Positions 1 through 59,553 of a stretch of DNA of 59,553 bases are shown here, in pieces. The translations under genes were made by a program, and so were the position numbers. The DNA comes from Gammaproteobacteria bacterium. GTDB lineage: Bacteria; Pseudomonadota; Gammaproteobacteria; HK1. Within the stretch, counting starts at the first letter, position 1, and each line of letters opens with the position of its first letter. Below the pieces are notes generated by a model. The model searched no databases, was not told the origin of the DNA, and was given only the letters and a program-made list of their open reading frames with translations. The stretch spans positions 1 through 59,553 of the forward strand of contig JAJFJT010000035.1 in NCBI GenBank assembly GCA_021773795.1. Reading direction: 5' to 3'.

Positions 1-815
1 GATTCGGGGTCACCTACGGCAGCACGAAAATAAAGTTCGATAACCTCCCGCTTGCCGACATAGGCACGGGCGACCTGTTCCACGCCACAGGCCTGCCCCT
101 TCGCGATCTCTGTGTAACCCGAAGTGATGGTGTGCTCTGCAATCACCGGTTTCAGGCTTTCGCTAATACGATCCAGTTTCCAGTTCAGACTACGTGCCAA
201 CATGTGGATAGACTCGGTGAGACCCACGTGGCGCAGGGTTCCCTTGGCCTTCTTTTTCTTAAATTCAGCCCGTGTCAGGCCTGCCCCAATCTTCTGCTGG
301 AAAGGAACCCGGCGCGTGGAGGCATCCTGGATGCGGCTCACGCGGATGTGTTCTACCCGCTGGCAGACGGCCGTCAGAACGCAAGGCAGGTAGTCCATCA
401 GGAAGCCGGGGTTAATCCCGGTGCCCACACAGGCCACCTCGTGCACCCGGCAGATATTGTCTATACGTTTGGCTATGCGTGGATGGGTCTGCCAGGGGTA
501 GGAGAGTTCCTCGCAGGTGGAGACGATATTGAGCCCCAGGCTAGCGGCTTCTTCGATCTGCAATTCCAGCACCTCGATACTGGATACGGTGGCCAGCACG
601 GCCACGTCGGCATGCTTGCCCTGAAGTGCCGTGGCTAAATTATTGCGGATGGGGATGTCCATGGGCTTGAGGCCACACAGTGTTCCGAGATCAACGCCGA
701 GTTTAGCGGGATCGGGGTCCACCGCGGCAACGATCCTGATGCCGCTCCGTTCGGAGATAAAGCGGACTATATTTTGTCCCAGAGGACCAAGCCCCAGCTG
801 GACTACGTTTAGCAT
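1..815 (-). CDS. DapB-like NAD(P)-binding dehydrogenase, 3' end beyond window
   Basis: Read on the minus strand from an ATG at 815 and open to the window edge, so the C-terminus is missing (271 codons seen). The N-terminus has a Rossmann nucleotide-binding motif (QLGLGPLGQNIVRFI, residues 6-20) followed by an acidic strand end (VAAVDPDP). The layout matches the dihydrodipicolinate reductase-like family that includes 2,4-diaminopentanoate dehydrogenase, which uses NAD(P)H on small imine or amino-acid substrates. The substrate cannot be read from sequence. The start is supported by an AGGAGA ribosome site 8 nt upstream. The next gene upstream is formate dehydrogenase, 158 bp away across a dispersed repeat, so co-transcription is uncertain. 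Family assignment is fairly secure, specific function is not. Confidence 0.7.
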   Translation of the reverse strand, partial: MLNVVQLGLGPLGQNIVRFISERSGIRIVAAVDPDPAKLGVDLGTLCGLKPMDIPIRNNLATALQGKHADVAVLATVSSIEVLELQIEEAASLGLNIVSTCEELSYPWQTHPRIAKRIDNICRVHEVACVGTGINPGFLMDYLPCVLTAVCQRVEHIRVSRIQDASTRRVPFQQKIGAGLTRAEFKKKKAKGTLRHVGLTESIHMLARSLNWKLDRISESLKPVIAEHTITSGYTEIAKGQACGVEQVARAYVGKREVIELYFRAAVGDPE

Positions 816-880
816 CTGACTGCTCTCCTAAATGAATAAAGCGCACAAGCCGCTGTTTTTATGATCTGGATTCCGGGGCC

Positions 881-922
881 GCCCCCGCACATCCTGTGCT
901 CCGCGGCATAAGTCCTTCCCTG
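881..922 (-). repeat. Dispersed intergenic repeat, copy A
   Basis: Non-coding sequence between the DapB-like gene and formate dehydrogenase. Read on the minus strand, its core (CCAGGGAAGGACTTATGCCG, then GCGGAGCACAGGATGTGCGG) closely resembles two stretches at 31685-31736 and 31851-31894. The flanks (GTCATTCCGGC, CGGAATCCAG) look like the common proteobacterial intergenic REP-type repeat. No coding potential is credited to it. Confidence 0.55.
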
Positions 923-973
923 GACAAATCTACGCTACGCTTCGGCCGGAATGACGACTTGGTTAGCAATGCC

Positions 974-3724
974 CTAACTACCATCCTCCACCTGCGCGGC
1001 ACAGAACTTGAACTCTGGAATCTTGCCATAGGGGTCGAGGACCGGGTTGGTGAGCAGGTTGGCAGCGGCTTCGACGTAGCAAAAAGGGATAAACAGGCTG
1101 CCCTCGGGTACTCGCGGATCGGCACGGGCAGGAATCTGAATCGTGCCACGTCGGGTGCTGACGCGCACCCTATCACCCGCATTGAGCTCAAGCCGCGCCA
1201 GGTCCGCTGGCGCCAGGCTCACTGCCGCCTCCGGCTCGATGGCATCCAGTGCGCGGCTGCGGCGGGTCATGGCGCCGGTATGCCAGTGTTCCAGCAAGCG
1301 GCCGGTGATGAGCACCATGGGATATTTTTCATCTGGCAACTCATCCGGCGGGATGATATCCACAGGCACCAGTCGGGCGCGGCCGCTGGCGGTGGGAAAG
1401 CGATCCCAGAAAACCACCTCGTGTCCCGGCTCATCCGGCCCCGGACAGGGATAGGTCACCGAGTCTTCCCGTTGCAGGCGCTCCCATGAAATGTGCTTGA
1501 GGGAAGCCATCAGGCTACTCATCTCGCGGTACACATCGGCGGGCCCCTGGTAGTCCCAGTCGAGCCCGAGGCGGCGCGCCAGTTGCTGTACGATCCACCA
1601 ATCCTGACGCACCTCACCGGGCGGAGCAACGGCCGGGCGACCCATCTGTACCTGACGATTGGTATTGGTTACGGTACCTTCCTTCTCTGGCCAGGCCGCC
1701 GCCGGCAGCACCACATCGGCATGGAAGGCGGTCTCGGTGAGAAATAGATCCTGCACCACCAAATGTTCGAGGCGAGCGAGACTGGCACGCGCATGATTCA
1801 GATCCGGGTCCGACATGGCCGGGTTCTCGCCCATGACGTACAGCCCCTTAATCCGGCCCCCACAAGCGGCATCAATGATCTCCACCACCGTGAGCCCGCG
1901 CTTTGCAGGCAGTTTCACGCCCCAGGCCTGCTCGTAGCGGGCGCGTGTTGCGGCATCCTCCACGGATTGATAATCCGGCAAGAACATCGGGATAAGCCCG
2001 GCATCCGAAGCCCCCTGCACGTTGTTTTGTCCACGCAAGGGATGCAGACCGGTACCGGGCCGTCCCACTTGCCCACATATGGTCGCCAGAGCAATGAGGC
2101 AGCGCACGTTATCGGTGCCGTGCACGTGCTGGGAGATCCCCATACCCCAGAAAATTACCGCCGCCTTCGCTCCAGCATAGATGCGGGCAACACGGCGGAT
2201 GGTCTCCGCCTCGATGCCACAGATCGGCGCCATGGTCTCCGGGCGATAGGGTTGAATGTGCGTGCGCAGCTCCTCGAAACCCTCGGTACGGTTTGCTACA
2301 AATGCATGGTCGTAGAGATCTTCCTCGATGATCACGTGCAGCATGGCATTGAGCAGCGCCACATCGCTCCCCGGCTGGAACAGTAGCCGATGCTCCGCGT
2401 AGGCCACAAGATCTACGCCACGGGGGTCGATCACAATCAGCGTCGCCCCCCGGACCGCCGCTTGCTTGAGAAAGGTCGCCGCCACCGGGTGGTTGGCGCT
2501 GGTGTTGGAGCCAGTGACGATGATTACGTCGGACTCGGCGCAGGTGGTGAAAGGGGCGGTAACCGCGCCGGAACCGATCCCTTCGAATAATGCCGCCACC
2601 GAGGAGGCGTGACACAGACGGGTGCAGTGATCGACGTTGTGGGTGCCGAAACCGGTGCGCACCAGCTTCTGCACCAGATACGCTTCCTCGTTACTGCCCT
2701 TGGCGGAGCCGAAGCCTGCCAGTGCCTCGCCACCGTCACGCTCGCGAATCTTCTTGAAGCCATTGGCTGCGACGTCCAGCGCCTCTTCCCAACTTGCCTC
2801 ACGAAAGTGGCTGGAGGGATCCGCCGGATCCACAGTGCCGCTACCCGCCTTGGGGGCATCATCCCGGCGGATCAGGGGCCGAGTAAGCCGCTGCGGGTGA
2901 TGGATGTAATCAAAGCCAAAGCGCCCCTTGACGCACAGACGGTTGTGATTGGAGGGACCATCGCGCCCCTCCACCGCAACGATGCGTTCATCGTCTACGA
3001 GGAAATCGAGCTGGCAGCCCACCCCGCAATAGGGGCAGATACTGGGTACCCGTTTTTCGGCCGGGGGCAGCCCTTCTCCCATGCGATTAACCCGCGCCGA
3101 CTCCATCAAGGCTCCGGTGGGACAGGCCTGCACGCATTCTCCGCAAGCGACACAGGTGCTCTCCGCCAGCCGATCATCCAGGTCAAAAATCACCCGGGTG
3201 TTGCCTCCCCGGTAAGCCATGCCGATGACATCGTTATGCTGAACCTCGCGGCAGGCACGGACACACAGCTGGCACTGAATGCAGGCATCCGGAAACCAGG
3301 CCACCGCGGGATGGCTGCGGTCGGGCTCCGGCGGCTTGCGGGCTGGATAGGGGCTTTCGGACACGCCGAGGTGATCACACCAATGCACGAAGGAGGTATC
3401 GAGACGATGGGCCTGAGTCCGCGGCGGCTGGTCGGCCAGCAACAATTCAAACACGGTGCGGCGTGCACACTCCACCCGTGGCGAGCCGGTACTCACCCGC
3501 ATCCCGGCCTGCGGCTGGCGGATGCAGGCGGCGGCAAGCACCCGCTCGCCCTCTACCTCCACCATGCAGGCGCGGCAGTTGCCATCGGGCCGGTAGCCGG
3601 GCTTTGGGGTATGGCAAAGATGCGGGATTTCCGTGCCTTCCCGCCGGGCTACGTCCCACAGGCTTTCACCCGGGGTGGCCGTTACCTCGCGGTCGTCAAG
3701 GAAGAATGAAACTGGCCCGTTCAC
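974..3724 (-). CDS. fdsA: NAD-dependent formate dehydrogenase, molybdenum alpha subunit
   Basis: Catalytic subunit of a soluble NAD-linked formate dehydrogenase that oxidises formate to CO2. The 916-residue protein has a NuoG-like N-terminus: a [2Fe-2S] ferredoxin domain (C37, C50, C53, C67), two 4Fe-4S motifs (CIQCQLCVRAC 148-158 and CVACGECVQAC 191-201) and the cofactor-proximal cluster motif CPYCGVGC (230-237). The bis-MGD molybdopterin domain follows. The metal ligand site reads HCTRLCHAS near residue 370, so the ligand is cysteine and not selenocysteine. The start is GTG at 3724, overlapping the upstream beta-subunit stop as GTGA, which implies translational coupling. The C-terminal molybdopterin-dinucleotide-binding domain (LITGRLLEHWHTG) is intact. 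The fds name is by family; the exact subgroup is not certain. Confidence 0.93.
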   Translation of the reverse strand: MNGPVSFFLDDREVTATPGESLWDVARREGTEIPHLCHTPKPGYRPDGNCRACMVEVEGERVLAAACIRQPQAGMRVSTGSPRVECARRTVFELLLADQPPRTQAHRLDTSFVHWCDHLGVSESPYPARKPPEPDRSHPAVAWFPDACIQCQLCVRACREVQHNDVIGMAYRGGNTRVIFDLDDRLAESTCVACGECVQACPTGALMESARVNRMGEGLPPAEKRVPSICPYCGVGCQLDFLVDDERIVAVEGRDGPSNHNRLCVKGRFGFDYIHHPQRLTRPLIRRDDAPKAGSGTVDPADPSSHFREASWEEALDVAANGFKKIRERDGGEALAGFGSAKGSNEEAYLVQKLVRTGFGTHNVDHCTRLCHASSVAALFEGIGSGAVTAPFTTCAESDVIIVTGSNTSANHPVAATFLKQAAVRGATLIVIDPRGVDLVAYAEHRLLFQPGSDVALLNAMLHVIIEEDLYDHAFVANRTEGFEELRTHIQPYRPETMAPICGIEAETIRRVARIYAGAKAAVIFWGMGISQHVHGTDNVRCLIALATICGQVGRPGTGLHPLRGQNNVQGASDAGLIPMFLPDYQSVEDAATRARYEQAWGVKLPAKRGLTVVEIIDAACGGRIKGLYVMGENPAMSDPDLNHARASLARLEHLVVQDLFLTETAFHADVVLPAAAWPEKEGTVTNTNRQVQMGRPAVAPPGEVRQDWWIVQQLARRLGLDWDYQGPADVYREMSSLMASLKHISWERLQREDSVTYPCPGPDEPGHEVVFWDRFPTASGRARLVPVDIIPPDELPDEKYPMVLITGRLLEHWHTGAMTRRSRALDAIEPEAAVSLAPADLARLELNAGDRVRVSTRRGTIQIPARADPRVPEGSLFIPFCYVEAAANLLTNPVLDPYGKIPEFKFCAAQVEDGS

Positions 3725-5382
3725 ATCAGATCATCCCGAAAGAAGCGATACAGGGAACGCACGGGGTTGGGTGCCGCCTGGCCGAGACCACAGATGGAGG
3801 CGTTCGTCATCGCCTCGGCGAGTTCAGACAGCAGCGCCTCGTTTTCCACTGGTGCACGCAATAACTCCGCAGCCTTTTCCGTACCCACTCGGCAGGGGGT
3901 GCACTGGCCACAGCTCTCGTGGGCGAAAAAAGCCATGAGGTTGCGCGTGACTGCAGAAAGGTCATCTTGATCACTCAGCACGATAAGGGCCCCGGAGCCG
4001 ACGAAACAACCGTGCTCGTCCAGGCTGCCAAAATCGAGCGGCAGATCGGCGAGGCGTTCCGGCAAAATTCCACCGGACGCGCCACCGGGCAGGAAAGCAC
4101 GAAAGGTATGGCCCTCGGCCATGCCGCCCGCGTACTCATCGATAAGCTGCCGCGCACTGATACCCGCCGGCGCCCGCTTTACACCCGGTTCGCGCACCCG
4201 CCCGGATACCGAGTACGCACGCAGTCCGCTGGCTCCATTGAGACCCAGCGCTGCGAAGCGCTCCGCGCCCTGCTCCAGGATCTCCCGCAGCCAGTAGAGG
4301 GTTTCCACATTCTGCACCAGCGTCGGCCGGCCAAATAGGCCCTGCTCGGCTACATAAGGCGGACGATGGCGAGGCAGACCCCGCTTGCCCTCTATGCTCT
4401 CCAGCATTGCCGACTCCTCGCCGCAGATATAGGCACCGGCACCGCGCCGGACCTCGACACCCCCGGCAGGTGCCAGGCCAGCCTCAATGACGGCGGGCAA
4501 CTCCTCGGCAAGCAGACGATAAAGCTCTGGATATTCATCCCGCAGATAGATATAGATCTTCTCCGCACCCACCGCCCAAGCCGCGAGCAACACGCCCTCC
4601 AGTACCCGGTGCGGTTCGCGGGCGAGGTAGTCACGGTCCTTGAAGGTGCCCGGCTCACCTTCATCAGCATTAACCACCATGTAGCGGGGGCCTGGGGCTG
4701 AGGCCACCGTCCGCCATTTGTGCGCGGTGGGGAAACCGGCGCCGCCCAGGCCACGCAGACCCGAGGCCTCCAGCTTGTTAAGGATATCCGTGAGTGGGCG
4801 CTTACCAATACGACAGCTCTGCAGCAGCTGGTAACCCCCATCCGCCACATAGGCCACGTAACGAGTTGCACTCGGGAGCGGCTCTTCCACACGATCATCC
4901 AGCGCGGTGCGTACTGATTGAGGGCTGGCATTAACGATGTAGCGGGCATCGATGGCAACGACCGGGGCGCAGTCGCAACGACCCATGCAGGAACCGGGCA
5001 ACACCCGTGCACGACCCGACAATTGCCCGCGCAACTGCCCGAGCAGGGTATCGGCACTGGCGAGCATGCACGGCAGGCTGGTACAAACCCGCAAGACGGG
5101 TAGAGAAGGATTCTCGCTATCTATATGGAAGTGGGCATAGAAACTTGCCACCTCGTAGATCTCAGCCATGGGGAGTCGCATCTCGGCCGCGAGGGCGGTG
5201 AGATGGAGGCGAGACAGATGATGGTAGTGCGCCTGGATGCGATGAAGGTATTCGATTAGCAGGTCACGGCGGAGCGGCTCGACACCCAGCACTTCCCGCA
5301 CGGCTTCCAGTGCCGCAGGCTCGACGCTGCGTCCACGGGGATGCAGTTTACGCTGTTTACCTCTGCCCCTCGCCCTCACCAT
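3721..5382 (-). CDS. fdsB: Formate dehydrogenase diaphorase subunit, NuoE-NuoF (gamma-beta) fusion
   Basis: A 553-residue NAD-reducing subunit that takes electrons from the alpha subunit and passes them via FMN to NAD+. The first ~150 residues are the 24-kDa NuoE/thioredoxin-like [2Fe-2S] domain (VCTSLPCMLAS, GSCMGRCD). The rest is the 51-kDa NuoF domain with the NADH/FMN site (LRGLGGAGFPTAHKW, GAYICGEESAM) and the C-terminal 4Fe-4S motif (ESCGQCTPCRVGTEK). In most fds operons these two parts are separate genes; the fused form recalls HoxF of NAD-reducing hydrogenase. An in-frame ATG at 5484 exists, but its extra 34 residues translate a REP-like repeat, so the ATG at 5382 is preferred. The stop overlaps fdsA. 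Confidence 0.9.
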   Translation of the reverse strand: MVRARGRGKQRKLHPRGRSVEPAALEAVREVLGVEPLRRDLLIEYLHRIQAHYHHLSRLHLTALAAEMRLPMAEIYEVASFYAHFHIDSENPSLPVLRVCTSLPCMLASADTLLGQLRGQLSGRARVLPGSCMGRCDCAPVVAIDARYIVNASPQSVRTALDDRVEEPLPSATRYVAYVADGGYQLLQSCRIGKRPLTDILNKLEASGLRGLGGAGFPTAHKWRTVASAPGPRYMVVNADEGEPGTFKDRDYLAREPHRVLEGVLLAAWAVGAEKIYIYLRDEYPELYRLLAEELPAVIEAGLAPAGGVEVRRGAGAYICGEESAMLESIEGKRGLPRHRPPYVAEQGLFGRPTLVQNVETLYWLREILEQGAERFAALGLNGASGLRAYSVSGRVREPGVKRAPAGISARQLIDEYAGGMAEGHTFRAFLPGGASGGILPERLADLPLDFGSLDEHGCFVGSGALIVLSDQDDLSAVTRNLMAFFAHESCGQCTPCRVGTEKAAELLRAPVENEALLSELAEAMTNASICGLGQAAPNPVRSLYRFFRDDLM

Positions 5383-5426
5383 GTTCGTCCCCGTACCTGA
5401 TAGCGGGATTGGAATCCGAGCTTCTT

Positions 5427-5490
5427 TATAGTGGCCCCGTTCCCTGGGTCCCGGCCTCCGCCGGGATGACGGGGGTGGCGTCACCCCCGT
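5427..5490. repeat. REP-like intergenic repeat with 9-bp inverted stem
   Basis: Between sucD and the formate dehydrogenase genes. It contains the widespread motif GTCATCCCGGCGGAGGCCGG (minus strand) and, at 5469-5490, a perfect stem ACGGGGGTG / CACCCCCGT with a 4-nt loop. There is no T-run, so it is not a classic intrinsic terminator, though it could stop or protect the sucCD transcript. Confidence 0.5.
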
Positions 5491-5504
5491 GGAAAGAGCC
5501 CGCT

Positions 5505-6380
5505 CTATCTGCCAAGCACCTCTTTAAGCGTAATACCGAGCGTAGCGGGAGAGTCGGAGACATGAATACCAGCGCTCTTCATAGCCTCAATTTTGTCGCC
5601 TGCACCACCCTTACCGCCGGAAATAATAGCGCCCGCATGACCCATGCGTCGCCCGGGAGGGGCCGTCACTCCAGCGATGAAACCCACTACCGGTTTCTTC
5701 ACCTTCGATTGTTTGAGGAATTCCGCCGCCTCTTCTTCGGCACTACCACCAATCTCACCGATCATGATGATCGCCTCGGTCTCGGGGTCGCCAAGGAAAA
5801 GATCCAGGCAATCGACAAAGTTGGTGCCGTTAACGGGGTCGCCACCAATACCGATACAGGTGCTCTGGCCCAAACCCACCGAGGTGGTTTGCGCCACCGC
5901 CTCGTAAGTGAGGGTACCCGAGCGGGATACCACTCCCACGGAGCCGCGCTGGTGAATGTGGCCCGGCATGATGCCAATCTTGCAGGCATCGGGGGTGATG
6001 ATACCGGGGCAATTGGGCCCAATAAGGCGGGTGCCAGAGCCCAGCAGCGCACGTTTGACTCGCACCATGTCCAACACCGGAATGCCCTCAGTAATGCACA
6101 CCACCAGAGTCACTTCGGCATCGATGGCTTCAAGGATGGCATCTGCCGCAAAGGGGGGCGGCACATAGATCACCGAGGCGTCGGCGCCGGTGGTGGCCAC
6201 TGCTTCAGCCACCGTATTGAATACGGGCAGATCAAGGTGCGTACCACCGCCTTTGCCCGGGGTAACCCCACCCACCATGCGAGTGCCGTATTCAATCGCC
6301 TGGGTGGAGTGGAAGCTGCCCTGTTGGCCAGTAAAACCCTGGCAGATAACCTTGGTGTTTTCGTCTACAAGGACCGCCAT
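5505..6380 (-). CDS. sucD: Succinyl-CoA synthetase alpha subunit
   Basis: Alpha subunit of succinate-CoA ligase in the TCA cycle; it binds CoA and carries the phosphohistidine intermediate. The 291-residue length is standard. The N-terminus has the CoA-binding segment ([14 protein letters not shown]) and the C-terminal part has the active-site histidine in [18 protein letters not shown] and the GIGGDP segment are also conserved. The ATG overlaps the sucC stop by one base (TGATG), so the two are translated as a coupled operon. No other TCA-cycle gene is adjacent. Confidence 0.97.
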
Positions 6381-7579
6381 CAGGATTTTCCTCCAATTGC
6401 CGCCACCACCTTTTCTGCAGCGTCTCCCAAGTCATCTGCTGACAGAATATCGAGACCGGATTCGGCCAGGATTTGTTTGCCTTGCTTCACATTAGTGCCT
6501 TCCAGACGCACCACCAGCGGCACGTGGATACCCACCTCTTTGGCCGCGGCCACGACCCCCTCGGCGATCACATCACAACGCATGATGCCACCAAAGATGT
6601 TAACCAAAATGCCCTCGACGTTGGGATCCGAGGTGATGAGTTTGAAGGCCTCGGTCACCTGCTTGGTATCGGCACCGCCACCCACGTCAAGAAAATTCGC
6701 CGGGGAACGACCATAGAGTTTGATGATGTCCATGGTGGCCATGGCCAGACCAGCACCATTGACCATGCAACCGATGGAGCCGTCGAGCTTGATGTAGTTG
6801 AGCCCAAAGCGCGCCGCCTCAAGCTCTGAAGGATCCTCTTCGTGCTCGTCGCGCAGATTTTGCACATCCGGGTGACGATAGAGTGCGTTATCGTCGAAAT
6901 TCATCTTCGCGTCCAGCGCCAACAACTCATCTCCCGAAGTCACCACCAGCGGGTTGATCTCCACAATACTGGCATCAAGGCCGGTGAAGGCGCGATACAT
7001 GCCAAGCATGAATTTCACTGCCGAGGAAACCTGCTTGCCCTGAAGCCCCAGGCCGAAGGCCAGTTTGCGGGCATGAAAGGGTTCCATGCCGGTTACCGGG
7101 TCGATGTAGACCTTGAGAATTTTCTCCGGGGTCTTGGCCGCCACCTCCTCGATCTCCATGCCCCCCTCGGTAGAGGCCATCATGACGATGCGTGAGGTGG
7201 AGCGATCCAGCAACATACCCAAATACAGCTCACGGGCAATATCACAACCCTCCTCCACATAGATCCGTCGTACCTCACGACCGGCTGGACCGGTCTGGCG
7301 AGTCACCAGGGTCCGGCCAAGCATGGCTTCTGCATGGCCACGCACTTCATCCAGAGAACGGGCCAAGCGTACACCGCCCGGCGCATCATCAGCATCGCCG
7401 GCAAAGTGTCCGGCACCGCGGCCACCCGCATGGATTTGGGTTTTCACCACCCACAAGGCACCCGGCAGCTCCTGCGCCCGGGCCACCGCCTCGTCAGCCG
7501 ACTCGGCCACCCCTCCCGCTGGCACGGCAACGCCGAAGTTCTTCAGTAATTGCTTGGCCTGGTACTCATGGATATTCAT
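6380..7579 (-). CDS. sucC: Succinyl-CoA synthetase beta subunit (ADP-forming)
   Basis: ATP-grasp subunit of succinate-CoA ligase, which binds nucleotide and succinate. At 399 residues it starts with the family hallmark [17 protein letters not shown], shows the ATP-grasp Lys/Gly segment ([15 protein letters not shown]) and the C-terminal [16 protein letters not shown] region that contacts the alpha subunit. It is the first gene of the sucCD pair, with pckA ending upstream only 47 bp away. Confidence 0.97.
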
Positions 7580-7626
7580 ATGGAGAGTTCCCTTAGATAG
7601 CTCCGAAAAGAGGTCAGCCCGACTCC

Positions 7627-9285
7627 CTACATCACCTCATCAATACCGAAGTCGGCAAAGTTATTTTTCTTGAAGTTTGCGCGGAACATATCACGCAGTT
7701 TTTCCGCAGATTCCCGATAAGCGTCGGTATCCGACCAGGCGGCCTCGGGATCGAGCATCGCCGAATCCACGCCAGGGCAGGACTTGGGGATACGCAACTT
7801 GAAGATTGGATGCACGCTGTACTCCATATCCTCCGCATGCAGGTCACCCTGGAGCGCGGCATTGAGCATGGCCCGGGTATTTTTCAGGGAGATCCGCGGC
7901 ACATCACCTGCCGCACCGCCGCTCCAGCCGGTATTCAACAGGATGCAGCGCGCATCGTACTTGTCCATCTTTTCCTGCAGCAGCTTGGCGTACACCGCGG
8001 GACGGCGTGCCATGAAAGGAGCACCGAAACAGGAACTGAAGGTAGCCTGTGGGGAGGTCACACCCACCTCGGTACCCGCCAGACGGGAGGTGAAGCCCTG
8101 GGCAAAGTGATACATCACATCGTTGCTATCGAGTACCGAGACCGGGGGCAGCGTGCCAAAGGCATCGGCGGTGAGCAGCACGATAGTCTCAGGATGATTG
8201 CCTTTGGACCCCTCTGCGACATTGGGGTTACAGGACAGCGGATAGGAAAAACGGGTGTTCTCGGTGATCGAGTTGTCCGTGAGGTCAAATTCCTGCGGGT
8301 CGGTATCGGCGAGATCCTTGCCGGGCAAGGGCGGAACATTTTCGATGATGGTGCCAGCCATGGAAAGGGCCGCCGCGATGACCGGCTCTGCCTCCTTGTC
8401 GAGATCGATGAGTTTGGCGTAGCAGCCATCCTCAAAGTTTGAGATACCCACTTCGGTCCAGCCCAACTCATCGTCTCCCACCAAGTGACGATTCGGATCA
8501 GCGGACAGGGTGGTCTTGCCGGTACCCGAGAGCCCGAACATGATAGCCGCGTCACCGTCTTTACCCACATTGCCGGAGCAATGCATGGAGAGAAAGTTCT
8601 GCTCCGGAAGCAGATAGTTCAGCACCGTGAACATGCTTTTCTTGACCACGCCACAGTAATCGGCACGCCCCACCACCAGACAAATCTGGTTACGCACATC
8701 GATAATCACCGCACGCTCGGAAAAGCTGCCATCGCGTTCCGGTTTGCAGTGAAAAGAAGGCACGTTAAGCATGGTCCAGCGCTTGTCTTCTGAGTTGTCA
8801 ATGCCTTCCACGTCCTTGGGGAACATGTTGTGGGCGAACATGGCGTGGGTCGCGAACTCACCGACAAAACGATAAGGCACCGCATATTCAGGGTCTGCCC
8901 CAGCGAATACATCCTGCACATAAAGGCGTGTTTCACGCTCATTCACATGCTTTACGACACGCTCCAGCAGACCTTCATATTTTGCCGGATCGAATTTTTT
9001 AAGATTATCCTTCCACCAGATATCGCCTTCCACCTCGGGCCAGGCAACCATGAAGGTGTCATGTACCGGGCGGCCAGTGCAGCTGGGATCCCCGTAATAG
9101 ATCAGCGGGCCATCAACGCCCAGCTTGGTGGCAAAGGCCTTCTGCGCATCATCGGGTCCATCTTTTTTGGTCCGGCCGCGATCGTGTTTAATCGCCTCGT
9201 CGAAAAGCACATCCTTGGGCAAATTGTACTGATAAGAAACATTATTGAGCCCAAGCTTCTGTCCAAGCGCGTCACGATAATCCAT
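7627..9285 (-). CDS. pckA: Phosphoenolpyruvate carboxykinase (ATP)
   Basis: Converts oxaloacetate plus ATP to phosphoenolpyruvate and CO2, linking the TCA cycle to gluconeogenesis. The 552-residue protein has the kinase-1a P-loop [16 protein letters not shown] near residue 230, followed by the metal-binding GDDELGW segment and the conserved [10 protein letters not shown] region near residue 450, all typical of the ATP-dependent (not GTP-dependent) family. A GGAGAG ribosome site lies 5 nt before the ATG. It is followed by sucCD on the same strand, so the three genes may form one carbon-flow unit. Confidence 0.97.
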
Positions 9286-9368
9286 CTAAGCTCTCCACAA
9301 TTCCGGGCCATCCCTAATTTCATTTGTAACGGCAAGCACTATTTGTTCGCCACCTTTTCAACAACCAA

Positions 9369-10367
9369 CTATTCTACACCATCAGGCGCCACCTTCAGGA
9401 CCAGCTTGCCAAAGTGCGCCCCCGCCGCCATGGCGCGGTGCGCCTCTGCTGCCAGTTCCAGTGGAAAAACCGCGTGAATAACCGGCACGATCCGTCGCGC
9501 CTCCAGCGCTAGCATGATCGCGGCGCGGAAACTGGCAATAAGCCCCGCCTTCTCCGCTACCGTGCGTGAGCGCAATACCGAGCCGATAACCCGTTGCCGC
9601 TTAACCATCATTCGCCCCAGATTCAGTTCTGCTCTGGGGCCACTGCTTATACCGATCACCACCAGCCGGCCCCCAACACCCAAGGCCCGCAGATTGGCAT
9701 CCAGATAATCGGCGCCAATGTGATCAAGAATGAGATTCAGACCCCGACCTTCGGTAAATTCCTTCGCAGCTTTGGCAAAATCCTCAGCCCGATAATTCAC
9801 CACCTGCGCGACACCCAACTCCCGTACCCGCTCCACCTTCTTTGGCGAGGCCGTCACCATCATCCGGGAATTAGGCACCAGTTCCTGGCATAACTGGATC
9901 GCCGCGGTGTTAACTCCGCCGCCGCCGCCATGCACCAGAAGTGTCTCTCCATCCTTCAACTCGCCCACCAGAAACAGGTTCAGATAGGCGGTCAGATACA
10001 CCTCGGCTATACATGCGGCCTCACTAAAACTGATATTTTCCGGCTTTGGCAACAAATGCCCAGCCCACGCCAGCGCATATTCCGCATAGCCACCGCCCGC
10101 CACCAGTGACATCACCGCATCACCGACCTTCCAGCCCGCAACCCCGGACCCTAGCGCAGCAATTTCACCCGCTGCTTCCAGCCCGAGGATTTCCGACTCG
10201 CCTGGTGGCGCCGGATAGCGTCCGGCACGTTGCACCAGATCCGCACCGTTGACCGAGGTGGCTATCACTCGAATCAGCACCTGCCCCTCGCCGGGGATCG
10301 GCCGTGGCACCTCACCCACGCTCATCTGCTCGGGACCACCCGCTTTAGCAACCAATACCGCTTTCAT
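9369..10367 (-). CDS. Zinc-independent quinone oxidoreductase (MDR family)
   Basis: A 332-residue medium-chain reductase of the NADPH:quinone oxidoreductase (Qor/PIG3) branch. It starts MKAVLVAKAGGPEQM, has the quinone-reductase motif NGADLVQRAGRYP near residues 39-51 and a nucleotide-binding glycine cluster (LVHGGGGGVNTAAIQL). Structural-zinc cysteines are absent, as expected for this branch. The ATG at 10367 overlaps the stop of the upstream HAD gene (TGATG); a longer reading to 10466 would lie inside that gene and lacks family similarity. Likely role: two-electron quinone reduction or related detoxification in the cytoplasm. Confidence 0.85.
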   Translation of the reverse strand: MKAVLVAKAGGPEQMSVGEVPRPIPGEGQVLIRVIATSVNGADLVQRAGRYPAPPGESEILGLEAAGEIAALGSGVAGWKVGDAVMSLVAGGGYAEYALAWAGHLLPKPENISFSEAACIAEVYLTAYLNLFLVGELKDGETLLVHGGGGGVNTAAIQLCQELVPNSRMMVTASPKKVERVRELGVAQVVNYRAEDFAKAAKEFTEGRGLNLILDHIGADYLDANLRALGVGGRLVVIGISSGPRAELNLGRMMVKRQRVIGSVLRSRTVAEKAGLIASFRAAIMLALEARRIVPVIHAVFPLELAAEAHRAMAAGAHFGKLVLKVAPDGVE

Positions 10368-11050
10368 CACCATGCCTGCAGCACCCCTTTCAATTGTGAG
10401 AGCTGATGAATTTCCGCGTCCGGCAACGAGCCACCCGGCCAGTCCACACGCGCATGATTGACCCATATCGTATGCATACCCATTGCCGCAGCACCCGCCA
10501 CGTCACGCACCGGGTCATCACCCACATGAACAATTTCCCCAGCGGACAGTCGGGCCGCTTCAAGCGCATGCTGAAAAATCTTTGGGTCGGGTTTGAGGGC
10601 GCCTGCAGCAGCAGCATGGACTACAAATTCAAAGTGATGACCGATGCCGATATGGTGTACATCTGCATTGCCATTACTGATCACACCTAAGCGAAAATCT
10701 GCTTGCAGCTCGGCCAGCATATCGGCAACCCCCACCAACAGCTGCACATCGTTACGCATTTCCCAGAAGGCACGGAACCCAGTCTCCACCAGCTCCGGGG
10801 CATAGCCGTGTGTGACCGCCGCATCCGCTAACCAACCCTTACGCAGGCGGGTGAAATCATGGCTTAACTCGGGGTGATGTTCACAATAGACACGACGTTG
10901 TTTGATTAAGGATTCCGGCGTGTGTCCAGCCACCACCTTTGGCAGTTTGTCACTGAGCCAGGCATAAAAACCCGCCTCGGCGCGTTCCATCACCACTGCA
11001 CAGTCCCACAGGGTATCGTCCAAATCGAAGGTGATGCAGCGTATCGGCAT
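10367..11050 (-). CDS. HAD-superfamily hydrolase
   Basis: A 227-residue haloacid dehalogenase-like phosphatase. Motif I (ITFDLDDTLWDC) carries the nucleophile and acid-base aspartates, motif II is VISNGN, and motif III/IV is HVGDDPVRDVAGA preceded by KPDPKIF. The alpha-helical cap after motif I resembles YjjG/2-haloalkanoate dehalogenase-like proteins. The start at ATG 11050 (MPIRCITFDL) is chosen because it begins just before motif I and lies 4 bp after the upstream phosphatase gene stop. Substrate unknown; probably a small phosphorylated metabolite. Confidence 0.85.
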   Translation of the reverse strand: MPIRCITFDLDDTLWDCAVVMERAEAGFYAWLSDKLPKVVAGHTPESLIKQRRVYCEHHPELSHDFTRLRKGWLADAAVTHGYAPELVETGFRAFWEMRNDVQLLVGVADMLAELQADFRLGVISNGNADVHHIGIGHHFEFVVHAAAAGALKPDPKIFQHALEAARLSAGEIVHVGDDPVRDVAGAAAMGMHTIWVNHARVDWPGGSLPDAEIHQLSQLKGVLQAW

Positions 11051-11054
11051 GGCG

Positions 11055-11660
11055 CTATCGGGCAACGTTGATGTGCAAGCGGTCCAGCAAATGGCCCCGG
11101 GCCATGTCCCAGACATAGATCTCGTCATTACGCTGACGCCGGGAGGCCAAATTTTTCACATCAAAACAGCCGGAGATCACAGCCATTATCGTCATGTTCA
11201 CCGCCTGATGGCCGACGATCAGCACATCACCACCGATCGCGAGGGACTTCAGGCCAAGCAGGGCACAACGCACCCGTGGCGCGGCCATAAAGATATTTTC
11301 ACCGCCCGGCGCGGCGACCGTATGTTCCAGTGCCCGCCAATCGTCGTAGGCAGCACCCATGGCGGTCCGCAGGTCGGCTTCGTACAGGCCCTCGTAATCA
11401 CCCACCGACAGCTCCAGGAAGGCCGCATCCCCACGCATGGGAATCGAATCCCCATCCAGTATCACCTTTGCCGTCTCCACGGCCCGCGACAAAGGACTGC
11501 TACGGGCGAGCACAAAATGGATCTTACGGACCGCCAACTCATCACGCATACACGCGGCCTGGGCACGACCACGTGCGTTAAGCGGAATATCGCTCACCGT
11601 CTGCAGCCGTTGCTGCCGATTCCAGTCAGTTTCGCCGTGGCGAACGAGATACAGGGCCAT
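11055..11660 (-). CDS. Histidine phosphatase family protein (phosphoglycerate mutase-like)
   Basis: A 201-residue member of the histidine phosphatase superfamily. The catalytic motif LVRHGETDWN is at residues 4-13; the second catalytic histidine is in LIVGHQAVNM near residue 150 and the acidic residue in FLELSVGDYEG. Such short proteins include alpha-ribazole phosphatase (CobC), GpmB-like and broad-specificity phosphatases; sequence alone does not decide. The ATG at 11660 has an AAGGA site 8 nt upstream. First gene of a three-gene operon with the HAD and quinone-reductase genes. Confidence 0.82.
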   Translation of the reverse strand: MALYLVRHGETDWNRQQRLQTVSDIPLNARGRAQAACMRDELAVRKIHFVLARSSPLSRAVETAKVILDGDSIPMRGDAAFLELSVGDYEGLYEADLRTAMGAAYDDWRALEHTVAAPGGENIFMAAPRVRCALLGLKSLAIGGDVLIVGHQAVNMTIMAVISGCFDVKNLASRRQRNDEIYVWDMARGHLLDRLHINVAR

Positions 11661-11702
11661 CAATAAAATCCTTTAGGAAAGTAGCCGTCTATTGTATGCC
11701 GT

Positions 11703-11980
11703 CTACTCCCCGCCCAAAACCACACTCCAGGGCCGCACGGTCCACCTGGTGATCAAACCGTTTTGAACGTAGGGATCATCCCGCGCGAACTGCTCTGCCA
11801 CCTGCTCATCATCGCCCTTGAAAACCATCACTACTCCATCCACCGGCTCCGCCAACGCCCCCGCCATCACCAGCTCCCCGCGCGCATGGGCGCCTTGCCA
11901 TGCACACGATGTGGCACCCGGTACAAAGCCCTCTTTTCAGCATAGTCCGCAACCGTTTCGTAGAACAACAGGTAGTACAT
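11703..11980 (-). pseudogene. YciI-family protein, frameshifted
   Basis: Two adjacent frames together spell one complete YciI-like protein of about 92 residues. The first frame starts MYYLLFYETVADYAEKRALY and runs into a stop about 37 codons in. The second frame continues ARGELVMAGALAEPVDGVV to DDPYVQNGLITRWTVRPWSV and a stop at 11703. One missing base near 11888-11894 (a short G/C run) explains the break. YciI proteins are small ferredoxin-like-fold enzymes of mostly unknown function. Either a recent pseudogene or a sequencing error in the GC run. Confidence 0.75.
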
Positions 11981-12060
11981 GGAAAAATCTCCGAGACCTG
12001 ACGGGCACCGAAGCTCCCGACCTCAGAAAGACCGGAATGAGAGAGTTGGCGGTATGGAAC

Positions 12061-12576
12061 TTATCGACGCGCTTTCAGATAGGGCTTCATTTTGCGATCA
12101 GTGTTCAGCACATGATCGATAATCCAGTGACGTAACAAGCCCGTCAGCTCCTCGGTATTTCTTTCCGCCAGGCTTTTAACTTCCGGCTCATCGGTCGTAC
12201 TTGCCAACTTGATATCAGAGGTAGCGCTACCATCAGATGCCGACTCGGGTTCTGCCCCGGATGCGGATTCATTATTTTTTTCGCTGGCCGCCTTGAAGTG
12301 CTGTAAAAATTCCTCCAGCTTTTCAACCAGTTCCTGGTGTTCCAGTTTGTGCTCTACATAATCTGGATACTTAATCTTCAGTTGAGTGACTTCCTCACGG
12401 TCAAAATGGTAGCGGGTATATTTCACCAACTCATCCAACACCGCCAACAGGGCATCGTGGTTCTCCCGCTCATCCAGCGCCACCCCGGCATCATTAATCA
12501 GCTTGATAAGCTGTTTGTGCTCGTTATCTATGGTGGCATCACCGACGCTCATGGCCTCGTTCCAGTGAATAGTCAT
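12061..12576 (-). CDS. Bacteriohemerythrin with a charged inter-helix insert
   Basis: A 171-residue four-helix-bundle di-iron protein that binds O2, or senses or delivers it. The expected ligands are all present in order: H and E in DNEHKQLIKLIND with YHFDREE, the HxxxH pair in VEHKLEHQELVEKLEEF, and the C-terminal HVLNTDRKMKPYL with WIIDH. Between the third and fourth helices there is an unusual 40-residue Ser/Glu/Ala-rich insert (about residues 94-138). The true start is the ATG at 12576. No partner gene is next to it; ttcA lies 104 bp upstream. Confidence 0.88.
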   Translation of the reverse strand: MTIHWNEAMSVGDATIDNEHKQLIKLINDAGVALDERENHDALLAVLDELVKYTRYHFDREEVTQLKIKYPDYVEHKLEHQELVEKLEEFLQHFKAASEKNNESASGAEPESASDGSATSDIKLASTTDEPEVKSLAERNTEELTGLLRHWIIDHVLNTDRKMKPYLKARR

Positions 12577-12680
12577 CAAACAGCTTCCCTATGTAGTTAT
12601 CGTGACCCCTGCAAGTATAGATGCGTGAAAGCGACTATCGCCACGTCAATTGGCGACTCACCATCACGTGGGCACTCAGG

Positions 12681-13490
12681 TTATTCGGATGGAGGTGCGG
12701 GATGGAGTTCCGCAAAGGGAAACAACTCGCGGTCAAGCAATTGTGAGGGCCGCACCTGCTGCAATGCCCGAAACATACTCTCCATCCGGCCGGGATGTTC
12801 ACGTTCCCAACCCTGCAGCATTTCCTTGATGAGTTGACGCTGTAACTGTGGCTGGGAACCACACAGATTACAGTCGATGATGGGAAAATTCTGATTGCCT
12901 GCATAGCGGACGATGTCACCTTCCCGGCAGTAGGCCAGCGGACGAATCACCACATGCTCACCACTATCGTTGCGCAACTTTGCGGGCATCGCCGACAGCG
13001 TCCCACCGTGAAACAGATTGAGGAAAAAGGTCTCCAGGATGTCCTCGCGATGATGGCCGAGGGCAATGCGGGTGGCACCGACCTCCGTTGCCAGCCGGTA
13101 GAGCGCCCCACGGCGCAGGCGTGAACACAGTGAACAGGTGGTCTTGCCCTCCGGAATCACACGCTGAACAACGCCGTAGGTATCCTGTTCGGCGATACGG
13201 TACTCCACTCCCAGGCCATCCAAATATTCTGGCAACACATGCGCTGGATAACCCGGCTGCTTCTGATCCAGATGGACTGCGATGATGTCAAAATCTACGG
13301 GTGCGTGGCGCTGCAAATGTAGCAGGATATCGAGCAAGGTATAGCTGTCCTTGCCACCGGAAAGGCAGACCATCACCCGCTCCCCCGGGCCGATCATCCT
13401 ATAGTTCTCAATGGCCCTTCCCACCAGCCGCTGCAAGCGCTTATGCAGCTTATTGGCCCCATATTGTACTTTTCGGTTTAGCGCTTCCAT
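12681..13490 (-). CDS. ttcA: tRNA 2-thiocytidine biosynthesis protein TtcA
   Basis: ATP-dependent, 4Fe-4S enzyme that thiolates C32 in a subset of tRNAs. The 269-residue protein has the PP-loop [14 protein letters not shown] (about 45-58), the cluster and catalytic cysteines in [10 protein letters not shown] (about 120-129), and the later cysteine of [29 protein letters not shown] is also diagnostic. Length and motif order are those of the standard family. It ends about 100 bp before the hemerythrin gene and begins 12 bp after the O-methyltransferase stop. Confidence 0.95.
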
Positions 13491-13501
13491 CTTCGTCCCA
13501 C

Positions 13502-14167
13502 TCAGTCTCGTTTCATTGCCAGCGTCAAGCCGTCGCCCACAGACAACATGGAAAGCCAGATACGTTCATCGCTGGCTCGCGCCTTATTGAAGGCACGAAT
13601 CGCTAGCGTACTCTCGTCTCCCTCTGTCGGGTCAGCAACCCGACCATCCCAGAGGACATTGTCCACCAGAATCAGCCCACGGGGGCGCAGTAACTGCAGG
13701 CAACGCTCAAAATAGGACTCGTAGTTCGGTTTGTCAGCATCTATGAAGGCAAGATCAAAACTTCCCGCCTGGCTCTCCGACAACAATCTATCCAGGGTTT
13801 CAATGGCTGGCCGCAATTCAAGCTGCACTCGCTTACTCACGCCGGCCCTCCGCCAGAATCGCTGCGCCACTGCGGTCCATTCCGCGCTGATATCACAGGC
13901 GATCAATTCACCATCCGCGGGCAGGGCAAGTGCCATCCACAAAGCGCTATAGCCCGTATAGGTACCCACTTCCAGTACTCGCCGAGCCCCGATCAAACGT
14001 ACCAGCAAGGCCATGAATTGCCCCTGTTCCGGCGCGATGCGCATCATCGACATGGCATCGCACTCCGTCTCCTCCCGCAGAGCACAAAGAATATCGGGCT
14101 CTTGCAACGAGCTATCCAGAAGATAGGCATAGAGCGTGTCATCCAATGGCAATGTTCGGTTAGTCAT
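13502..14167 (-). CDS. SAM-dependent O-methyltransferase (caffeoyl-CoA OMT type)
   Basis: A 221-residue class I methyltransferase of the COMT family (Methyltransf_3). The SAM-binding motif is [20 protein letters not shown] (near 60-79); the metal-binding acidic segment is [18 protein letters not shown] and the following GGLILVDN-like segment reads [15 protein letters not shown]. Bacterial members methylate catechol-like small molecules; the substrate here is unknown. The ATG at 14167 is chosen because GGAG lies 9 nt upstream; an in-frame ATG at 14182 is also possible. Confidence 0.88.
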
Positions 14168-14307
14168 CCAGCGCCACTCCATAGAAAAGGCTGAAAAGGA
14201 TATTTAAGGCATGCATATTTTGGATCGCTTCAGTCTAAAGAAAAATTTTTCGGGCCATTATTGCTTGCCACACTCGCCAGCTATTCCGTACGGTGCTCAT
14301 TTATTGA

Positions 14308-14514
14308 GATGAAATCATCAATGGTGTGCCTGAAATCACCGACATGAATCGGAGAATTGTCGATATGCTCAGCGGTCAGAATGACATGATGGGTGAGTTG
14401 GGCGGGAGCCTTGCAAACATTGGTGGCGCCATCGCGACCATGACGGAAAGTGGGAAACAAACCGCCAGCGTCAGTAGCAAACTTGGCGATCCATCCGTTG
14501 ATTCAGGAGCCAGG
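14308..14514 (+). pseudogene. Degenerate methyl-accepting chemotaxis protein C-terminal remnant
   Basis: A 69-codon stretch after an in-frame stop reads DEIINGVPEITDMNRRIVDM and then LSGQNDMMGELGGSLANIGG, ending in ...TASVSSKLG. This follows the C-terminal descending helix of MCP signalling domains (I..I..MN.QIA.A..EQ..V..EI). No promoter-proximal half, HAMP or hairpin tip is present, and after 14514 the frame merges into the end of the oppositely oriented PfkB gene. Interpreted as the scar of a deleted chemoreceptor gene; the assignment rests on a short heptad pattern. Confidence 0.45.
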
Positions 14515-14519
14515 CGGGT

Positions 14520-15419
14520 TCAGGCGCTCGTAGCATCAGGTAGCTCCATAAAAGTGACCACCTCCGCCGCCGAAGGCAACCCTGGCCGGGCACCAAGATG
14601 GGCACAGCTTAGCGCGGCTACCGCCGAGGCATAACGTAGCAACGGCAACCAATCCATCCCTGCAACCAACCCGTGGGCAAAGCCTCCGTGAAAGGCATCA
14701 CCGGCACCGGTACTATCCACAGTCGATACATCAAAGGCTGGCAGTCGGCCACGCTCCTCGTTACGTGCCCAAAGCAGGCCTTGATCTCCCAAGGTAATCA
14801 CCACGGCTGGCGCAAGTTTGGCTAGCACATCAAGTGCGGCAGCCGGTTCCGTACAGGCGCTGTAATCACGGGCGAAGCGTAACGACGCGACCAGATAGTC
14901 CACCTGCCCGCAAAGCAGCTCGGTACCCGGGTGCACAGAACCTGCGTCCAGCACCGTCGGCACATCAGGATGCCCTGCAAACGCGGCCCTGGAAAGTGCT
15001 GGCTCATGGCCATCTACTAGGATCGCTCGCGGACTCAGTGCGGAAAAATCCACCGCATCGGCCGGCAGGACTTCAGCGTGTACCTTGTGATTGATTAGAA
15101 AGCGGGTGCCATCGGGCTTGGCAACACTGACGGAGATCGGAGAGGCCGTATCGCCTCGGACTACCAGCCGGGTATCTACTCCTTCCCGCCGCAATTCACC
15201 CACATGCAATTCCCCAAAGGCCCCGTTGTCCAGATATGCAGCAAGGGCACTGCTGCGACCCAGGCGTGCCACCGCTACCGCGGCATTGGCCGCCGGCCCA
15301 CCACCGCAGCAGGCCATAGCCTCTGCCGACATCTTTTCATCGGCCGCCGGATGGTGATCCGCTCGCAGGCTGATGTCATAGGAGGCATGGCCGATACAAA
15401 GTACGTCTATAGCTCTCAT
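14520..15419 (-). CDS. PfkB-family carbohydrate or nucleoside kinase
   Basis: A 299-residue ribokinase-fold kinase. The N-terminal PfkB motif is GGGPAANAAVAVARLG (near 38-53) and the C-terminal motif with the catalytic Asp and anion hole is VDSTGAGDAFHGGFAHGL (near 238-255). The likely reaction is ATP-dependent phosphorylation of a sugar or nucleoside; the substrate cannot be assigned. It is divergent from the acetolactate synthase gene, and the 257-bp space between them holds a MITE-like element. Confidence 0.88.
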   Translation of the reverse strand: MRAIDVLCIGHASYDISLRADHHPAADEKMSAEAMACCGGGPAANAAVAVARLGRSSALAAYLDNGAFGELHVGELRREGVDTRLVVRGDTASPISVSVAKPDGTRFLINHKVHAEVLPADAVDFSALSPRAILVDGHEPALSRAAFAGHPDVPTVLDAGSVHPGTELLCGQVDYLVASLRFARDYSACTEPAAALDVLAKLAPAVVITLGDQGLLWARNEERGRLPAFDVSTVDSTGAGDAFHGGFAHGLVAGMDWLPLLRYASAVAALSCAHLGARPGLPSAAEVVTFMELPDATSA

Positions 15420-15482
15420 CGGGCCATCATAAAGCGCTGCCTTAATTATTTACATGCGCGGCCGCTAGGGTATTCGAGCTAA

Positions 15483-15640
15483 GGAACCTCTTATTTATTC
15501 TGAGCGAAGTAGATTGTGATTCAAAATGTTCAGCTTTGAGGCGCTGCTCGCACGTGAGTCGTTCTATTGCGAAGGGCAGCAACGATAAAGATGGATATTT
15601 TGGGCGCAAGATACGAGTTCACGAATAGATCAGAGGTTCC
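15483..15640. mobile_element. 158-bp IS5-like MITE
   Basis: A 158-bp non-coding element bounded by imperfect 18-bp terminal inverted repeats, GGAACCTCTTATTTATTC on the left and the complement of GGAACCTCTGATCTATTC on the right (16 of 18 matches). The flanking tetranucleotides are CTAA on the left and ATAA on the right, close to the YTAR target duplication of IS5-family transposases. No transposase fits inside, so it is a miniature element or internal-deletion derivative. It lies in the upstream region of both the PfkB kinase and acetolactate synthase genes. The remaining ~100 bp of that gap shows nothing else distinct. Confidence 0.6.
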
Positions 15641-15676
15641 ATAATCAATACAGCCAAGCGGCAAGGAGAATGAGCG

Positions 15677-17314
15677 ATGAAAGGTGCCGAGCTATTTGTG
15701 AAATGCCTGGAGAATGAGGGCGTCGATTACATCTTCGGGATTCCCGGAGAGGAAAATCTCGATGTGATGGATGCTCTGCTCGATTCCGACATCCGTTTCA
15801 TCCTCACCCGCCATGAGCTCGGCGCCGCCTTCATGGCAGATGTCTATGGCCGGCTAACCGGCAAGGCCGGAGTGTGCCTCGCGACCCTGGGTCCGGGGGC
15901 GACCAACCTCATTACCGGGGTCGCCGACGCCAATATGGATCGCTCACCGATAGTGGCTATTGCCGGCCAGGCGGCCACCACCCGGCTGCACAAGGAAAGC
16001 CACCAAGTGGTGGATCTGGTGAGCATGTTCCGCCCCATCAGCAAATACAGTACCCAGATTCTGGAGCCGGAAAACATCCCCGAGATTGTGCGCAAGGCCT
16101 TCAAGGTCGCCGAGGCGGAAAAACCCGGCTGCAGCTTCATTGATTTCCCTGAAAATATTGCTGAAACGGAGGTGGCCTCAGGCAGCGCCCCGTTATTAGT
16201 GCAGCAAGCCACCCCTTCCGAACCGCCCGCTGCCAAAGTAGCTCAGGTGGCCGAACTGATTGCGGCCGCGCGCTTTCCTATCATCATTGCCGGCAACGGC
16301 ATCATCCGCAGCAATGCCTGCGAAGAACTGGTACGTTTTTCTGAGCAATTGAATATTCCGGTGGCCACCACCTTCATGGCCAAGGGGCTGTTGCCCACAG
16401 CCCACCCGCTGTTTGTGGGAGCCGTCGGCCTGCAGGCTCGGGACCATATCTCCTGTGGTATCGAGCGCGCAGATCTCATCCTCTGCATCGGTTACGACAT
16501 GGTGGAATATCATCCGCATCTCTGGAACGCCGATAAGGACAAGCACATCGTCCATATCGATGCCTCCCCCGCCGAGGTCGATGAATGCTACATCCTTGAG
16601 GCCGGCATCGTCGGCGACATCAACCACAGCCTGGCGCGCATCTCCAAAGATCTTGCTCCGAAGGAAGAGAATCCTGCCACCAAGCTCCGGGATGTGATTC
16701 TCGAAGAAGTCACCTCCTATGCCACCGACACCGGCTTCCCGGTGAAGCCCCAAAAAATCCTGTCGGATCTGCGTGCCGTGCTGGAACCCGAAGATGTCGT
16801 AATTTGTGATGTCGGTTCCCACAAAATGTGGCTGGCCCGGATGTATCAGGAGGAATGTCCCAACACCTGCATCATCTCCAACGGCTATGCCGCCATGGGT
16901 ATCGCCGTGCCCGGGGCGGTCGCTGGCAAGCTAGTGTACCCGGACCGGACCGTCGTCGCAGTTACTGGCGATGCAGGCTTTCTGATGAACTCGCAGGAGA
17001 TTGAAACCGCAATGCGTATTGGCACGGCCATTGTGATCCTGATCTGGCACGACGATGCCTACGGACTCATCGAATGGAAACAACGTGCCCAGTTCGGCCG
17101 CACCAGCAACATCGATTTCACCAACCCTGACTTCGTCAAATATGCCGAGAGTTTCGGTGCCAAGGGTTATCGTATTTCCAGCGCCGATGAACTGGCCCCC
17201 ACCCTCAAGCAGGCCATCGCTGACGATACCGTCGTCGTCATCGATTGCCCGGTGGACTACGGTGAGAATATGAAATTGACGAAGAAACTAGGCGAATTGG
17301 TTAGCCCCATCTAG
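15677..17314 (+). CDS. Acetolactate synthase, catabolic AlsS-like
   Basis: A 545-residue thiamine-diphosphate enzyme predicted to condense two pyruvates to acetolactate. The catalytic glutamate is in FILTRHELGAAFMADVYGRL (near residue 47), and the ThDP/Mg motif is VTGDAGFLMNSQE with the closing N. The C-terminus (DFVKYAESFGAKGYRI, VVIDCPVDYGENMKL) is closer to single-subunit catabolic AlsS than to IlvB/IlvI, and no regulatory small subunit or acetolactate decarboxylase gene is adjacent. The next gene, 9 bp downstream, is an aldehyde dehydrogenase, so the pair is probably an operon. A related ThDP lyase acting on another 2-oxo acid cannot be excluded. Confidence 0.82.
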   Translation: MKGAELFVKCLENEGVDYIFGIPGEENLDVMDALLDSDIRFILTRHELGAAFMADVYGRLTGKAGVCLATLGPGATNLITGVADANMDRSPIVAIAGQAATTRLHKESHQVVDLVSMFRPISKYSTQILEPENIPEIVRKAFKVAEAEKPGCSFIDFPENIAETEVASGSAPLLVQQATPSEPPAAKVAQVAELIAAARFPIIIAGNGIIRSNACEELVRFSEQLNIPVATTFMAKGLLPTAHPLFVGAVGLQARDHISCGIERADLILCIGYDMVEYHPHLWNADKDKHIVHIDASPAEVDECYILEAGIVGDINHSLARISKDLAPKEENPATKLRDVILEEVTSYATDTGFPVKPQKILSDLRAVLEPEDVVICDVGSHKMWLARMYQEECPNTCIISNGYAAMGIAVPGAVAGKLVYPDRTVVAVTGDAGFLMNSQEIETAMRIGTAIVILIWHDDAYGLIEWKQRAQFGRTSNIDFTNPDFVKYAESFGAKGYRISSADELAPTLKQAIADDTVVVIDCPVDYGENMKLTKKLGELVSPI

Positions 17315-17323
17315 GAGTACGGT

Positions 17324-18763
17324 ATGAGCACGCTCTATCCCCTGATGATCCCCGGCGCCAAAGCGGGAAAAACACTACTGGAAGTCCATCAGCCCTACGA
17401 CGGTACGCTCATCGCCCGGGTGGAAACTGCCAATGCCGCGGCCGCAGAACAGGCCCTGAAAACCGCCCATGCCCTGCACAGTGACCGGGCACAGTGGCTC
17501 TCCATTTCTCAACGCGGCGAGGTGCTGGAAAAGACCGCCACCTTGATGGAACAGGAAGCAGAAGATCTTGCCTTGATGATCGCCCGCGAGGGCGGCAAAC
17601 CACTGCTGGATGCCCGTATAGAAGTCGCTCGTGCCATCGATGGCGTGCGGCTATGTAATGAAACTCTGCTTGCCCAACGCGGCAACATGATCCCCATGGG
17701 GCTGAACGCCGCCTCCAACCATCGCCTTGCATACACCCGTCACGAGCCCATTGGCGTGGTCATGGCCTTCAGCGCCTTTAATCATCCGCTGAACCTCATC
17801 GTCCATCAGGTGGCCCCGGCCATTGCCGCAGGCTGCCCGGTGATCGTCAAACCCGCTGAAGGAACACCACTTAGCTGCATCCGTTTCGTACAACTGTTAC
17901 ATGAAGCAGGTCTGCCTGAAGCTTGGTGCCAGGTGGCCATAGTCGATAACGTGGAAGTGGCTGGCAAACTTGCCTGCGATTCCCGCCTGGGATTCTTCGC
18001 CTTTATCGGCTCTGCACGGGTCGGCTGGATGCTGCGCTCGAAGCTGGCACCCGGGGTCCGCTGCGCCCTGGAGCATGGCGGTGTGGCACCAGTCATCATT
18101 GAGGCCGATGCGGATCTTGACGCTGCCATCCCGTTGCTGGCCAAGGGCGGCTTCTACCACGCCGGTCAGGTCTGCGTTTCTGTGCAACGCATCTATGCTC
18201 ATGAAAGCATTGCCCGAAGGGTGGCTAAGCGACTGGCTGCACAGGCAGAGAATATGCGGGTAGGCGACCCCACAGATGCCAAAACAGACGTCGGCCCGCT
18301 GATTCGGACCACCGAAGTAGAACGCGTGAATCAGTGGGTAACCGAAGCAGTGAATGCGGGTGCGGAAGTATTATCGGGCGGTAAAGCGTTATCGGATACC
18401 TGTTATGCCTGCACCGTGGTTTATGATCCACCGGCAGACAGCAAACTGAGCCGCCAGGAGATATTCGGACCGGTGGTCAATGTCTATCCCTACAGCGATC
18501 GATCAGATGCCATCCACCGTGCCAACAGCCTGGAATTTGCCTTTCAGGCGGCGGTCTTCACCCGTGATATTGATGCTGCAATGGAGCTCAGCAGGCAGCT
18601 CAACGCGGCCACCGTGATGATCAACGATCATACCGCCTTCCGAGTGGACTGGATGCCTTTCGCCGGCCTTAAACAATCTGGCCTCGGCGTCGGTGGTATC
18701 GCCTACACCCTGCACGATATGCAGATCGAAAAGCTCGTGGTTCTGCATTCAAAAGGCCTGTAG
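17324..18763 (+). CDS. NAD(P)-dependent aldehyde dehydrogenase
   Basis: A 479-residue ALDH-superfamily enzyme that oxidises an aldehyde to an acid. The catalytic cysteine is in HAGQVCVSVQRIY near residue 283 and the general-base glutamate in CALEHGGVAPVI (the usual ELGGKSP is altered to EHGGVAP). AFNHPLNLIVHQVAPAIAAG and EIFGPVVNVYPY are conserved. It follows the acetolactate synthase by 9 bp with GGAG-like spacing (AGGAGTACGGT before the ATG), so both are likely co-expressed. The substrate is unknown; the pairing suggests an aldehyde made or released alongside the ThDP enzyme. Confidence 0.85.
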   Translation: MSTLYPLMIPGAKAGKTLLEVHQPYDGTLIARVETANAAAAEQALKTAHALHSDRAQWLSISQRGEVLEKTATLMEQEAEDLALMIAREGGKPLLDARIEVARAIDGVRLCNETLLAQRGNMIPMGLNAASNHRLAYTRHEPIGVVMAFSAFNHPLNLIVHQVAPAIAAGCPVIVKPAEGTPLSCIRFVQLLHEAGLPEAWCQVAIVDNVEVAGKLACDSRLGFFAFIGSARVGWMLRSKLAPGVRCALEHGGVAPVIIEADADLDAAIPLLAKGGFYHAGQVCVSVQRIYAHESIARRVAKRLAAQAENMRVGDPTDAKTDVGPLIRTTEVERVNQWVTEAVNAGAEVLSGGKALSDTCYACTVVYDPPADSKLSRQEIFGPVVNVYPYSDRSDAIHRANSLEFAFQAAVFTRDIDAAMELSRQLNAATVMINDHTAFRVDWMPFAGLKQSGLGVGGIAYTLHDMQIEKLVVLHSKGL

Positions 18764-18896
18764 GGCTCCTCTAAAAATACAATTGTCGTCGGACAGGCTG
18801 TTTTCGTGCCCTAAATTCCCGGCGCCCTTAAGAACTACTGTCTATACTTCCTACCAGGATCCTGTTCGACCAAAACTTTGGCCGAAAAGGATTGGG

Positions 18897-18921
18897 CGCA
18901 TCCTTCGCAGGGAAGGATGCG
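18897..18921. other. Hairpin-forming inverted repeat (possible terminator without T-run)
   Basis: Perfect 9-bp arms CGCATCCTT and AAGGATGCG flank a 7-nt loop, between the aldehyde dehydrogenase stop (18763) and the next gene (18969). The lack of a following T-run makes intrinsic termination doubtful; it could be a leader structure for the downstream gene. Confidence 0.45.
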
Positions 18922-18968
18922 TGACCCGATCTTCACTGTCCCTGCACAACAATCGAGAGTACAGATAA

Positions 18969-19364
18969 ATGACCCAGATTACCGATGTCCGTGGCGTCCT
19001 GGCCTTCACTGAAAAAAAGCTGTCAGAGCAGGGAATTACAACGGCCGAAGCTTTGGCAGACGCCGCTGTTGGAAGGCTTGTGAAAATCCCTGGTATTGGA
19101 AAAGTTCGTGCTTCCCGTCTGATCAGGGACGCACAACTTGCTCTTACGCAAGGTGCCACTCAGAGTAAGCCGAAAGCTAAAGCACAACCCGCTGCCAAGA
19201 AGAAACCCAAAGACAAAAAGAAGTCCAAAAAAACCGCCAAGGGCAAGGGCAAGGGCAAGGGCAAGGGGAAAGGCAAAGGCAAAGGCAAAGGCAAAAAATC
19301 CGACGGAAAAAAGAAATCCTCCAACAAAAAATCGAAGAAGGGAAAGAAAAAGAAGCGTAAGTAG
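18969..19364 (+). CDS. Helix-hairpin-helix protein with histone H1-like Lys/Gly tail
   Basis: A 131-residue protein in two parts. Residues 1-58 contain a helix-hairpin-helix-like segment (VKIPGIGKVRASRLIRDA), a DNA-backbone-binding motif. Residues 59-131 are an almost pure Lys/Gly/Ala/Ser tail, including ten tandem Lys-Gly pairs encoded by a hexanucleotide-like array near 19241-19295. Such tails resemble H1-like nucleoid proteins, so a DNA- or RNA-compacting role is inferred; no catalytic motif is seen. The gene stands alone, with a hairpin upstream. The tail length is likely variable because of the repeat tract. Confidence 0.75.
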   Translation: MTQITDVRGVLAFTEKKLSEQGITTAEALADAAVGRLVKIPGIGKVRASRLIRDAQLALTQGATQSKPKAKAQPAAKKKPKDKKKSKKTAKGKGKGKGKGKGKGKGKGKKSDGKKKSSNKKSKKGKKKKRK

Positions 19365-19439
19365 GACCCTGCGTGAGCAGGGCCCATGGAGGCTAAACTA
19401 AGCCTGACGCTGGCAACGATCCCGTTAGGGAAGCTCTGA

Positions 19440-20597
19440 TTGAAGGCACTGCTAAAAATCACCTTCACGCTCGCCCTGCTCGCAGCCGCGGGCTGGGGGC
19501 TGTGGCGCGCGTCCCAACCCGAACCCGTTACGGTGATCCTCGCACCAGTAGAGCGAGGCACGGTGGAGGCTACCGCCGCCAACACCCGTGCAGGCACCGT
19601 CAAGGCCTGCCGCCGCTCCCATCTCTCCCCTGCCACCGGCGGACAGGTAGCCAATCTTCCGGTGAAAGAAGGCGACCGGGTACGCACCGGCCAGCTGTTG
19701 ATGGTGATCTGGAACGAGGACCTCAACGCCAATCTGCTCCTGGCAGAAAGCGAAGTGGCCACGGCACGCGCGGGTGTAAAGGAGGCCTGCCTGCGCGCCG
19801 ATGTGGCCAAGCGCGAAGCACGGCGTATGGAGCGGCTGGCTAAACAGAAGCTCGTATCCGAGGAACAACGTGATCGGGCGAGCACAGATGCCAAGGCCCG
19901 CCAAGCGGCCTGCGATGGCATGCGTGCCACGCTACAGGTGCGCAAGGCCCAAGTGGGAGCGGCCCAGGCAGCGCTGGAACGCACCATCCTCAAGGCGCCC
20001 TTTGCGGGCGTGATCGCTGAGGTCAATGCCGAGCTGGGTGAATTTGTCACCCCCTCACCGCCGGGCATTCCCACCCCGCCCGCGGTGGATCTCATCGACG
20101 ACCAATGCCTGTACATCACCGCCCCCATCGACGAGGTGGACGCGCCGGCGATTCGTCTCGGCATGCCCGCCTGCGTCTCATTGGATGCCTTTCCGGAACC
20201 TATCTGTAACGCCCGGGTACGGCGCATCGCACCCTATGTGCTGGACGTGGAAAAGCAGGCGCGCACGGTGGAAATCGAGGTGGAGTTCGGTAACCTAAAG
20301 GACGGTGCCGGCCTGATTCCCGGCTACAGCGCCGACATCGAGGTGGTACTGGAACACCGCGAACGCGTATTACGCATCCCTACCGAGGCGATTCTCGAAG
20401 GCGACCGGGTGCTGGTATATGCAGCAGAAAACGCCACATTGGAGGAGCGCCACTTCAAACCGGGACTCGCCAACTGGCGCTTTACCGAGGTGCTCGAAGG
20501 CCTCCGGCAAGGGGAACAGATCGTAACCTCGGTGGGTCGCGAAGGCGTGGAGGCCGGAGCGCTGGTTACGCCGGAGACCGCGACGGCAACACCGTGA
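19440..20597 (+). CDS. Periplasmic adaptor subunit of an ABC exporter (HlyD/MacA family)
   Basis: A 385-residue membrane-fusion protein that would bridge an inner-membrane ABC transporter to the periplasm or outer membrane. An N-terminal membrane anchor (LKITFTLALLAAAGWGLWRA) precedes a lipoyl-like half-motif (GGQVANLPVKEGDRVRTGQL), a helical hairpin (about 85-190), the second lipoyl half (RTILKAPFAGVIAEVNAELG) and beta-barrel domains. The start is TTG at 19440. The stop overlaps the GTG start of the ATPase gene. Together with the next three genes it forms a MacAB-like, four-gene exporter operon; the cargo is unknown. Confidence 0.87.
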   Translation: MKALLKITFTLALLAAAGWGLWRASQPEPVTVILAPVERGTVEATAANTRAGTVKACRRSHLSPATGGQVANLPVKEGDRVRTGQLLMVIWNEDLNANLLLAESEVATARAGVKEACLRADVAKREARRMERLAKQKLVSEEQRDRASTDAKARQAACDGMRATLQVRKAQVGAAQAALERTILKAPFAGVIAEVNAELGEFVTPSPPGIPTPPAVDLIDDQCLYITAPIDEVDAPAIRLGMPACVSLDAFPEPICNARVRRIAPYVLDVEKQARTVEIEVEFGNLKDGAGLIPGYSADIEVVLEHRERVLRIPTEAILEGDRVLVYAAENATLEERHFKPGLANWRFTEVLEGLRQGEQIVTSVGREGVEAGALVTPETATATP

Positions 20598-21277
20598 TCC
20601 GCCTAACGGGCGCATACCGCGACTACACCATGGGGACCCAGACGGTGCACGCCCTGAACGGCGTGGATCTTGAGGTAGCCCAGGGCGAATACCTTGCTAT
20701 TACCGGCCCCTCCGGTTCCGGAAAATCCACCCTGCTCCACATCATCGGGCTGCTCGATCGGCTCTCCCAGGGCGGCTATGAACTGGATGGTCAGGATGTT
20801 ACCCACCTCACCGATGACAAACTGGCGCGGGTACGCCGCGAGACCATCGGCTTCGTATTTCAGTTCTTTCATCTGGTTCCACGGCTCTCTGCCGCGGCCA
20901 ATGTGGAACTGCCCCTCACCCTGGCCGGCATGGTGGTTGCCGAACGACGGGAGCGGGTAAGCGCCGCACTGGAATCGTTCAGCCTCGCCGATCGTGCCGA
21001 TCACCGCCCGGATCAACTCTCCGGTGGCCAGCGCCAACGCGTCGCCATCGCCCGCGCCATGGTTACCAAACCGGCTATCCTGCTCGCCGACGAACCCACC
21101 GGCAATCTCGATCGCAATGCGGGTAGCGAAGTAGTGCATATCCTCGAAGAACTCAACCGTGATGGCCTGACCCTGTTGATGGTCACCCATGATCCGGAAC
21201 TCTCGGCGCGAGCCCGCCGCCAGATACGCGTTATCGACGGTGCCATTGCCAAAGACCATCGCGGCGGGCCCAGATAA
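20594..21277 (+). CDS. ABC transporter ATPase (MacB/LolD-like)
   Basis: A 227-residue nucleotide-binding subunit. Walker A is GPSGSGKSTL (near 36-45), the ABC signature LSGGQRQRVAIARAM, and Walker B ILLADEPTGNLD followed by the H-loop VTHDPE. It belongs to the LolD/MacB/FtsE-type group that pairs with FtsX-like permeases, which do not move substrate through the membrane but drive conformational change of periplasmic parts. GTG start at 20594 overlapping the adaptor stop; its own stop overlaps the next ATG by one base. Confidence 0.92.
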   Translation: MIRLTGAYRDYTMGTQTVHALNGVDLEVAQGEYLAITGPSGSGKSTLLHIIGLLDRLSQGGYELDGQDVTHLTDDKLARVRRETIGFVFQFFHLVPRLSAAANVELPLTLAGMVVAERRERVSAALESFSLADRADHRPDQLSGGQRQRVAIARAMVTKPAILLADEPTGNLDRNAGSEVVHILEELNRDGLTLLMVTHDPELSARARRQIRVIDGAIAKDHRGGPR

Positions 21278-22482
21278 TGCGCGGCGCGGATATCCTCGGC
21301 TACACCGGCAGCAGCATCGTCGGTTATCATGCCCGCAGTCTCCTGCTGCTATTCGCCATGGCCATCGGTGTAGCCAGCGTGATCCTGCTCACCACCCTGG
21401 GCGAGGGCGCGCGCCGCTATGTGACGGGCGAGTTCTCCGCCCTCGGCACTCATTTACTTATCGTGCTTCCGGGACGTTCGGAAACCACCGGTGGCTCGCC
21501 ACCACTATTCGGTGAAACCCCGCGAGACCTCAGCCTTGATGACGCCCTGTCACTCAAGCGTATCCGGCAGATCCGGCGCATTGTTCCCATTGCAGTTGGG
21601 TCAGCTCCGGTCTCGTGGCAAAGCCGTGAGCGTGAAAGCATGGTGCTGGGAACCACCGCCAACTTCCTTGCGGTTCGCCACCTGCGTATGGCTCAGGGGC
21701 GCTTTCTGCCCAACATGGATCCACACCGCTCGGCCCCGGTTTGCGTGCTGGGCCCGCGGGTACGCAAGGAGCTGTTCGGCAGCCAGTCGGCGCTCGGCCA
21801 GTGGCTGCGCATCGGCGATCGCCGTTTCCGGGTGATCGGCACCTTGGGCTCCGAAGGCCGCTCCATTGGCGTGGACCTGCAGGACGTAGTGGTGATCCCG
21901 GTGGCCTCGGCCCAAACCCTGTTCAACTCGCCATCGCTGTTTCGCATCCTTGCCGAGGCGCGCACCGCCGCGGATATTCCCGCCGCCAAGGCGGCAATCT
22001 CCCGCGCCATTCGCGATCGCCACGAGGGCGAGGATGACGTCACCGTGATCACCCAGGACGCCGTCATCGCCACCTTCGACCGCATCTTCAATGCCCTCAC
22101 CTTCACCGTCGGGGGCATTGCTGCCATCAGCTTGGCGGTGGCCGGCATCCTCATCATGAATGTAATGCTGGTAGCAGTCTCTCAGCGCACCGCGGAGATC
22201 GGCCTGCTGAAGGCACTGGGTGCCACCGAATACCGCATCCTGTTGCTCTTCCTCACCGAGGCGGGACTACTGTCACTTGCGGGCGCCGCCATCGGCCTCG
22301 GGCTCGGCACGGGTGCCGCCTGGGTGGTGGGACAAATCTATCCAGCGCTACCAATGACACCACCCTCATGGGCAGTATTCGCTGCGGTTGGCACCGCGTT
22401 GTCTGTGGGCTTGGTGTTCGGTGTCTTGCCGGCACGACGAGCGGCGGCATTGGACCCGGTGGCCGCCCTGGCGAGAAGATGA
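21277..22482 (+). CDS. FtsX-like ABC permease, first copy
   Basis: A 401-residue permease of the MacB/FtsX type: one N-terminal membrane helix (SLLLLFAMAIGVASVILLTT), a periplasmic domain of ~200 residues, then three C-terminal helices (starting at FTVGGIAAISLAVAGILIM) with the cytoplasmic coupling segment RTAEIGLLKALGA. In canonical MacB the ATPase is fused to the permease; here it is separate. The ATG overlaps the ATPase stop by one base, and the next permease begins immediately after the stop. Confidence 0.9.
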   Translation: MRGADILGYTGSSIVGYHARSLLLLFAMAIGVASVILLTTLGEGARRYVTGEFSALGTHLLIVLPGRSETTGGSPPLFGETPRDLSLDDALSLKRIRQIRRIVPIAVGSAPVSWQSRERESMVLGTTANFLAVRHLRMAQGRFLPNMDPHRSAPVCVLGPRVRKELFGSQSALGQWLRIGDRRFRVIGTLGSEGRSIGVDLQDVVVIPVASAQTLFNSPSLFRILAEARTAADIPAAKAAISRAIRDRHEGEDDVTVITQDAVIATFDRIFNALTFTVGGIAAISLAVAGILIMNVMLVAVSQRTAEIGLLKALGATEYRILLLFLTEAGLLSLAGAAIGLGLGTGAAWVVGQIYPALPMTPPSWAVFAAVGTALSVGLVFGVLPARRAAALDPVAALARR

Positions 22483-23682
22483 ATGCGTAACCAGGATCTC
22501 ATCGCATTCGCCGGTGGCGCCATTTTCGGCCATCGGTTGCGCTCAGCGCTGACTGCGCTCGGTATAGCCGTTGGCATTACCGCCGTGGTGCTGCTCACCT
22601 CCATCGGCGAGGGCATTCATCGCTTCGTGCTCGCGGAATTCACCCAGTTCGGCACCAATCTGATTGCAGTGGTGCCGGGCAAGACCGAAACCATGGGGAT
22701 CTCGGCGGCCACCATCAGCAATGTCCGCCCCCTGAGCCTCAACGACGCCGCCGCACTAGGACGCCTGCCCGGCGTGATCGCCGCGGTTCCGGTGGTACAG
22801 GGCAATGCCCCGGTGGAATCGCGTGGCCGTTCGCGGCGCAGCATGGTGCTCGGCGTCGGCCCCGAGATGCCGGCAGTGTGGAGCATGGGCGTCGCGGCCG
22901 GACGTTTTTTACCCCCTGACGACCCGCGCGCGCCGCGAGCTTATGCGGTGCTCGGGAAAACGCTCTACACCGAGCTATTCGGCGATCGTTCGGCACTCGG
23001 CCAGCGCATCCGTGTCGGTGGCGACCGCTATCGCGTGGTGGGGGTGATGGCGCCCAAGGGCCGGTTCCTCGGCTTCGATCTGGATGACGCGGTCTACCTG
23101 CCCACCGCCAAGGCGCTGGCACTGTTCAATCGCGAAAGCCTGATGGAAATCGATCTGCTCTATCGTGAGGACGCGAGCGTGGATGCGCTGCTCAAACAGG
23201 TCCGCCAGCGCCTGGTGGATCGCCATGGCTTTGAAGACTTCACCATTGTCACCCAGCAGCAGATGCTGGATATTCTCGGCTCCGTGCTCGACGTGCTGAC
23301 CTTTGCGGTAGGCGCCCTCGGTGGCGTATCGCTGTTCGTGGGCGGGGTCGGCATTCTCACCATCATGACCATCGCGGTGCGCGAACGTACCGCAGAGATC
23401 GGCCTGCTCCGCGCCATCGGCGCACGCCACAGCCAGATACTTGCATTGTTCCTGCTGGAGGCACTACTGCTCGCGGTGCTCGGCGGACTCACCGGCGTGG
23501 GCCTTGCGCTTGGCATCACTGGCCTGCTCAAACTGTTGGCCCCGGCCCTCCCCGTCTATCCCTCCCCCGGCTACGCCCTGCTGGCCCTTCTGCTGGCCAT
23601 GGTGGTGGGCCTCATCTCCGGCGTCCTCCCCGCCCGCCGCGCCGCCGCCCTGCAACCTCTGGAGGCGCTACGTGCAGAGTGA
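22483..23682 (+). CDS. FtsX-like ABC permease, second copy
   Basis: A 399-residue permease with the same plan as its upstream neighbour: N-terminal helix (SALTALGIAVGITAVVLLTS), periplasmic core, three C-terminal helices and the coupling motif RTAEIGLLRAIGA. The two permeases are clearly paralogous and probably make a heterodimer, as LolC/LolE do. The ATG follows the previous stop directly with no spacer. End of the four-gene exporter operon; GC at third positions is particularly high across it. Confidence 0.9.
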   Translation: MRNQDLIAFAGGAIFGHRLRSALTALGIAVGITAVVLLTSIGEGIHRFVLAEFTQFGTNLIAVVPGKTETMGISAATISNVRPLSLNDAAALGRLPGVIAAVPVVQGNAPVESRGRSRRSMVLGVGPEMPAVWSMGVAAGRFLPPDDPRAPRAYAVLGKTLYTELFGDRSALGQRIRVGGDRYRVVGVMAPKGRFLGFDLDDAVYLPTAKALALFNRESLMEIDLLYREDASVDALLKQVRQRLVDRHGFEDFTIVTQQQMLDILGSVLDVLTFAVGALGGVSLFVGGVGILTIMTIAVRERTAEIGLLRAIGARHSQILALFLLEALLLAVLGGLTGVGLALGITGLLKLLAPALPVYPSPGYALLALLLAMVVGLISGVLPARRAAALQPLEALRAE

Positions 23683-23767
23683 AAGAAATGAACCCCATTT
23701 TCGGACAGCCGCTTAAGGGGGCCTCTATTTATTGAGATTTCCGTATGGCACAAGGGTGTGCCGCCAG

Positions 23768-24156
23768 CGTGAGATAGAAAAGCATTACCGCGCCTGCGTC
23801 ATGGGCCAGTTCCCCCCCAGCACCCTGCCGTCACCATCATCACTCAGCCGATGCAAGACAAACCCGCGATAACCCGCCTCCGATTACGCAAATACTCAGC
23901 TACTGAAAATCGCTCCTGGCTGGACATCCACCCGGAAACCGGTCGCAAACATCAGATCAGAAAGCATCTCGCCGATGCCGGTTTCAGCGTCGTCGGAGAT
24001 CGCCTGTATAGCCACAAGGAACAAAGCGAAGACCTGGCGCTAGCCGCTATTTCCTTGTCATTCAGGTGTCCGATCTCGGGGGACGAACAGCAATTCAGAC
24101 TGGAAGATGCCCTGTTGCCGGATGATTGCCGCATAGATGCACCACGTAATACCTGA
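23768..24156 (+). pseudogene. RluA-family pseudouridine synthase remnant
   Basis: The C-terminal third of an RluA/TruC-type rRNA or tRNA pseudouridine synthase. A first frame reads REIEKHYRACVMGQFPPSTL (23768 on). A second frame carries the conserved ETGRKHQIRKHLADAGFSVV and GDRLY block up to the stop at 24156. The catalytic region (HRLDRxTSG) is absent and a frame change is needed near 23830-23850, so this is a 5'-truncated, frameshifted relic. An ATG at 23851 could make a 101-residue product without catalytic Asp. Confidence 0.65.
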
Positions 24157-24203
24157 CACCAAACACTTTACGAGAGCGTGAAGCGCCCATCTCTCATGGG
24201 GTA

Positions 24204-24731
24204 TTAGGCTTCACCCCATATATCAACTTCCCACTCCGGTATGGACTTACCGTTTGTGGCCTTCTTAACTGCAGCGATACAGTCTCGATACACATCGATG
24301 TCATCTATCTGGGTCCATGCGATCCCCCGACATTCCGAGAGTTTTCCAAGTATGTTGGCATCTAGCGGACAATGTGGCGGGGCGGGTATCCATCCAAGAG
24401 CCCAGAGATACTTCAAGTACAGATTCAAAGCCTTTTGGGCGGGGCCTATTCGGAACCTACCACCCTTGAGAGAACTCGTATGTGCCACACTCATCTCTTC
24501 AGCAAGATGGCTAATCGTGTCGAGATGCGTTTCTTCTGACACAGGGCACTCGTAGGCTTGGCGCAGGCTCCGCAACCGGCGTTTAAGATCAGATCTAACC
24601 AATGCTCGATCCTTGGTCAAAGCTCCTTGTGCGTAGATGTGTGCCCGAGCGAATGCAGCTATTACTGATAATGCCAGCACCTCATCGTGGAGGAAGCGAT
24701 CAGTAGCTTTGTCATTTTCATCCACCTTCAC
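24204..24731 (-). CDS. Conserved hypothetical protein
   Basis: A 175-residue soluble, mostly helical protein with a GTG start, no signal peptide and no membrane segment. It contains a distinctive block, RFRIGPAQKALNLYLKYLWA followed by LGWIPAPPHCPLDANIL, and a C-terminus rich in Trp and acidic residues. I do not recognise a named domain; the Cys-His around PPHCPLD is not an obvious metal site. It follows the mutarotase remnant by 2 bp and lies in a zone of broken and mobile-type genes (higBA, pseudogenes), so it may be accessory or horizontally acquired. Confidence 0.6.
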   Translation of the reverse strand: MKVDENDKATDRFLHDEVLALSVIAAFARAHIYAQGALTKDRALVRSDLKRRLRSLRQAYECPVSEETHLDTISHLAEEMSVAHTSSLKGGRFRIGPAQKALNLYLKYLWALGWIPAPPHCPLDANILGKLSECRGIAWTQIDDIDVYRDCIAAVKKATNGKSIPEWEVDIWGEA

Positions 24732-24733
24732 GG

Positions 24734-25205
24734 TTATCCCTTTGAAAAATCCGCAAGCGGCGCAACCCGGTAGCGCACGGACAGGGTGTGTGAGCAGCCC
24801 GAACCGATGCGTACCACATCATCCGCAGCATTGGCGCTCTCAACGCAAAGCATGGAGAGATAACCATCCTCACCCAGATCACCCATTGCAGCGGCGCGCT
24901 CCCGCCACGGGTTCCACACTACGGTAGAGGCGCTGCCGGACTTCTCGATGTGGATGGTGCGATTCAATTCCCGATCTTCAATGCGGCATTTGCCGGTAGT
25001 TTGCAGGTAGATCCGATCGGTTTCGGTGCCGAAGGTGATCGGCCCTTGCTGTGTTTTTTGTCTGAAACCATCCACCTTGTCGAGATAGGGACGGCTATCG
25101 AGTCCATGCACGGCTGTGCTGCGTATATCCCCCACGGCAAAATAAGTGTGCAACGCCTGGCCGACAGAAAAAGCGGGGTCAGTTCTCGCATCGTAGCATC
25201 CACTG
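24734..25205 (-). pseudogene. D-hexose-6-phosphate mutarotase (YeaD-like), 3' remnant
   Basis: The C-terminal half of a galactose-mutarotase-fold enzyme that interconverts sugar-phosphate anomers. Conserved segments include QALHTYFAVGDI, VHGLDSRPYLDKVDGF, TDRIYLQT, KSGSASTVVWNPW and MLCVESANAADDVVRI. A complete protein has about 290 residues; here only ~150 codons remain, no ATG precedes the homologous part, and upstream the similarity slips to another frame (LDITVDATMRELT). It ends where higA begins. A truncated pseudogene, though a TTG start could still express 139 residues. Confidence 0.72.
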
Positions 25206-25249
25206 TAATATCCAGTCCGTTGAACCCAGGCGATATTGGGTACTATTCC

Positions 25250-25543
25250 TCAAGCAGCGTGTGTACGAACCTCTTGCTGCAATCGGTCTCCAAGTCGATC
25301 ACGCGCTGCCTCTAGCTCATAGTCAGCCTGAAGTCCCATCCAGAAGGCTTCGGAGGTACCGAAGTAGCGTGCGAGGCGCAGGGCAGTATCTGCTGTAACC
25401 GCACGTTTTCCATGAACGATTTCGTTGATTCGTCGCGGTGGAACGCCAATATCGCGCGCCACTCGATTCTGGCTGATTTCCATGGGAATCAGAAATTCTT
25501 CCAGCAGGATCTCACCCGGATGGATATTCTTCAACTTTGCCAT
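25250..25543 (-). CDS. higA: HigA-type antitoxin (XRE-family, addiction module)
   Basis: A 97-residue helix-turn-helix protein that starts MAKLKNIHPGEILLEEFLIP, the hallmark of the HigA/VapI group. The HTH is ISQNRVARDIGVPPRRINEI and the C-terminal part has the RLARYFGTSEAFWMGLQADY segment. It should neutralise the toxin encoded 12 bp upstream and repress the operon. The order toxin-then-antitoxin is typical for higBA. A large palindrome before higB is the likely operator. Confidence 0.93.
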   Translation of the reverse strand: MAKLKNIHPGEILLEEFLIPMEISQNRVARDIGVPPRRINEIVHGKRAVTADTALRLARYFGTSEAFWMGLQADYELEAARDRLGDRLQQEVRTHAA

Positions 25544-25555
25544 TTTCGTTTACCT

Positions 25556-25837
25556 TCAGTGGTAATCCACAATTTCCACATTGAGCGCATCACCCCGTTT
25601 CCAGGCAAAACAAATCCGCCACTGGTCGTTAATTCGGATGCTGTGCTGTCCAGTACGATCTCCTTTTAAACGCTCCAGCCGATTGGCTGGTGGAATTCGC
25701 AGGTCGTCCAGAGAAAGCGCATTGTTCAGCATGCGAAGCTTGCGGCGCGCAATCTGCTGGATAGCCGGCGGCAGTCGCCGGGAGCGCTGTCCCACCCAGA
25801 TCTTTTTGGTTTCCTTTCCCTGGAAGCTTTTGATCAT
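25556..25837 (-). CDS. higB: HigB-type toxin (RelE/ParE superfamily)
   Basis: A 93-residue RelE-like ribosome-dependent mRNA interferase. Family marks are the N-terminal MIKSFQGKETKKIW, the ARRKLRMLNNALSLDDLRIP block, NRLERLKGDRTGQHSIRIND, and the C-terminal WRICFAWKRGDALNVEIVDY. Conserved basic and aromatic residues of the active face are present, so it is probably functional. Start ATG at 25837; it precedes higA in one operon, 14 bp after the edge of a perfect palindrome. Confidence 0.92.
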   Translation of the reverse strand: MIKSFQGKETKKIWVGQRSRRLPPAIQQIARRKLRMLNNALSLDDLRIPPANRLERLKGDRTGQHSIRINDQWRICFAWKRGDALNVEIVDYH

Positions 25838-25850
25838 GCCGCAACTATAA

Positions 25851-25893
25851 CGCTCCTCGTTATATAACGCAATGCGTTATATAACGAGGAGCG
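25851..25893. promoter_or_regulatory. 43-bp perfect palindrome, probable HigA operator/promoter
   Basis: Two 21-bp arms around a single central base form a perfect inverted repeat. Each arm includes GAGGAGCG at the outside and TTATATAACGCA inside, so the centre reads like overlapping TATAACG/CGTTATA half-sites. It sits immediately upstream of higB on the minus strand, where HigA-type antitoxins bind palindromes to autorepress. It may also carry the -10 element (TATATAAC). Confidence 0.75.
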
Positions 25894-25978
25894 ACCTATC
25901 CTCTGGAAACATCAAGGTCATTTTGGATCGAGCCTCATATCAAGTACGGTGCATGTTCCGTACCGAGTGAACCCTGAC

Positions 25979-28021
25979 ATGCCCAACCGCCTCATCGACG
26001 AAACCAGCCCCTATCTACAGCAGCATGCCCATAACCCGGTGGACTGGTATCCGTGGAGTGCCGATGCACTGGCCCTCGCAAAGCGGGAAGACAAACCGGT
26101 ATTGCTCTCCATCGGTTATTCCGCCTGCCATTGGTGCCATGTGATGGCCCATGAGTCCTTTGAGGATGAGGGCACCGCGGCGCTGATGAATGAGCTTTTC
26201 GTCAACATCAAGGTGGACCGTGAGGAACGCCCTGATCTGGATCGTATCTACCAGAATGCCCATCATCTGCTGGCCCAACGTGGTGGTGGTTGGCCTCTGA
26301 CGGTGTTTCTTTCGCCCAAAAATCAGGTGCCTTTTTTCGCCGGCACCTATTTCCCCAACGAAGCGCGCCACGGTCTGATCAGTTTCAGCGATCTGCTGCA
26401 TCGTATTGCGGATTTCTACCGCGGCGGTGCGGATGACATTGCGAAGCAGGGGCCGCGTGTGATTGCAGCGCTAGAAAGCATTGACGCTCCACAGGGTGAG
26501 GCTGCCACCGCTAGCCTGAATACCGTGCCACTACAAAGGGCACGTGAGCAACTGGAAGACAGCTTCGAGGCCGGCCACGGGGGCTTTAGTGGCGCGCCAA
26601 AGTTCCCTCATGCCACCCATCTCGAACGCCTGCTGCGCCATTGGGCCGTTCATCCAGAGGATGAGCTGGCGCTGGAGATGGCGCGCCGGACCCTGGAAAA
26701 TATGGGAAGGGGCGGACTCTACGATCAACTGGGTGGCGGCTTTTGCCGCTACGCGGTGGACGAGCAGTGGATGATTCCCCACTTCGAGAAAATGCTCTAC
26801 GACAATGGCGCCTTGCAGGCCGTCTATACATGGGGCTGGCAGGCCACCGGTCAGCCCTTGTTCCACACCATAGCACTTGGCATTGGGCACTGGGTGATGG
26901 CTGAAATGCAGTCACCGGAGGGTGGATATTATTCTGCCCTCGATGCAGATTCCGAGGGAGAGGAAGGCCGCTTCTACGTCTGGGGCCAGGCCGAAGTGAA
27001 GGCACTGCTAGACGTCGATGAATTTCAGCTAATTTCCCTGCGCTATGGCCTCGACGGCGCGCCCAACTTCGAGGGCCGCTGGCATCTGCACGTCTATCGT
27101 GAACTTCCAGAGCTTGCGGAAACGCTCGAGCTCTCTGAAGCGCGTTGCACAACATTATTGGCAAGCGCCCATAGCAAATTACTCACGGTACGGGAGAAAC
27201 GTGTGCGGCCAGGCCGGGACGAGAAGATTCTGAGTAGCTGGAATGCGCTAATGGTGAAAGGCATGGCCATCGCCGGGCGCACCTTTGACGAGCCGACACT
27301 CATCGATTCCGCAGAACGGGCTCTCGACTTTCTCCATCACACCCTGTGGCGGGATGGCCGTCTGCTTGCCACCTGCAAGGACGATAAGGCGCATCTGATG
27401 GCCTATCTGGATGATCATGCCTACCTGATCGATGCCATTCTGGAATTGCTGCAGGCGCGCTGGAACAGCAAATATCTGCGCTGGGCCTGTGAACTGGCGG
27501 ATGTGTTGCTGGAACACTTCGAGGACCGCGAGGCAGGGGGCTTCTATTTCACCGCCGACGACCACGAGCAACTGATTCATCGTTCTCGCAGCTTCAGCGA
27601 TGACGCCACCCCGGCGGGCAATGGTGTCGCCGCCTTTGCACTGGCGCGCCTCGGCCATCTGCTCGGCGAAAGCCGCTATCTCACAGCCAGTGAACGCACC
27701 CTGAAGGTGGCCTGGCCCGCCCTGCAACAACACCCGGCCGCCCACAACAGCCTGCTGCTCGCGCTGGAGGAATATCACCAGCCTCCGTGCATCATCATCC
27801 TGCGCGGCGGTGCCGGTGAAATAGCCAAGTGGAGCCAGGCTATCGGACAGAACTACTCACCGGGGCGCATGGTGTTTGCGATAGATAATGCGGTCGATGA
27901 CCTGCCCGGCCCGCTGGCGGAGAAAAAGCCCGGGGACAAGACGGTCGCCTATGTATGCGAAGGTACGCGCTGTCTGCCCGCGGAGTATTCGCTGGAAGGG
28001 CTGAAGGCGCAGCTGGCATAG
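25979..28021 (+). CDS. DUF255 thioredoxin-fold / glycosidase-like protein (YyaL/SSP411 family)
   Basis: A 680-residue protein of the YyaL/spermatogenesis-associated protein 20 family. Residues 1-165 are a thioredoxin-like domain with the invariant opening [20 protein letters not shown] and a redox motif [13 protein letters not shown] near residue 46. The rest is an (alpha/alpha)6-barrel resembling N-acylglucosamine epimerases ([48 protein letters not shown]). Function is not established for the family. The ATG at 25979 is preferred to 25949 because family similarity begins there. Cytoplasmic, monocistronic. Confidence 0.9.
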
Positions 28022-28047
28022 CGCCCATTCTCAAAACCAAGGTGATC

Positions 28048-28064
28048 GGCGGGCACGGCCCGCC
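28048..28064. repeat. GC-rich inverted repeat
   Basis: GGCGGGCACGGCCCGCC, 7-bp arms with a 3-nt loop, followed by CTAC. It is the common 'GTAGGGCGGGCCGTGCCCGCC'-type intergenic element, located in the 84 bp between two co-directional genes. It may act as an attenuating or mRNA-stabilising hairpin. Confidence 0.5.
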
Positions 28065-28105
28065 CTACAGAAACTTGAAGGGCTGAGGGCACAATTGGAT
28101 CAAGT

Positions 28106-28849
28106 ATGAGTTCCGGACACCAATATATCGAAGTCGACGGCATCGCGGTGGAGGTGGTGCGCAAGCGCATCAAGCACCTCAATCTCCGGGTCTATCCAAC
28201 CGATGGGCGAGTACGGGTGGCGGCGCCACTGCGGACGGATGAGGCAACCGTGCGCGGGATGGTGAGTTCACGACTGGAATGGATTCAACGCCAGCGCGCA
28301 CGGCTCATGGGCCAGCCCCGGCAAGACGCACTGAAAATGTGTCCGGGCGAACAGCACTGGTTTCTTGGGCAACGCTATTGCCTCGAAGTGTATGAAAACC
28401 GCAGTCACAGCGGAGTGCATTTGCGCGCCGATTCAATTCTGGAAATCCGGGCGCGCGGCGCGGCCGATACAACCCGACGCATGGCCATATTGGAGGCATG
28501 GTATCGCCAACAGCTGCAGGCACGATTGCCGGAGCTGATTGCCCGGTGGGAGCCGGTTGTCGGGGTGCGGGTGGCCGAATGCCGGATCAAAACGATGAAA
28601 ACCCGCTGGGGCAGTTGCAACATCAATGCCCGACGGGTCTGGCTGAATCTGGAGCTGATCAAGCGGCCCGTCATCTCGCTGGAATATGTGCTAATGCACG
28701 AAATGACCCACCTGCTGGAGCGCTACCATAACGCCCGGTTTTACGCATTGATGGATGGCTTCATGCCGGATTGGCGGCTACATCGGAAAGCGCTCGAACA
28801 GCCACACCTGCCAAAGAACGGGTCGATCACATCATCCGCCGATGAGTAA
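28106..28849 (+). CDS. YgjP-type metal-dependent hydrolase (M48-like, DUF45)
   Basis: A 247-residue cytoplasmic protein with the YgjP/SprT-like zinc metallopeptidase fold. The catalytic motif is YVLMHEMTHLLERYHNARFY (HExxH, near residues 197-201), preceded by the diagnostic KTMKTRWGSCN segment. The N-terminus (VRKRIKHLNLRVYPTDGRVR) is the usual beta-rich start. Substrate unknown; some homologues sit beside type I restriction genes, but none is here. The 3' end overlaps the convergent GIY-YIG gene by 18 bp. Confidence 0.9.
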   Translation: MSSGHQYIEVDGIAVEVVRKRIKHLNLRVYPTDGRVRVAAPLRTDEATVRGMVSSRLEWIQRQRARLMGQPRQDALKMCPGEQHWFLGQRYCLEVYENRSHSGVHLRADSILEIRARGAADTTRRMAILEAWYRQQLQARLPELIARWEPVVGVRVAECRIKTMKTRWGSCNINARRVWLNLELIKRPVISLEYVLMHEMTHLLERYHNARFYALMDGFMPDWRLHRKALEQPHLPKNGSITSSADE

Positions 28850-29083
28850 TTCCTTCTCCGATTTTTTCAGCCGTTTGATCTCCATCTCCCGATGACAGGC
28901 TTCCGCCCGGGACGCGACTTGCTCAGAGTGAAGCAAGCGTACCGGCCGCCGACCACGAGTATAGCGGGCACCACCCGGCAGTTTGCCGTTATGTTCATCA
29001 ATGCGACGAGTTACATCTATGGCAATGCCCGTATATAGGCTGTCGTCGGCACAACGCAGGATGTAGACAAACCACTCTTTCAC
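28832..29083 (-). CDS. GIY-YIG nuclease-superfamily protein (YhbQ-like)
   Basis: An 83-residue single-domain GIY-YIG protein. FVYILRCADDSLYTGIAIDV supplies the two Y/G strands and the following basic helix is RRIDEHN; the YTRGRRPVRLLH segment and C-terminal EMEIKRLKKSEKELLI complete the fold. GTG at 29083 is chosen because GGAG lies about 9 nt upstream and the domain starts there; a GTG at 29131 overlapping the upstream stop (GTGA) would add 16 residues. Family members bind or nick DNA, often with weak activity. The 3' end overlaps the convergent hydrolase gene. Confidence 0.83.
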   Translation of the reverse strand: MKEWFVYILRCADDSLYTGIAIDVTRRIDEHNGKLPGGARYTRGRRPVRLLHSEQVASRAEACHREMEIKRLKKSEKELLIGG

Positions 29084-29127
29084 GCCAATGGACTCCGAAG
29101 ACCAGTATTCTCTCAGTGTGCCCCGGC

Positions 29128-30354
29128 TCACGGCGACGGGATAGTCCGCAGCTTCGTGGTAATGTGTATTTCCTCCTGCAGGCTACCGTGTACCGGACAG
29201 CGATCGGCGATTTCATGCAGACGGGTGCGCTGGCTGGCATCCAGATCTCCGCTCAGTTCGATTTCCCGGCTGATGTGATCGATCTTGCGCTGGTCATCGG
29301 CGCAGTCGCTACAGTCCTCGGCATAGGCCTTCTCGTGGCTGAGGTGCACCTTCACCTCATAGAGCGCCCAACCCTTGTGGTCCGCGTACATACGCAGGGT
29401 CATACCGGTGCAGGCACCCAGGGCCGCGGCGAGCAAGCCATAGGGACTCGGCCCAAACCCCGTGCCGCCTACGGACGTGGGTTCGTCGGCGGCAAAACGA
29501 TGTTCACCCGCCTTGATCTCGGTATAAAAGCCCTCGCTGCCGGTACGGGTCAGTATCTGGTGCTCACTGTCGCCAATATCATCGGTTGCTGGCGGCGGCA
29601 GATATTTTTCCGCCCATACCGCAATCACGGCCCCCACATACCGCGCATCCTCCACGCGGCTTAACAGGTGATCTGCCTGGTCCAGTGAGACAAAACTCTT
29701 GGGATGGCGGGCCGCCTCGTAAATACGCCGCGCGTGCTCCACCTCCACCGTTTCATCCACCGGCGAGTGCAATACCAACAGGGCACGGTCGAGGCTGGCG
29801 ATGGCCTCGTGCAGCGGCGCCTCGGCAATATCGTCCAGAAACTGCTTGCGGATGCGAAACGGCCGACCCGCCAGCTGTAATTCCACCTCACCCTCCGTTT
29901 CCAGGGTCTCGCGATGCTCGGCAAAAAGGTGCGCCACATGGGCAGGATCACTGGGCGCGGCGATGCTGGCCACCGCAACAACGCTGGGGATGTGTTGTGC
30001 GGTCACCAGTACCGCCGCCCCGCCCAGGGAATGGCCGATGAGGATGCGCGGTGCATCGTATTCCCGCGCCATGAATTCGGCAGCGGACACGAGGTCCTCA
30101 ACGTTGGAGGAAAAATTAGTATCGGCGAAGTCACCCTCACTCTGGCCGAGGCCAGTGAAGTCAAAACGCAGCACCGCGATCCCCCGCTGAGTCAGGGCAC
30201 GATTAATATTGCTGATCGCTTTGAGATTCTTGCTACAGGTGAAGCAATGGGCAAAGAGCGCACAGGCCCGGGGCTTGCCGTCGACTGGCAGGTCCATAAC
30301 GGCAGACAGACGCTGGCCACGGGCATTTTCAAAGTGCAGTTTGCGCGAGCGCAT
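29128..30354 (-). CDS. Alpha/beta hydrolase-OsmC fusion protein
   Basis: A 408-residue two-domain protein. Residues 1-255 are a serine alpha/beta hydrolase with oxyanion segment LFAHCFTCSKN, nucleophile elbow IGHSLGGAAV and late His in LDQADHLLSR. Residues 260-408 are an OsmC-like domain (GEHRFAADEPTSVGGTGFGP, LGACTGMTLRMYADHKGW, and CPVHGSL with the second cysteine), a thiol-dependent organic peroxide reductase fold. This natural fusion is known in proteobacteria. Both catalytic centres appear intact, so it may couple ester cleavage to peroxide or acyl-thiol detoxification; that coupling is inference. Confidence 0.9.
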   Translation of the reverse strand: MRSRKLHFENARGQRLSAVMDLPVDGKPRACALFAHCFTCSKNLKAISNINRALTQRGIAVLRFDFTGLGQSEGDFADTNFSSNVEDLVSAAEFMAREYDAPRILIGHSLGGAAVLVTAQHIPSVVAVASIAAPSDPAHVAHLFAEHRETLETEGEVELQLAGRPFRIRKQFLDDIAEAPLHEAIASLDRALLVLHSPVDETVEVEHARRIYEAARHPKSFVSLDQADHLLSRVEDARYVGAVIAVWAEKYLPPPATDDIGDSEHQILTRTGSEGFYTEIKAGEHRFAADEPTSVGGTGFGPSPYGLLAAALGACTGMTLRMYADHKGWALYEVKVHLSHEKAYAEDCSDCADDQRKIDHISREIELSGDLDASQRTRLHEIADRCPVHGSLQEEIHITTKLRTIPSP

Positions 30355-30773
30355 GGGGGAACTCCTGTGGTCTTGTCTCGGATGTAGTCGTAGTGTGATG
30401 GCACTGGCTCAAATGCTGACTCATTGTTCGTCACTTCGTTCCCTGAACCCCGGTCTGCGCTGGGATAACGTGAGGGAATACTGAAGCGACCCGCTCTGCA
30501 GAAACGGAATTCAATCACTTCGTTAGCTGAAATTTCCAGCCAGGTATTGTCAATATTTTTTACACTTCATGATCATTGCGATTTCATCCCCAAAGCATTG
30601 TTTATAAAAAATAAATCCCCCCAGAGCCACAGGACAGCACATCCGTCACTGGAACCTGCAGCTCAAAAGCACAGGAATTCTGTCGGAAAACTTTACATCA
30701 GTGCATCCAGGAGTATGGCGCACGATCCTGCGGGCCTGTTAACCCACTGATAAACCGAAAGAACCCTCCAATC
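30355..30773. other. Intergenic region, AT-rich, no gene
   Basis: About 420 bp between two divergently read genes with no credible reading frame. It is clearly more AT-rich than its surroundings. One loose inverted pair, TGT-N11-ACA (30548-30564), could be an activator site for the sigma-54-type promoter downstream; this is speculative. Confidence 0.4.
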
Positions 30774-30787
30774 GGCATAATTATTGC
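30774..30787 (+). promoter_or_regulatory. Sigma-54 type -24/-12 promoter for the PEP-CTERM gene
   Basis: The sequence CGGCATAATTATTGCGT has the invariant GG and GC dinucleotides exactly ten bases apart (30774-30775 and 30786-30787), with a GGCA and TTGC context close to the TGGCACG-N4-TTGC consensus. Initiation about 12 bases on would leave a ~25-nt leader with AGGAGAGA before the ATG at 30824. PEP-CTERM genes in several exosortase-bearing bacteria have RpoN promoters activated by PrsK/PrsR. Confidence 0.6.
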
Positions 30788-30823
30788 GTTGTTTTATGAA
30801 AGACACTTCCAGGAGAGAGACAG

Positions 30824-31612
30824 ATGAACGGGTGGAAACTTTTCGGAAAAATGGTAGCCGCTTCAGGGCTGGCGCTGGCAGTCTCGGTACCATCCCATGC
30901 CGCCATCTTCGACGTCACGGTCGATGGTAGCGATGCCATATTCCTCGCGGGGCGTACGGACATAACAATTCCGGATGCCTCCCTGCCCTGGACTACAGGT
31001 ACCCACCTGATCCGCCATAGTGGGGCTACGCCCGAAGAGATCAAGGAAACCCTGCCACCCTTCATCTCTGTTGCTGCGGGTGACGTGATCCGCGCCGCCG
31101 ACCCTGCGGTTGGTGGCGTCAGCTTTTTCAATGGTTTCGGCGCTCCCTTTTTTGGTCCGGGTGGCAATGGAGTAGGTGGCAGCAACCTCGCATCCCTCGA
31201 TGGCATCAGCGGCTATAAGGGACCACAAGGCCCTCTCGTCGGCGTTTTTCTGGATGGTTCCATTCCGAGTGGTGGGGCAGCGCCCATAACACTCGATTTC
31301 TCCGGGACAGGAATTGGGGCGGATTTTTCTAGCCTCAGCCCCTTGCTCCGTCAGGTGTTCTATATCGGTAACGGCCTCACCAGCAGTAGCGTGTTTCAGG
31401 AATTCATCGCTCCGACCGGCGCCACACGCCTGTTTCTCGGTATTCCTGATGGCTTTGGCTTTGGCGGTCTCCCGGGTGCTTACGATGATAACGATGGCTC
31501 CTACCGTGTACGCATTGGCGTGAACGAGATACCCAATGTCCCCGAGCCGGGAACGCTCGCACTGCTGGGGCTGGGACTGACCGGTTTGGGATTCAGCCGC
31601 CGACGCATTTAA
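30824..31612 (+). CDS. PEP-CTERM sorting-domain exported protein
   Basis: A 262-residue secreted protein. It has an N-terminal signal peptide (MNGWKLFGKMVAASGLALAV, cleaved near SHA-A), a Gly/Ser/Phe-rich low-complexity body without recognised domains, and a classical C-terminal sorting signal: VPEPGTLALLGLGLTGLGFS with basic RRRI at the end. Such proteins are processed by exosortase and appear on the surface or in exopolysaccharide. Exosortase genes are not in this window, so they must be elsewhere. The gene is alone, with a sigma-54-like promoter upstream and an intrinsic terminator downstream. Confidence 0.92.
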   Translation: MNGWKLFGKMVAASGLALAVSVPSHAAIFDVTVDGSDAIFLAGRTDITIPDASLPWTTGTHLIRHSGATPEEIKETLPPFISVAAGDVIRAADPAVGGVSFFNGFGAPFFGPGGNGVGGSNLASLDGISGYKGPQGPLVGVFLDGSIPSGGAAPITLDFSGTGIGADFSSLSPLLRQVFYIGNGLTSSSVFQEFIAPTGATRLFLGIPDGFGFGGLPGAYDDNDGSYRVRIGVNEIPNVPEPGTLALLGLGLTGLGFSRRRI

Positions 31613-31635
31613 GCAGACCGATAACCAGCAAGACG

Positions 31636-31660
31636 AACCCGGCTCCGCGCCGGGTTTTTG
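31636..31660 (+). terminator. Rho-independent terminator of the PEP-CTERM gene
   Basis: Stem AACCCGGC / GCCGGGTT with loop TCCGC, followed by TTTT, starting 24 bp after the stop codon. It has the standard stem-plus-T-run form. Confidence 0.85.
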
Positions 31661-31684
31661 TTATCTGGCACCAACGGGACTCAG

Positions 31685-31736
31685 CCAGGGATGGCCTTAT
31701 GGCGCGAAGCGCAGGATATGCGGGAGAGATCCGGAA
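31685..31736 (+). repeat. Dispersed intergenic repeat, copy B
   Basis: In the 331-bp gene-free stretch 31613-31943. It begins CCAGGGATGGCCTTATGGCG and continues CGAAGCGCAGGATATGCGGG, like copies at 881-922 (minus) and 31851-31894. CGGAATCCAG follows, as in copy A. The rest of the stretch holds the terminator and copy C and nothing else recognisable. Confidence 0.55.
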
Positions 31737-31850
31737 TCCAGGGAACGAAAGCGCAGCACGAACACCCACTGGATGGTGGCCTTGCGTACCAGAACTGGCA
31801 ATAGCTAACCGCCATAATAATCAGCAACGCAGATGGCGGGCGCAGCTTTG

Positions 31851-31894
31851 GCCAAGGATGGCTTTATGTTGCGGAGCACAGGGTGTGTGGGAGC
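31851..31894 (+). repeat. Dispersed intergenic repeat, copy C
   Basis: Third, more diverged copy: CCAAGGATGGCTTTATGTTG then CGGAGCACAGGGTGTGTGGG. It ends in AACCCGCCCTACGGG, a sequence shared with GC-rich intergenic hairpins such as that at 28048. It lies ~165 bp after copy B in the same orientation. Confidence 0.5.
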
Positions 31895-31943
31895 AACCCG
31901 CCCTACGGGAAACTTCCGGCATGCCAATCCGCTACCGACTGAA

Positions 31944-32546
31944 TTATTCAGCAAAGTCCGCCGGTGTCTCCCAGCCTCCGGAAAACACCTGATCTGCCAG
32001 CGAACGGCGTTCACGAGGAGCCAGTTCCTGCTCCTTCGCCTGCCCCGGAAGGCTATCTGCATCGCCGATATAGCCAATGGCAAAGGCGGTGACCACCTCA
32101 TAGTCCTCGGGAATCCGGTAACGGGTCTGCGCCTCGTCCGGCAGGATGCCGGCCATGGTGTGGATATAGAGTTCCAGTGCGCTGGCCTGCACCGTCAGCC
32201 CCGCCGTTGCCAGACCCAGGTCATGGCGCGCGTGGGCATTAAGCTTTTCGTTGTGGGCAAAGGTTTTCTTCACCACGCCCAGCACCAGCACCGGCGCTTG
32301 TTTTGCCCAGGCCTGATTGGGTTCCACGAGACAACCGAGCAGGCGCGCAAACTCGGCAGGGTACTCACGGGTGGCGACAATGAAGCGCCATGGCTGCTCG
32401 TTGAAACAGGATGCCGCCCAACGGGCCGCCTCAAACAGGGCGCCGAGGGTTTCTGATGCTACCGTTCGATCGGCGAAGGCACGCGGACTCCAACGCTCTG
32501 CCAATAAATCATGGATAGGATAACGGGTCTCAGCCTGCTTATTCAT
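31944..32546 (-). CDS. Nitroreductase-family FMN oxidoreductase
   Basis: A 200-residue flavin reductase of the nitroreductase fold. The FMN phosphate-binding arginines are in ERWSPRAFADR near residue 20 and the conserved RWAASCFNEQPWRFIV follows near residue 50; AGLTVQASALELYIHTMAGI and YEVVTAFAIGYIGDAD form the core. Electron donor NAD(P)H; acceptors may be quinones or nitro compounds. It lies with a broken glutathionyl-hydroquinone reductase, a pirin and a LysR regulator, the composition of a quinone-stress cluster (compare yqjG-yhaH-yhaJ-yhaK in E. coli). Confidence 0.88.
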   Translation of the reverse strand: MNKQAETRYPIHDLLAERWSPRAFADRTVASETLGALFEAARWAASCFNEQPWRFIVATREYPAEFARLLGCLVEPNQAWAKQAPVLVLGVVKKTFAHNEKLNAHARHDLGLATAGLTVQASALELYIHTMAGILPDEAQTRYRIPEDYEVVTAFAIGYIGDADSLPGQAKEQELAPRERRSLADQVFSGGWETPADFAE

Positions 32547-32563
32547 GGGTAGATTCTCCTATT

Positions 32564-32899
32564 TTAGGCCGCGGTCAGCGCCACGGAAGAACGATTGTGG
32601 GGTGCGAGAAAATCGAGCTCGGACCCTAGCGGTACGATGCCGCGAGGGTTAATGGAGCGATGGCTCGCAAAATAGTGGGTCTTGATGCGATCCATATTTG
32701 TGGTCTCCACGATTCCCGGCACCTGATACAGCGCCCGGAAGATCAACGTGCGGTGGGCCTATGAGTAGTCATAGGAAACGTACAGTTGGTAGCGACCGGG
32801 CTCGGCGGCAAAACCCCCATCCCCACTGGGGCCGGGACGACCATCTGCCGTCACCCGGTGATGGCAGATGGGTTCCCAACGCGAAAATTCTCCTTTCAT
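32564..32899 (-). pseudogene. Glutathionyl-hydroquinone reductase, internally deleted
   Basis: Two ends of one gene are joined with the middle missing. The 5' part (from ATG 32899) encodes FSRWEPICHHRVTADGRPGP and GDGGFAAEPGRYQLYVSYDY, then a TAG codon where the family has the catalytic ACPWAHRT; AHRTLIF follows directly. The 3' part reads FRALYQVPGIVETTNMDRIK and HYFASHRSINPRGIVPLGSE, the family C-terminus. A full enzyme has ~320 residues; about 200 are gone, with the catalytic Cys and GST helical core. A clear pseudogene in the quinone-stress cluster. Confidence 0.85.
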
Positions 32900-32945
32900 T
32901 AGGCACTCTCCATGCTAACCCGGCTCGGGTAAATGGATTGCGCAC

Positions 32946-33839
32946 TCATCCCAACGTTCCATCGTGGTAATCGCGCAACGCCTGTTCGATTTCCTCACGG
33001 CTATTCATCACGAAGGGCCCGTGCCGCGCCACCGGCTCATTGAGGGGCCGACCCGCTAACAGCAACACCTCCGCCGGCCCTTCAGCTTCCTCCGGAACAA
33101 CGAGTAACGCCCCTTCACCCGCTCCGAAAAGTGCCGCCTCCCCCTCACTCACCCGGGTATCCCCCGCTCCGGCCAGCAGTTCACCACCGAACACATAGGC
33201 TAATGCATTCTGGTCGCCGTCCAGAGGCTGTAGGTGCCGGGCCCCAGGTTCAAGCGTGAAATGCAGATAAGTGATGGGAATGACCGTGTCGATCATCGCC
33301 TGAACACCCAGGGCCTCACCCGCGATCACCTTGATCCTTACTTTGCCATCGGCGCTGCATGAGGTGGGGATTTTCCCTGCCGGAATGTCCTGGTAGCGGG
33401 GAGCCATCAACTTTTGGGCGGCCGGTAAATTGACCCATATCTGAAAGCCATGAAGCACGCCACCGCTAGCGAAAAATTCAGGATGCGGCAATTCCGAGTG
33501 AACCACGCCGGAACCGGCGGTCATCCACTGCACATCTCCAGGTTCCAGATCACCCTGGTGCCCGGCGGAATCGCGATGCTGCATCCGCCCGGCAAGCAGA
33601 TAGGTCACCGTCTCAAAGCCACGGTGGGGATGGTCCGGCGCGCCTATGGCCTCCCCGGGTGCCCAATTGACGGGGCCTAGGTGGTCCAACAATAAAAAGG
33701 GATCGAACAACGATAACGATGCGGTGGGAAAAGGGCGGCGCACCGGGAATCCCCCGCCCTCCAGCAGCGCCTGTGCACTCACTACCTGAGTCACGGACCG
33801 TAAAACTGACACACGCTCATTCACTTTGGTCCCCGGCAT
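32946..33839 (-). CDS. Pirin-family protein (YhaK-like bicupin)
   Basis: A 297-residue cupin protein. The N-terminal cupin carries the metal-binding pattern APDHPHRGFETVTYLLAGRM, HRDSAGHQG and VVHSELP; LGPVNWAPGE and PFLLLDHLG are pirin hallmarks. Some bacterial pirins have quercetinase activity and many respond to quinones. It is divergent from the LysR gene (123 bp), which probably controls it. The distal genes in the same orientation are the GS-HQR pseudogene and the nitroreductase. Confidence 0.9.
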   Translation of the reverse strand: MPGTKVNERVSVLRSVTQVVSAQALLEGGGFPVRRPFPTASLSLFDPFLLLDHLGPVNWAPGEAIGAPDHPHRGFETVTYLLAGRMQHRDSAGHQGDLEPGDVQWMTAGSGVVHSELPHPEFFASGGVLHGFQIWVNLPAAQKLMAPRYQDIPAGKIPTSCSADGKVRIKVIAGEALGVQAMIDTVIPITYLHFTLEPGARHLQPLDGDQNALAYVFGGELLAGAGDTRVSEGEAALFGAGEGALLVVPEEAEGPAEVLLLAGRPLNEPVARHGPFVMNSREEIEQALRDYHDGTLG

Positions 33840-33921
33840 TTTGCCCTCCTCGCCATTTTTAGTGGCGTTAACACGCGTTCAAAACTTGGTAAACAGCCTA
33901 TACTTTGCGTCCCCACAAACC

Positions 33922-33960
33922 AATTCTAGAATTACGCATATCTCTATTGCATAATTGCAA
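33922..33960. promoter_or_regulatory. Candidate LysR-type operator in pirin/lysR divergent region
   Basis: Two dyads lie just before the LysR start: a perfect 12-bp palindrome AATTCTAGAATT (33922-33933) and TTGCA-TAAT-TGCAA (33947-33960). LysR regulators bind such imperfect dyads in the shared promoter of a divergent target. Placement fits autoregulation and pirin control; no experimental consensus is available. Confidence 0.45.
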
Positions 33961-33962
33961 AT

Positions 33963-34868
33963 ATGAGCAACTGGGAAGACCTTCGGTTTTTTGGCGCCAT
34001 CGCCCGTACCGGCAGCCTCTCCGGGGCAGCACGTGAGCTTCATGTTAATCACTCCACTGTTTTCCGGCGTCTGAAAGCACTGGAATCCCGCCTCGGGGTA
34101 CGCCTCTTCGACCGCCTGCAGGGGCGCTATATACTGACCCCCGCGGGTGAGGCCATGAATTCGGGTGTAGAGCGTGTACACAATGAAATCGATGCCCTGG
34201 AACGCCAGATGCTCGGTCAGGACCATCAGCTAGCTGGAGAGATCCGCCTGGCCACTACGGATGCCCTGGCACAAAACTACCTTCAACCCCATCTGCTCAG
34301 CTTCCACCAGCGTTATCCGGGGGTGCGCATCGAGCTGCTGTGCTCAAACCTGTTTTTTGACCTCTCGAAACGCGAGGCAGATATCGCGCTGCGACCCACC
34401 AATAACCCACCGGGACATCTGATTGGACGGGAATTGGCCCGCAGTAGTTGGGCGGTGTACGGAGCGCCCGCTTATCTGGATGGCCGCGATGCGCCCCGTG
34501 AGGAGGCAGACCTCAAAGCCCATACGCTGATTGCCGGTGATAGCAGTCTGTCGGCCGTTCCCGCGAATCGCTGGTTGCAAGCGTGTGCAGCGGATGCCGT
34601 CGCCATGCAGGCAGATAGTTTTGTAACCCAATGGTCGGCCGCCCGGGCAGGCTTTGGACTAGCGGTGTTACCTTGCGTGCTGGCAGACCGGGAATCTGGA
34701 TTAGTGCGGGTGCTCGGTCCGATCAAGGAACTTGAGACCGGCCTCTGGCTACTGACCCATCCTGATCTTCGTCAGACCACCAGAATCCGCGCCTTCGTGG
34801 CCTGGCTGGGCGAGGCCATTATCAAGGACCGGGCTCTATTTTCTGGCGCGCTGACCGCTCCATCCTGA
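33963..34868 (+). CDS. LysR-family transcriptional regulator
   Basis: A 301-residue regulator. The N-terminal winged HTH is LRFFGAIARTGSLSGAAREL and HVNHSTVFRRLKALESRLGV; the C-terminal part is the periplasmic-binding-like effector domain (GEIRLATTDALAQNYLQPHL). It is divergent to the pirin gene and is the likely regulator of the pirin-(GS-HQR)-nitroreductase cluster; homologues such as YhaJ respond to quinone-type compounds. The loss of the middle gene may have narrowed its regulon. Confidence 0.9.
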   Translation: MSNWEDLRFFGAIARTGSLSGAARELHVNHSTVFRRLKALESRLGVRLFDRLQGRYILTPAGEAMNSGVERVHNEIDALERQMLGQDHQLAGEIRLATTDALAQNYLQPHLLSFHQRYPGVRIELLCSNLFFDLSKREADIALRPTNNPPGHLIGRELARSSWAVYGAPAYLDGRDAPREEADLKAHTLIAGDSSLSAVPANRWLQACAADAVAMQADSFVTQWSAARAGFGLAVLPCVLADRESGLVRVLGPIKELETGLWLLTHPDLRQTTRIRAFVAWLGEAIIKDRALFSGALTAPS

Positions 34869-34899
34869 AGCTCGAAAACACAGGCTAGTACCGTGGTAA

Positions 34900-35487
34900 C
34901 TATGAGCCCCGTATAAGTCCATTGACCTCGGCATAGCGAAAGCAATTCATCGTGTGATCATTCACCATACCCACCGCTTGCATGAAAGCGTAACAGATGG
35001 TGGGGCCGACGAACTTGAAACCACGTTTCTTCAGGGCCTTGCTCATGGCCTCCGACTCCGGTGTGGAAACGGGGATGTCCTCCAGCGTTTTCCGGGTATT
35101 GATAACAGGCTCGCCGCCCACAAACTGCCCCAACCAGTCACTGAAGCTGCCAAGCTCGTCGCGGAGCGCCAGGTAGGCACGAGCATTTACGATGGTCGCG
35201 TTGACCTTCAGGCGGTTGCGCACGATACCCGGGTCTTTAAGCAGCTCAGCAATTTTAGGCGCGTCGTAGCGGGCAATTTTTTCCGCATCAAAGTGATCGA
35301 AAAGGCGCCGGTAGTTCTCGCGCTTTTTCAGGATCGTGTACCAACTCAATCCCGCCTGCGCCCCCTCAAGAATCAACATCTCGAACAGGTGCCGGTCGTC
35401 ATATACTGGCACGCCCCACTCCTCATCGTGATAAAGGCAGTACAGTGCATCGGTATCACTGACCCACTCACATCTATCAGGAGTCAT
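34900..35487 (-). CDS. tag: DNA-3-methyladenine glycosylase I
   Basis: A 195-residue base-excision repair enzyme that removes 3-methyladenine. The structural zinc ligands are visible: Cys in RCEWV (near 6), His in CLYHDEEWG (near 19), and the C-terminal His/Cys in VNDHTMNCFRY. The substrate-pocket segment DRHLFEMLILEGAQAGLSWY and LKKRGFKFVGPTICYAFMQA are family-typical. ATG start at 35487. It is near a VOC protein and a metallo-hydrolase on the same strand but separated by 30-50 bp gaps, so co-transcription is possible. Confidence 0.95.
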   Translation of the reverse strand: MTPDRCEWVSDTDALYCLYHDEEWGVPVYDDRHLFEMLILEGAQAGLSWYTILKKRENYRRLFDHFDAEKIARYDAPKIAELLKDPGIVRNRLKVNATIVNARAYLALRDELGSFSDWLGQFVGGEPVINTRKTLEDIPVSTPESEAMSKALKKRGFKFVGPTICYAFMQAVGMVNDHTMNCFRYAEVNGLIRGS

Positions 35488-35517
35488 TTATTTTTTCTCG
35501 TTTCATATGCGTCTGGA

Positions 35518-35910
35518 TCACTCGCCGGGCATCTCTACGTAGGTGATGAGCGATAGCGTCGCGCCCTGTGGATCCTGGATAACACAAAAGCGTCCAACGC
35601 TTGGAATATCCGTAGGCGGGACCAGCAATTTCCCTCCCAGCTCCTGCGCCTGTACGGCAGACGCATCGACATCATGAACGGTAACGTAACCGCCCCATTG
35701 TGGCACCATGCCGTTAAGCTCCGGCGGAATGGCCATGATGCCACCGGCCTCCTTACCGCCCGCGCGAGCCATCGTGTAAGGCATATTGAGCTGCATATCC
35801 TCCATGGCCCAGCCCAGTAATTCACCATAGAAAACCTTTGCGCCTGCTACATCGGTGGTCATCAATTCATTCCAGCTAAATGCCCGGTGTCGTTTCATCG
35901 CATCATTCAT
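35518..35910 (-). CDS. VOC-family (glyoxalase-like) protein
   Basis: A 130-residue vicinal-oxygen-chelate protein with two beta-alpha-beta-beta-beta modules fused. FSWNELMTTDVAGAKVFYGE is the standard start of this group, followed by LLGWAMEDM, then GYVTVHDVDASAVQAQELGG and IPSVGRFCVIQDPQGATLSL. The ATG at 35910 has GGGAG 7 nt upstream; a longer reading to 35985 would overlap the preceding gene. Function of the subgroup is unknown; these are small-molecule binders or enzymes. Confidence 0.87.
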   Translation of the reverse strand: MNDAMKRHRAFSWNELMTTDVAGAKVFYGELLGWAMEDMQLNMPYTMARAGGKEAGGIMAIPPELNGMVPQWGGYVTVHDVDASAVQAQELGGKLLVPPTDIPSVGRFCVIQDPQGATLSLITYVEMPGE

Positions 35911-35959
35911 CACTTTGCTCCCAGGCATGTCGAACGCGTACACACTACGCCGGTCGATA

Positions 35960-36871
35960 TTATTTTTTTCTGGATAAATCCTCAAATAGAATTTCGACGA
36001 ACTGATCAGCGGTCAGAAATCCATTGGCCCACACGGCATCGAAATCCTTAGACGGAGCCAACTCCTGAATTTCCTCTAAGGTCTTTCCGTCAGAAATGTA
36101 ACTCCCCACCCGATCCCGCATGGCCTCCAACATATCGACATAGATAGAGAACTCCACCTTATTGGAGAGCGGGCCATGGCCAGGGATTATCTTCGTTTCA
36201 TCATTAATAATCGACAGGATCTGTTTTGCCGCCTCAATTACGCCGTTCACAGAGCCATCAGACGACACGTCGATGAAGGGATAAAATCCCGCAAAATAGA
36301 TGTCTCCGGTATGAACCACGTTCTCCTTTTCAAAGAACACAATCGCATCCCCATCGGTATGCGCATTCTGTACATGGAATATATTCGCCTCATCACCATT
36401 TAGATGAAATTTAATATCTTGGGTAAAGGTGATGACTGGCAGGGCCATTTTCGGAGCGGCTGGAACCGTCTTGTTGAAGAACGCGATCATCTGCTCCGAA
36501 TTCATGCGTCGGCGGACATTCTCATGGGCCACGATAATCGTGCCGCCCTCACCCATATGCTCGTTACCTCCAACATGATCAAAGTGCCAGTGGGTATTGA
36601 TGACAAAGCGAATTTTATTGTTGCTGATTTTGGAAATTGAGGCCCTGATCTTTTCCGTCAATGGTGCAAACTGATCATCAATCAAAAAGACCCCGTCCTC
36701 GCCCGCAGAGACCCCGATATTTCCACCCTTTCCTTGAAGCATATAGATATGATCCGACACTCGCTGCGTGCTTATCTGAACTGATTCAAAGTCCTCGCCA
36801 TAAACAATTGGAGCGCTAACAATAGCCGCTGTAATGCAACAGAGATGACCCAACAATCGATAGAAACGCAT
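35960..36871 (-). CDS. Secreted metallo-beta-lactamase-fold hydrolase
   Basis: A 303-residue MBL-fold protein with an N-terminal signal peptide (LLGHLCCITAAIVSAPIVYG, cleaved before EDFES). The metal site is NTHWHFDHVGGNEHM (HxHxDH, near 94-99), with VQNAHTDGDAIVFF and the final His in IIPGHGPLSNKVEF. The family includes periplasmic hydrolases of unknown substrate, sulfur-oxidation SoxH-like proteins and subclass B3-like enzymes. Base composition is lower in GC than neighbours, and a divergent AT-rich spacer follows, hinting at acquisition. Confidence 0.88.
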   Translation of the reverse strand: MRFYRLLGHLCCITAAIVSAPIVYGEDFESVQISTQRVSDHIYMLQGKGGNIGVSAGEDGVFLIDDQFAPLTEKIRASISKISNNKIRFVINTHWHFDHVGGNEHMGEGGTIIVAHENVRRRMNSEQMIAFFNKTVPAAPKMALPVITFTQDIKFHLNGDEANIFHVQNAHTDGDAIVFFEKENVVHTGDIYFAGFYPFIDVSSDGSVNGVIEAAKQILSIINDETKIIPGHGPLSNKVEFSIYVDMLEAMRDRVGSYISDGKTLEEIQELAPSKDFDAVWANGFLTADQFVEILFEDLSRKK

Positions 36872-36961
36872 TATCTAGCTCCTTAACTTATAATTTTTTT
36901 CAGATATTAGTGACTACATATTCGCCACGATAATATCGATCACTAATAAATATCGGACTAT

Positions 36962-38377
36962 CTAAAGGGTTCCGATAAGCAGCTTTCCAAGTTTCTCAAT
37001 CGCCTGCTCACGCTCTGTACTCCACGCCGGGGCATAGTTAATGCGAATATAGTTTCTATATTTCTGCTTTGCTGAAAACAGAGGCCCGGGCGTGATACTG
37101 ATTCTCTGCTCCATGGCCAGCCGGTAGAGTTTCATTGCATCCGCCTTCCCCGGCAATTCGACCCACGCCAAAAACCCCCCTTCTGGACGTGTAATGCGTG
37201 TCCCCTCTGGGAAGTATCGACTGATTAGATCTATACATATGTCCCGATTCTGACGGTATTGGCTACGCATAGTCCTCAGATGACGATCGTAGCCGCCATT
37301 TTCCAGATAATCCGCCACTGCTATCTGAGGTAGCGTCGCGGTCGCCATGCTGGTCACCAACTTCAGATGCTCTATCTTTCGGAAGTAGCGACCTGGGCTG
37401 GTCCAGCCCACGCGGAGACCGGGCTCCAGTGTTTTAGAAATGGAGGAACAGAGTAGTACGCGTCCATCATTGTCCCAGGATTTTATCGCCCGTGGTCGTG
37501 ACGGCCCGTAGCCGAGTTCTCCATAGATATCGTCCTCAATGAGGGGAAGATCATATTTCTCCAGCAATCGAATCAACGCTTCTTTTTTTTCATCCGGCAT
37601 GCAGTAACCCAATGGGTTGCTATACGCAGGAGTCAGCAAGCAAGCCTTGACAGGCCATTGTTCAAAAGCAAGCTGAAGGGCCTCCAGACTGACGCCGGTC
37701 TCAGGGTGAGTCGGGATCTCCAATGCCTTCATTCCCAGGGATTCAATCGCTTGCAACACACCATAAAAGCTGGGTGACTCAATGGCGATGGTGTCACCGG
37801 GTTGAGCGACCGCACGCAAGCACAATACCAACGCCTCCTGGCACCCATTGGTTATGACGATATTGTCGGGACTGAGTGCACAGCCGGAATCCACGGCACG
37901 ACGAGCTATCTGCAAACGCAGCTTTGGGTCACCCGGAGGAAAGGCATACCTCGTGGTGCGATTACGGGGATTTCGTGCGGCTTGGGCAAGCATCTGGTGC
38001 AGGCGCCGGATAGCAGGGGCCGAAGTATTGGGCAAGGCAGCGCCAAACTGGATCATTCGTGGCGCTTCGATCGCCTGAACCACCTCCATCACCAGTTCAC
38101 TGACGGTCACTTTACTGGGAGTGGGGGCTGGCTTGGACATGGCCGGAGGCAATGGAATTTGCGTCGGCAGGCTCACAAAGTAGCCGGACTTTGGGCGTGC
38201 CTCTATCAGCCGACTATCCTGCAATAGCCCATAGGCCTGCAGCACAGTAGAAGCACTGACCCCAAGCTGCCTGCACTGATGACGTACTGAGGGCAATCGG
38301 TCCCCTGGATGATAGAGGCCCTGGCCTATCTGCTCCCGAATCCCATCGGAAATTTTTGCATATAGCTTTTCAGGCAT
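36962..38377 (-). CDS. MocR-type regulator (GntR HTH plus aminotransferase domain)
   Basis: A 471-residue fusion of an N-terminal GntR winged HTH (LPSVRHQCRQLGVSASTVLQ near 29-48) with a class I/II PLP aminotransferase domain. The Schiff-base lysine is in LCSSISKTLEPGLRVGW and the PLP contacts in TPAYSNPLGY and LIEDDIYGELG. Members such as PdxR, GabR and DdlR regulate a divergent gene in response to PLP or an amino compound. Here the divergent gene is an EamA exporter, so regulation of amino-acid or amine efflux is likely. ATG 38377 is preferred to GTG 38386. Confidence 0.92.
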   Translation of the reverse strand: MPEKLYAKISDGIREQIGQGLYHPGDRLPSVRHQCRQLGVSASTVLQAYGLLQDSRLIEARPKSGYFVSLPTQIPLPPAMSKPAPTPSKVTVSELVMEVVQAIEAPRMIQFGAALPNTSAPAIRRLHQMLAQAARNPRNRTTRYAFPPGDPKLRLQIARRAVDSGCALSPDNIVITNGCQEALVLCLRAVAQPGDTIAIESPSFYGVLQAIESLGMKALEIPTHPETGVSLEALQLAFEQWPVKACLLTPAYSNPLGYCMPDEKKEALIRLLEKYDLPLIEDDIYGELGYGPSRPRAIKSWDNDGRVLLCSSISKTLEPGLRVGWTSPGRYFRKIEHLKLVTSMATATLPQIAVADYLENGGYDRHLRTMRSQYRQNRDICIDLISRYFPEGTRITRPEGGFLAWVELPGKADAMKLYRLAMEQRISITPGPLFSAKQKYRNYIRINYAPAWSTEREQAIEKLGKLLIGTL

Positions 38378-38411
38378 TATCAGCACCAGAACAGTTTGTA
38401 CTTATCCATAC

Positions 38412-38443
38412 CATAACAGAGCTATTACGACACCTCTGTTATG
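38412..38443. promoter_or_regulatory. Perfect 10-bp inverted repeat, candidate MocR operator
   Basis: CATAACAGAG and CTCTGTTATG are exact inverted copies with a 12-bp spacer, in the space between the MocR gene and the EamA exporter. Position and symmetry suit a dimeric regulator acting on one or both promoters. The surrounding sequence is AT-rich (TTATTTATATAATTA just after). Confidence 0.6.
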
Positions 38444-38528
38444 CATTATTTATATAATTACTGAGTCTGTACCGTTAACACTATTCCCGATAGCCTGATA
38501 ACCGTCAATAATAACTTTCTGCAACGGG

Positions 38529-39437
38529 ATGGATATGAGCAATCTGACAACTCTGCTACACAATCGGGAGACCCGGGGATGGTTCCTGGGTTTTATCGGC
38601 ATGCTGGGCTTTAGCCAGACTCTGGCCGCCACCCGCATTGCGGTCATTCACCTGGACCCCACTCTCGTCGGCCTGGGAAGGGTATGTGTGGCAGCCTTGC
38701 CAGCGGCGCTGTTCCTTGTCCTTTACGGTTCACCCCAGATGAACCGGCGGCAATGGCGCAGCCTGGCTGCAGTAGTGCTTGGCGTAGGACTGGGGTTTCC
38801 GCTTTTTTCAGCCCTAAGCATGCGTGAGCTTTCCGCATCGGCAGGCAGCGTACTCATCGCTATATTGCCGCTGGTAACTGCGATGGCGTCCCGGTTTATC
38901 GGTAATGAACGGCCTTCGCCGGGATTCTGGATCACGGCATTTAGCGGCGCGGTGGTGGTCACCAGCTTCGCGCTCAGACAGGATGATGGCCAACTACAGG
39001 CCGGCAGCGTGAGCCTGCTGTTGGCAGCGTTACTTGCCGGCTTTGGCTACGCCGAGGGTGGACGTCTGGCACGGGAGATCGGGGGCTGGCGGGTCATCTG
39101 CTGGGGGGTCGTACTGGCGGCACCGGTTGCCCTGATAATCATCGTATTATTTGCAGATCTGCCAACTGCTGCAGTGCCGCTTTCCGCCTACCTGAGTTTC
39201 GCCTATGTCGCACTCATCAGTCAGCTATTTGGTTTCTTTGCCTGGTATCAGGGACTGGCGTTGGCAGGGATCGCACGGGTGAGCCAATTGCAACTGCTGA
39301 TGCCTTTCCTGGGTCTGCTGGGTGCCGCCCTGCTACTGGATGAACCCCTGAGCCTGGAGTATTTCCTGTTCGCTGGCGCGGTCATCCTGATCGTGTCACT
39401 GAGCCGCCGCATGAAGATCGGGGTAGTCGAGCGATGA
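38529..39437 (+). CDS. EamA/DMT-family small-molecule exporter
   Basis: A 302-residue membrane protein with ten predicted helices in two EamA repeats (for example LGFIGMLGFSQTLAATRIAV in the first half and LYLSFAYVALISQLFGFFAW-like in the second). The drug/metabolite transporter family exports amino acids and other metabolites. It is divergent from the MocR regulator, a very common arrangement. Substrate unknown. Confidence 0.88.
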   Translation: MDMSNLTTLLHNRETRGWFLGFIGMLGFSQTLAATRIAVIHLDPTLVGLGRVCVAALPAALFLVLYGSPQMNRRQWRSLAAVVLGVGLGFPLFSALSMRELSASAGSVLIAILPLVTAMASRFIGNERPSPGFWITAFSGAVVVTSFALRQDDGQLQAGSVSLLLAALLAGFGYAEGGRLAREIGGWRVICWGVVLAAPVALIIIVLFADLPTAAVPLSAYLSFAYVALISQLFGFFAWYQGLALAGIARVSQLQLLMPFLGLLGAALLLDEPLSLEYFLFAGAVILIVSLSRRMKIGVVER

Positions 39438-39464
39438 GTTGTGTCACCACCATAAACTGCGGCG

Positions 39465-40103
39465 CTACCTATCGTGCACGTACTCTCCGGTCTTCAGATT
39501 AATGCTGGCACCGCAATCCGGTCCCAGACAATCCCGGTAGCGAATGCTGGCTGAGTCCTTTTTTCGGGCGACGAAATAGCGGATCTGGTAGGCACGCCGC
39601 GGGAAATGAGTGTTATCGAGTACTGGGGGCAATGCCGGCAAATAACCGGGGACCAAATCGCCCAGGGCGCGTGGATAGTGGCCTTGATCTTGCCGATAAC
39701 GAACCACTGCGGGGCGTAACTGCTGGGTGATAATCTCCCGCCGCTCAGCGGCCAAATGGCGTAAATCTGTCGGAAAGAAAGTGAATTTCACAAACAGCAC
39801 GAAAGCAGTTGCCAAAATCAAAATTGCCCAACGCCCGTAGGCAACCGATCTGCGACGTACCTCCAGATCCTTTTTCTGTATTTTCCGGGTAAAGCGCCTG
39901 AGCAGCACCGCAATCGCAAAGGCAAGCGCACACAGGCCTGCGTATTTCGCGCTGTTGATCAGATCATTCGGTGCCAACGACACCGTGAGCAAGGCCGCCA
40001 GAAAGAGCAGCCAGCTCACCAGGTACGACAGTACCGCGATGATATTCAGGCACAGGATGCCCACATGCCTTCCAATTCTGAGGAACCAGTCAGTTACATC
40101 CAT
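39465..40103 (-). CDS. Hypothetical membrane protein with pseudopilin-like C-terminal segment
   Basis: A 212-residue protein not matched to a named family. It has about four hydrophobic segments: two near residues 15-65, one after a basic patch (RRFTRKIQKKDLEVRRR) and ARWAILILATAFVLFVKFTF. The C-terminal soluble part reads LRPAVVRYRQDQGHYPRALG and DLVPGYLPALPP, a pattern found in type II/IV pseudopilin-like periplasmic domains, and ends with two cysteines (DCLGPDCG) that could form a disulfide. Function unknown. Confidence 0.6.
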   Translation of the reverse strand: MDVTDWFLRIGRHVGILCLNIIAVLSYLVSWLLFLAALLTVSLAPNDLINSAKYAGLCALAFAIAVLLRRFTRKIQKKDLEVRRRSVAYGRWAILILATAFVLFVKFTFFPTDLRHLAAERREIITQQLRPAVVRYRQDQGHYPRALGDLVPGYLPALPPVLDNTHFPRRAYQIRYFVARKKDSASIRYRDCLGPDCGASINLKTGEYVHDR

Positions 40104-40208
40104 AAGTGCGGGCGTGAATACCCGGCCGCCAATCTAACGGCGTGGGATCTGAGTTGGAATTTTCCCCGATGAAGGGGTTGGAGGCTCGCAAGGGTACCGC
40201 AAGCAATA

Positions 40209-40967
40209 TCAGACAAAGGTATCGACACTTGTACCCGCATCCATACCGATTTCGGTTGCCTTTATCACTTGACGCAGCTGGCCCCGTGTCGCCTCGGCAG
40301 AGCGCTGTGAACGAGTTTCGGGGGCATCGGACCGGGCGCTCACTCCATCCTGTTCACTGGAGATCGCTCCATCACCTTCCCGACTTTGCTCAACACCTTG
40401 CTGTGCCAGTTCAACCCGCGCTTGCTGCTCCATAACGCTAGCCTGAGTTGCAACTCGCTGGTCCTGTACGGATGGATTAGCCGGTGCCAACGCAGCCTGA
40501 CGTATCTGTTGGGCCTTGCGGATGGTCGCCTCAGGGTCACCAGGCACCCCGGAGGTGTCTATCCGAACCTCACCACCTACCGCATAGCGCTGGCCATCCG
40601 GACCCGTGGTAAAGCTGAAACTTGGGCCGCCATTGGCCAATCCACCCGAGGCGGAAAGATGGGCCTGCTCGTGGCTACGTACCTGCCGATCCCGTGCCTG
40701 CAACTGCTGTACCACACGCTGCTCATCGGCAGCCAGGTCCAAGCTGGCCGGGTCAGGCGTTACACCACGAGCTTGTAGGTTAGTGCTATCACTGGAAGGG
40801 TTGATACTTGCACCGGCTGATGCTTCGTTGACACGCTGAGCCGCTTCCGGCGCCAACGCCGGAACCACACCAGAACTGGCCGTCTCGGCACCAGCCGGAG
40901 CAGCCTTATTAACCCCAGCTGTCCCGGGCGGCTGTTTGAATCCAACGGTTGGCAATCCAATTTGCAT
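40209..40967 (-). CDS. SprA-related putative metalloprotease (CJM1_0395 family)
   Basis: A 252-residue protein with a low-complexity Ala/Ser/Pro-rich first 100 residues and a conserved core: ARDRQVRSHEQAHLSASGGL (HExxH-like HEQAH), TTGPDGQRYAVGGEVRIDTS, VPGDPEATIRKAQQIRQAAL and APANPSVQDQRVATQA. These are marks of the SprA-related / CJM1_0395 family, annotated as putative metalloproteases but not characterised. There is no signal peptide. ATG 40967 is chosen: the longer reading to 41096 crosses a hydrophobic, non-conserved stretch. Solitary gene next to tRNA-Phe. Confidence 0.82.
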   Translation of the reverse strand: MQIGLPTVGFKQPPGTAGVNKAAPAGAETASSGVVPALAPEAAQRVNEASAGASINPSSDSTNLQARGVTPDPASLDLAADEQRVVQQLQARDRQVRSHEQAHLSASGGLANGGPSFSFTTGPDGQRYAVGGEVRIDTSGVPGDPEATIRKAQQIRQAALAPANPSVQDQRVATQASVMEQQARVELAQQGVEQSREGDGAISSEQDGVSARSDAPETRSQRSAEATRGQLRQVIKATEIGMDAGTSVDTFV

Positions 40968-41236
40968 GAGTAATACCTGCAAATCATAGCGAATGAGCCA
41001 AATCGGCGGTTCTAATAACGCCGACATACCCAAGACAGTATAGAGGGGGATTGAAAAATGATTCTGAGACAGAATCGACCGATTCGTCAGGAACAAATCG
41101 GGACAGCCGAAGGCGGCCCGAAGGGTAACCGCCAGGAATGGCGGGCATCAGCCCCGAAAGGTGGTGAGATTCCGCCTGACCACAACGAGCCTCGCGCAGA
41201 CGGAGGTCCAAAATATTACAAAGAGGGAAAGGGAAA

Positions 41237-41312
41237 TGGTGGCCAGGGGCGGAATCGAACCACCGACACGTGGATTTTCAATCCACTGCTCTACCGACTG
41301 AGCTACCTGGCC
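41237..41312 (-). tRNA. tRNA-Phe (GAA)
   Basis: A 76-nt cloverleaf on the minus strand with encoded CCA. The acceptor stem is GGCCAGG / CCTGGCC, the D arm GCTC-AGTCGGTA-GAGC, the anticodon stem GTGGA / TCCAC with loop TTGAAAA (anticodon GAA), and the T loop TTCGATT in GGTGG / CCGCC. All arms pair perfectly. The 3' side lies ~270 bp from the SprA-like gene; yggX ends 50 bp upstream of it. Confidence 0.97.
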
Positions 41313-41362
41313 ATTGGGGAGGCGGTATTAAAGCGATCACGCCCCGGAGAGTCAAGGAAAAG

Positions 41363-41635
41363 TCACGCATCCGGCGAAACAAAGTCGGGCGGTGGGCTGG
41401 AATTTCCACCAAAGAAGAAGGACAGCATTTCGTCCTCGATAAATTTACGCGACTTCGGATCCAGGGGATTGATGCGATATTCGTTAATCAGCAGGGTCTG
41501 GCGGCCCATCCACTGCTGCCAGGCCTCTCGCGACACGTTCTCAAAAATACGTTGGCCCAATTCCCCCGGATAAGGGAGGGTCTCAAGGCCCGGGGCCTCT
41601 CGCTGAAGCAAAACACACTGTACGGTTCGAGTCAT
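41363..41635 (-). CDS. yggX: Fe(II)-trafficking / oxidative-damage protection protein YggX
   Basis: A 90-residue small protein that protects iron-sulfur clusters and is co-induced under superoxide stress in enterics. Landmarks are the N-terminal conserved cysteine (VQCVLLQRE), PYPGELGQRIFENVSREAWQ and QWMGRQTLLINEYRINPLDP. Full-length. The ATG overlaps the mutY stop (ATGA), the classic mutY-yggX arrangement of gammaproteobacteria. Confidence 0.96.
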   Translation of the reverse strand: MTRTVQCVLLQREAPGLETLPYPGELGQRIFENVSREAWQQWMGRQTLLINEYRINPLDPKSRKFIEDEMLSFFFGGNSSPPPDFVSPDA

Positions 41636-42687
41636 GAGGAATTTTCCTGGAGTTGAGCAAGCAAACGGGCCACTGGGGTCGGCAGGCCCGGTGCGCGCAT
41701 TTGCCCGTGTTTATACCAAAGAGCACCTTCGCCTTCCATCACCCGTGATGCCGAGCCAAGCTCCATCAGTACTGGAGCCATCTCCAATTTAAAATGGGTG
41801 AAAGTGTGCAATACCGGCTCCAGCCTATGTATCGCAACGGGGGTATGACCGGTCTGCTCCAGGCACCAGCCTTCTGCCTCCGCTGCTAAGGCACACTCCG
41901 GCACACTCCAGAGACCACCCCAGATTCCGGCTGGCGGGCGACGTTGAAGGAAGATGGCACCATCTTTCCGGCGCAAGAAGAGAAAGGCCTTGTTGCGTAG
42001 TGGCAATTTTCGGCGCGGGCGCGAGGCGGGCAGTTGCTGCGTTCGCCCCTCTGCCCGGGCCAGGCAATTAGCGCCTAAAGGACAACGCTCACAGTCAGGC
42101 TGATGCCGGGTACATAGGGTGGCGCCAAGATCCATGATGGCCTGGGTGTAATCCGCTACTTGCCGCTGTGGCGTATGGCCCTCCGCCAGAAGCCAGAGTT
42201 GCCGCAATACCCGCGCCGTACCCGGCCAGCCTTCTATCGCATGATAGCGACACAACACCCGCTTTACGTTGCCATCGAGGATCGCCTCACGTTGCCCCGC
42301 GGCAAGAGAAAGGATCGCACCAGCAGTAGAACGGCCGATGCCCGGCAAGGCACACAGTGCCTCACGGTCCAATGGCAACCGGCCGTTATACTGCTCACAG
42401 ATCACACGTGCGGAACGATGGAGATTGCGTGCTCGCGCATAGTAGCCAAGACCACTCCAGAGGCCGAGCACCGCATCAAGAGGAGCGGCGGTGAGAGCAC
42501 TCACGTCAGGGAAGTGCTCCATAAAGCGTTGGTAATAGGGCAGAACAGTAACCACCTGGGTCTGCTGCAACATAATTTCCGACACCCAGACCCGATAGGG
42601 GGTTATGTGCTGGCGCCAGGGCAACTCATGCCGCCCACAAGTGGCGTACCAGGCAAGCAGTTTTGGTGCGAAATCATTCTGACTCAT
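41632..42687 (-). CDS. mutY: A/G-specific adenine glycosylase MutY
   Basis: A 351-residue repair enzyme that removes adenine mispaired with 8-oxoguanine. The helix-hairpin-helix and catalytic region are GLGYYARARNLHRSARVICE and LPGIGRSTAGAILSLAAGQR, with catalytic Glu in the N-terminal EIMLQQTQVVTVLPYY. The 4Fe-4S ligands are CTRHQPDCERCPLGANC near residues 192-208. The C-terminal NUDIX-like domain (RRPPAGIWGGLWSVPE) is present. ATG overlaps the upstream SRPBCC stop. Confidence 0.96.
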   Translation of the reverse strand: MSQNDFAPKLLAWYATCGRHELPWRQHITPYRVWVSEIMLQQTQVVTVLPYYQRFMEHFPDVSALTAAPLDAVLGLWSGLGYYARARNLHRSARVICEQYNGRLPLDREALCALPGIGRSTAGAILSLAAGQREAILDGNVKRVLCRYHAIEGWPGTARVLRQLWLLAEGHTPQRQVADYTQAIMDLGATLCTRHQPDCERCPLGANCLARAEGRTQQLPASRPRRKLPLRNKAFLFLRRKDGAIFLQRRPPAGIWGGLWSVPECALAAEAEGWCLEQTGHTPVAIHRLEPVLHTFTHFKLEMAPVLMELGSASRVMEGEGALWYKHGQMRAPGLPTPVARLLAQLQENSS

Positions 42688-43241
42688 CGGTGTGAAAGCC
42701 TCGCCAACTGCTCCAGATTGATTACCGTCTCAACAGCCAGCTGGTGCAGCTTTTTCTTCAAGATCCATGGCCCAATGAGCGGCGGAATCCACTGTGATGG
42801 CTCCACCTCAGCACTAAATACGATGTGGGTAACGCCACTTTCAGGCCCACGAATTTTCCAGGAGAGCCGGCCATAATGAAAATCACTACCCACGGGGTCG
42901 ATGTCGCCCTGGAGTTCCCCTTCCACGGTCAGACGAAAATCGGTGATCTGATCAATATCAAAGCAGAAGATCAGCACACAGATGCGAGTCAGAATAAACA
43001 CGCGATCCCGACCGTCAGGGCGCTTTTCCAGCCAGCGACTTTCCTGGATGCTGGGGTGGATGCGGTGAAGGTGTGGATAATCGGTAAGCAGAGCCCGCAC
43101 CCGCTCGGCGGGCAAATCAATGACTGAGGCGACGCGAACGAGGTAGCGATCACCATCACGGCGAATTTCGCTGGAGGCTATACCCGTCGCCCAGGCAACG
43201 GGGAGAAATAATGCTAAGGCAAGGGCGCCACAAGCCCTCAG
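42684..43241 (-). CDS. SRPBCC (START-like) exported protein, non-canonical start
   Basis: A lipid- or hydrophobe-binding START/SRPBCC-fold protein: VASVIDLPAERVRALLTDYP, IQESRWLEKRPDGRDRVFIL, GDIDPVGSDFHYGRLSWKIR and a C-terminal helix (LKKKLHQLAVETVINLEQLA). The frame stays open from the asmA stop, and its first residues are a good signal peptide (LRACGALALALFLPVAWATG), yet there is no ATG, GTG or TTG before the internal TTG at 43115. A CTG at 43241, overlapping the asmA stop and preceded by AAGG, is proposed; ATT or another rare codon is possible. It sits within asmA-SRPBCC-mutY-yggX, all with 4-base overlaps. Confidence 0.75.
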   Translation of the reverse strand: MRACGALALALFLPVAWATGIASSEIRRDGDRYLVRVASVIDLPAERVRALLTDYPHLHRIHPSIQESRWLEKRPDGRDRVFILTRICVLIFCFDIDQITDFRLTVEGELQGDIDPVGSDFHYGRLSWKIRGPESGVTHIVFSAEVEPSQWIPPLIGPWILKKKLHQLAVETVINLEQLARLSHR

Positions 43242-45556
43242 CGGAACAGGCCCTTCAGCAGACCACCGGCCTTGTCACCTAGGCTCTTTTGCAGCTTCTC
43301 CTGCACCTTTTCCTGCACCTTGGCCTTTTGCTGGCTAACCACGGCCTTGGCCTTGGCGTTCATCAACGCATTCATATCGACCCCGTACTTGGGATCAGCA
43401 AAGGAGCCGGTGATGCGGATTGGAATCGGCACGCCGGACAGATTAGCCAACTCCTTGCCGCCTTGCCCCTTGGAGGTGGCCACCAGGGTGGTCTTGATAC
43501 CGTAATTGAGTTGCTCCTGTGGCAGATCGACGGTGCCGGAACCCTCAACCCGCAACAATGGCGACTTGACCAGCAAATCCCGGTTGGTGGCAATCCCCTT
43601 GTCAATCTGTACCGTGCCGTCTAATGCAGCGAAGTCGGTCTGCAGGGGTTCCGAATCCGCGGGCAACGAACGACCCTGCAATTTGGCCTGGGCCTCGCGA
43701 ATCAAACGGGCAACGTTGACTCCCTTGACTGCGCCATCACTCAGGCTAAAACGCACATCTCCGCCCAAGGTTTTTTTTGCCGCCTCGGGATCAGCGCCAG
43801 TGGCGCTAAGACGCGCCTGCAGATTGGTGGTGCCCGTTAGCTTGCCCTTGCCGTCTTGCAGATCATCCAGCAGCGGACCAATTTGTACGCCAGACAGTTT
43901 TTCGTCGAGGCGCAGTTTCGGCTGCTTGCCACGGGCATCGAGGCCGATATTGCCTTTATAGCTGCCCTGATAGAGTTGTGCCGCCGGTGTTACCCCGATC
44001 AACCCGTCCCGCCCCTTGATGGCAAGTGAGATATTCTGCAGCTTGAGCTTGCGCACGGTGAGCTTGCCGAGGGTTATTTTCCCATCCACATCCAGCGCCC
44101 GCAGGGCTTCGAGTGGAAGCTCGGTGGCGCCACCGGCCGCAGCCGCTCCGGGGCTGGCCACGGTTTGCGCAGATGCAGCGCTCTCCGGCGGCAGATAGCG
44201 GTCCGCATCGAGCGCATCGGCGTCCAACTGAAAGCGAATGGCCGGTTTTGCAAAATGCTGTACCGATGCTGTTCCCTTCAGCGTCGTATCGTCCAGCCGC
44301 ACACGCAGGGATGCTAGCTGCACAGCGTCCGTCGAGCCGCTCAACGACGCTTCCAGCTCGGCCATACCCAGGACCTTGGGATCGGCAGTCTCCGGTGCTT
44401 CCTGGCCCAGTCGCGCGAGCAATTCCCGTGGGCTGAAGGGGGCCGCATGCAGTTTACCTTTGTAGCGAGGTCCGTCCAGCAACTTGCTGACCTGCACACC
44501 GCCATCAAGATTCAGGCCAGCGATCTGCAGTGCAAGTTTTTCGATACCCAGGGTTTGGGCACCCAAATCTGCAGTCACATCGGCGCCGAATTGCAGTTCC
44601 ACCTTGCCGGCCGGCAGTGCCTTGCCTTCCAGCGCCCCGCTCAGGGCAAGACCCGGCGCACTGAAACGCTGTTTTTCCAAGTCCCCCTGCAGCGAGCCAC
44701 TGAAGGACAGTGCCCCACTCAGCTCCGCCATATGGAGCTTTGTAACTTCCACTTTCAGGCCATTGAGCGCGAGCTGCTGTTTCACCTGATCGAGCAAGAG
44801 ATCTGCATTCAGCTGAGCCTCTACACTGCCACCGCCCAGCCCCTCACCGGCTAGCTGCACCTTAAGCCCGAAGCCGCTGAGTGCCAGTTTTCCGGCATCG
44901 AGTTGCAGCCGTCCACTGGCCTCGACCTGTCCGGCGATGGCGCCTTCGAGCGCAAATGACAGCTCCAGATCCACCGGATCGCTACCACCCAGTGCACCGG
45001 TGCTGAGCGCCAGTTTGTTGATTTGGTAACGCTGGCCCGCCTGCGCATCATCCCAGTGGATACTGGCATTGCTCAGATCGACACCACCGATGGCAAGTGC
45101 CGCCAGTGCCGGCGGCTCAGACTGTCCGGCTGGGGCCACCTTGTCCGTTTTGGCCTCACCGCCTTTGGCGACCAGATCATCCCAGTTGCTGCGCCCCTTC
45201 GCGTCGCGCGCGAGGTTGAGTTGCAGGCCATGAATCGTGACTGTATCCATCTCGACACGCTTTTTCAGCAACGGCATCAGTTTTACCCGGACCGCCACCT
45301 TCTCGGTGCGCGCAAAGACTGCGGGCTTGAAACCCGGCGCGTTAGCCAGTTCCACCACCCCCAGTTCCGCCCCGAGCCAGGGAAATACGGTGAGCGATAT
45401 ATCACCCGCTATCTTCAGCTCACGCCCGGTCTGTTCCTTCACCACCGCGGCGATCTCCTCGCGGTAATCATTGGGGTCGATGACCATGGGTAAAATAATG
45501 GCCGCTACGATAACCAGCACTAGCAGCACAGCAATAATTTTCAGTAGCATTTTCAT
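43238..45556 (-). CDS. asmA: AsmA-family outer-membrane/lipid assembly protein
   Basis: A 772-residue inner-membrane-anchored periplasmic protein. An N-terminal helix (LKIIAVLLVLVIVAAIILPM) is followed by the family start DPNDYREEIAAVVKEQTGRE and an extended repeating beta structure typical of AsmA/VPS13-like bridges. The C-terminus ends in a basic, coiled tail. AsmA-like proteins influence outer-membrane biogenesis and phospholipid transport. First gene of the asmA-SRPBCC-mutY-yggX unit, which is a conserved order in gammaproteobacteria. The downstream SRPBCC overlap suggests coupling. Confidence 0.9.
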   Translation of the reverse strand: MKMLLKIIAVLLVLVIVAAIILPMVIDPNDYREEIAAVVKEQTGRELKIAGDISLTVFPWLGAELGVVELANAPGFKPAVFARTEKVAVRVKLMPLLKKRVEMDTVTIHGLQLNLARDAKGRSNWDDLVAKGGEAKTDKVAPAGQSEPPALAALAIGGVDLSNASIHWDDAQAGQRYQINKLALSTGALGGSDPVDLELSFALEGAIAGQVEASGRLQLDAGKLALSGFGLKVQLAGEGLGGGSVEAQLNADLLLDQVKQQLALNGLKVEVTKLHMAELSGALSFSGSLQGDLEKQRFSAPGLALSGALEGKALPAGKVELQFGADVTADLGAQTLGIEKLALQIAGLNLDGGVQVSKLLDGPRYKGKLHAAPFSPRELLARLGQEAPETADPKVLGMAELEASLSGSTDAVQLASLRVRLDDTTLKGTASVQHFAKPAIRFQLDADALDADRYLPPESAASAQTVASPGAAAAGGATELPLEALRALDVDGKITLGKLTVRKLKLQNISLAIKGRDGLIGVTPAAQLYQGSYKGNIGLDARGKQPKLRLDEKLSGVQIGPLLDDLQDGKGKLTGTTNLQARLSATGADPEAAKKTLGGDVRFSLSDGAVKGVNVARLIREAQAKLQGRSLPADSEPLQTDFAALDGTVQIDKGIATNRDLLVKSPLLRVEGSGTVDLPQEQLNYGIKTTLVATSKGQGGKELANLSGVPIPIRITGSFADPKYGVDMNALMNAKAKAVVSQQKAKVQEKVQEKLQKSLGDKAGGLLKGLFR

Positions 45557-45583
45557 ATTAGAGACTCCTTGCGAAATGCTTCC

Positions 45584-47014
45584 TCAGACAAGAGCCGTCG
45601 GAACGGCGAGATCCCGCAGGCGTTGCTGCGCCCGCTTGATGGCCTTACGGACCTGCTCCGGCGCGGTGCCGCCAATGTGTTTGCGGGCTGCAAGCGAGCC
45701 CTCCAGGGTCAACACCCGGTGGACATCCGCCTCGATTTTGGGGCAGTAGCGTTGCAGTTCCTCGAGACTGAACTCAGCGAGGTCGCGCCCGGAGGCGACA
45801 CCCTCGGCAACCGCTCGCCCCACCGCCTCATGGGCATCGCGAAAGGCGATTCCTTTGCCCACCAGATAGTCGGCCAAATCCGTCGCCGTGGAAAAGCCCT
45901 TGAGCGCGGCGGCACGCATATTCTCCGCCTTGACCTGCATGGTTGGCAGCATCCGCGCAAATACTTGCAGGCAGTCTTTCACCGTATCCAGAGTATCAAA
46001 CAGAGGTTCCTTGTCTTCCTGGTTGTCACGGTTATAAGCCAGTGGCTGGCCCTTCATCAGTATTAGCAAGGCCATCAAATGGCCGCTGACGCGCCCGCAT
46101 TTTCCGCGCACCAGTTCAGGTATATCGGGATTCTTCTTCTGCGGCATGATGGAGGAACCGGTACAAAAGGCATCACCCAGCTCAATGAAATCGAATTGCG
46201 CCGAGGACCACAGCACCAACTCCTCGGAAAAACGCGACAGGTGCACCATCAACAAGGCGCTAGCCGAGACAAATTCAATGACGAAATCCCGGTCGCTGAC
46301 GGCGTCCAGGGAATTCTCACAAACAGTAGCAAAGCCCAGCAGATCCGCCACCCGCCGGCGATCGATCGGATAGCCGGTACCAGCAAGGGCAGCGGCTCCC
46401 AAGGGCAGACGATTGATACGCTTGCGACAGTCGAGCAGGCGTTCGCAATCACGCAACAGCATCTCGCTCCACGCCAACATATGGTGACCGAAGGTCACGG
46501 GCTGGGCGATCTGCATGTGAGTGAAGCCGGGCATAACCGTTTCTGTCTCGCGCCGGGCCAATGCCAGTAAGGCCTCGTGCAGCGCCCCCAGTAAACCCAG
46601 CACCTGATCGGTTTCGGCCCGCAGATAGAGGCGAATATCGGTGGCCACTTGATCATTCCGCGAGCGACCGGTGTGGAGCTTTTTACCGGCGGTACCAATA
46701 CGCCGGGTGAGCTCCGACTCGATATTCATGTGCACGTCTTCAAGGGTGATGGACCAGCGCATGGTCCCCGCCTCGATATCCGCCAGAATCTCGCGCAGTC
46801 CGGCGACGATGGCATCCCGTTCGTCACCGGTCAGCAGCCCAACCTCCGCCAACATGGTAGCGTGAGCAATTGAACCCTCGATATCATAGGCGTAGAGGCG
46901 TTTGTCGTAAGAAACCGAGGCCGAGAAGGCCTCCACTAAAGCATCCGTGGGAGCGCTAAAACGCCCGCCCCAGGGTTTGTCCTTCGCTTGCTGTTGCTTC
47001 ACCTTGCTCCCCAC
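45584..47014 (-). CDS. argH: Argininosuccinate lyase
   Basis: A 476-residue cytoplasmic enzyme that splits argininosuccinate into arginine and fumarate, the last step of arginine synthesis. The fumarase-superfamily signature [15 protein letters not shown] is near residue 290; catalytic His and the N-terminal [20 protein letters not shown] are present. The start is GTG (47014; GTG at 47002 with GGGGAG before it is an alternative). It is divergent from algZ, the same neighbourhood as in Pseudomonas. Confidence 0.96.
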
Positions 47015-47111
47015 CTGTTGTGATTTTCACCAGTATAGAGGGCTTCCCTTCGGCCCGCACCCAGACTCAGACGCGCCGCATGCCTATAATGACACCGGGC
47101 CCCGATTGTGG

Positions 47112-48266
47112 ATGGAATGGATGGCAGGAAACGACAAATACATTGCCGAACCGGAGAGTGATCGCCTGTTTCTACCCAACTTCTGCACCATTCCCATGGT
47201 GTACTCGGTGGTGGTGGTAGGCGAGTTACTGGCCTTCATCCTGGTGCTGACGCCAGCGGGAAGCGCCGGGGGACGCTGGACCCAGCTTGCCCTGGTATCG
47301 CTCTTCGTGCAGTGGGTTGGGCTAAGCAGCACCGCGCTACTGTGCGCTTGCCGACGCTGGCTGCACAGTCTCGGCAACGTTCCGGCCGGCTTTGCAGGCT
47401 ATTTTTTGGTGCTGCTGGTGACCGCACTGCTGAGCGAGGCCACCTATTGGCTGATTCAGCATCCGGTGCTGGGTGTTGAGGCGCCGGCGATACGCCCCTT
47501 TGGTGAAACCGCGTACTGGCCACTGCAAGGTGGCAGCCCCTTGCTGGCCCATGACACCGCACGACACCTCAACTTTCTACTCCGCAATCTCGCCATCAGC
47601 GCCATCGTCAGTGCCGTCGCACTACGCTATCTCTATATCCATCATCAATGGAAGGCACGGCTGGAATCACAAACCGAGGCACGGATCCAGGCCTTGCAAT
47701 CCCGTATTCGCCCACATTTCCTGTTTAACAGCATGAACACCATCGCCAGCTTCATACACGGTCAACCGGCACTGGCGGAAACAGTGGTGGAAGATCTCTC
47801 CGATCTCTTCCGGGCCAGCCTGGGGGACGCCCGTGTCCCGGTGACCCTGAAGACCGAGTTAGAGCTGTGCCATCGTTACCTGCACATCGAATCGCTGCGT
47901 CTCGGCGATCGCCTGCGCGTCAAGTGGCATACCGAGGCCCTCCCGGATGATGCCCTGCTGCCAGCACTAAGCCTGCAGCCCTTACTGGAAAATGCCATCT
48001 ATCACGGCATCGAACCCTGTGCCGATGGAGGCTCTCTGGAAATCCTCGGCAACGTGGAAAACCAATTGATTACGCTTTACATCAGTAATAGCTGCCCCAC
48101 CAAAAATGAGCTCACCAGCCGCCATCGCGGCAATCAGATGGCCCAGGAAAATATTCGTGAGCGGCTGGCCTTGTTTTTTGGCCGGCAAACCAGCCTTCGC
48201 TGCACCTCGAGTGATGGGCAATATACAGCCAAGTTATGCTTCCCTTACAGACGGGAAACGGCGTGA
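47112..48266 (+). CDS. algZ: LytS-type sensor histidine kinase (AlgZ/FimS-like)
   Basis: A 384-residue membrane kinase of the HPK8/LytS group. About four helices span residues 20-175 (for example VYSVVVVGELLAFILVLTPA). The phosphoacceptor is in SRIRPHFLFNSMNTIASFIH near residue 200, and the ATP-binding N-box is LQPLLENAIYHGIEP. Catalytic residues appear intact, unlike the atypical AlgZ of P. aeruginosa. The ATG at 47112 is chosen; an earlier reading into argH is unlikely. The stop overlaps the algR GTG. Confidence 0.9.
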   Translation: MEWMAGNDKYIAEPESDRLFLPNFCTIPMVYSVVVVGELLAFILVLTPAGSAGGRWTQLALVSLFVQWVGLSSTALLCACRRWLHSLGNVPAGFAGYFLVLLVTALLSEATYWLIQHPVLGVEAPAIRPFGETAYWPLQGGSPLLAHDTARHLNFLLRNLAISAIVSAVALRYLYIHHQWKARLESQTEARIQALQSRIRPHFLFNSMNTIASFIHGQPALAETVVEDLSDLFRASLGDARVPVTLKTELELCHRYLHIESLRLGDRLRVKWHTEALPDDALLPALSLQPLLENAIYHGIEPCADGGSLEILGNVENQLITLYISNSCPTKNELTSRHRGNQMAQENIRERLALFFGRQTSLRCTSSDGQYTAKLCFPYRRETA

Positions 48267-49027
48267 AGATCCTGGTGGTGGACGACGAGCCACCGGCACG
48301 CCAACGCCTCATCGACCTGCTGGTAAAACTTCAACCGGAGAGCACGGTGCGAGAGGCCGGCAATGGCGTGGAGGCACTCCATGCAGTGGCACAGGATGCC
48401 CCGGATGTAGTGCTCATGGACATCCGCATGCCTGCCATGGACGGCCTTGAGGCCGCCACCCACCTGGCAACATTGCCACATCCTCCAGCAGTCATCTTTA
48501 CCACTGCCTACGATAGTCATGCACTCGCGGCCTTCGATGCACAGGCTATCGATTACCTGTTGAAACCGATCCGCCGGGAACGACTGCAGGCCGCCCTCGG
48601 ACGGGTGCCGAGGCTGGAGCCAGGCAACATCGACAAGCTGCAGGCCATGCGCGGCGATGCACGCAGTCATCTCAGCACCAGCCTGCATGGTGAGCTGCAC
48701 CTGATACCGATTTCTGAAATTCGTTATCTCTGCGCCGAGGATAAGTATGTCAGCGTTGGCTTTCCCGATAAGGAACTGCCGGTGGATGATTCTCTACAGG
48801 CTCTGGAGACCGAGTTCCCGGAGCGCTTCCTGCGCGTCCATCGCAACGCCCTGGTAGCCCTGGCCTTCGTCAGCGGGCTGGAAAAAGCCCCCGACGGAAA
48901 AGCCTTTATCCGGCTGCTGGGGATATCCCGAACCATCGCCGTCAGCCGACGACTATTGCCGAAAATCAGACGCCAACTGAAGCGCCTTGCTGTGAGTTCA
49001 TCGCCCACGGAGCAGCGCAAGGAATGA
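48263..49027 (+). CDS. algR: LytTR response regulator (AlgR-like)
   Basis: A 254-residue regulator. Receiver domain: acidic pocket VVDDEPPARQR, phospho-Asp in VVLMDIRMPAMDGLEA near residue 53, and the conserved Lys in DYLLKPIRRERL. The C-terminal LytTR DNA-binding domain is HLIPISEIRYLCAEDKYVSV and FPERFLRVHRNALVALAFV. GTG start overlapping the kinase stop as GTGA. The product should control adhesion or pilus genes; it is followed at once by CheW/MCP-type genes in one operon. Confidence 0.92.
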   Translation: MKILVVDDEPPARQRLIDLLVKLQPESTVREAGNGVEALHAVAQDAPDVVLMDIRMPAMDGLEAATHLATLPHPPAVIFTTAYDSHALAAFDAQAIDYLLKPIRRERLQAALGRVPRLEPGNIDKLQAMRGDARSHLSTSLHGELHLIPISEIRYLCAEDKYVSVGFPDKELPVDDSLQALETEFPERFLRVHRNALVALAFVSGLEKAPDGKAFIRLLGISRTIAVSRRLLPKIRRQLKRLAVSSSPTEQRKE

Positions 49028-49563
49028 TGCCGGAAAGCGACCCCGCCAGTGTGCTGCTGGATATTGAAGCACGTGCACATGCCCGTCAGCATGCTCTGCC
49101 ACCGGCACCTGATAGCACGAGAAATTTGAGGCCCTTTCTGGGATTTGGGCTGGCGGATGCGCGCCTTGTTATCGCCGCTACACAGATACTGAAATCCCCG
49201 TTATCCACTCGTGTTCCCGGTGCGCCACCCTGGTTACGGGGAGTCGCCGGGCTGCATGGTTATCCACTACCCATTATCGATTTTTCCAGCCTGTGCAGTC
49301 TTCCCGAACAAGCGTCTGAAAACGACCCCCACGTGCTGGTGATCGGACATCAAAGAGCGAGCTGTGGCCTGTTGGTTGATTCGGTATACGGGCTGGTGGT
49401 TGCAGATGAGGTGGGTGACAGCACGCTCCCGGAATTGGAATCAGGGATTACAGCCTATCTGCATGGTAGTTGCCGTAGCGGTGATACCCTTTGGGGAGTC
49501 GTGGATCCCGCACGGATATTTCATCGCCTAACATCCGCGGAACATCTGGAGGAAGCAGGATGA
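49024..49563 (+). CDS. pilI: CheW-domain coupling protein (PilI-like)
   Basis: A 179-residue single CheW domain protein. FGLADARLVIAATQILKSPL and RGVAGLHGYPLPIIDFSSLC correspond to the two beta-barrel strands pairs, and LVIGHQRASCGLLVDSVYGL is the typical CheW core. It would link the MCP-like protein to the CheA-like protein. The ATG overlaps the algR stop (ATGA) and the gene overlaps the next ATG likewise. The similarity is nearest the PilI/TsaP-type twitching group. Confidence 0.82.
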   Translation: MMPESDPASVLLDIEARAHARQHALPPAPDSTRNLRPFLGFGLADARLVIAATQILKSPLSTRVPGAPPWLRGVAGLHGYPLPIIDFSSLCSLPEQASENDPHVLVIGHQRASCGLLVDSVYGLVVADEVGDSTLPELESGITAYLHGSCRSGDTLWGVVDPARIFHRLTSAEHLEEAG

Positions 49564-51506
49564 GCTTGAGTTTCAGGGCTACCTTATTTTTTGGCTTCCT
49601 CGTGACCGCCCTCGGCTGTTTTTACCTGCTCAGCCGCTCCCAGACAGCGGACACGGAATTCCTTATGCGCATGGCAAGCCTGCAAACACAGCTTGGGCGT
49701 CTCGCCTATCAGGCAGAAAACCTTGATAACACCCGGCCCTCGACCCTCCACGCCATGGGCTCCCTGAGGGACAAGCTGGAAACGGCCCTGCGTGTCCAGC
49801 GACCTGACTTGCTGGAGCCGGTGTGGAAAAACCTCCGTGACGATATAGATATGCTGCTCGCCGAGACACCCATTGAGCACACCTTAGCGGGAAATATCAC
49901 CACCCTGAAGATCGCCATGGAGCAGGCTCACGAGCTCAGTGGGCAACTGGAGAATTCAAGCACCGACCCGCGACTGGAAAAACGGGCAGTACAGCATCAA
50001 CTACTGATCGCACAAATGGGGCTTGCGCTGGCCCGCCTGCCTAAGGACGGCAGCGCGCTCAAGCTCGAAGCTAATCTGGTGGATCTGGGGCGCTCTATCT
50101 ATCAGCTACTCAATGACGATCCGCTGGAAAATATTGAGGCCGTCACGAATCGAATCCCACGGGATCAACTGGAGGATCTTTCTGCACTACTGCGCGAACA
50201 TGGCCCCCTGTTCCGCCAGGTCATTCAGCAAGCTGGGACTTTCGCCTCTATCCGCGAAATACATAGAGCCATCAACCACGGCATCCTGCTGTTGCGCGAG
50301 CAACTCGCCAACACCGTGCGACAGCGGCAGCAGCAGATGCGCCGGCGAGCGGTTTCCATAACACTGGCGCTAAGCTTACTGGGAATCACCCTTCTGGCCC
50401 TGGCCTTGGTGATCATCGAATTGGCTCGTATCGCACGGGTGCAGGCAAATCGGGCCACCCGCCTACAGCAATATCGTCGCCAGTCCCGCGCGGCTATCGG
50501 TGAGATTACCGAGGCCATCAGAGCGCTGGTGGAGGCAGCAGATCATCCGATGGCACTGCGCCATGATCGCTACGGCGATATCGTTGAGGCCATCAATGAA
50601 TTGTTGGAGGCACGCGGAAAACGCTACACCACCGTTTCAGCCCAGACCCGTGAATTAAACACCATGGCCAGCGCTGCTCGGGAGGCGATCAAGAAGCTCC
50701 TGATGCTTGGCAAAACGCAGCGGAAAATGCAGCAAAACACTCGCGAAGAACTGCACCAGGCCAGCCAAACGCTGCGTCAGGCCGCGGCGGAGGCACGCAG
50801 TTTTGGCGAAAGCCTCGGCCGGGTTCGAAGCGCTGTTGACGCTGAGTGGCAAGCCCTCATGGCCGATAGCAATGCACTAAAACAGGGGATGAAAGGATTC
50901 GCCCAGACGCACACTGCCCTGGCCCGATGGGAGGCCCCGCTGCACAGGTTGTACCAGTTACTGCGCGAGATGGAAGAACTCGCCGAGGCATGTAATATTC
51001 TGGCGATTAACAGCGCCCTGCTCAGCACCTCGGAGGGAGCACAACGGAACGAACCTGATATTGAACATATCCAGAACTACGTGGCGCAGATCAATCGCGG
51101 CAGTGGCCAAGCCATAGCTGAACTTGGGCAGCTGGAGGAACACGGGCTCTCGGCCCAGGAAATCACTGTGGAAAGCAGAGAGAGGATGGCCGCCCACTCG
51201 CAGCAAAAAGAGCAGCGAATGGACACACTCCAGAGCCTCAGTAGCCGCATGCGAAGCCTGGCCAATCAGTCAGCTGATTTGTTACGTGCGGCCGAGGCCG
51301 CTGATCAAAGCATGGTCAGTAATGCCCCGCTCACAGAGGCCCTGGAAGAGACTGCAATACTGGAAATTTCCGACTGGATCGCCAACGTGACTGAGCTGGC
51401 GGATGCATTGCAAACAGGCCTGCGCGAGCTCCATACTCTGCCCAACGGCATAGCCGCAAAGCAAAACGGTACTGACAAGCACGGGGGGGGGCCGCATCCG
51501 TTATGA
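49560..51506 (+). CDS. pilJ: PilJ-like MCP with degenerate signalling tip
   Basis: A 648-residue membrane protein. First helix SFRATLFFGFLVTALGCFYL (near 4-23), a ~250-residue helical periplasmic domain, second helix VSITLALSLLGITLLALALV (near 265-284), a HAMP-like linker and a long cytoplasmic coiled coil. In usual MCP/PilJ tips the turn reads NAAIEAARAGE...GFAVVADEVR; here it is ILAINSALLSTSEGAQRNEP with no VVADEVR, so the contact surface with CheA/CheW is altered. The true ATG is 49560, overlapping the pilI stop. It lies between pilI and a CheA-like gene with ATGA overlaps. Confidence 0.72.
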   Translation: MSLSFRATLFFGFLVTALGCFYLLSRSQTADTEFLMRMASLQTQLGRLAYQAENLDNTRPSTLHAMGSLRDKLETALRVQRPDLLEPVWKNLRDDIDMLLAETPIEHTLAGNITTLKIAMEQAHELSGQLENSSTDPRLEKRAVQHQLLIAQMGLALARLPKDGSALKLEANLVDLGRSIYQLLNDDPLENIEAVTNRIPRDQLEDLSALLREHGPLFRQVIQQAGTFASIREIHRAINHGILLLREQLANTVRQRQQQMRRRAVSITLALSLLGITLLALALVIIELARIARVQANRATRLQQYRRQSRAAIGEITEAIRALVEAADHPMALRHDRYGDIVEAINELLEARGKRYTTVSAQTRELNTMASAAREAIKKLLMLGKTQRKMQQNTREELHQASQTLRQAAAEARSFGESLGRVRSAVDAEWQALMADSNALKQGMKGFAQTHTALARWEAPLHRLYQLLREMEELAEACNILAINSALLSTSEGAQRNEPDIEHIQNYVAQINRGSGQAIAELGQLEEHGLSAQEITVESRERMAAHSQQKEQRMDTLQSLSSRMRSLANQSADLLRAAEAADQSMVSNAPLTEALEETAILEISDWIANVTELADALQTGLRELHTLPNGIAAKQNGTDKHGGGPHPL

Positions 51507-53923
51507 ATGAGCGGGAGCATACAGACTTGCCCCCCGCCTGGGCTGAGCTTCTTGGCGAAGCCACGCAATGGCTTAACGCCTGGGCGGACGGCTCACGCGG
51601 ACCCGGGGCCATCCGGGCCTTTGCCGCCACCTTGCTGCGCCTTGCCCAACTCCCGGATATTGCTACCGACACCCGGGCGGTCCAGTCTCTCGAAAAGATG
51701 GCCACCATAGCCCAGGCACTTAGCGGCAGCAGCGGCCCCGCCCGTGAAGAAAGTCAGTTCCATCTACAAGCCGCATATACCTCTTTGCACCTACGTTTAA
51801 ACGCAATGCACCGAAACACCCCCTTTCAGAGCAAGACACTGCCGCCGCCACGATTGCTGGCAAAAGCGCTGCGCGCACGCAATAACGAGGCCCTGCTGGA
51901 GCGCCTGGAAGCCAGCATTCCCCGCCAAGCTGGCAAGCCCCGACCCACGGGTGAATCAGGGCAAGCCCGACTTAGGCAACTGCGTGGATATTTCCAACGC
52001 GGTCTGGCTGGTTGGTTGCGCGAGCCTGCTAACAGTCACCATCCCGCCCTAATGGCGCAAGTGCTCGGAGAACTGGGACAACAGATGCCTGGGCCTCAGC
52101 AGGGCAATCTCTGGTGGTGCGGACAAAGTATCGCCATGGCGCTGGCAACCAGAGAGCTCCGTGCCACACCGCCACTGCGCCGCACCCTGTTTCGGCTGGA
52201 TGGCGAACTGCGGACCGCGCAACAAGTTGAAGCTACGTCCACAGCTCAGGCACTTCGCCATGATCTGCTGTTCTACTGCCTGCTTACCAAGGCCTCCAAC
52301 CCACGCACCCAGACTCTGCATAAGGTTCTGGCGGCGCGTGTGGTGGCACCACAAGCAACACCTGTTCCGGGCAACTCACCGGCTTTGAAGGACGTGGAGA
52401 TACCGGAAAACCTGCGGGCTGAGATGGATCATGCCCGCGATCTGCTCCAGCGTATGGATGGCACCTTCTCGGCATCCAATGCATTGCCTTTGGAAGGGGA
52501 AACATCCCCTCCCTCTGAGCCTGAAAGCATTCCAGCCTTTGTGGATGGTGAAGCGTTGCGCCAGTTCTTCGACCGTGCGGGCGAGCTCAAAGAAACACAA
52601 TTCCGCATGGAGCAGCAAGGCAGTGCCGTCGATAGCGGCCTGCAGCTCATGGAGGACACCATACTCACCCTCAAGTCTCAATTGGAGCGCCTTGAGGGGC
52701 CCATGGAACCACACCCAGTGGTAATCGCTGCCAAGCTGACGGCACGGGATCCTGGCGCGCGACTCAACTCGGCCCTAAGCGATAGTATGGACACGCTTCG
52801 CTCTGCTCAGGACCAGCTGCTCGATCTCAAGCGAGAGTCAAACTCCCTGCTGGACCACCAACAACACCTTGGTTCAGAACTCGACCAGGTGCTGGTGCGG
52901 CTCCAGATGTTGCCCTTCCGCCATCTCCTGCCCGCGCTGAAAAAATTTACTGCAGCGCAGGCCGCCGCAGCCCAGCCGGCGAAAGCGGTTGCACTCTCCG
53001 TGCTTGGGGAGGGCGTGCTGCTAGAGCGTAGCCTGCTCGAACCGCTGGAAAAACTGCTGAAAGTCCTGATTGAAAGTGCGGTCTCGGCCGGCATAGAGGG
53101 AAGCGAAGAGCGTAGCCAGCAGGGGAAGGGAGAAACCGGACGCTTGCACTTGGTACTGGCCCAGGAAAAGGCGGGACTGCGCATCCAGCTTTGGGACGAT
53201 GGTGCCACCCCCGACACCCGGGAACTTTTGCATAAGGGAATTGCCCGCGGCTTATTGGAGGCCGAAAGTGAGTCCTCTGCCGAGGCCGTACTGCAGTGTC
53301 TGAGTCATCAGACCATGGTGAACGAGGCATCAACGTTCCCGCGTATACAAGGGCTGATAGCCGCTGCCCGTGCCGCACGCACCCTAGGTGGCAACCTTCA
53401 GCTTGCCGCCAACCCCGGCGGAGGATTACGAGTCATACTCAGTCTCGAGACCCAACCCAGTGTCGGCGAAGTGCTACTCATCGAACTTCAAGATGAATCC
53501 TACGCCATCCGTCTGGAGGACATCCGGGGTCTCACCCGCATTAGCCACAAGGAACTGGAAGCACTAGCCGAACATCAACCGCTGCAACATATCCACCAGG
53601 ATCGCAGCTACCGTTGCGTCGAGCTCAGACAAGCCCTGGGCGTACCTGCAAACGATGACACCATCACCAACCCCCAATCCCGACCGGCATTGCTGGTGGA
53701 GGGGGCCAATGGACCACGGGCAATACTTGTGGATCGTATTAATGGGCGCAGACAGGCGCTGGTGCAACCCATCGCACCCCCACTGAACACCTTGCCGCTG
53801 CTCGCCGGCTCCACCATCAGCGAACAGGGGCGGGTGATCTTTGTGCTGGATTTAGATGCCCTGGACCCACCTCGCCTCACCACCGGAGAAGGCGATGCTC
53901 AAGGGCATCCCTTACTGCACTAA
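51503..53923 (+). CDS. Truncated, kinase-dead CheA/ChpA-like protein
   Basis: An 806-residue protein with ChpA/PilL order but stripped of active parts. The N-terminal ~270 residues match the ChpA helical N-terminus (QLRGYFQRGLAGWLREPANS, GNLWWCGQSIAMAL, RHDLLFYCLL). No Hpt His motif (HTLKG) is seen. The P3/P4-like part has LGSELDQVLVRLQMLPFRHL, then LLKVLIESAVSAGIEGSEER where kinases have LRNAVDHGIE, and FPRIQGLIAAARAARTLGGN where they have GRGVGMDVV. A C-terminal CheW-like P5 (VLLIELQDESYAIRLEDIRG) is present; no receiver domain. Catalysis is therefore unlikely; a scaffold role is inferred. ATG overlaps the pilJ stop. Confidence 0.8.
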   Translation: MNEREHTDLPPAWAELLGEATQWLNAWADGSRGPGAIRAFAATLLRLAQLPDIATDTRAVQSLEKMATIAQALSGSSGPAREESQFHLQAAYTSLHLRLNAMHRNTPFQSKTLPPPRLLAKALRARNNEALLERLEASIPRQAGKPRPTGESGQARLRQLRGYFQRGLAGWLREPANSHHPALMAQVLGELGQQMPGPQQGNLWWCGQSIAMALATRELRATPPLRRTLFRLDGELRTAQQVEATSTAQALRHDLLFYCLLTKASNPRTQTLHKVLAARVVAPQATPVPGNSPALKDVEIPENLRAEMDHARDLLQRMDGTFSASNALPLEGETSPPSEPESIPAFVDGEALRQFFDRAGELKETQFRMEQQGSAVDSGLQLMEDTILTLKSQLERLEGPMEPHPVVIAAKLTARDPGARLNSALSDSMDTLRSAQDQLLDLKRESNSLLDHQQHLGSELDQVLVRLQMLPFRHLLPALKKFTAAQAAAAQPAKAVALSVLGEGVLLERSLLEPLEKLLKVLIESAVSAGIEGSEERSQQGKGETGRLHLVLAQEKAGLRIQLWDDGATPDTRELLHKGIARGLLEAESESSAEAVLQCLSHQTMVNEASTFPRIQGLIAAARAARTLGGNLQLAANPGGGLRVILSLETQPSVGEVLLIELQDESYAIRLEDIRGLTRISHKELEALAEHQPLQHIHQDRSYRCVELRQALGVPANDDTITNPQSRPALLVEGANGPRAILVDRINGRRQALVQPIAPPLNTLPLLAGSTISEQGRVIFVLDLDALDPPRLTTGEGDAQGHPLLH

Positions 53924-53929
53924 GTCGCA

Positions 53930-54382
53930 GTGGAAACAGGTTGCGTACACTGCCTGATCCTGCCCCTGGATACGGGTAGATTACTGGTGCCGGCGGCCTT
54001 GGTCGCGCATGTCAAAATGCTGAAACAGCCGGTGGCGCAGCGTGACAATGCGCCCCCATGGCTTGCGGGAAATATCAGCTGGCGTGATTGCACTCTGCCA
54101 CTCATCGCACCGAACTATCAGGCCTTGGAGACCACGACTCGGCCTGTCGCCATCTTGCATACTCTGGCACAAACAACCGGGCCGAAATTCTTTGCCTGCC
54201 TGCTCTCAAAACTCCCGCACTTCCTTTATATCTCACCACAAAGCATCTGCTGGAGTGAGGTGGAGACCCCGCCGCTCCCTTGCGTTGCAGGTGCAGTACA
54301 ACTGAATGATGGCCCCGCATGGATTCCGGACCTGGTGAGTCTCGAGGCAGCTCTGCAAAGGCCACGGAAGTTCCCACACTGA
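53930..54382 (+). CDS. chpC: CheW-like protein (ChpC-like)
   Basis: A 150-residue CheW-fold protein, GTG start 6 bp after the previous stop. Strand segments VHCLILPLDTGRLLVPAALV and WLAGNISWRDCTLPLIAPNY resemble ChpC, the second CheW-type protein of the Pil-Chp cluster. The C-terminal part (FFACLLSKLPHFLYISPQSI) completes the barrel. Last gene of the six-gene algZ-to-chpC unit; the next gene is convergent, 30 bp away. No terminator hairpin is obvious between them. Confidence 0.7.
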   Translation: METGCVHCLILPLDTGRLLVPAALVAHVKMLKQPVAQRDNAPPWLAGNISWRDCTLPLIAPNYQALETTTRPVAILHTLAQTTGPKFFACLLSKLPHFLYISPQSICWSEVETPPLPCVAGAVQLNDGPAWIPDLVSLEAALQRPRKFPH

Positions 54383-54412
54383 AAATTTGACGAGCGCCAA
54401 ATTTAGAGCTGT

Positions 54413-56926
54413 TTAGAAAGTCATCCTGTATCCCGCATTCACAAAGTAGCTACGGGTAATTTCCGCACTTCCAACCCGCCGGTCCTTGGCCCACTCGCCT
54501 CCCACCTCAGCCTCGAAACGCACTCGTTTCTTCCAGCGGTTTTCTATCCTTAGCGATGGCTTGATAGTAAAGCGCTCCCCGATATCCCGTTTGTTCTGGC
54601 GATAAGACAGCGTTGCCTTTGGATTGATACGAAATGCCCGGGTAAAAGGATATCGGGTATTGAGATTGAGGCTTACGGTGTCTGAGGTGTTGACGTCAGA
54701 ATAGCGCAACCCGAGGATGCCGATATCTCCCTGTTTAAATAAACCACTACCGATGAGTTGGGTGCTGATAAAGAAGTCATAGCCACTGCTGGACGTCCCC
54801 TCGATAGCCCCATTGAAAAGCTTGCTGTTGAGGGAAAGATCTGTGCCGGAGGTATGGCTTATGTTGGCATCGCCGGTGATCTGAAATTTCTCATTCAGCG
54901 GACGTGATGCCCCCAGGGTCAGCGACGTAGTGGTTGCCGCGCGGTCACGTGCAAACTGCCGCAACTCACTGTTACTGAAGGTTCCCAGTGCTTGGGAGAC
55001 TGACAAAATGCTGGCACCTGCAGCATTGAGTTGCTGCAAGGCATTGCTGGTAGTCAGGATCGGGCTCTTGCGGCGATCGAAGGTGGCATTAAATGATGTC
55101 CGATCCGGCAGTGTCCAGGTTCCAAGCACCAGAAAGGTATTGAGTGTGCGGAACGAAACATCGTAATCAACCAGGCTGAACAACGAACGCCCTGCAGAAA
55201 AATAACGCATCTCACCACCCACGGCACGCCGATCCGTAATCCCATCTACCTGTTGATCGATAATGAAGGCATTAAAGTCCCAGCGCTCGTTAAAAGTTCC
55301 CAGGTCTGCGCTCAGGCCAGTGAAGTGCTTGTTGGTAGTGATCGTGGTGTCGTCAGTATCATTAACCGGATAGCCAAACACTGCGTTTAACTTGAGCTTG
55401 GGTGTAAATCCATAGCCCACGAATGCGCCATCAAAACGCCCGAGCACACCACCGCTACTGCGCGACTGCCGCCCTGCCCGTAGCGAGGCACGGTCCCCTC
55501 CCTTATGAAAGGCATCAAAAAACAGCTCGCTGATCGAGGTATCACTCTGCTTAGAATTGAGAAAATCCAGCTCGTGGCCACCGGTAAATTGGAAACGTAA
55601 ATCGTAGTCTTTGCCACGCCGCCGGACGCTGAGATTCAGATTCGTAGGCAGCCTCGACTGAGTGACCGTTTCTCCCGCAGCGTCTGTGAGCAGGATATCG
55701 CGCCGATAAAATTGGGAGAGGCCGCCAAAAACACGCCAGACTGGAGCCGCTGAGCGTCCTCGACGTCTGCTCTTTGCCAGGGACTTTTTAGGCGCCTTTC
55801 TGGCGGTCAGTAGTCCCGCAAGGCGCTGCCGAACCCGCTCCGTAGCCTCACCTTCCGGATACTCCAGCAGGTATTTTTTATACTCCGCCTTCGCATGGGC
55901 AAGTTGTCCGTTACGCTCCCGGCCCAGCCCCAGCAACTCCCGTGACTCGCGCCGGTAGCGCTCGCCGGGCTCGCCGGGCTCGCGGAGAATACGGGTCAGT
56001 AATCGTATCGCCTCCCGATAGTTCTTTGCCGTCATTGCCTCCTTGGCATCACCAAACATCTGGCTAAGACGGGTTTCTGACAAGCGCCGCCGGGCGGCTT
56101 TTGGCTTTGTGCTCACGGCCTTTACCGATGGCTTGGTCTGGCTGGCGACTAGCGGGGCAGACATTTCCCGTAGATGACTGGAGACCTCCTTTGTCGGAGC
56201 ACGTTCAATCCATGCCTGTGGATACTCATTGCGAATTTTCTCTGCCATCTTTTTCGCGGCGGAAAAGCTGGGGAAAAAACCAAGACGCAGTCGATGCCAC
56301 GCTTCTCCATCTTTGGTAAACAGCGTGGTATAGAGGGCATAGCCCTTCAAGGCTGCCGGGCGCGCGAGTCGATCGAGTAGAAACTTTTTTTGGGAAGATT
56401 CCAGATTTAGCACGTAATGACGGCGCTGGATCGGAGGTGATTCGGCAGGTTTGGGTGGGACGGATTTTTTCGGTTTAGCCGCGACACGGCGAGACAAGGG
56501 AATGCTGACAATCAGACTACGGAAATCACTGCCACTGTGGATTGAGGCTTTCACAGCAGTTTTCAGGCGAATCAATACTTCCGGAAAACCCACCGTTTCT
56601 CCGTCAAATACAACCTCGGTGAGCGGTACCGCCGTGGTCGCGTCCCAAGCCAGCGACTCACGTACTTGCATTGACAATGAATCCTCAGAGTCAAGAGCGA
56701 TGACCGGCTGCAATTGAACACGCAACAGCCGCCCCCCCTCCGCAACTTGATGGGACACGTAGCGCACGGGAAAATTAAAGAGGATACGGAGATCGACCTC
56801 TTCCTGGTGTTGTTCGACCTGGATATCCGACAGAACCCTGGAACCCACTTCTGTCGCCTGCACCGACGATGCAAACAAGAAAATCCCTACCGCCAGGATC
56901 ACCTGGCAACCCGAAAAATAGCGCAA
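54413..56926 (-). CDS. Outer-membrane beta-barrel with N-terminal domain, SPOR and TPR segments
   Basis: An 837-residue protein in four parts. (1) Signal peptide (VILAVGIFLFASSVQA) and a ~115-residue domain (VDLRILFNFPVRYVSHQVAE, SGSDFRSLIVSIPL) shared with the small protein upstream. (2) A SPOR-like domain, HYVLNLESSQKKFLLDRL and WHRLRLGFFPSFSAAKKMAE. (3) A helical TPR-like segment with KNYREAIRLLTRILREPGEP. (4) From about residue 420 a beta-barrel of alternating strands ending YFVNAGYRMTF with terminal Phe, the BAM signature. TTG 56926 has GGAGG 7 nt before it; ATGs at 56953 and 56959 are alternatives. It follows a multihaem cytochrome, so it is a candidate porin of an electron conduit. Confidence 0.82.
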   Translation of the reverse strand: MRYFSGCQVILAVGIFLFASSVQATEVGSRVLSDIQVEQHQEEVDLRILFNFPVRYVSHQVAEGGRLLRVQLQPVIALDSEDSLSMQVRESLAWDATTAVPLTEVVFDGETVGFPEVLIRLKTAVKASIHSGSDFRSLIVSIPLSRRVAAKPKKSVPPKPAESPPIQRRHYVLNLESSQKKFLLDRLARPAALKGYALYTTLFTKDGEAWHRLRLGFFPSFSAAKKMAEKIRNEYPQAWIERAPTKEVSSHLREMSAPLVASQTKPSVKAVSTKPKAARRRLSETRLSQMFGDAKEAMTAKNYREAIRLLTRILREPGEPGERYRRESRELLGLGRERNGQLAHAKAEYKKYLLEYPEGEATERVRQRLAGLLTARKAPKKSLAKSRRRGRSAAPVWRVFGGLSQFYRRDILLTDAAGETVTQSRLPTNLNLSVRRRGKDYDLRFQFTGGHELDFLNSKQSDTSISELFFDAFHKGGDRASLRAGRQSRSSGGVLGRFDGAFVGYGFTPKLKLNAVFGYPVNDTDDTTITTNKHFTGLSADLGTFNERWDFNAFIIDQQVDGITDRRAVGGEMRYFSAGRSLFSLVDYDVSFRTLNTFLVLGTWTLPDRTSFNATFDRRKSPILTTSNALQQLNAAGASILSVSQALGTFSNSELRQFARDRAATTTSLTLGASRPLNEKFQITGDANISHTSGTDLSLNSKLFNGAIEGTSSSGYDFFISTQLIGSGLFKQGDIGILGLRYSDVNTSDTVSLNLNTRYPFTRAFRINPKATLSYRQNKRDIGERFTIKPSLRIENRWKKRVRFEAEVGGEWAKDRRVGSAEITRSYFVNAGYRMTF

Positions 56927-57091
56927 CGTCTCGCCTCCCTGTCCTACGCTCATGCTCACCCCAATGGTGCAACCAGAACTCGATTACCCGGGTGATTTAT
57001 TATTGTTATCAGATTGTTATATAACTAATATGACCAGTATGCACATATATATAGCCCAAACCACTATTTTTTATGCGTTTTTATAGCCAGT

Positions 57092-57577
57092 TCACATTTT
57101 TGAGGAACAAGAGCCATCGGACGAGGCCTCCGGAAGAAGCACGGTTATGCTGCGGAAATCACTCCCCTGAAAAACCTGCGCGTGTCGTTTTCCGGAAAAC
57201 TCGAGATGTAGTACGGGTCCGTTAGGTGAATCACCCTGATAGACCACGGCTTCCACCACACCGCTCTTGCCATTCTCGGGAAAGACGGCCTCCCGCTGTA
57301 TCAGCACATCCCGATCTCCCGGATTTACCCTGATGGGCCTGAGTTCAATGTGTAGCTCGTCGTGGGCATGCAACGGGAAATGGCGCAGATAACGTACGGG
57401 AAAGCTGAAATCTACATTCAACACGAGACAGCCATCGTCACGGGAAAACAGCTGCGCACCCTCCAGCACCCGGTTTCGTACGGTTTGCGCCTCCAGCCCA
57501 AAGGTGGACAACATGAACCCAATAAACAAGCCTACCATCCTGCACTGGTGTCCTGAACTGGCTACCCGGAAACCCAT
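57092..57577 (-). CDS. Small exported protein paralogous to the barrel's N-terminal domain
   Basis: A 161-residue exported protein: signal peptide (MVGLFIGFMLSTFGLEAQ) and one domain. Its core (VDFSFPVRYLRHFPLHAHDE, VVEAVVYQGDSPNGPVLHLE, FQGSDFRSITVLLPE) matches the N-terminal domain of the downstream outer-membrane protein over its whole length. ATG 57577 is chosen (GGAG 8 nt upstream); 57598 is possible. It lies 25 bp after the multihaem cytochrome stop and before the barrel gene on the same strand, so it is likely a soluble or anchoring partner of the conduit. Family unknown. Confidence 0.72.
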   Translation of the reverse strand: MGFRVASSGHQCRMVGLFIGFMLSTFGLEAQTVRNRVLEGAQLFSRDDGCLVLNVDFSFPVRYLRHFPLHAHDELHIELRPIRVNPGDRDVLIQREAVFPENGKSGVVEAVVYQGDSPNGPVLHLEFSGKRHAQVFQGSDFRSITVLLPEASSDGSCSSKM

Positions 57578-57602
57578 TGGCCTCACTCCTTCCGCCACAC
57601 CC

Positions 57603-59553
57603 CTACCATCCGTCCTTGCTTAGACTGTGTTCATTGCTCTGATGTTTCTCGATCACACTGAAAGTATTGTCCGTATATCTGTGACATGAACCCTCGCAAT
57701 CCCTGAGTTCCCCCACCAGATAGAGAAGTCGGGGTTCCTTGACCTTCTTGTGCTTGTCCTGCTTTTCCAAATAATCACTCGCGTGACAACCGGCACAATC
57801 TGGCCGGTAGGAAGGTGAGAACCAGGTAGCTGTCTGGCTATTACCCGTATGACAATCCCTACATTCCAGATTCTTGCCATGTTGCCCTGGATATTCCGGT
57901 GAAGAGTGCTGGAAATCGATCGGAGTCCAGAACGACGTATTGTGGCAACTATCACACTGCAGGGTGGTGACAAAATGGCCGCTCTGCTTGCCAGTTGCGG
58001 TCACGCCATTGTGGCAACTGGAACAACTACCGGTCACCGTCCCATGATCGAAATTAGCGGGCAGCCAGGCTATCGTCGCGTGGCAGATATCGCATTGACC
58101 ACTGGTTTGGACGTGGTTCCCCGGTTTTCCCAGCGCTGTGACCCCGTTGTGACAGGTCGAGCAGGTAGCCGTCACACCGACATGGTCAAAGGTTGCGCCA
58201 GCCCAGGTGGCAGTGATATGGCAGTCATCACACAGATTGCTAGTGGGCAGGTGAGTTGGGGATTTACCCGGAGCAGTGACGCCATTGTGACAGCTCGCGC
58301 AACTCCCCTGTACCGCACCATGATCCACCTGCGTTACCGGTGCCCAGGCCAAAGTGCTATGACAGTCCTCACAGATATTGGTGGTCGCCATGTGAGTGCC
58401 ACCCTTGCCCGGAGCCGTGACCCCATTATGGCAACTCGTGCAGGAGCCGGTAACGCCAGAGTGATCAAAGATCGCGCCACTCCAACTGGAGGTGGTGTGG
58501 CAGTCATCACAGATGTTGCCGCTGGCTAAGTGAGTCGGTGATTTTCCAAGCGCCGTGACACCGTTATGGCAACTGGAGCAACTCCCCTGCACTGCGCCAT
58601 GATCCACCTGCGACACCGGCACCCACGCGGAGGTTAAATGACAGTCCTCGCAGATATTGGTGGTCGCCATATGGGTGCCGCCCTTGCCCGGGGCCGTGAC
58701 CCCGTTATGGCAACTCGTGCAGGAGCCGGTGACACCACAGTGCTCGAAGATCGCACCACTCCAACTGGAGGTGGTGTGGCAGTCATCACAGATGTTGCCG
58801 CTAGCCAAGTGAGTCGGTGATTTTCCAAGCGCAGTCACGCCATTGTGACAGCTGGCACAGCTGCCTTGCACCGCACCGTGATCTACTTGTGACACCGGCA
58901 CCCATGCCGAAGTGGTATGGCAGTCCTCACAAATATTGTTGGTTGCCATGTGCGTACCGCCCTTGCCCGGGGCCGTGACCCCGTTATGGCAACTCGTGCA
59001 GGAGCCGGTAACGCCGGCGTGATCGAAGATCGCGCCACTCCAACTGGAAGTAGTGTGGCAATCTTCACAGATATTGCCGCTGGCCAAATGAGTCGGTGAT
59101 TTTCCAGCAGCGGTGACACCATTGTGGCAACTCGAACAACTCCCCTGCACTGCGCCATGATCGACCTGCGACACCGGGACCCACGCGGAGGTTAAATGAC
59201 AGTCTTCGCAGATATTGGTGGCCGCCATGTGAGTTCCGCCCTTACCTGGGGCCGTGACCCCGTTGTGGCAACTCGAGCAGGAACCGGTAATGCCGGCGTG
59301 ATCGAAGATCGCGCCACTCCAACTGGAAGTAGTGTGGCAATCTTCACAGATATTGCCGCTGGCCAAGTGAGTCGGTGATTTTCCAAGCGCAGTCACGCCA
59401 TTGTGACAGCTGGCACAGCTGCCTTGCACCGCGCCGTGATCCACTTGCGACACCGGCACCCATGCCGATGTGATATGGCAGTCCTCGCAGAGGTTCGTCG
59501 TCGCCATATGGGTGCCGCCCTTACCCGGGGCCGTAACACCGTTGTGGCAACTC
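57603..59553 (-). CDS. Giant multihaem c-type cytochrome, 5' end beyond window
   Basis: The open frame runs past the right edge (over 649 codons seen). It contains 25 complete CXXCH haem sites plus the last half of another at the edge, and one CX3CH (DCEGSCH) near the C-terminus. Haems alternate in two modules of 46 and 47 residues: CEDCHTTSSWSGAIFDHAGV...CTSCH and CEDCHLTSAWVPVSQVDHGA...CSSCH, joined by NGVTAPGKGGTH or NGVTALGKSPTH. Extra His (DH and TH) recur before each CXXCH, fit for bis-His ligation. The final third is less repetitive and Lys-rich. It is presumably exported, and an extended chain of stacked haems is inferred. Followed by the paralogous small protein and the outer-membrane barrel. 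Confidence 0.93.
   Translation of the reverse strand, partial: SCHNGVTAPGKGGTHMATTNLCEDCHITSAWVPVSQVDHGAVQGSCASCHNGVTALGKSPTHLASGNICEDCHTTSSWSGAIFDHAGITGSCSSCHNGVTAPGKGGTHMAATNICEDCHLTSAWVPVSQVDHGAVQGSCSSCHNGVTAAGKSPTHLASGNICEDCHTTSSWSGAIFDHAGVTGSCTSCHNGVTAPGKGGTHMATNNICEDCHTTSAWVPVSQVDHGAVQGSCASCHNGVTALGKSPTHLASGNICDDCHTTSSWSGAIFEHCGVTGSCTSCHNGVTAPGKGGTHMATTNICEDCHLTSAWVPVSQVDHGAVQGSCSSCHNGVTALGKSPTHLASGNICDDCHTTSSWSGAIFDHSGVTGSCTSCHNGVTAPGKGGTHMATTNICEDCHSTLAWAPVTQVDHGAVQGSCASCHNGVTAPGKSPTHLPTSNLCDDCHITATWAGATFDHVGVTATCSTCHNGVTALGKPGNHVQTSGQCDICHATIAWLPANFDHGTVTGSCSSCHNGVTATGKQSGHFVTTLQCDSCHNTSFWTPIDFQHSSPEYPGQHGKNLECRDCHTGNSQTATWFSPSYRPDCAGCHASDYLEKQDKHKKVKEPRLLYLVGELRDCEGSCHRYTDNTFSVIEKHQSNEHSLSKDGW
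58370..59553. repeat. Tandem 279-bp coding repeats in the multihaem cytochrome
   Basis: Segments repeat every 279 bp (93 codons, four haem motifs per unit), for example CTCCAACTGGAAGTAGTG at about 59038 and 59317 and near-identical versions 279 and 558 bp to the left. Identity falls towards 58200 and the C-terminus of the protein. The high DNA identity suggests recent unequal recombination, so copy number may vary between strains or be collapsed in the assembly. Confidence 0.85.

Follow-up and report, generated by a model that had tools for sequence, protein, structure and literature searches.

A PCC3 porin-cytochrome cluster split by assembly and the flavoenzyme that probably links such clusters to NAD(P)H

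PCC3 is a putative porin-cytochrome conduit. Its description (PMC5566968) already includes large porins and giant cytochromes built of repeats, which carry a median of 34 haems and at most 85. Where the accessible text of the literature describes the cluster, it is given as four genes (PMC5566968, PMC10734462, PMC12442390, PMC8788666, PMC13386937, PMC12016527). Surveys count PCC3 as a possible iron-oxidation system, yet the expression data in these reports disagree, and its function is described as untested (PMC12442390). The MtrAB, MtoAB and PioAB conduits also consist of a periplasmic multihaem cytochrome and an outer-membrane barrel, with the same general task.

A PCC3 locus on two contigs

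We analysed a window of 59,553 nucleotides, which is an entire contig (G000:C29). The original prediction had proposed a conduit made of a cytochrome, a small exported protein and a barrel encoded on one strand. The three genes were confirmed there, and the features of the window, together with the missing piece of the cytochrome, are located as follows (ORF starts were assigned mechanically):

57603-59552, minus strand: C-terminal part of the putative giant surface multihaem cytochrome, 649 aa, frame open at the contig edge
C17, L005:15359-16090: N-terminal ~218 residues of this cytochrome with the signal peptide, joined by overlap
57092-57598, minus strand: small exported protein, 168 aa, 4 nt past the cytochrome stop
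54413-56959, minus strand: PCC3 porin, 848 aa from GTG or 837 aa from TTG at codon 12
56498-56833, minus strand: β-rich N-terminal domain of the porin, residues 43-154, from model and alignment, common to the small protein
56207-56422, minus strand: SPOR domain, residues 180-251 (PF05036, 33.8 bits against a cut-off of 21)
55802-56077, minus strand: TPR-like helices, residues 295-386, five helices in the model
54416-55738, minus strand: predicted 22-strand β-barrel, residues 408-848, AlphaFold2 model with a mean pLDDT of 83.9

Because the window is the whole contig and the cytochrome frame runs into its edge, the gene is truncated by the assembly. Its start, which the original prediction had suggested seeking beyond the edge, was found with its neighbours on contig C17, where the genome has its sole further match to the cytochrome; C17 and C29 share an exact in-frame overlap of 79 nt. 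Beyond the view of the original prediction, C17 encodes a 24-haem periplasmic cytochrome, an inner-membrane protein (IMP) and an FAD/Fe-S oxidoreductase. We dropped an assembly chimera as an explanation because C17 is the only other match and a locus of the same genus (L043) keeps the four PCC3 parts in the same order on a single contig. In the reconstructed order, genes for an ankyrin/Sel1 exported protein and the FAD/Fe-S oxidoreductase diverge from a series encoding the five-helix IMP, the 24-haem periplasmic cytochrome, the giant surface cytochrome, the small exported protein and the porin.

Although the assembly split it in two, the locus belongs to PCC3, and a porin-cytochrome conduit is its best reading. 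We found an IMP with the expected motifs, a periplasmic cytochrome, a larger repeat cytochrome, a barrel and homology to a named cluster: the IMP is 42% identical to that of Bradyrhizobium sp. STM 3843 (L110), a PCC3 carrier named in the main text of PMC5566968. Cultured carriers include Bradyrhizobium sp. SSBR45G and Paraglaciecola sp. MB-3u-78. To the extent that the published text describes the type, the locus shares with it the porin, the giant repeat cytochrome, a periplasmic cytochrome of 18-27 haems, the motif-bearing five-helix IMP and the gene order, and itself shows no departure. The original prediction was partly supported: a conduit is the likeliest reading and the gene set is conserved, whereas its novelty failed because the porin, the two cytochromes and the IMP are the four published parts of PCC3 (He et al. 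2017). In the named loci (the best 80 of 434, every one found via the IMP), 38 of the 39 that encode a porin have a frame for the surface cytochrome ahead of it, the exception being L119.

Unlike the MtrAB, MtoAB and PioAB conduits, the locus has 22 predicted strands and cytochromes of 24 and at least 33 haems. Pfam contains an MtrB/PioB-type family, which none of 37 PCC3 porins matched (E 0.01). Against the DmsE-type decahaem family TIGR03508, with its cut-off of 192 bits, the surface cytochrome of the window scored 129 bits and the periplasmic one 21. With both family tests failed, we rejected an MtrAB-type conduit.

Porin, small protein and cytochromes

The AlphaFold2 model of the porin contains 22 predicted barrel strands (counted from the strands listed for the model), and the protein ends in the terminal phenylalanine that had been noted. 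Its predicted length of 837 residues holds if translation starts at TTG, as in the sister gene of L043, which also begins with TTG at this position; from GTG, the length is 848. The best fits of the barrel include TonB-type barrels of 22 strands, with Z up to 18.9. Generic porins, ushers and TonB-type barrels were among the matches listed for the whole porin, with the N-terminal domain, SPOR and TPR parts barely covered; MtrB was outside the matches listed, which excludes nothing. Porin homologues are present in 39 of the named loci (best 80 of 434), and none was matched in L063, L077, L083 and L113 despite more than 5 kb of downstream sequence.

The N-terminal domain common to the porin and the small exported protein was borne out by alignment (E 2e-9, 24% identity). 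The domain had no Pfam match above chance and only chance-level matches to PDB sequences, so an AMIN-like nature, which we had considered, is not claimed; the small protein as a whole matched no Pfam or NCBIfam family. The SPOR part of the porin was likewise recovered. It had been noted as untypical of MtrB, but among PCC3 porins this locus is not exceptional: 22 of the 39 PCC3 porins carry SPOR (best 80 of 434 loci), as do 17 of 37 aligned porins (Pfam, E 0.01). Proteins of the SPOR family bind the glycan chains of peptidoglycan, and the domain would anchor the porin to peptidoglycan in many members. The TPR part had no Pfam call in the window porin; it is backed by the helices of the model, by a weak match to BamD/YfiO at residues 290-376, far under the cut-off, and by TPR_16 matches in 20 of the 37 aligned porins.

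The window part of the surface cytochrome contains 25 CXXCH motifs, in agreement with the minimum originally counted, and one CX3CH. Chance haem motifs were dropped as an explanation given their regularity and strong Pfam matches (10 Cytochrome_C7 and 4 Paired_CXXCH stretches). The joined protein has 867 aa with 33 CXXCH and one CX3CH, although how many repeats span the junction is uncertain, and the intact homologue in L043 has 905 aa with 35 CXXCH. Encoded directly behind the IMP, the periplasmic cytochrome has 588 aa, a signal-like N-terminus and 24 CXXCH.

The numbers of haems follow simple rules. Counting only CXXCH in complete frames of the best 80 of 434 loci (70 periplasmic and 43 surface genes), the periplasmic number is divisible by three in 68 of 70 genes and the surface number is odd in 42 of 43. 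Complete surface cytochromes range from 5 to 73 haems, while their periplasmic partners stay near 21; such variation beside a steady number is expected of a segment outside the confines of the periplasm. Together with a SPOR tether, the three-haem and two-haem regularity suggests a physical model in which a periplasmic ruler of fixed length meets a surface cable of free length.

The inner-membrane protein and the accompanying FAD/Fe-S enzyme

The IMP has 289 aa and five hydrophobic segments. Its motifs, WX3HX13H at 86 and 264 and SGXXG at 127, are conserved in 50 IMPs, and H90, H104, H268 and H282 are invariant, forming two HX13H pairs on two transmembrane helices. He et al. likened these pairs to ferric reductase/NOX in the main text (PMC5566968). 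Among the matches listed, the tightest structural fit was to the NADPH oxidase of S. pneumoniae (8qt6; Z 10.1, rmsd 2.6, 114 residues), with several looser helical bundles exceeding it in Z. Foldseek gave no significant fold match (best E 0.46), Pfam no match to the ferric-reductase (FRD) family, and a profile search of PDB sequences only chance matches. The locus resembles the NOX/ferric reductase core in its two HX13H pairs on two helices and in having an FAD/NAD(P) module alongside, with the fit to 8qt6 as a tentative further likeness. It differs in that the IMP chain stops after its last helix and the FAD/NAD(P) protein is encoded separately, is of the thioredoxin-reductase type and has two Fe-S clusters.

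Judged by its motifs, the enzyme encoded on C17 is a predicted membrane-anchored 2[4Fe-4S]-FAD-NAD(P) oxidoreductase. It has one transmembrane segment followed by basic residues, and these positive charges suggest that the enzyme is cytoplasmic. Two cluster motifs, CX2CX2CX3C and then CX2HX2CX3C, are invariant or nearly so; His94 of the second is present in 29 of 29 sequences and is a probable ligand of the second [4Fe-4S] cluster. Among proteins of known structure, the nearest to it are YpdA and thioredoxin reductases, which share its FAD and NAD(P) Rossmann motifs. Unlike these, the enzyme has a membrane anchor, the two clusters with CX2HX2CX3C, no conserved redox CXXC in its flavin part and a displaced segment: a stretch resembling their C-terminal FAD motif precedes its first Rossmann motif. 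The flavin fold is possibly circularly permuted. With a permuted query, the match grew by at least 17 residues for 8 of the 14 chains common to both searches and by at most 4 for the other 6, keeping in mind that a shorter query by itself shifts scores slightly.

The enzyme is nearly always found with the IMP. It is present in 40 of 41 IMP genomes (E <= 1e-24, a line drawn after a gap in the list was seen; another 26 genomes, whose IMP-like matches were weaker but reached E <= 1e-3, were excluded), two genomes have the enzyme without the IMP, and 326 of 369 have neither. Enzyme genomes (n = 42) were called at a chosen line of E <= 1e-60 with the four best candidates per genome scored, and all these counts are raw and ignore shared ancestry. 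The one IMP genome in which the enzyme was not found is G206. At 40 of 46 IMP places, the enzyme lies within 12 kb, and it is present in 73 of the best 80 of 434 loci; L077, L113 and L117 lack it in the locus although 9.8 kb or more of sequence lies upstream of their IMP. PCC3 is thus nearly always accompanied by an enzyme that, from its motifs, probably links the conduit to NAD(P)H.

The FAD/Fe-S enzyme, the ankyrin/Sel1 protein, the small protein with the N-terminal domain and the SPOR and TPR parts are unnamed in the published PCC3 text as available. The running text of PMC5566968 contains no mention of FAD, thioredoxin, ankyrin, peptidoglycan or ferredoxin; the enzyme may appear in its supplements or figures. 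Among the openly accessible papers covered, we found none that combines a SPOR domain with a multiheme cytochrome, and none that combines porin-cytochrome, ankyrin and multiheme. Within the accessible literature, we did not find the association with the FAD/Fe-S enzyme, SPOR on the porins or surface cytochromes, or the quantisation of haem numbers in print. When repeat cytochromes fragment an assembly, as in this genome, the accompanying genes can serve as markers for PCC3.

A candidate envelope-spanning wire and the direction of electron flow

On balance, we favour the view that PCC3 is an NAD(P)H-linked wire across the envelope, NOX-like at the inner membrane, here cut by the assembly. The anchored cytoplasmic flavoprotein would exchange electrons with NAD(P)H and pass them through its two [4Fe-4S] clusters to a pair of b haems within the IMP, much as NOX enzymes and ferric reductases do with their FAD/NADPH domain. 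The periplasmic cytochrome, built of three-haem units and of near-fixed length, would cross the periplasm and dock at the porin, and electrons would pass through the 22-strand barrel to the surface cytochrome with its two-haem units and free length. In many members, this outer part may be held to peptidoglycan by SPOR, TPR and the shared N-terminal domain. If the wire ends on the inside at an NAD(P)H enzyme and not at the quinone pool alone, its energetics need rethinking, and probably also the direction in which electrons flow.

The direction leans slightly towards export. In S. lithotrophicus ES-1, growth on Fe(II) lowers the expression of both PCC3 clusters according to the accessible text of PMC8788666, and this genome has two COX1-family genes and no match to RuBisCO or dsrA. 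Against export, RuBisCO is present in 29 of 41 PCC3 genomes and 146 of 328 others (p 0.0016), which fits electron uptake by lithoautotrophs.

These data also bear on PCC3 as published, a conduit oxidising Fe(II) or minerals with the IMP feeding incoming electrons to the quinone pool and the enzyme in a side role or making NAD(P)H from some of these electrons. We regard this as unlikely, though a serious contender: it is the published model (PMC5566968, main text), it accords with the RuBisCO enrichment, and in Sideroxydans CL21 iron oxidation is accompanied by a rise of a PCC3 IMP gene (PMC12442390, accessible text), which counts against the wire that we favour. However, a side role leaves unexplained why the enzyme occurs as widely as the IMP, the ES-1 clusters fall on Fe(II), and 12 of the 41 IMP genomes, including this one, have no RuBisCO match. 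Rather more tentatively than the NAD(P)H-linked wire itself, and at somewhat less than an even chance, we propose that PCC3 generally is a complete wire from NAD(P)H to the outside and no quinone-linked iron oxidase. It would comprise a permuted, anchored flavoenzyme, one of whose [4Fe-4S] clusters is bound by three Cys and one His, a NOX-like di-haem relay, a three-haem ruler, a two-haem cable and a peptidoglycan-tethered barrel, and would act as an exporter or an NAD(P)H-producing importer in several phyla.

The enzyme could be a maturation or thiol-redox factor for haem-rich proteins that stands outside the wire, with the conduit as in PCC3, given that YpdA and thioredoxin reductases are its closest solved relatives and that genes grouped by similarity as CcmF, CcmG-like and CcmH adjoin PCC3 in 9, 10 and 26 of 81 loci (one member per group checked by Pfam). 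This is improbable: the flavin part lacks a conserved CXXC, the Fe-S motifs are hardly ever altered, and the charges behind the transmembrane segment suggest a cytoplasmic enzyme, whereas cytochromes mature on the periplasmic side of the membrane.

Least probable of all is that the giant cytochrome stores or relays electrons inside the periplasm, anchored to peptidoglycan, and that the barrel only secretes or anchors it. In favour of this reading, the large cytochrome begins with SPOR domains in four loci (L049 with three copies, L076 with two, L073 and L101), and a lipobox-like motif was seen in just 2 of 43 surface cytochromes. Against it, the protein is encoded between the periplasmic cytochrome and the porin in 38 of the 39 porin-bearing loci (best 80 of 434) and varies widely in haem number beside its steady partner.

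The PCC3 locus and its limits

A cytochrome with at least 25 CXXCH motifs, a small exported protein and a barrel protein had been predicted in order on one strand of the window, which is the complete contig C29 of the source genome (2.56 Mb, 99.3% complete). The reading frames, the haem motifs and Pfam bear this out, and a locus on a second contig, C17, supplies further parts.

Genes of the locus
57603-59552, minus strand: multihaem cytochrome whose frame runs off the contig edge (25 CXXCH and one CX3CH; Pfam Cytochrome_C7, Cytochrom_c3_2 and Paired_CXXCH confirmed)
57092-57598, minus strand: exported protein, 168 aa
54413-56959, minus strand: outer-membrane protein (porin), 848 aa, last residue Phe (Pfam SPOR confirmed)
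C17, upstream of the giant cytochrome: exported (periplasmic) cytochrome, 588 aa, 24 CXXCH
C17, upstream of the giant cytochrome: inner-membrane protein (IMP), 289 aa
C17, divergent from the IMP side: oxidoreductase, 435 aa
L005 (the C17 locus), 9126-11186: ankyrin/Sel1 exported protein, 686 aa, 7 nt after the oxidoreductase gene on the same strand

Searching the source genome with the cytochrome found a single other place, the end of C17, which overlaps C29 by exactly 79 nt, a string present once in the window. The rightward extension advised in the original prediction thereby recovered the cytochrome start: the joined frame is uninterrupted and encodes 867 aa with 33 CXXCH and one CX3CH, its true repeat number being uncertain because the break falls inside the repeats. 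In L043, a locus of a same-genus genome, one contig carries the same order of enzyme, IMP, 24-haem cytochrome, 905-aa cytochrome (35 CXXCH), small protein and porin; in G016, another genome of the genus, porin, IMP and enzyme all lacked a match at the thresholds used. The porin and the small protein share an N-terminal domain, as predicted (E 2e-9, 24% identity); its profile gave chance matches only against PDB chains, and 22 members gave no Pfam family above chance.

PCC3, a putative porin-cytochrome conduit, was described by He et al. 2017 (PMC5566968). Besides a porin, it comprises one extracellular and one periplasmic cytochrome and a five-helix IMP, about 300 aa long, that carries SGXXG and two copies of WX3HX13H. 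The same four parts are present here, and the IMP has five hydrophobic segments, SGXXG at 127 and the two WX3HX13H motifs at 86 and 264, the motif residues being invariant or at least 90% conserved among 50 aligned IMPs. The IMP profile search also recovered Bradyrhizobium sp. STM 3843 (L110), a PCC3 carrier by name in PMC5566968. Judged by its sequences, the locus is a further member of published PCC3 and not a new kind. Because motifs, parts and the L110 homologue match, the giant repeat cytochrome is PCC3's known hallmark (PMC5566968) and does not, as had been claimed, set this conduit apart. An MtrAB-type conduit was rejected, since the decahaem model scored below its cut-off and the MtrB family was absent from the matches of 37 porins. 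PCC3 being known, the locus in itself is ordinary; its interest lies in what comparison reveals on PCC3, namely an Fe-S flavoenzyme of NAD(P) type that is nearly obligate, haem wires with quantised numbers and a probable tether to peptidoglycan. All three are testable.

The named loci are the 80 best of 434, and 39 of them have a porin match, many of the others being short. Conservation of the gene set in relatives, a check proposed at the outset, was found: a surface cytochrome frame precedes the porin in 38 of these 39 (none in L119). Four loci (L063, L077, L083 and L113) have no porin match, although each offers over 5 kb of downstream sequence after the IMP, so IMP and periplasmic cytochrome can occur without a recognisable PCC3 porin. 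In one family member (G007:C198:27193-31374), porin barrel and N-domain form one frame, the N-domain recurs in a small neighbouring frame, and another frame just beyond matches the SPOR part, leaving SPOR as a neighbour gene.

A flavoenzyme that accompanies the inner-membrane protein

The oxidoreductase is a near-obligate companion of the PCC3 IMP. In a set of 369 genomes from the class (E <= 1e-24 for IMP, E <= 1e-60 for the enzyme), IMP occurred in 41 and the enzyme in 42; 40 had both, one IMP alone (G206), two the enzyme alone (G114, a partial match, and G193, 72% complete) and 326 neither (Fisher p = 5e-50, computed without regard to ancestry; the 41 IMP genomes span 33 families). The enzyme lay within 12 kb of IMP at 40 of 46 IMP places and was held by 73 of the 80 best loci. 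The other seven include L079 and L106, with just 1.5 kb upstream of IMP, L057, with 3.8 kb, and L091, whose enzyme gene shares the contig with IMP but lies 11.5 kb away, slightly past the locus flank; L077, L113 and L117 have none despite at least 9.8 kb upstream. The cluster descriptions in the accessible text of PMC5566968, PMC12442390 and PMC8788666 comprise four genes.

An ankyrin/Sel1 protein cluster was present in 65 of 81 loci (L005 counted in), and CcmF, CcmG-like and CcmH-type clusters in 9, 10 and 26 (Pfam check on one member each). Members of the CcmF cluster, genes for cytochrome c maturation, adjoin PCC3 in L072, L075, L090 (the Pfam-checked member), L096, L098, L102 and L105; in L072 the gene lies between enzyme and IMP.

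One transmembrane segment and a run of basic residues open the enzyme. Next come a ferredoxin module for two clusters and the Rossmann domains for FAD and NAD(P), which are akin to those of YpdA and thioredoxin reductase. The cluster motifs are CX2CX2CX3C (Cys63 in 27 of 29 aligned homologues) and CX2HX2CX3C (His94 in 29 of 29). Unlike its relatives, the enzyme has a flavin part without a conserved redox CXXC, since the sole further Cys-rich column is 411 (22 of 29). The segment TNVPGxFIAGE, which to our eye is like the FAD motif at the C-terminus of thioredoxin reductases, precedes the first Rossmann motif. Shifting it to the end of the query lengthened PDB matches by at least 17 residues in 8 of the 14 chains common to both searches (for example 7a76_A, 6-274 to 6-294, and 4gcm_A, 6-185 to 6-286) and hardly changed 6, which lends modest support to a circularly permuted flavin fold.

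The structure predicted for the L043 IMP (pLDDT 87.8) fitted most tightly, among the matches listed, the S. pneumoniae NADPH oxidase 8qt6 (Z 10.1, rmsd 2.6 over 114 residues, 17% identity), and also cytochrome b561 (Z 8.6, rmsd 3.8). Looser helical bundles outscored 8qt6 in Z, Foldseek gave no significant match with the model, and Pfam returned only weak cytochrome b561-type matches (3 of 50 members, best E 0.0013); the model is no more than suggestive of a NOX-like fold. In NOX and FRE, two b haems receive electrons from a cytoplasmic FAD/NADPH domain and pass them outward. Because it nearly always accompanies IMP, our main proposal is that the FAD/NAD(P) enzyme would be the missing half of a NOX-like device whose membrane part is IMP. 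Both systems have two HX13H pairs, a likeness to the ferric-reductase/NOX core already noted by He et al. (PMC5566968), and the FAD/NADPH domain of NOX and FRE would have its counterpart in PCC3's accompanying enzyme.

Outer end, probable tether and haem numbers

The AlphaFold2 model of the porin (37 sequences, pLDDT 83.9) starts with a beta-rich N-domain, runs on through SPOR and TPR-like helices and ends in a 22-strand barrel, with TonB-type barrels among the best fits in a fold search. The outer-membrane barrel of the original prediction is thus upheld by modelling; of the SPOR and TPR parts ascribed to it, Pfam confirms the first, and the second corresponds to predicted helices. Searching with a profile of 8 SPOR stretches revealed SPOR in 22 of 39 porins. 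It also occurs on the surface cytochromes of L049 (3 copies), L076 (2), L073 and L101, and in a separate small frame of L101; Pfam confirms the L049, L073 and L076 cytochromes and the L101 small frame. Since SPOR domains bind peptidoglycan glycan chains, the outer part of PCC3 is likely tethered to peptidoglycan. The position of SPOR at the N-terminus of surface cytochromes suggests that this end is kept in the periplasm and the chain exits through the barrel; a lipobox-like motif was seen in just 2 of 43.

We counted CXXCH motifs in complete frames of the 80 loci. The periplasmic count was a multiple of three in 68 of 70 (21 in 48, 18 in 9, 24 in 7, 27 in 2, 9 and 33 once each; exceptions 22 and 23), and the surface count, ranging from 5 to 73, was odd in 42 of 43. 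The periplasmic wire therefore grows by three-haem units at nearly constant length, and the surface wire by two-haem units with its length free. We read the periplasmic cytochrome as a putative ruler spanning the periplasm, a role already suggested as possible by Hoover et al. 2023 (PMC10734462). The odd-number rule is not universal, because Gallionellaceae surface subunits in a table of that paper include even numbers, CX3CH and CX4CH included. Two Bradyrhizobium surface cytochromes are very large: L098:12679-19392 is a complete 2238-aa frame with 73 CXXCH, and L090:12602-20809 has 90 in 2736 aa, its frame still open at the locus end. He et al. (PMC5566968) put their own largest at 85.

Direction of electron flow and genome context

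We lean modestly towards electron export by PCC3. Counted in its favour are an arrangement like that of NOX, NAD(P)H with its low potential, two COX1-family genes and no RuBisCO or dsrA match in the source genome, and the down-regulation on Fe(II) of both PCC3 clusters of Sideroxydans ES-1 (PMC8788666). Uptake, somewhat the less probable, would fit the greater frequency of RuBisCO in PCC3 genomes (29/41 vs 146/328, p 0.0016) and one PCC3 IMP gene of Sideroxydans CL21 that rises with iron oxidation (PMC12442390).

Frames resembling an NAD-dependent formate dehydrogenase with a NuoF/NuoE-type partner, recognised by eye, lie at 974-5484 (minus strand) and are a possible electron source in this genome without a RuBisCO match. 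Convergent with the porin gene is a chemosensory-like cluster (49024-54382, plus strand). It encodes two CheW-type proteins, a membrane protein of 671 aa and a protein of 806 aa whose sole Pfam match is CheW and which, in our reading, resembles a CheA lacking recognisable kinase domains. An exported protein at 30824-31612 (plus strand) has the C-terminal end VPEPGTLALLGLGLTGLGFSRRR, which we take to be a PEP-CTERM-like sorting signal.
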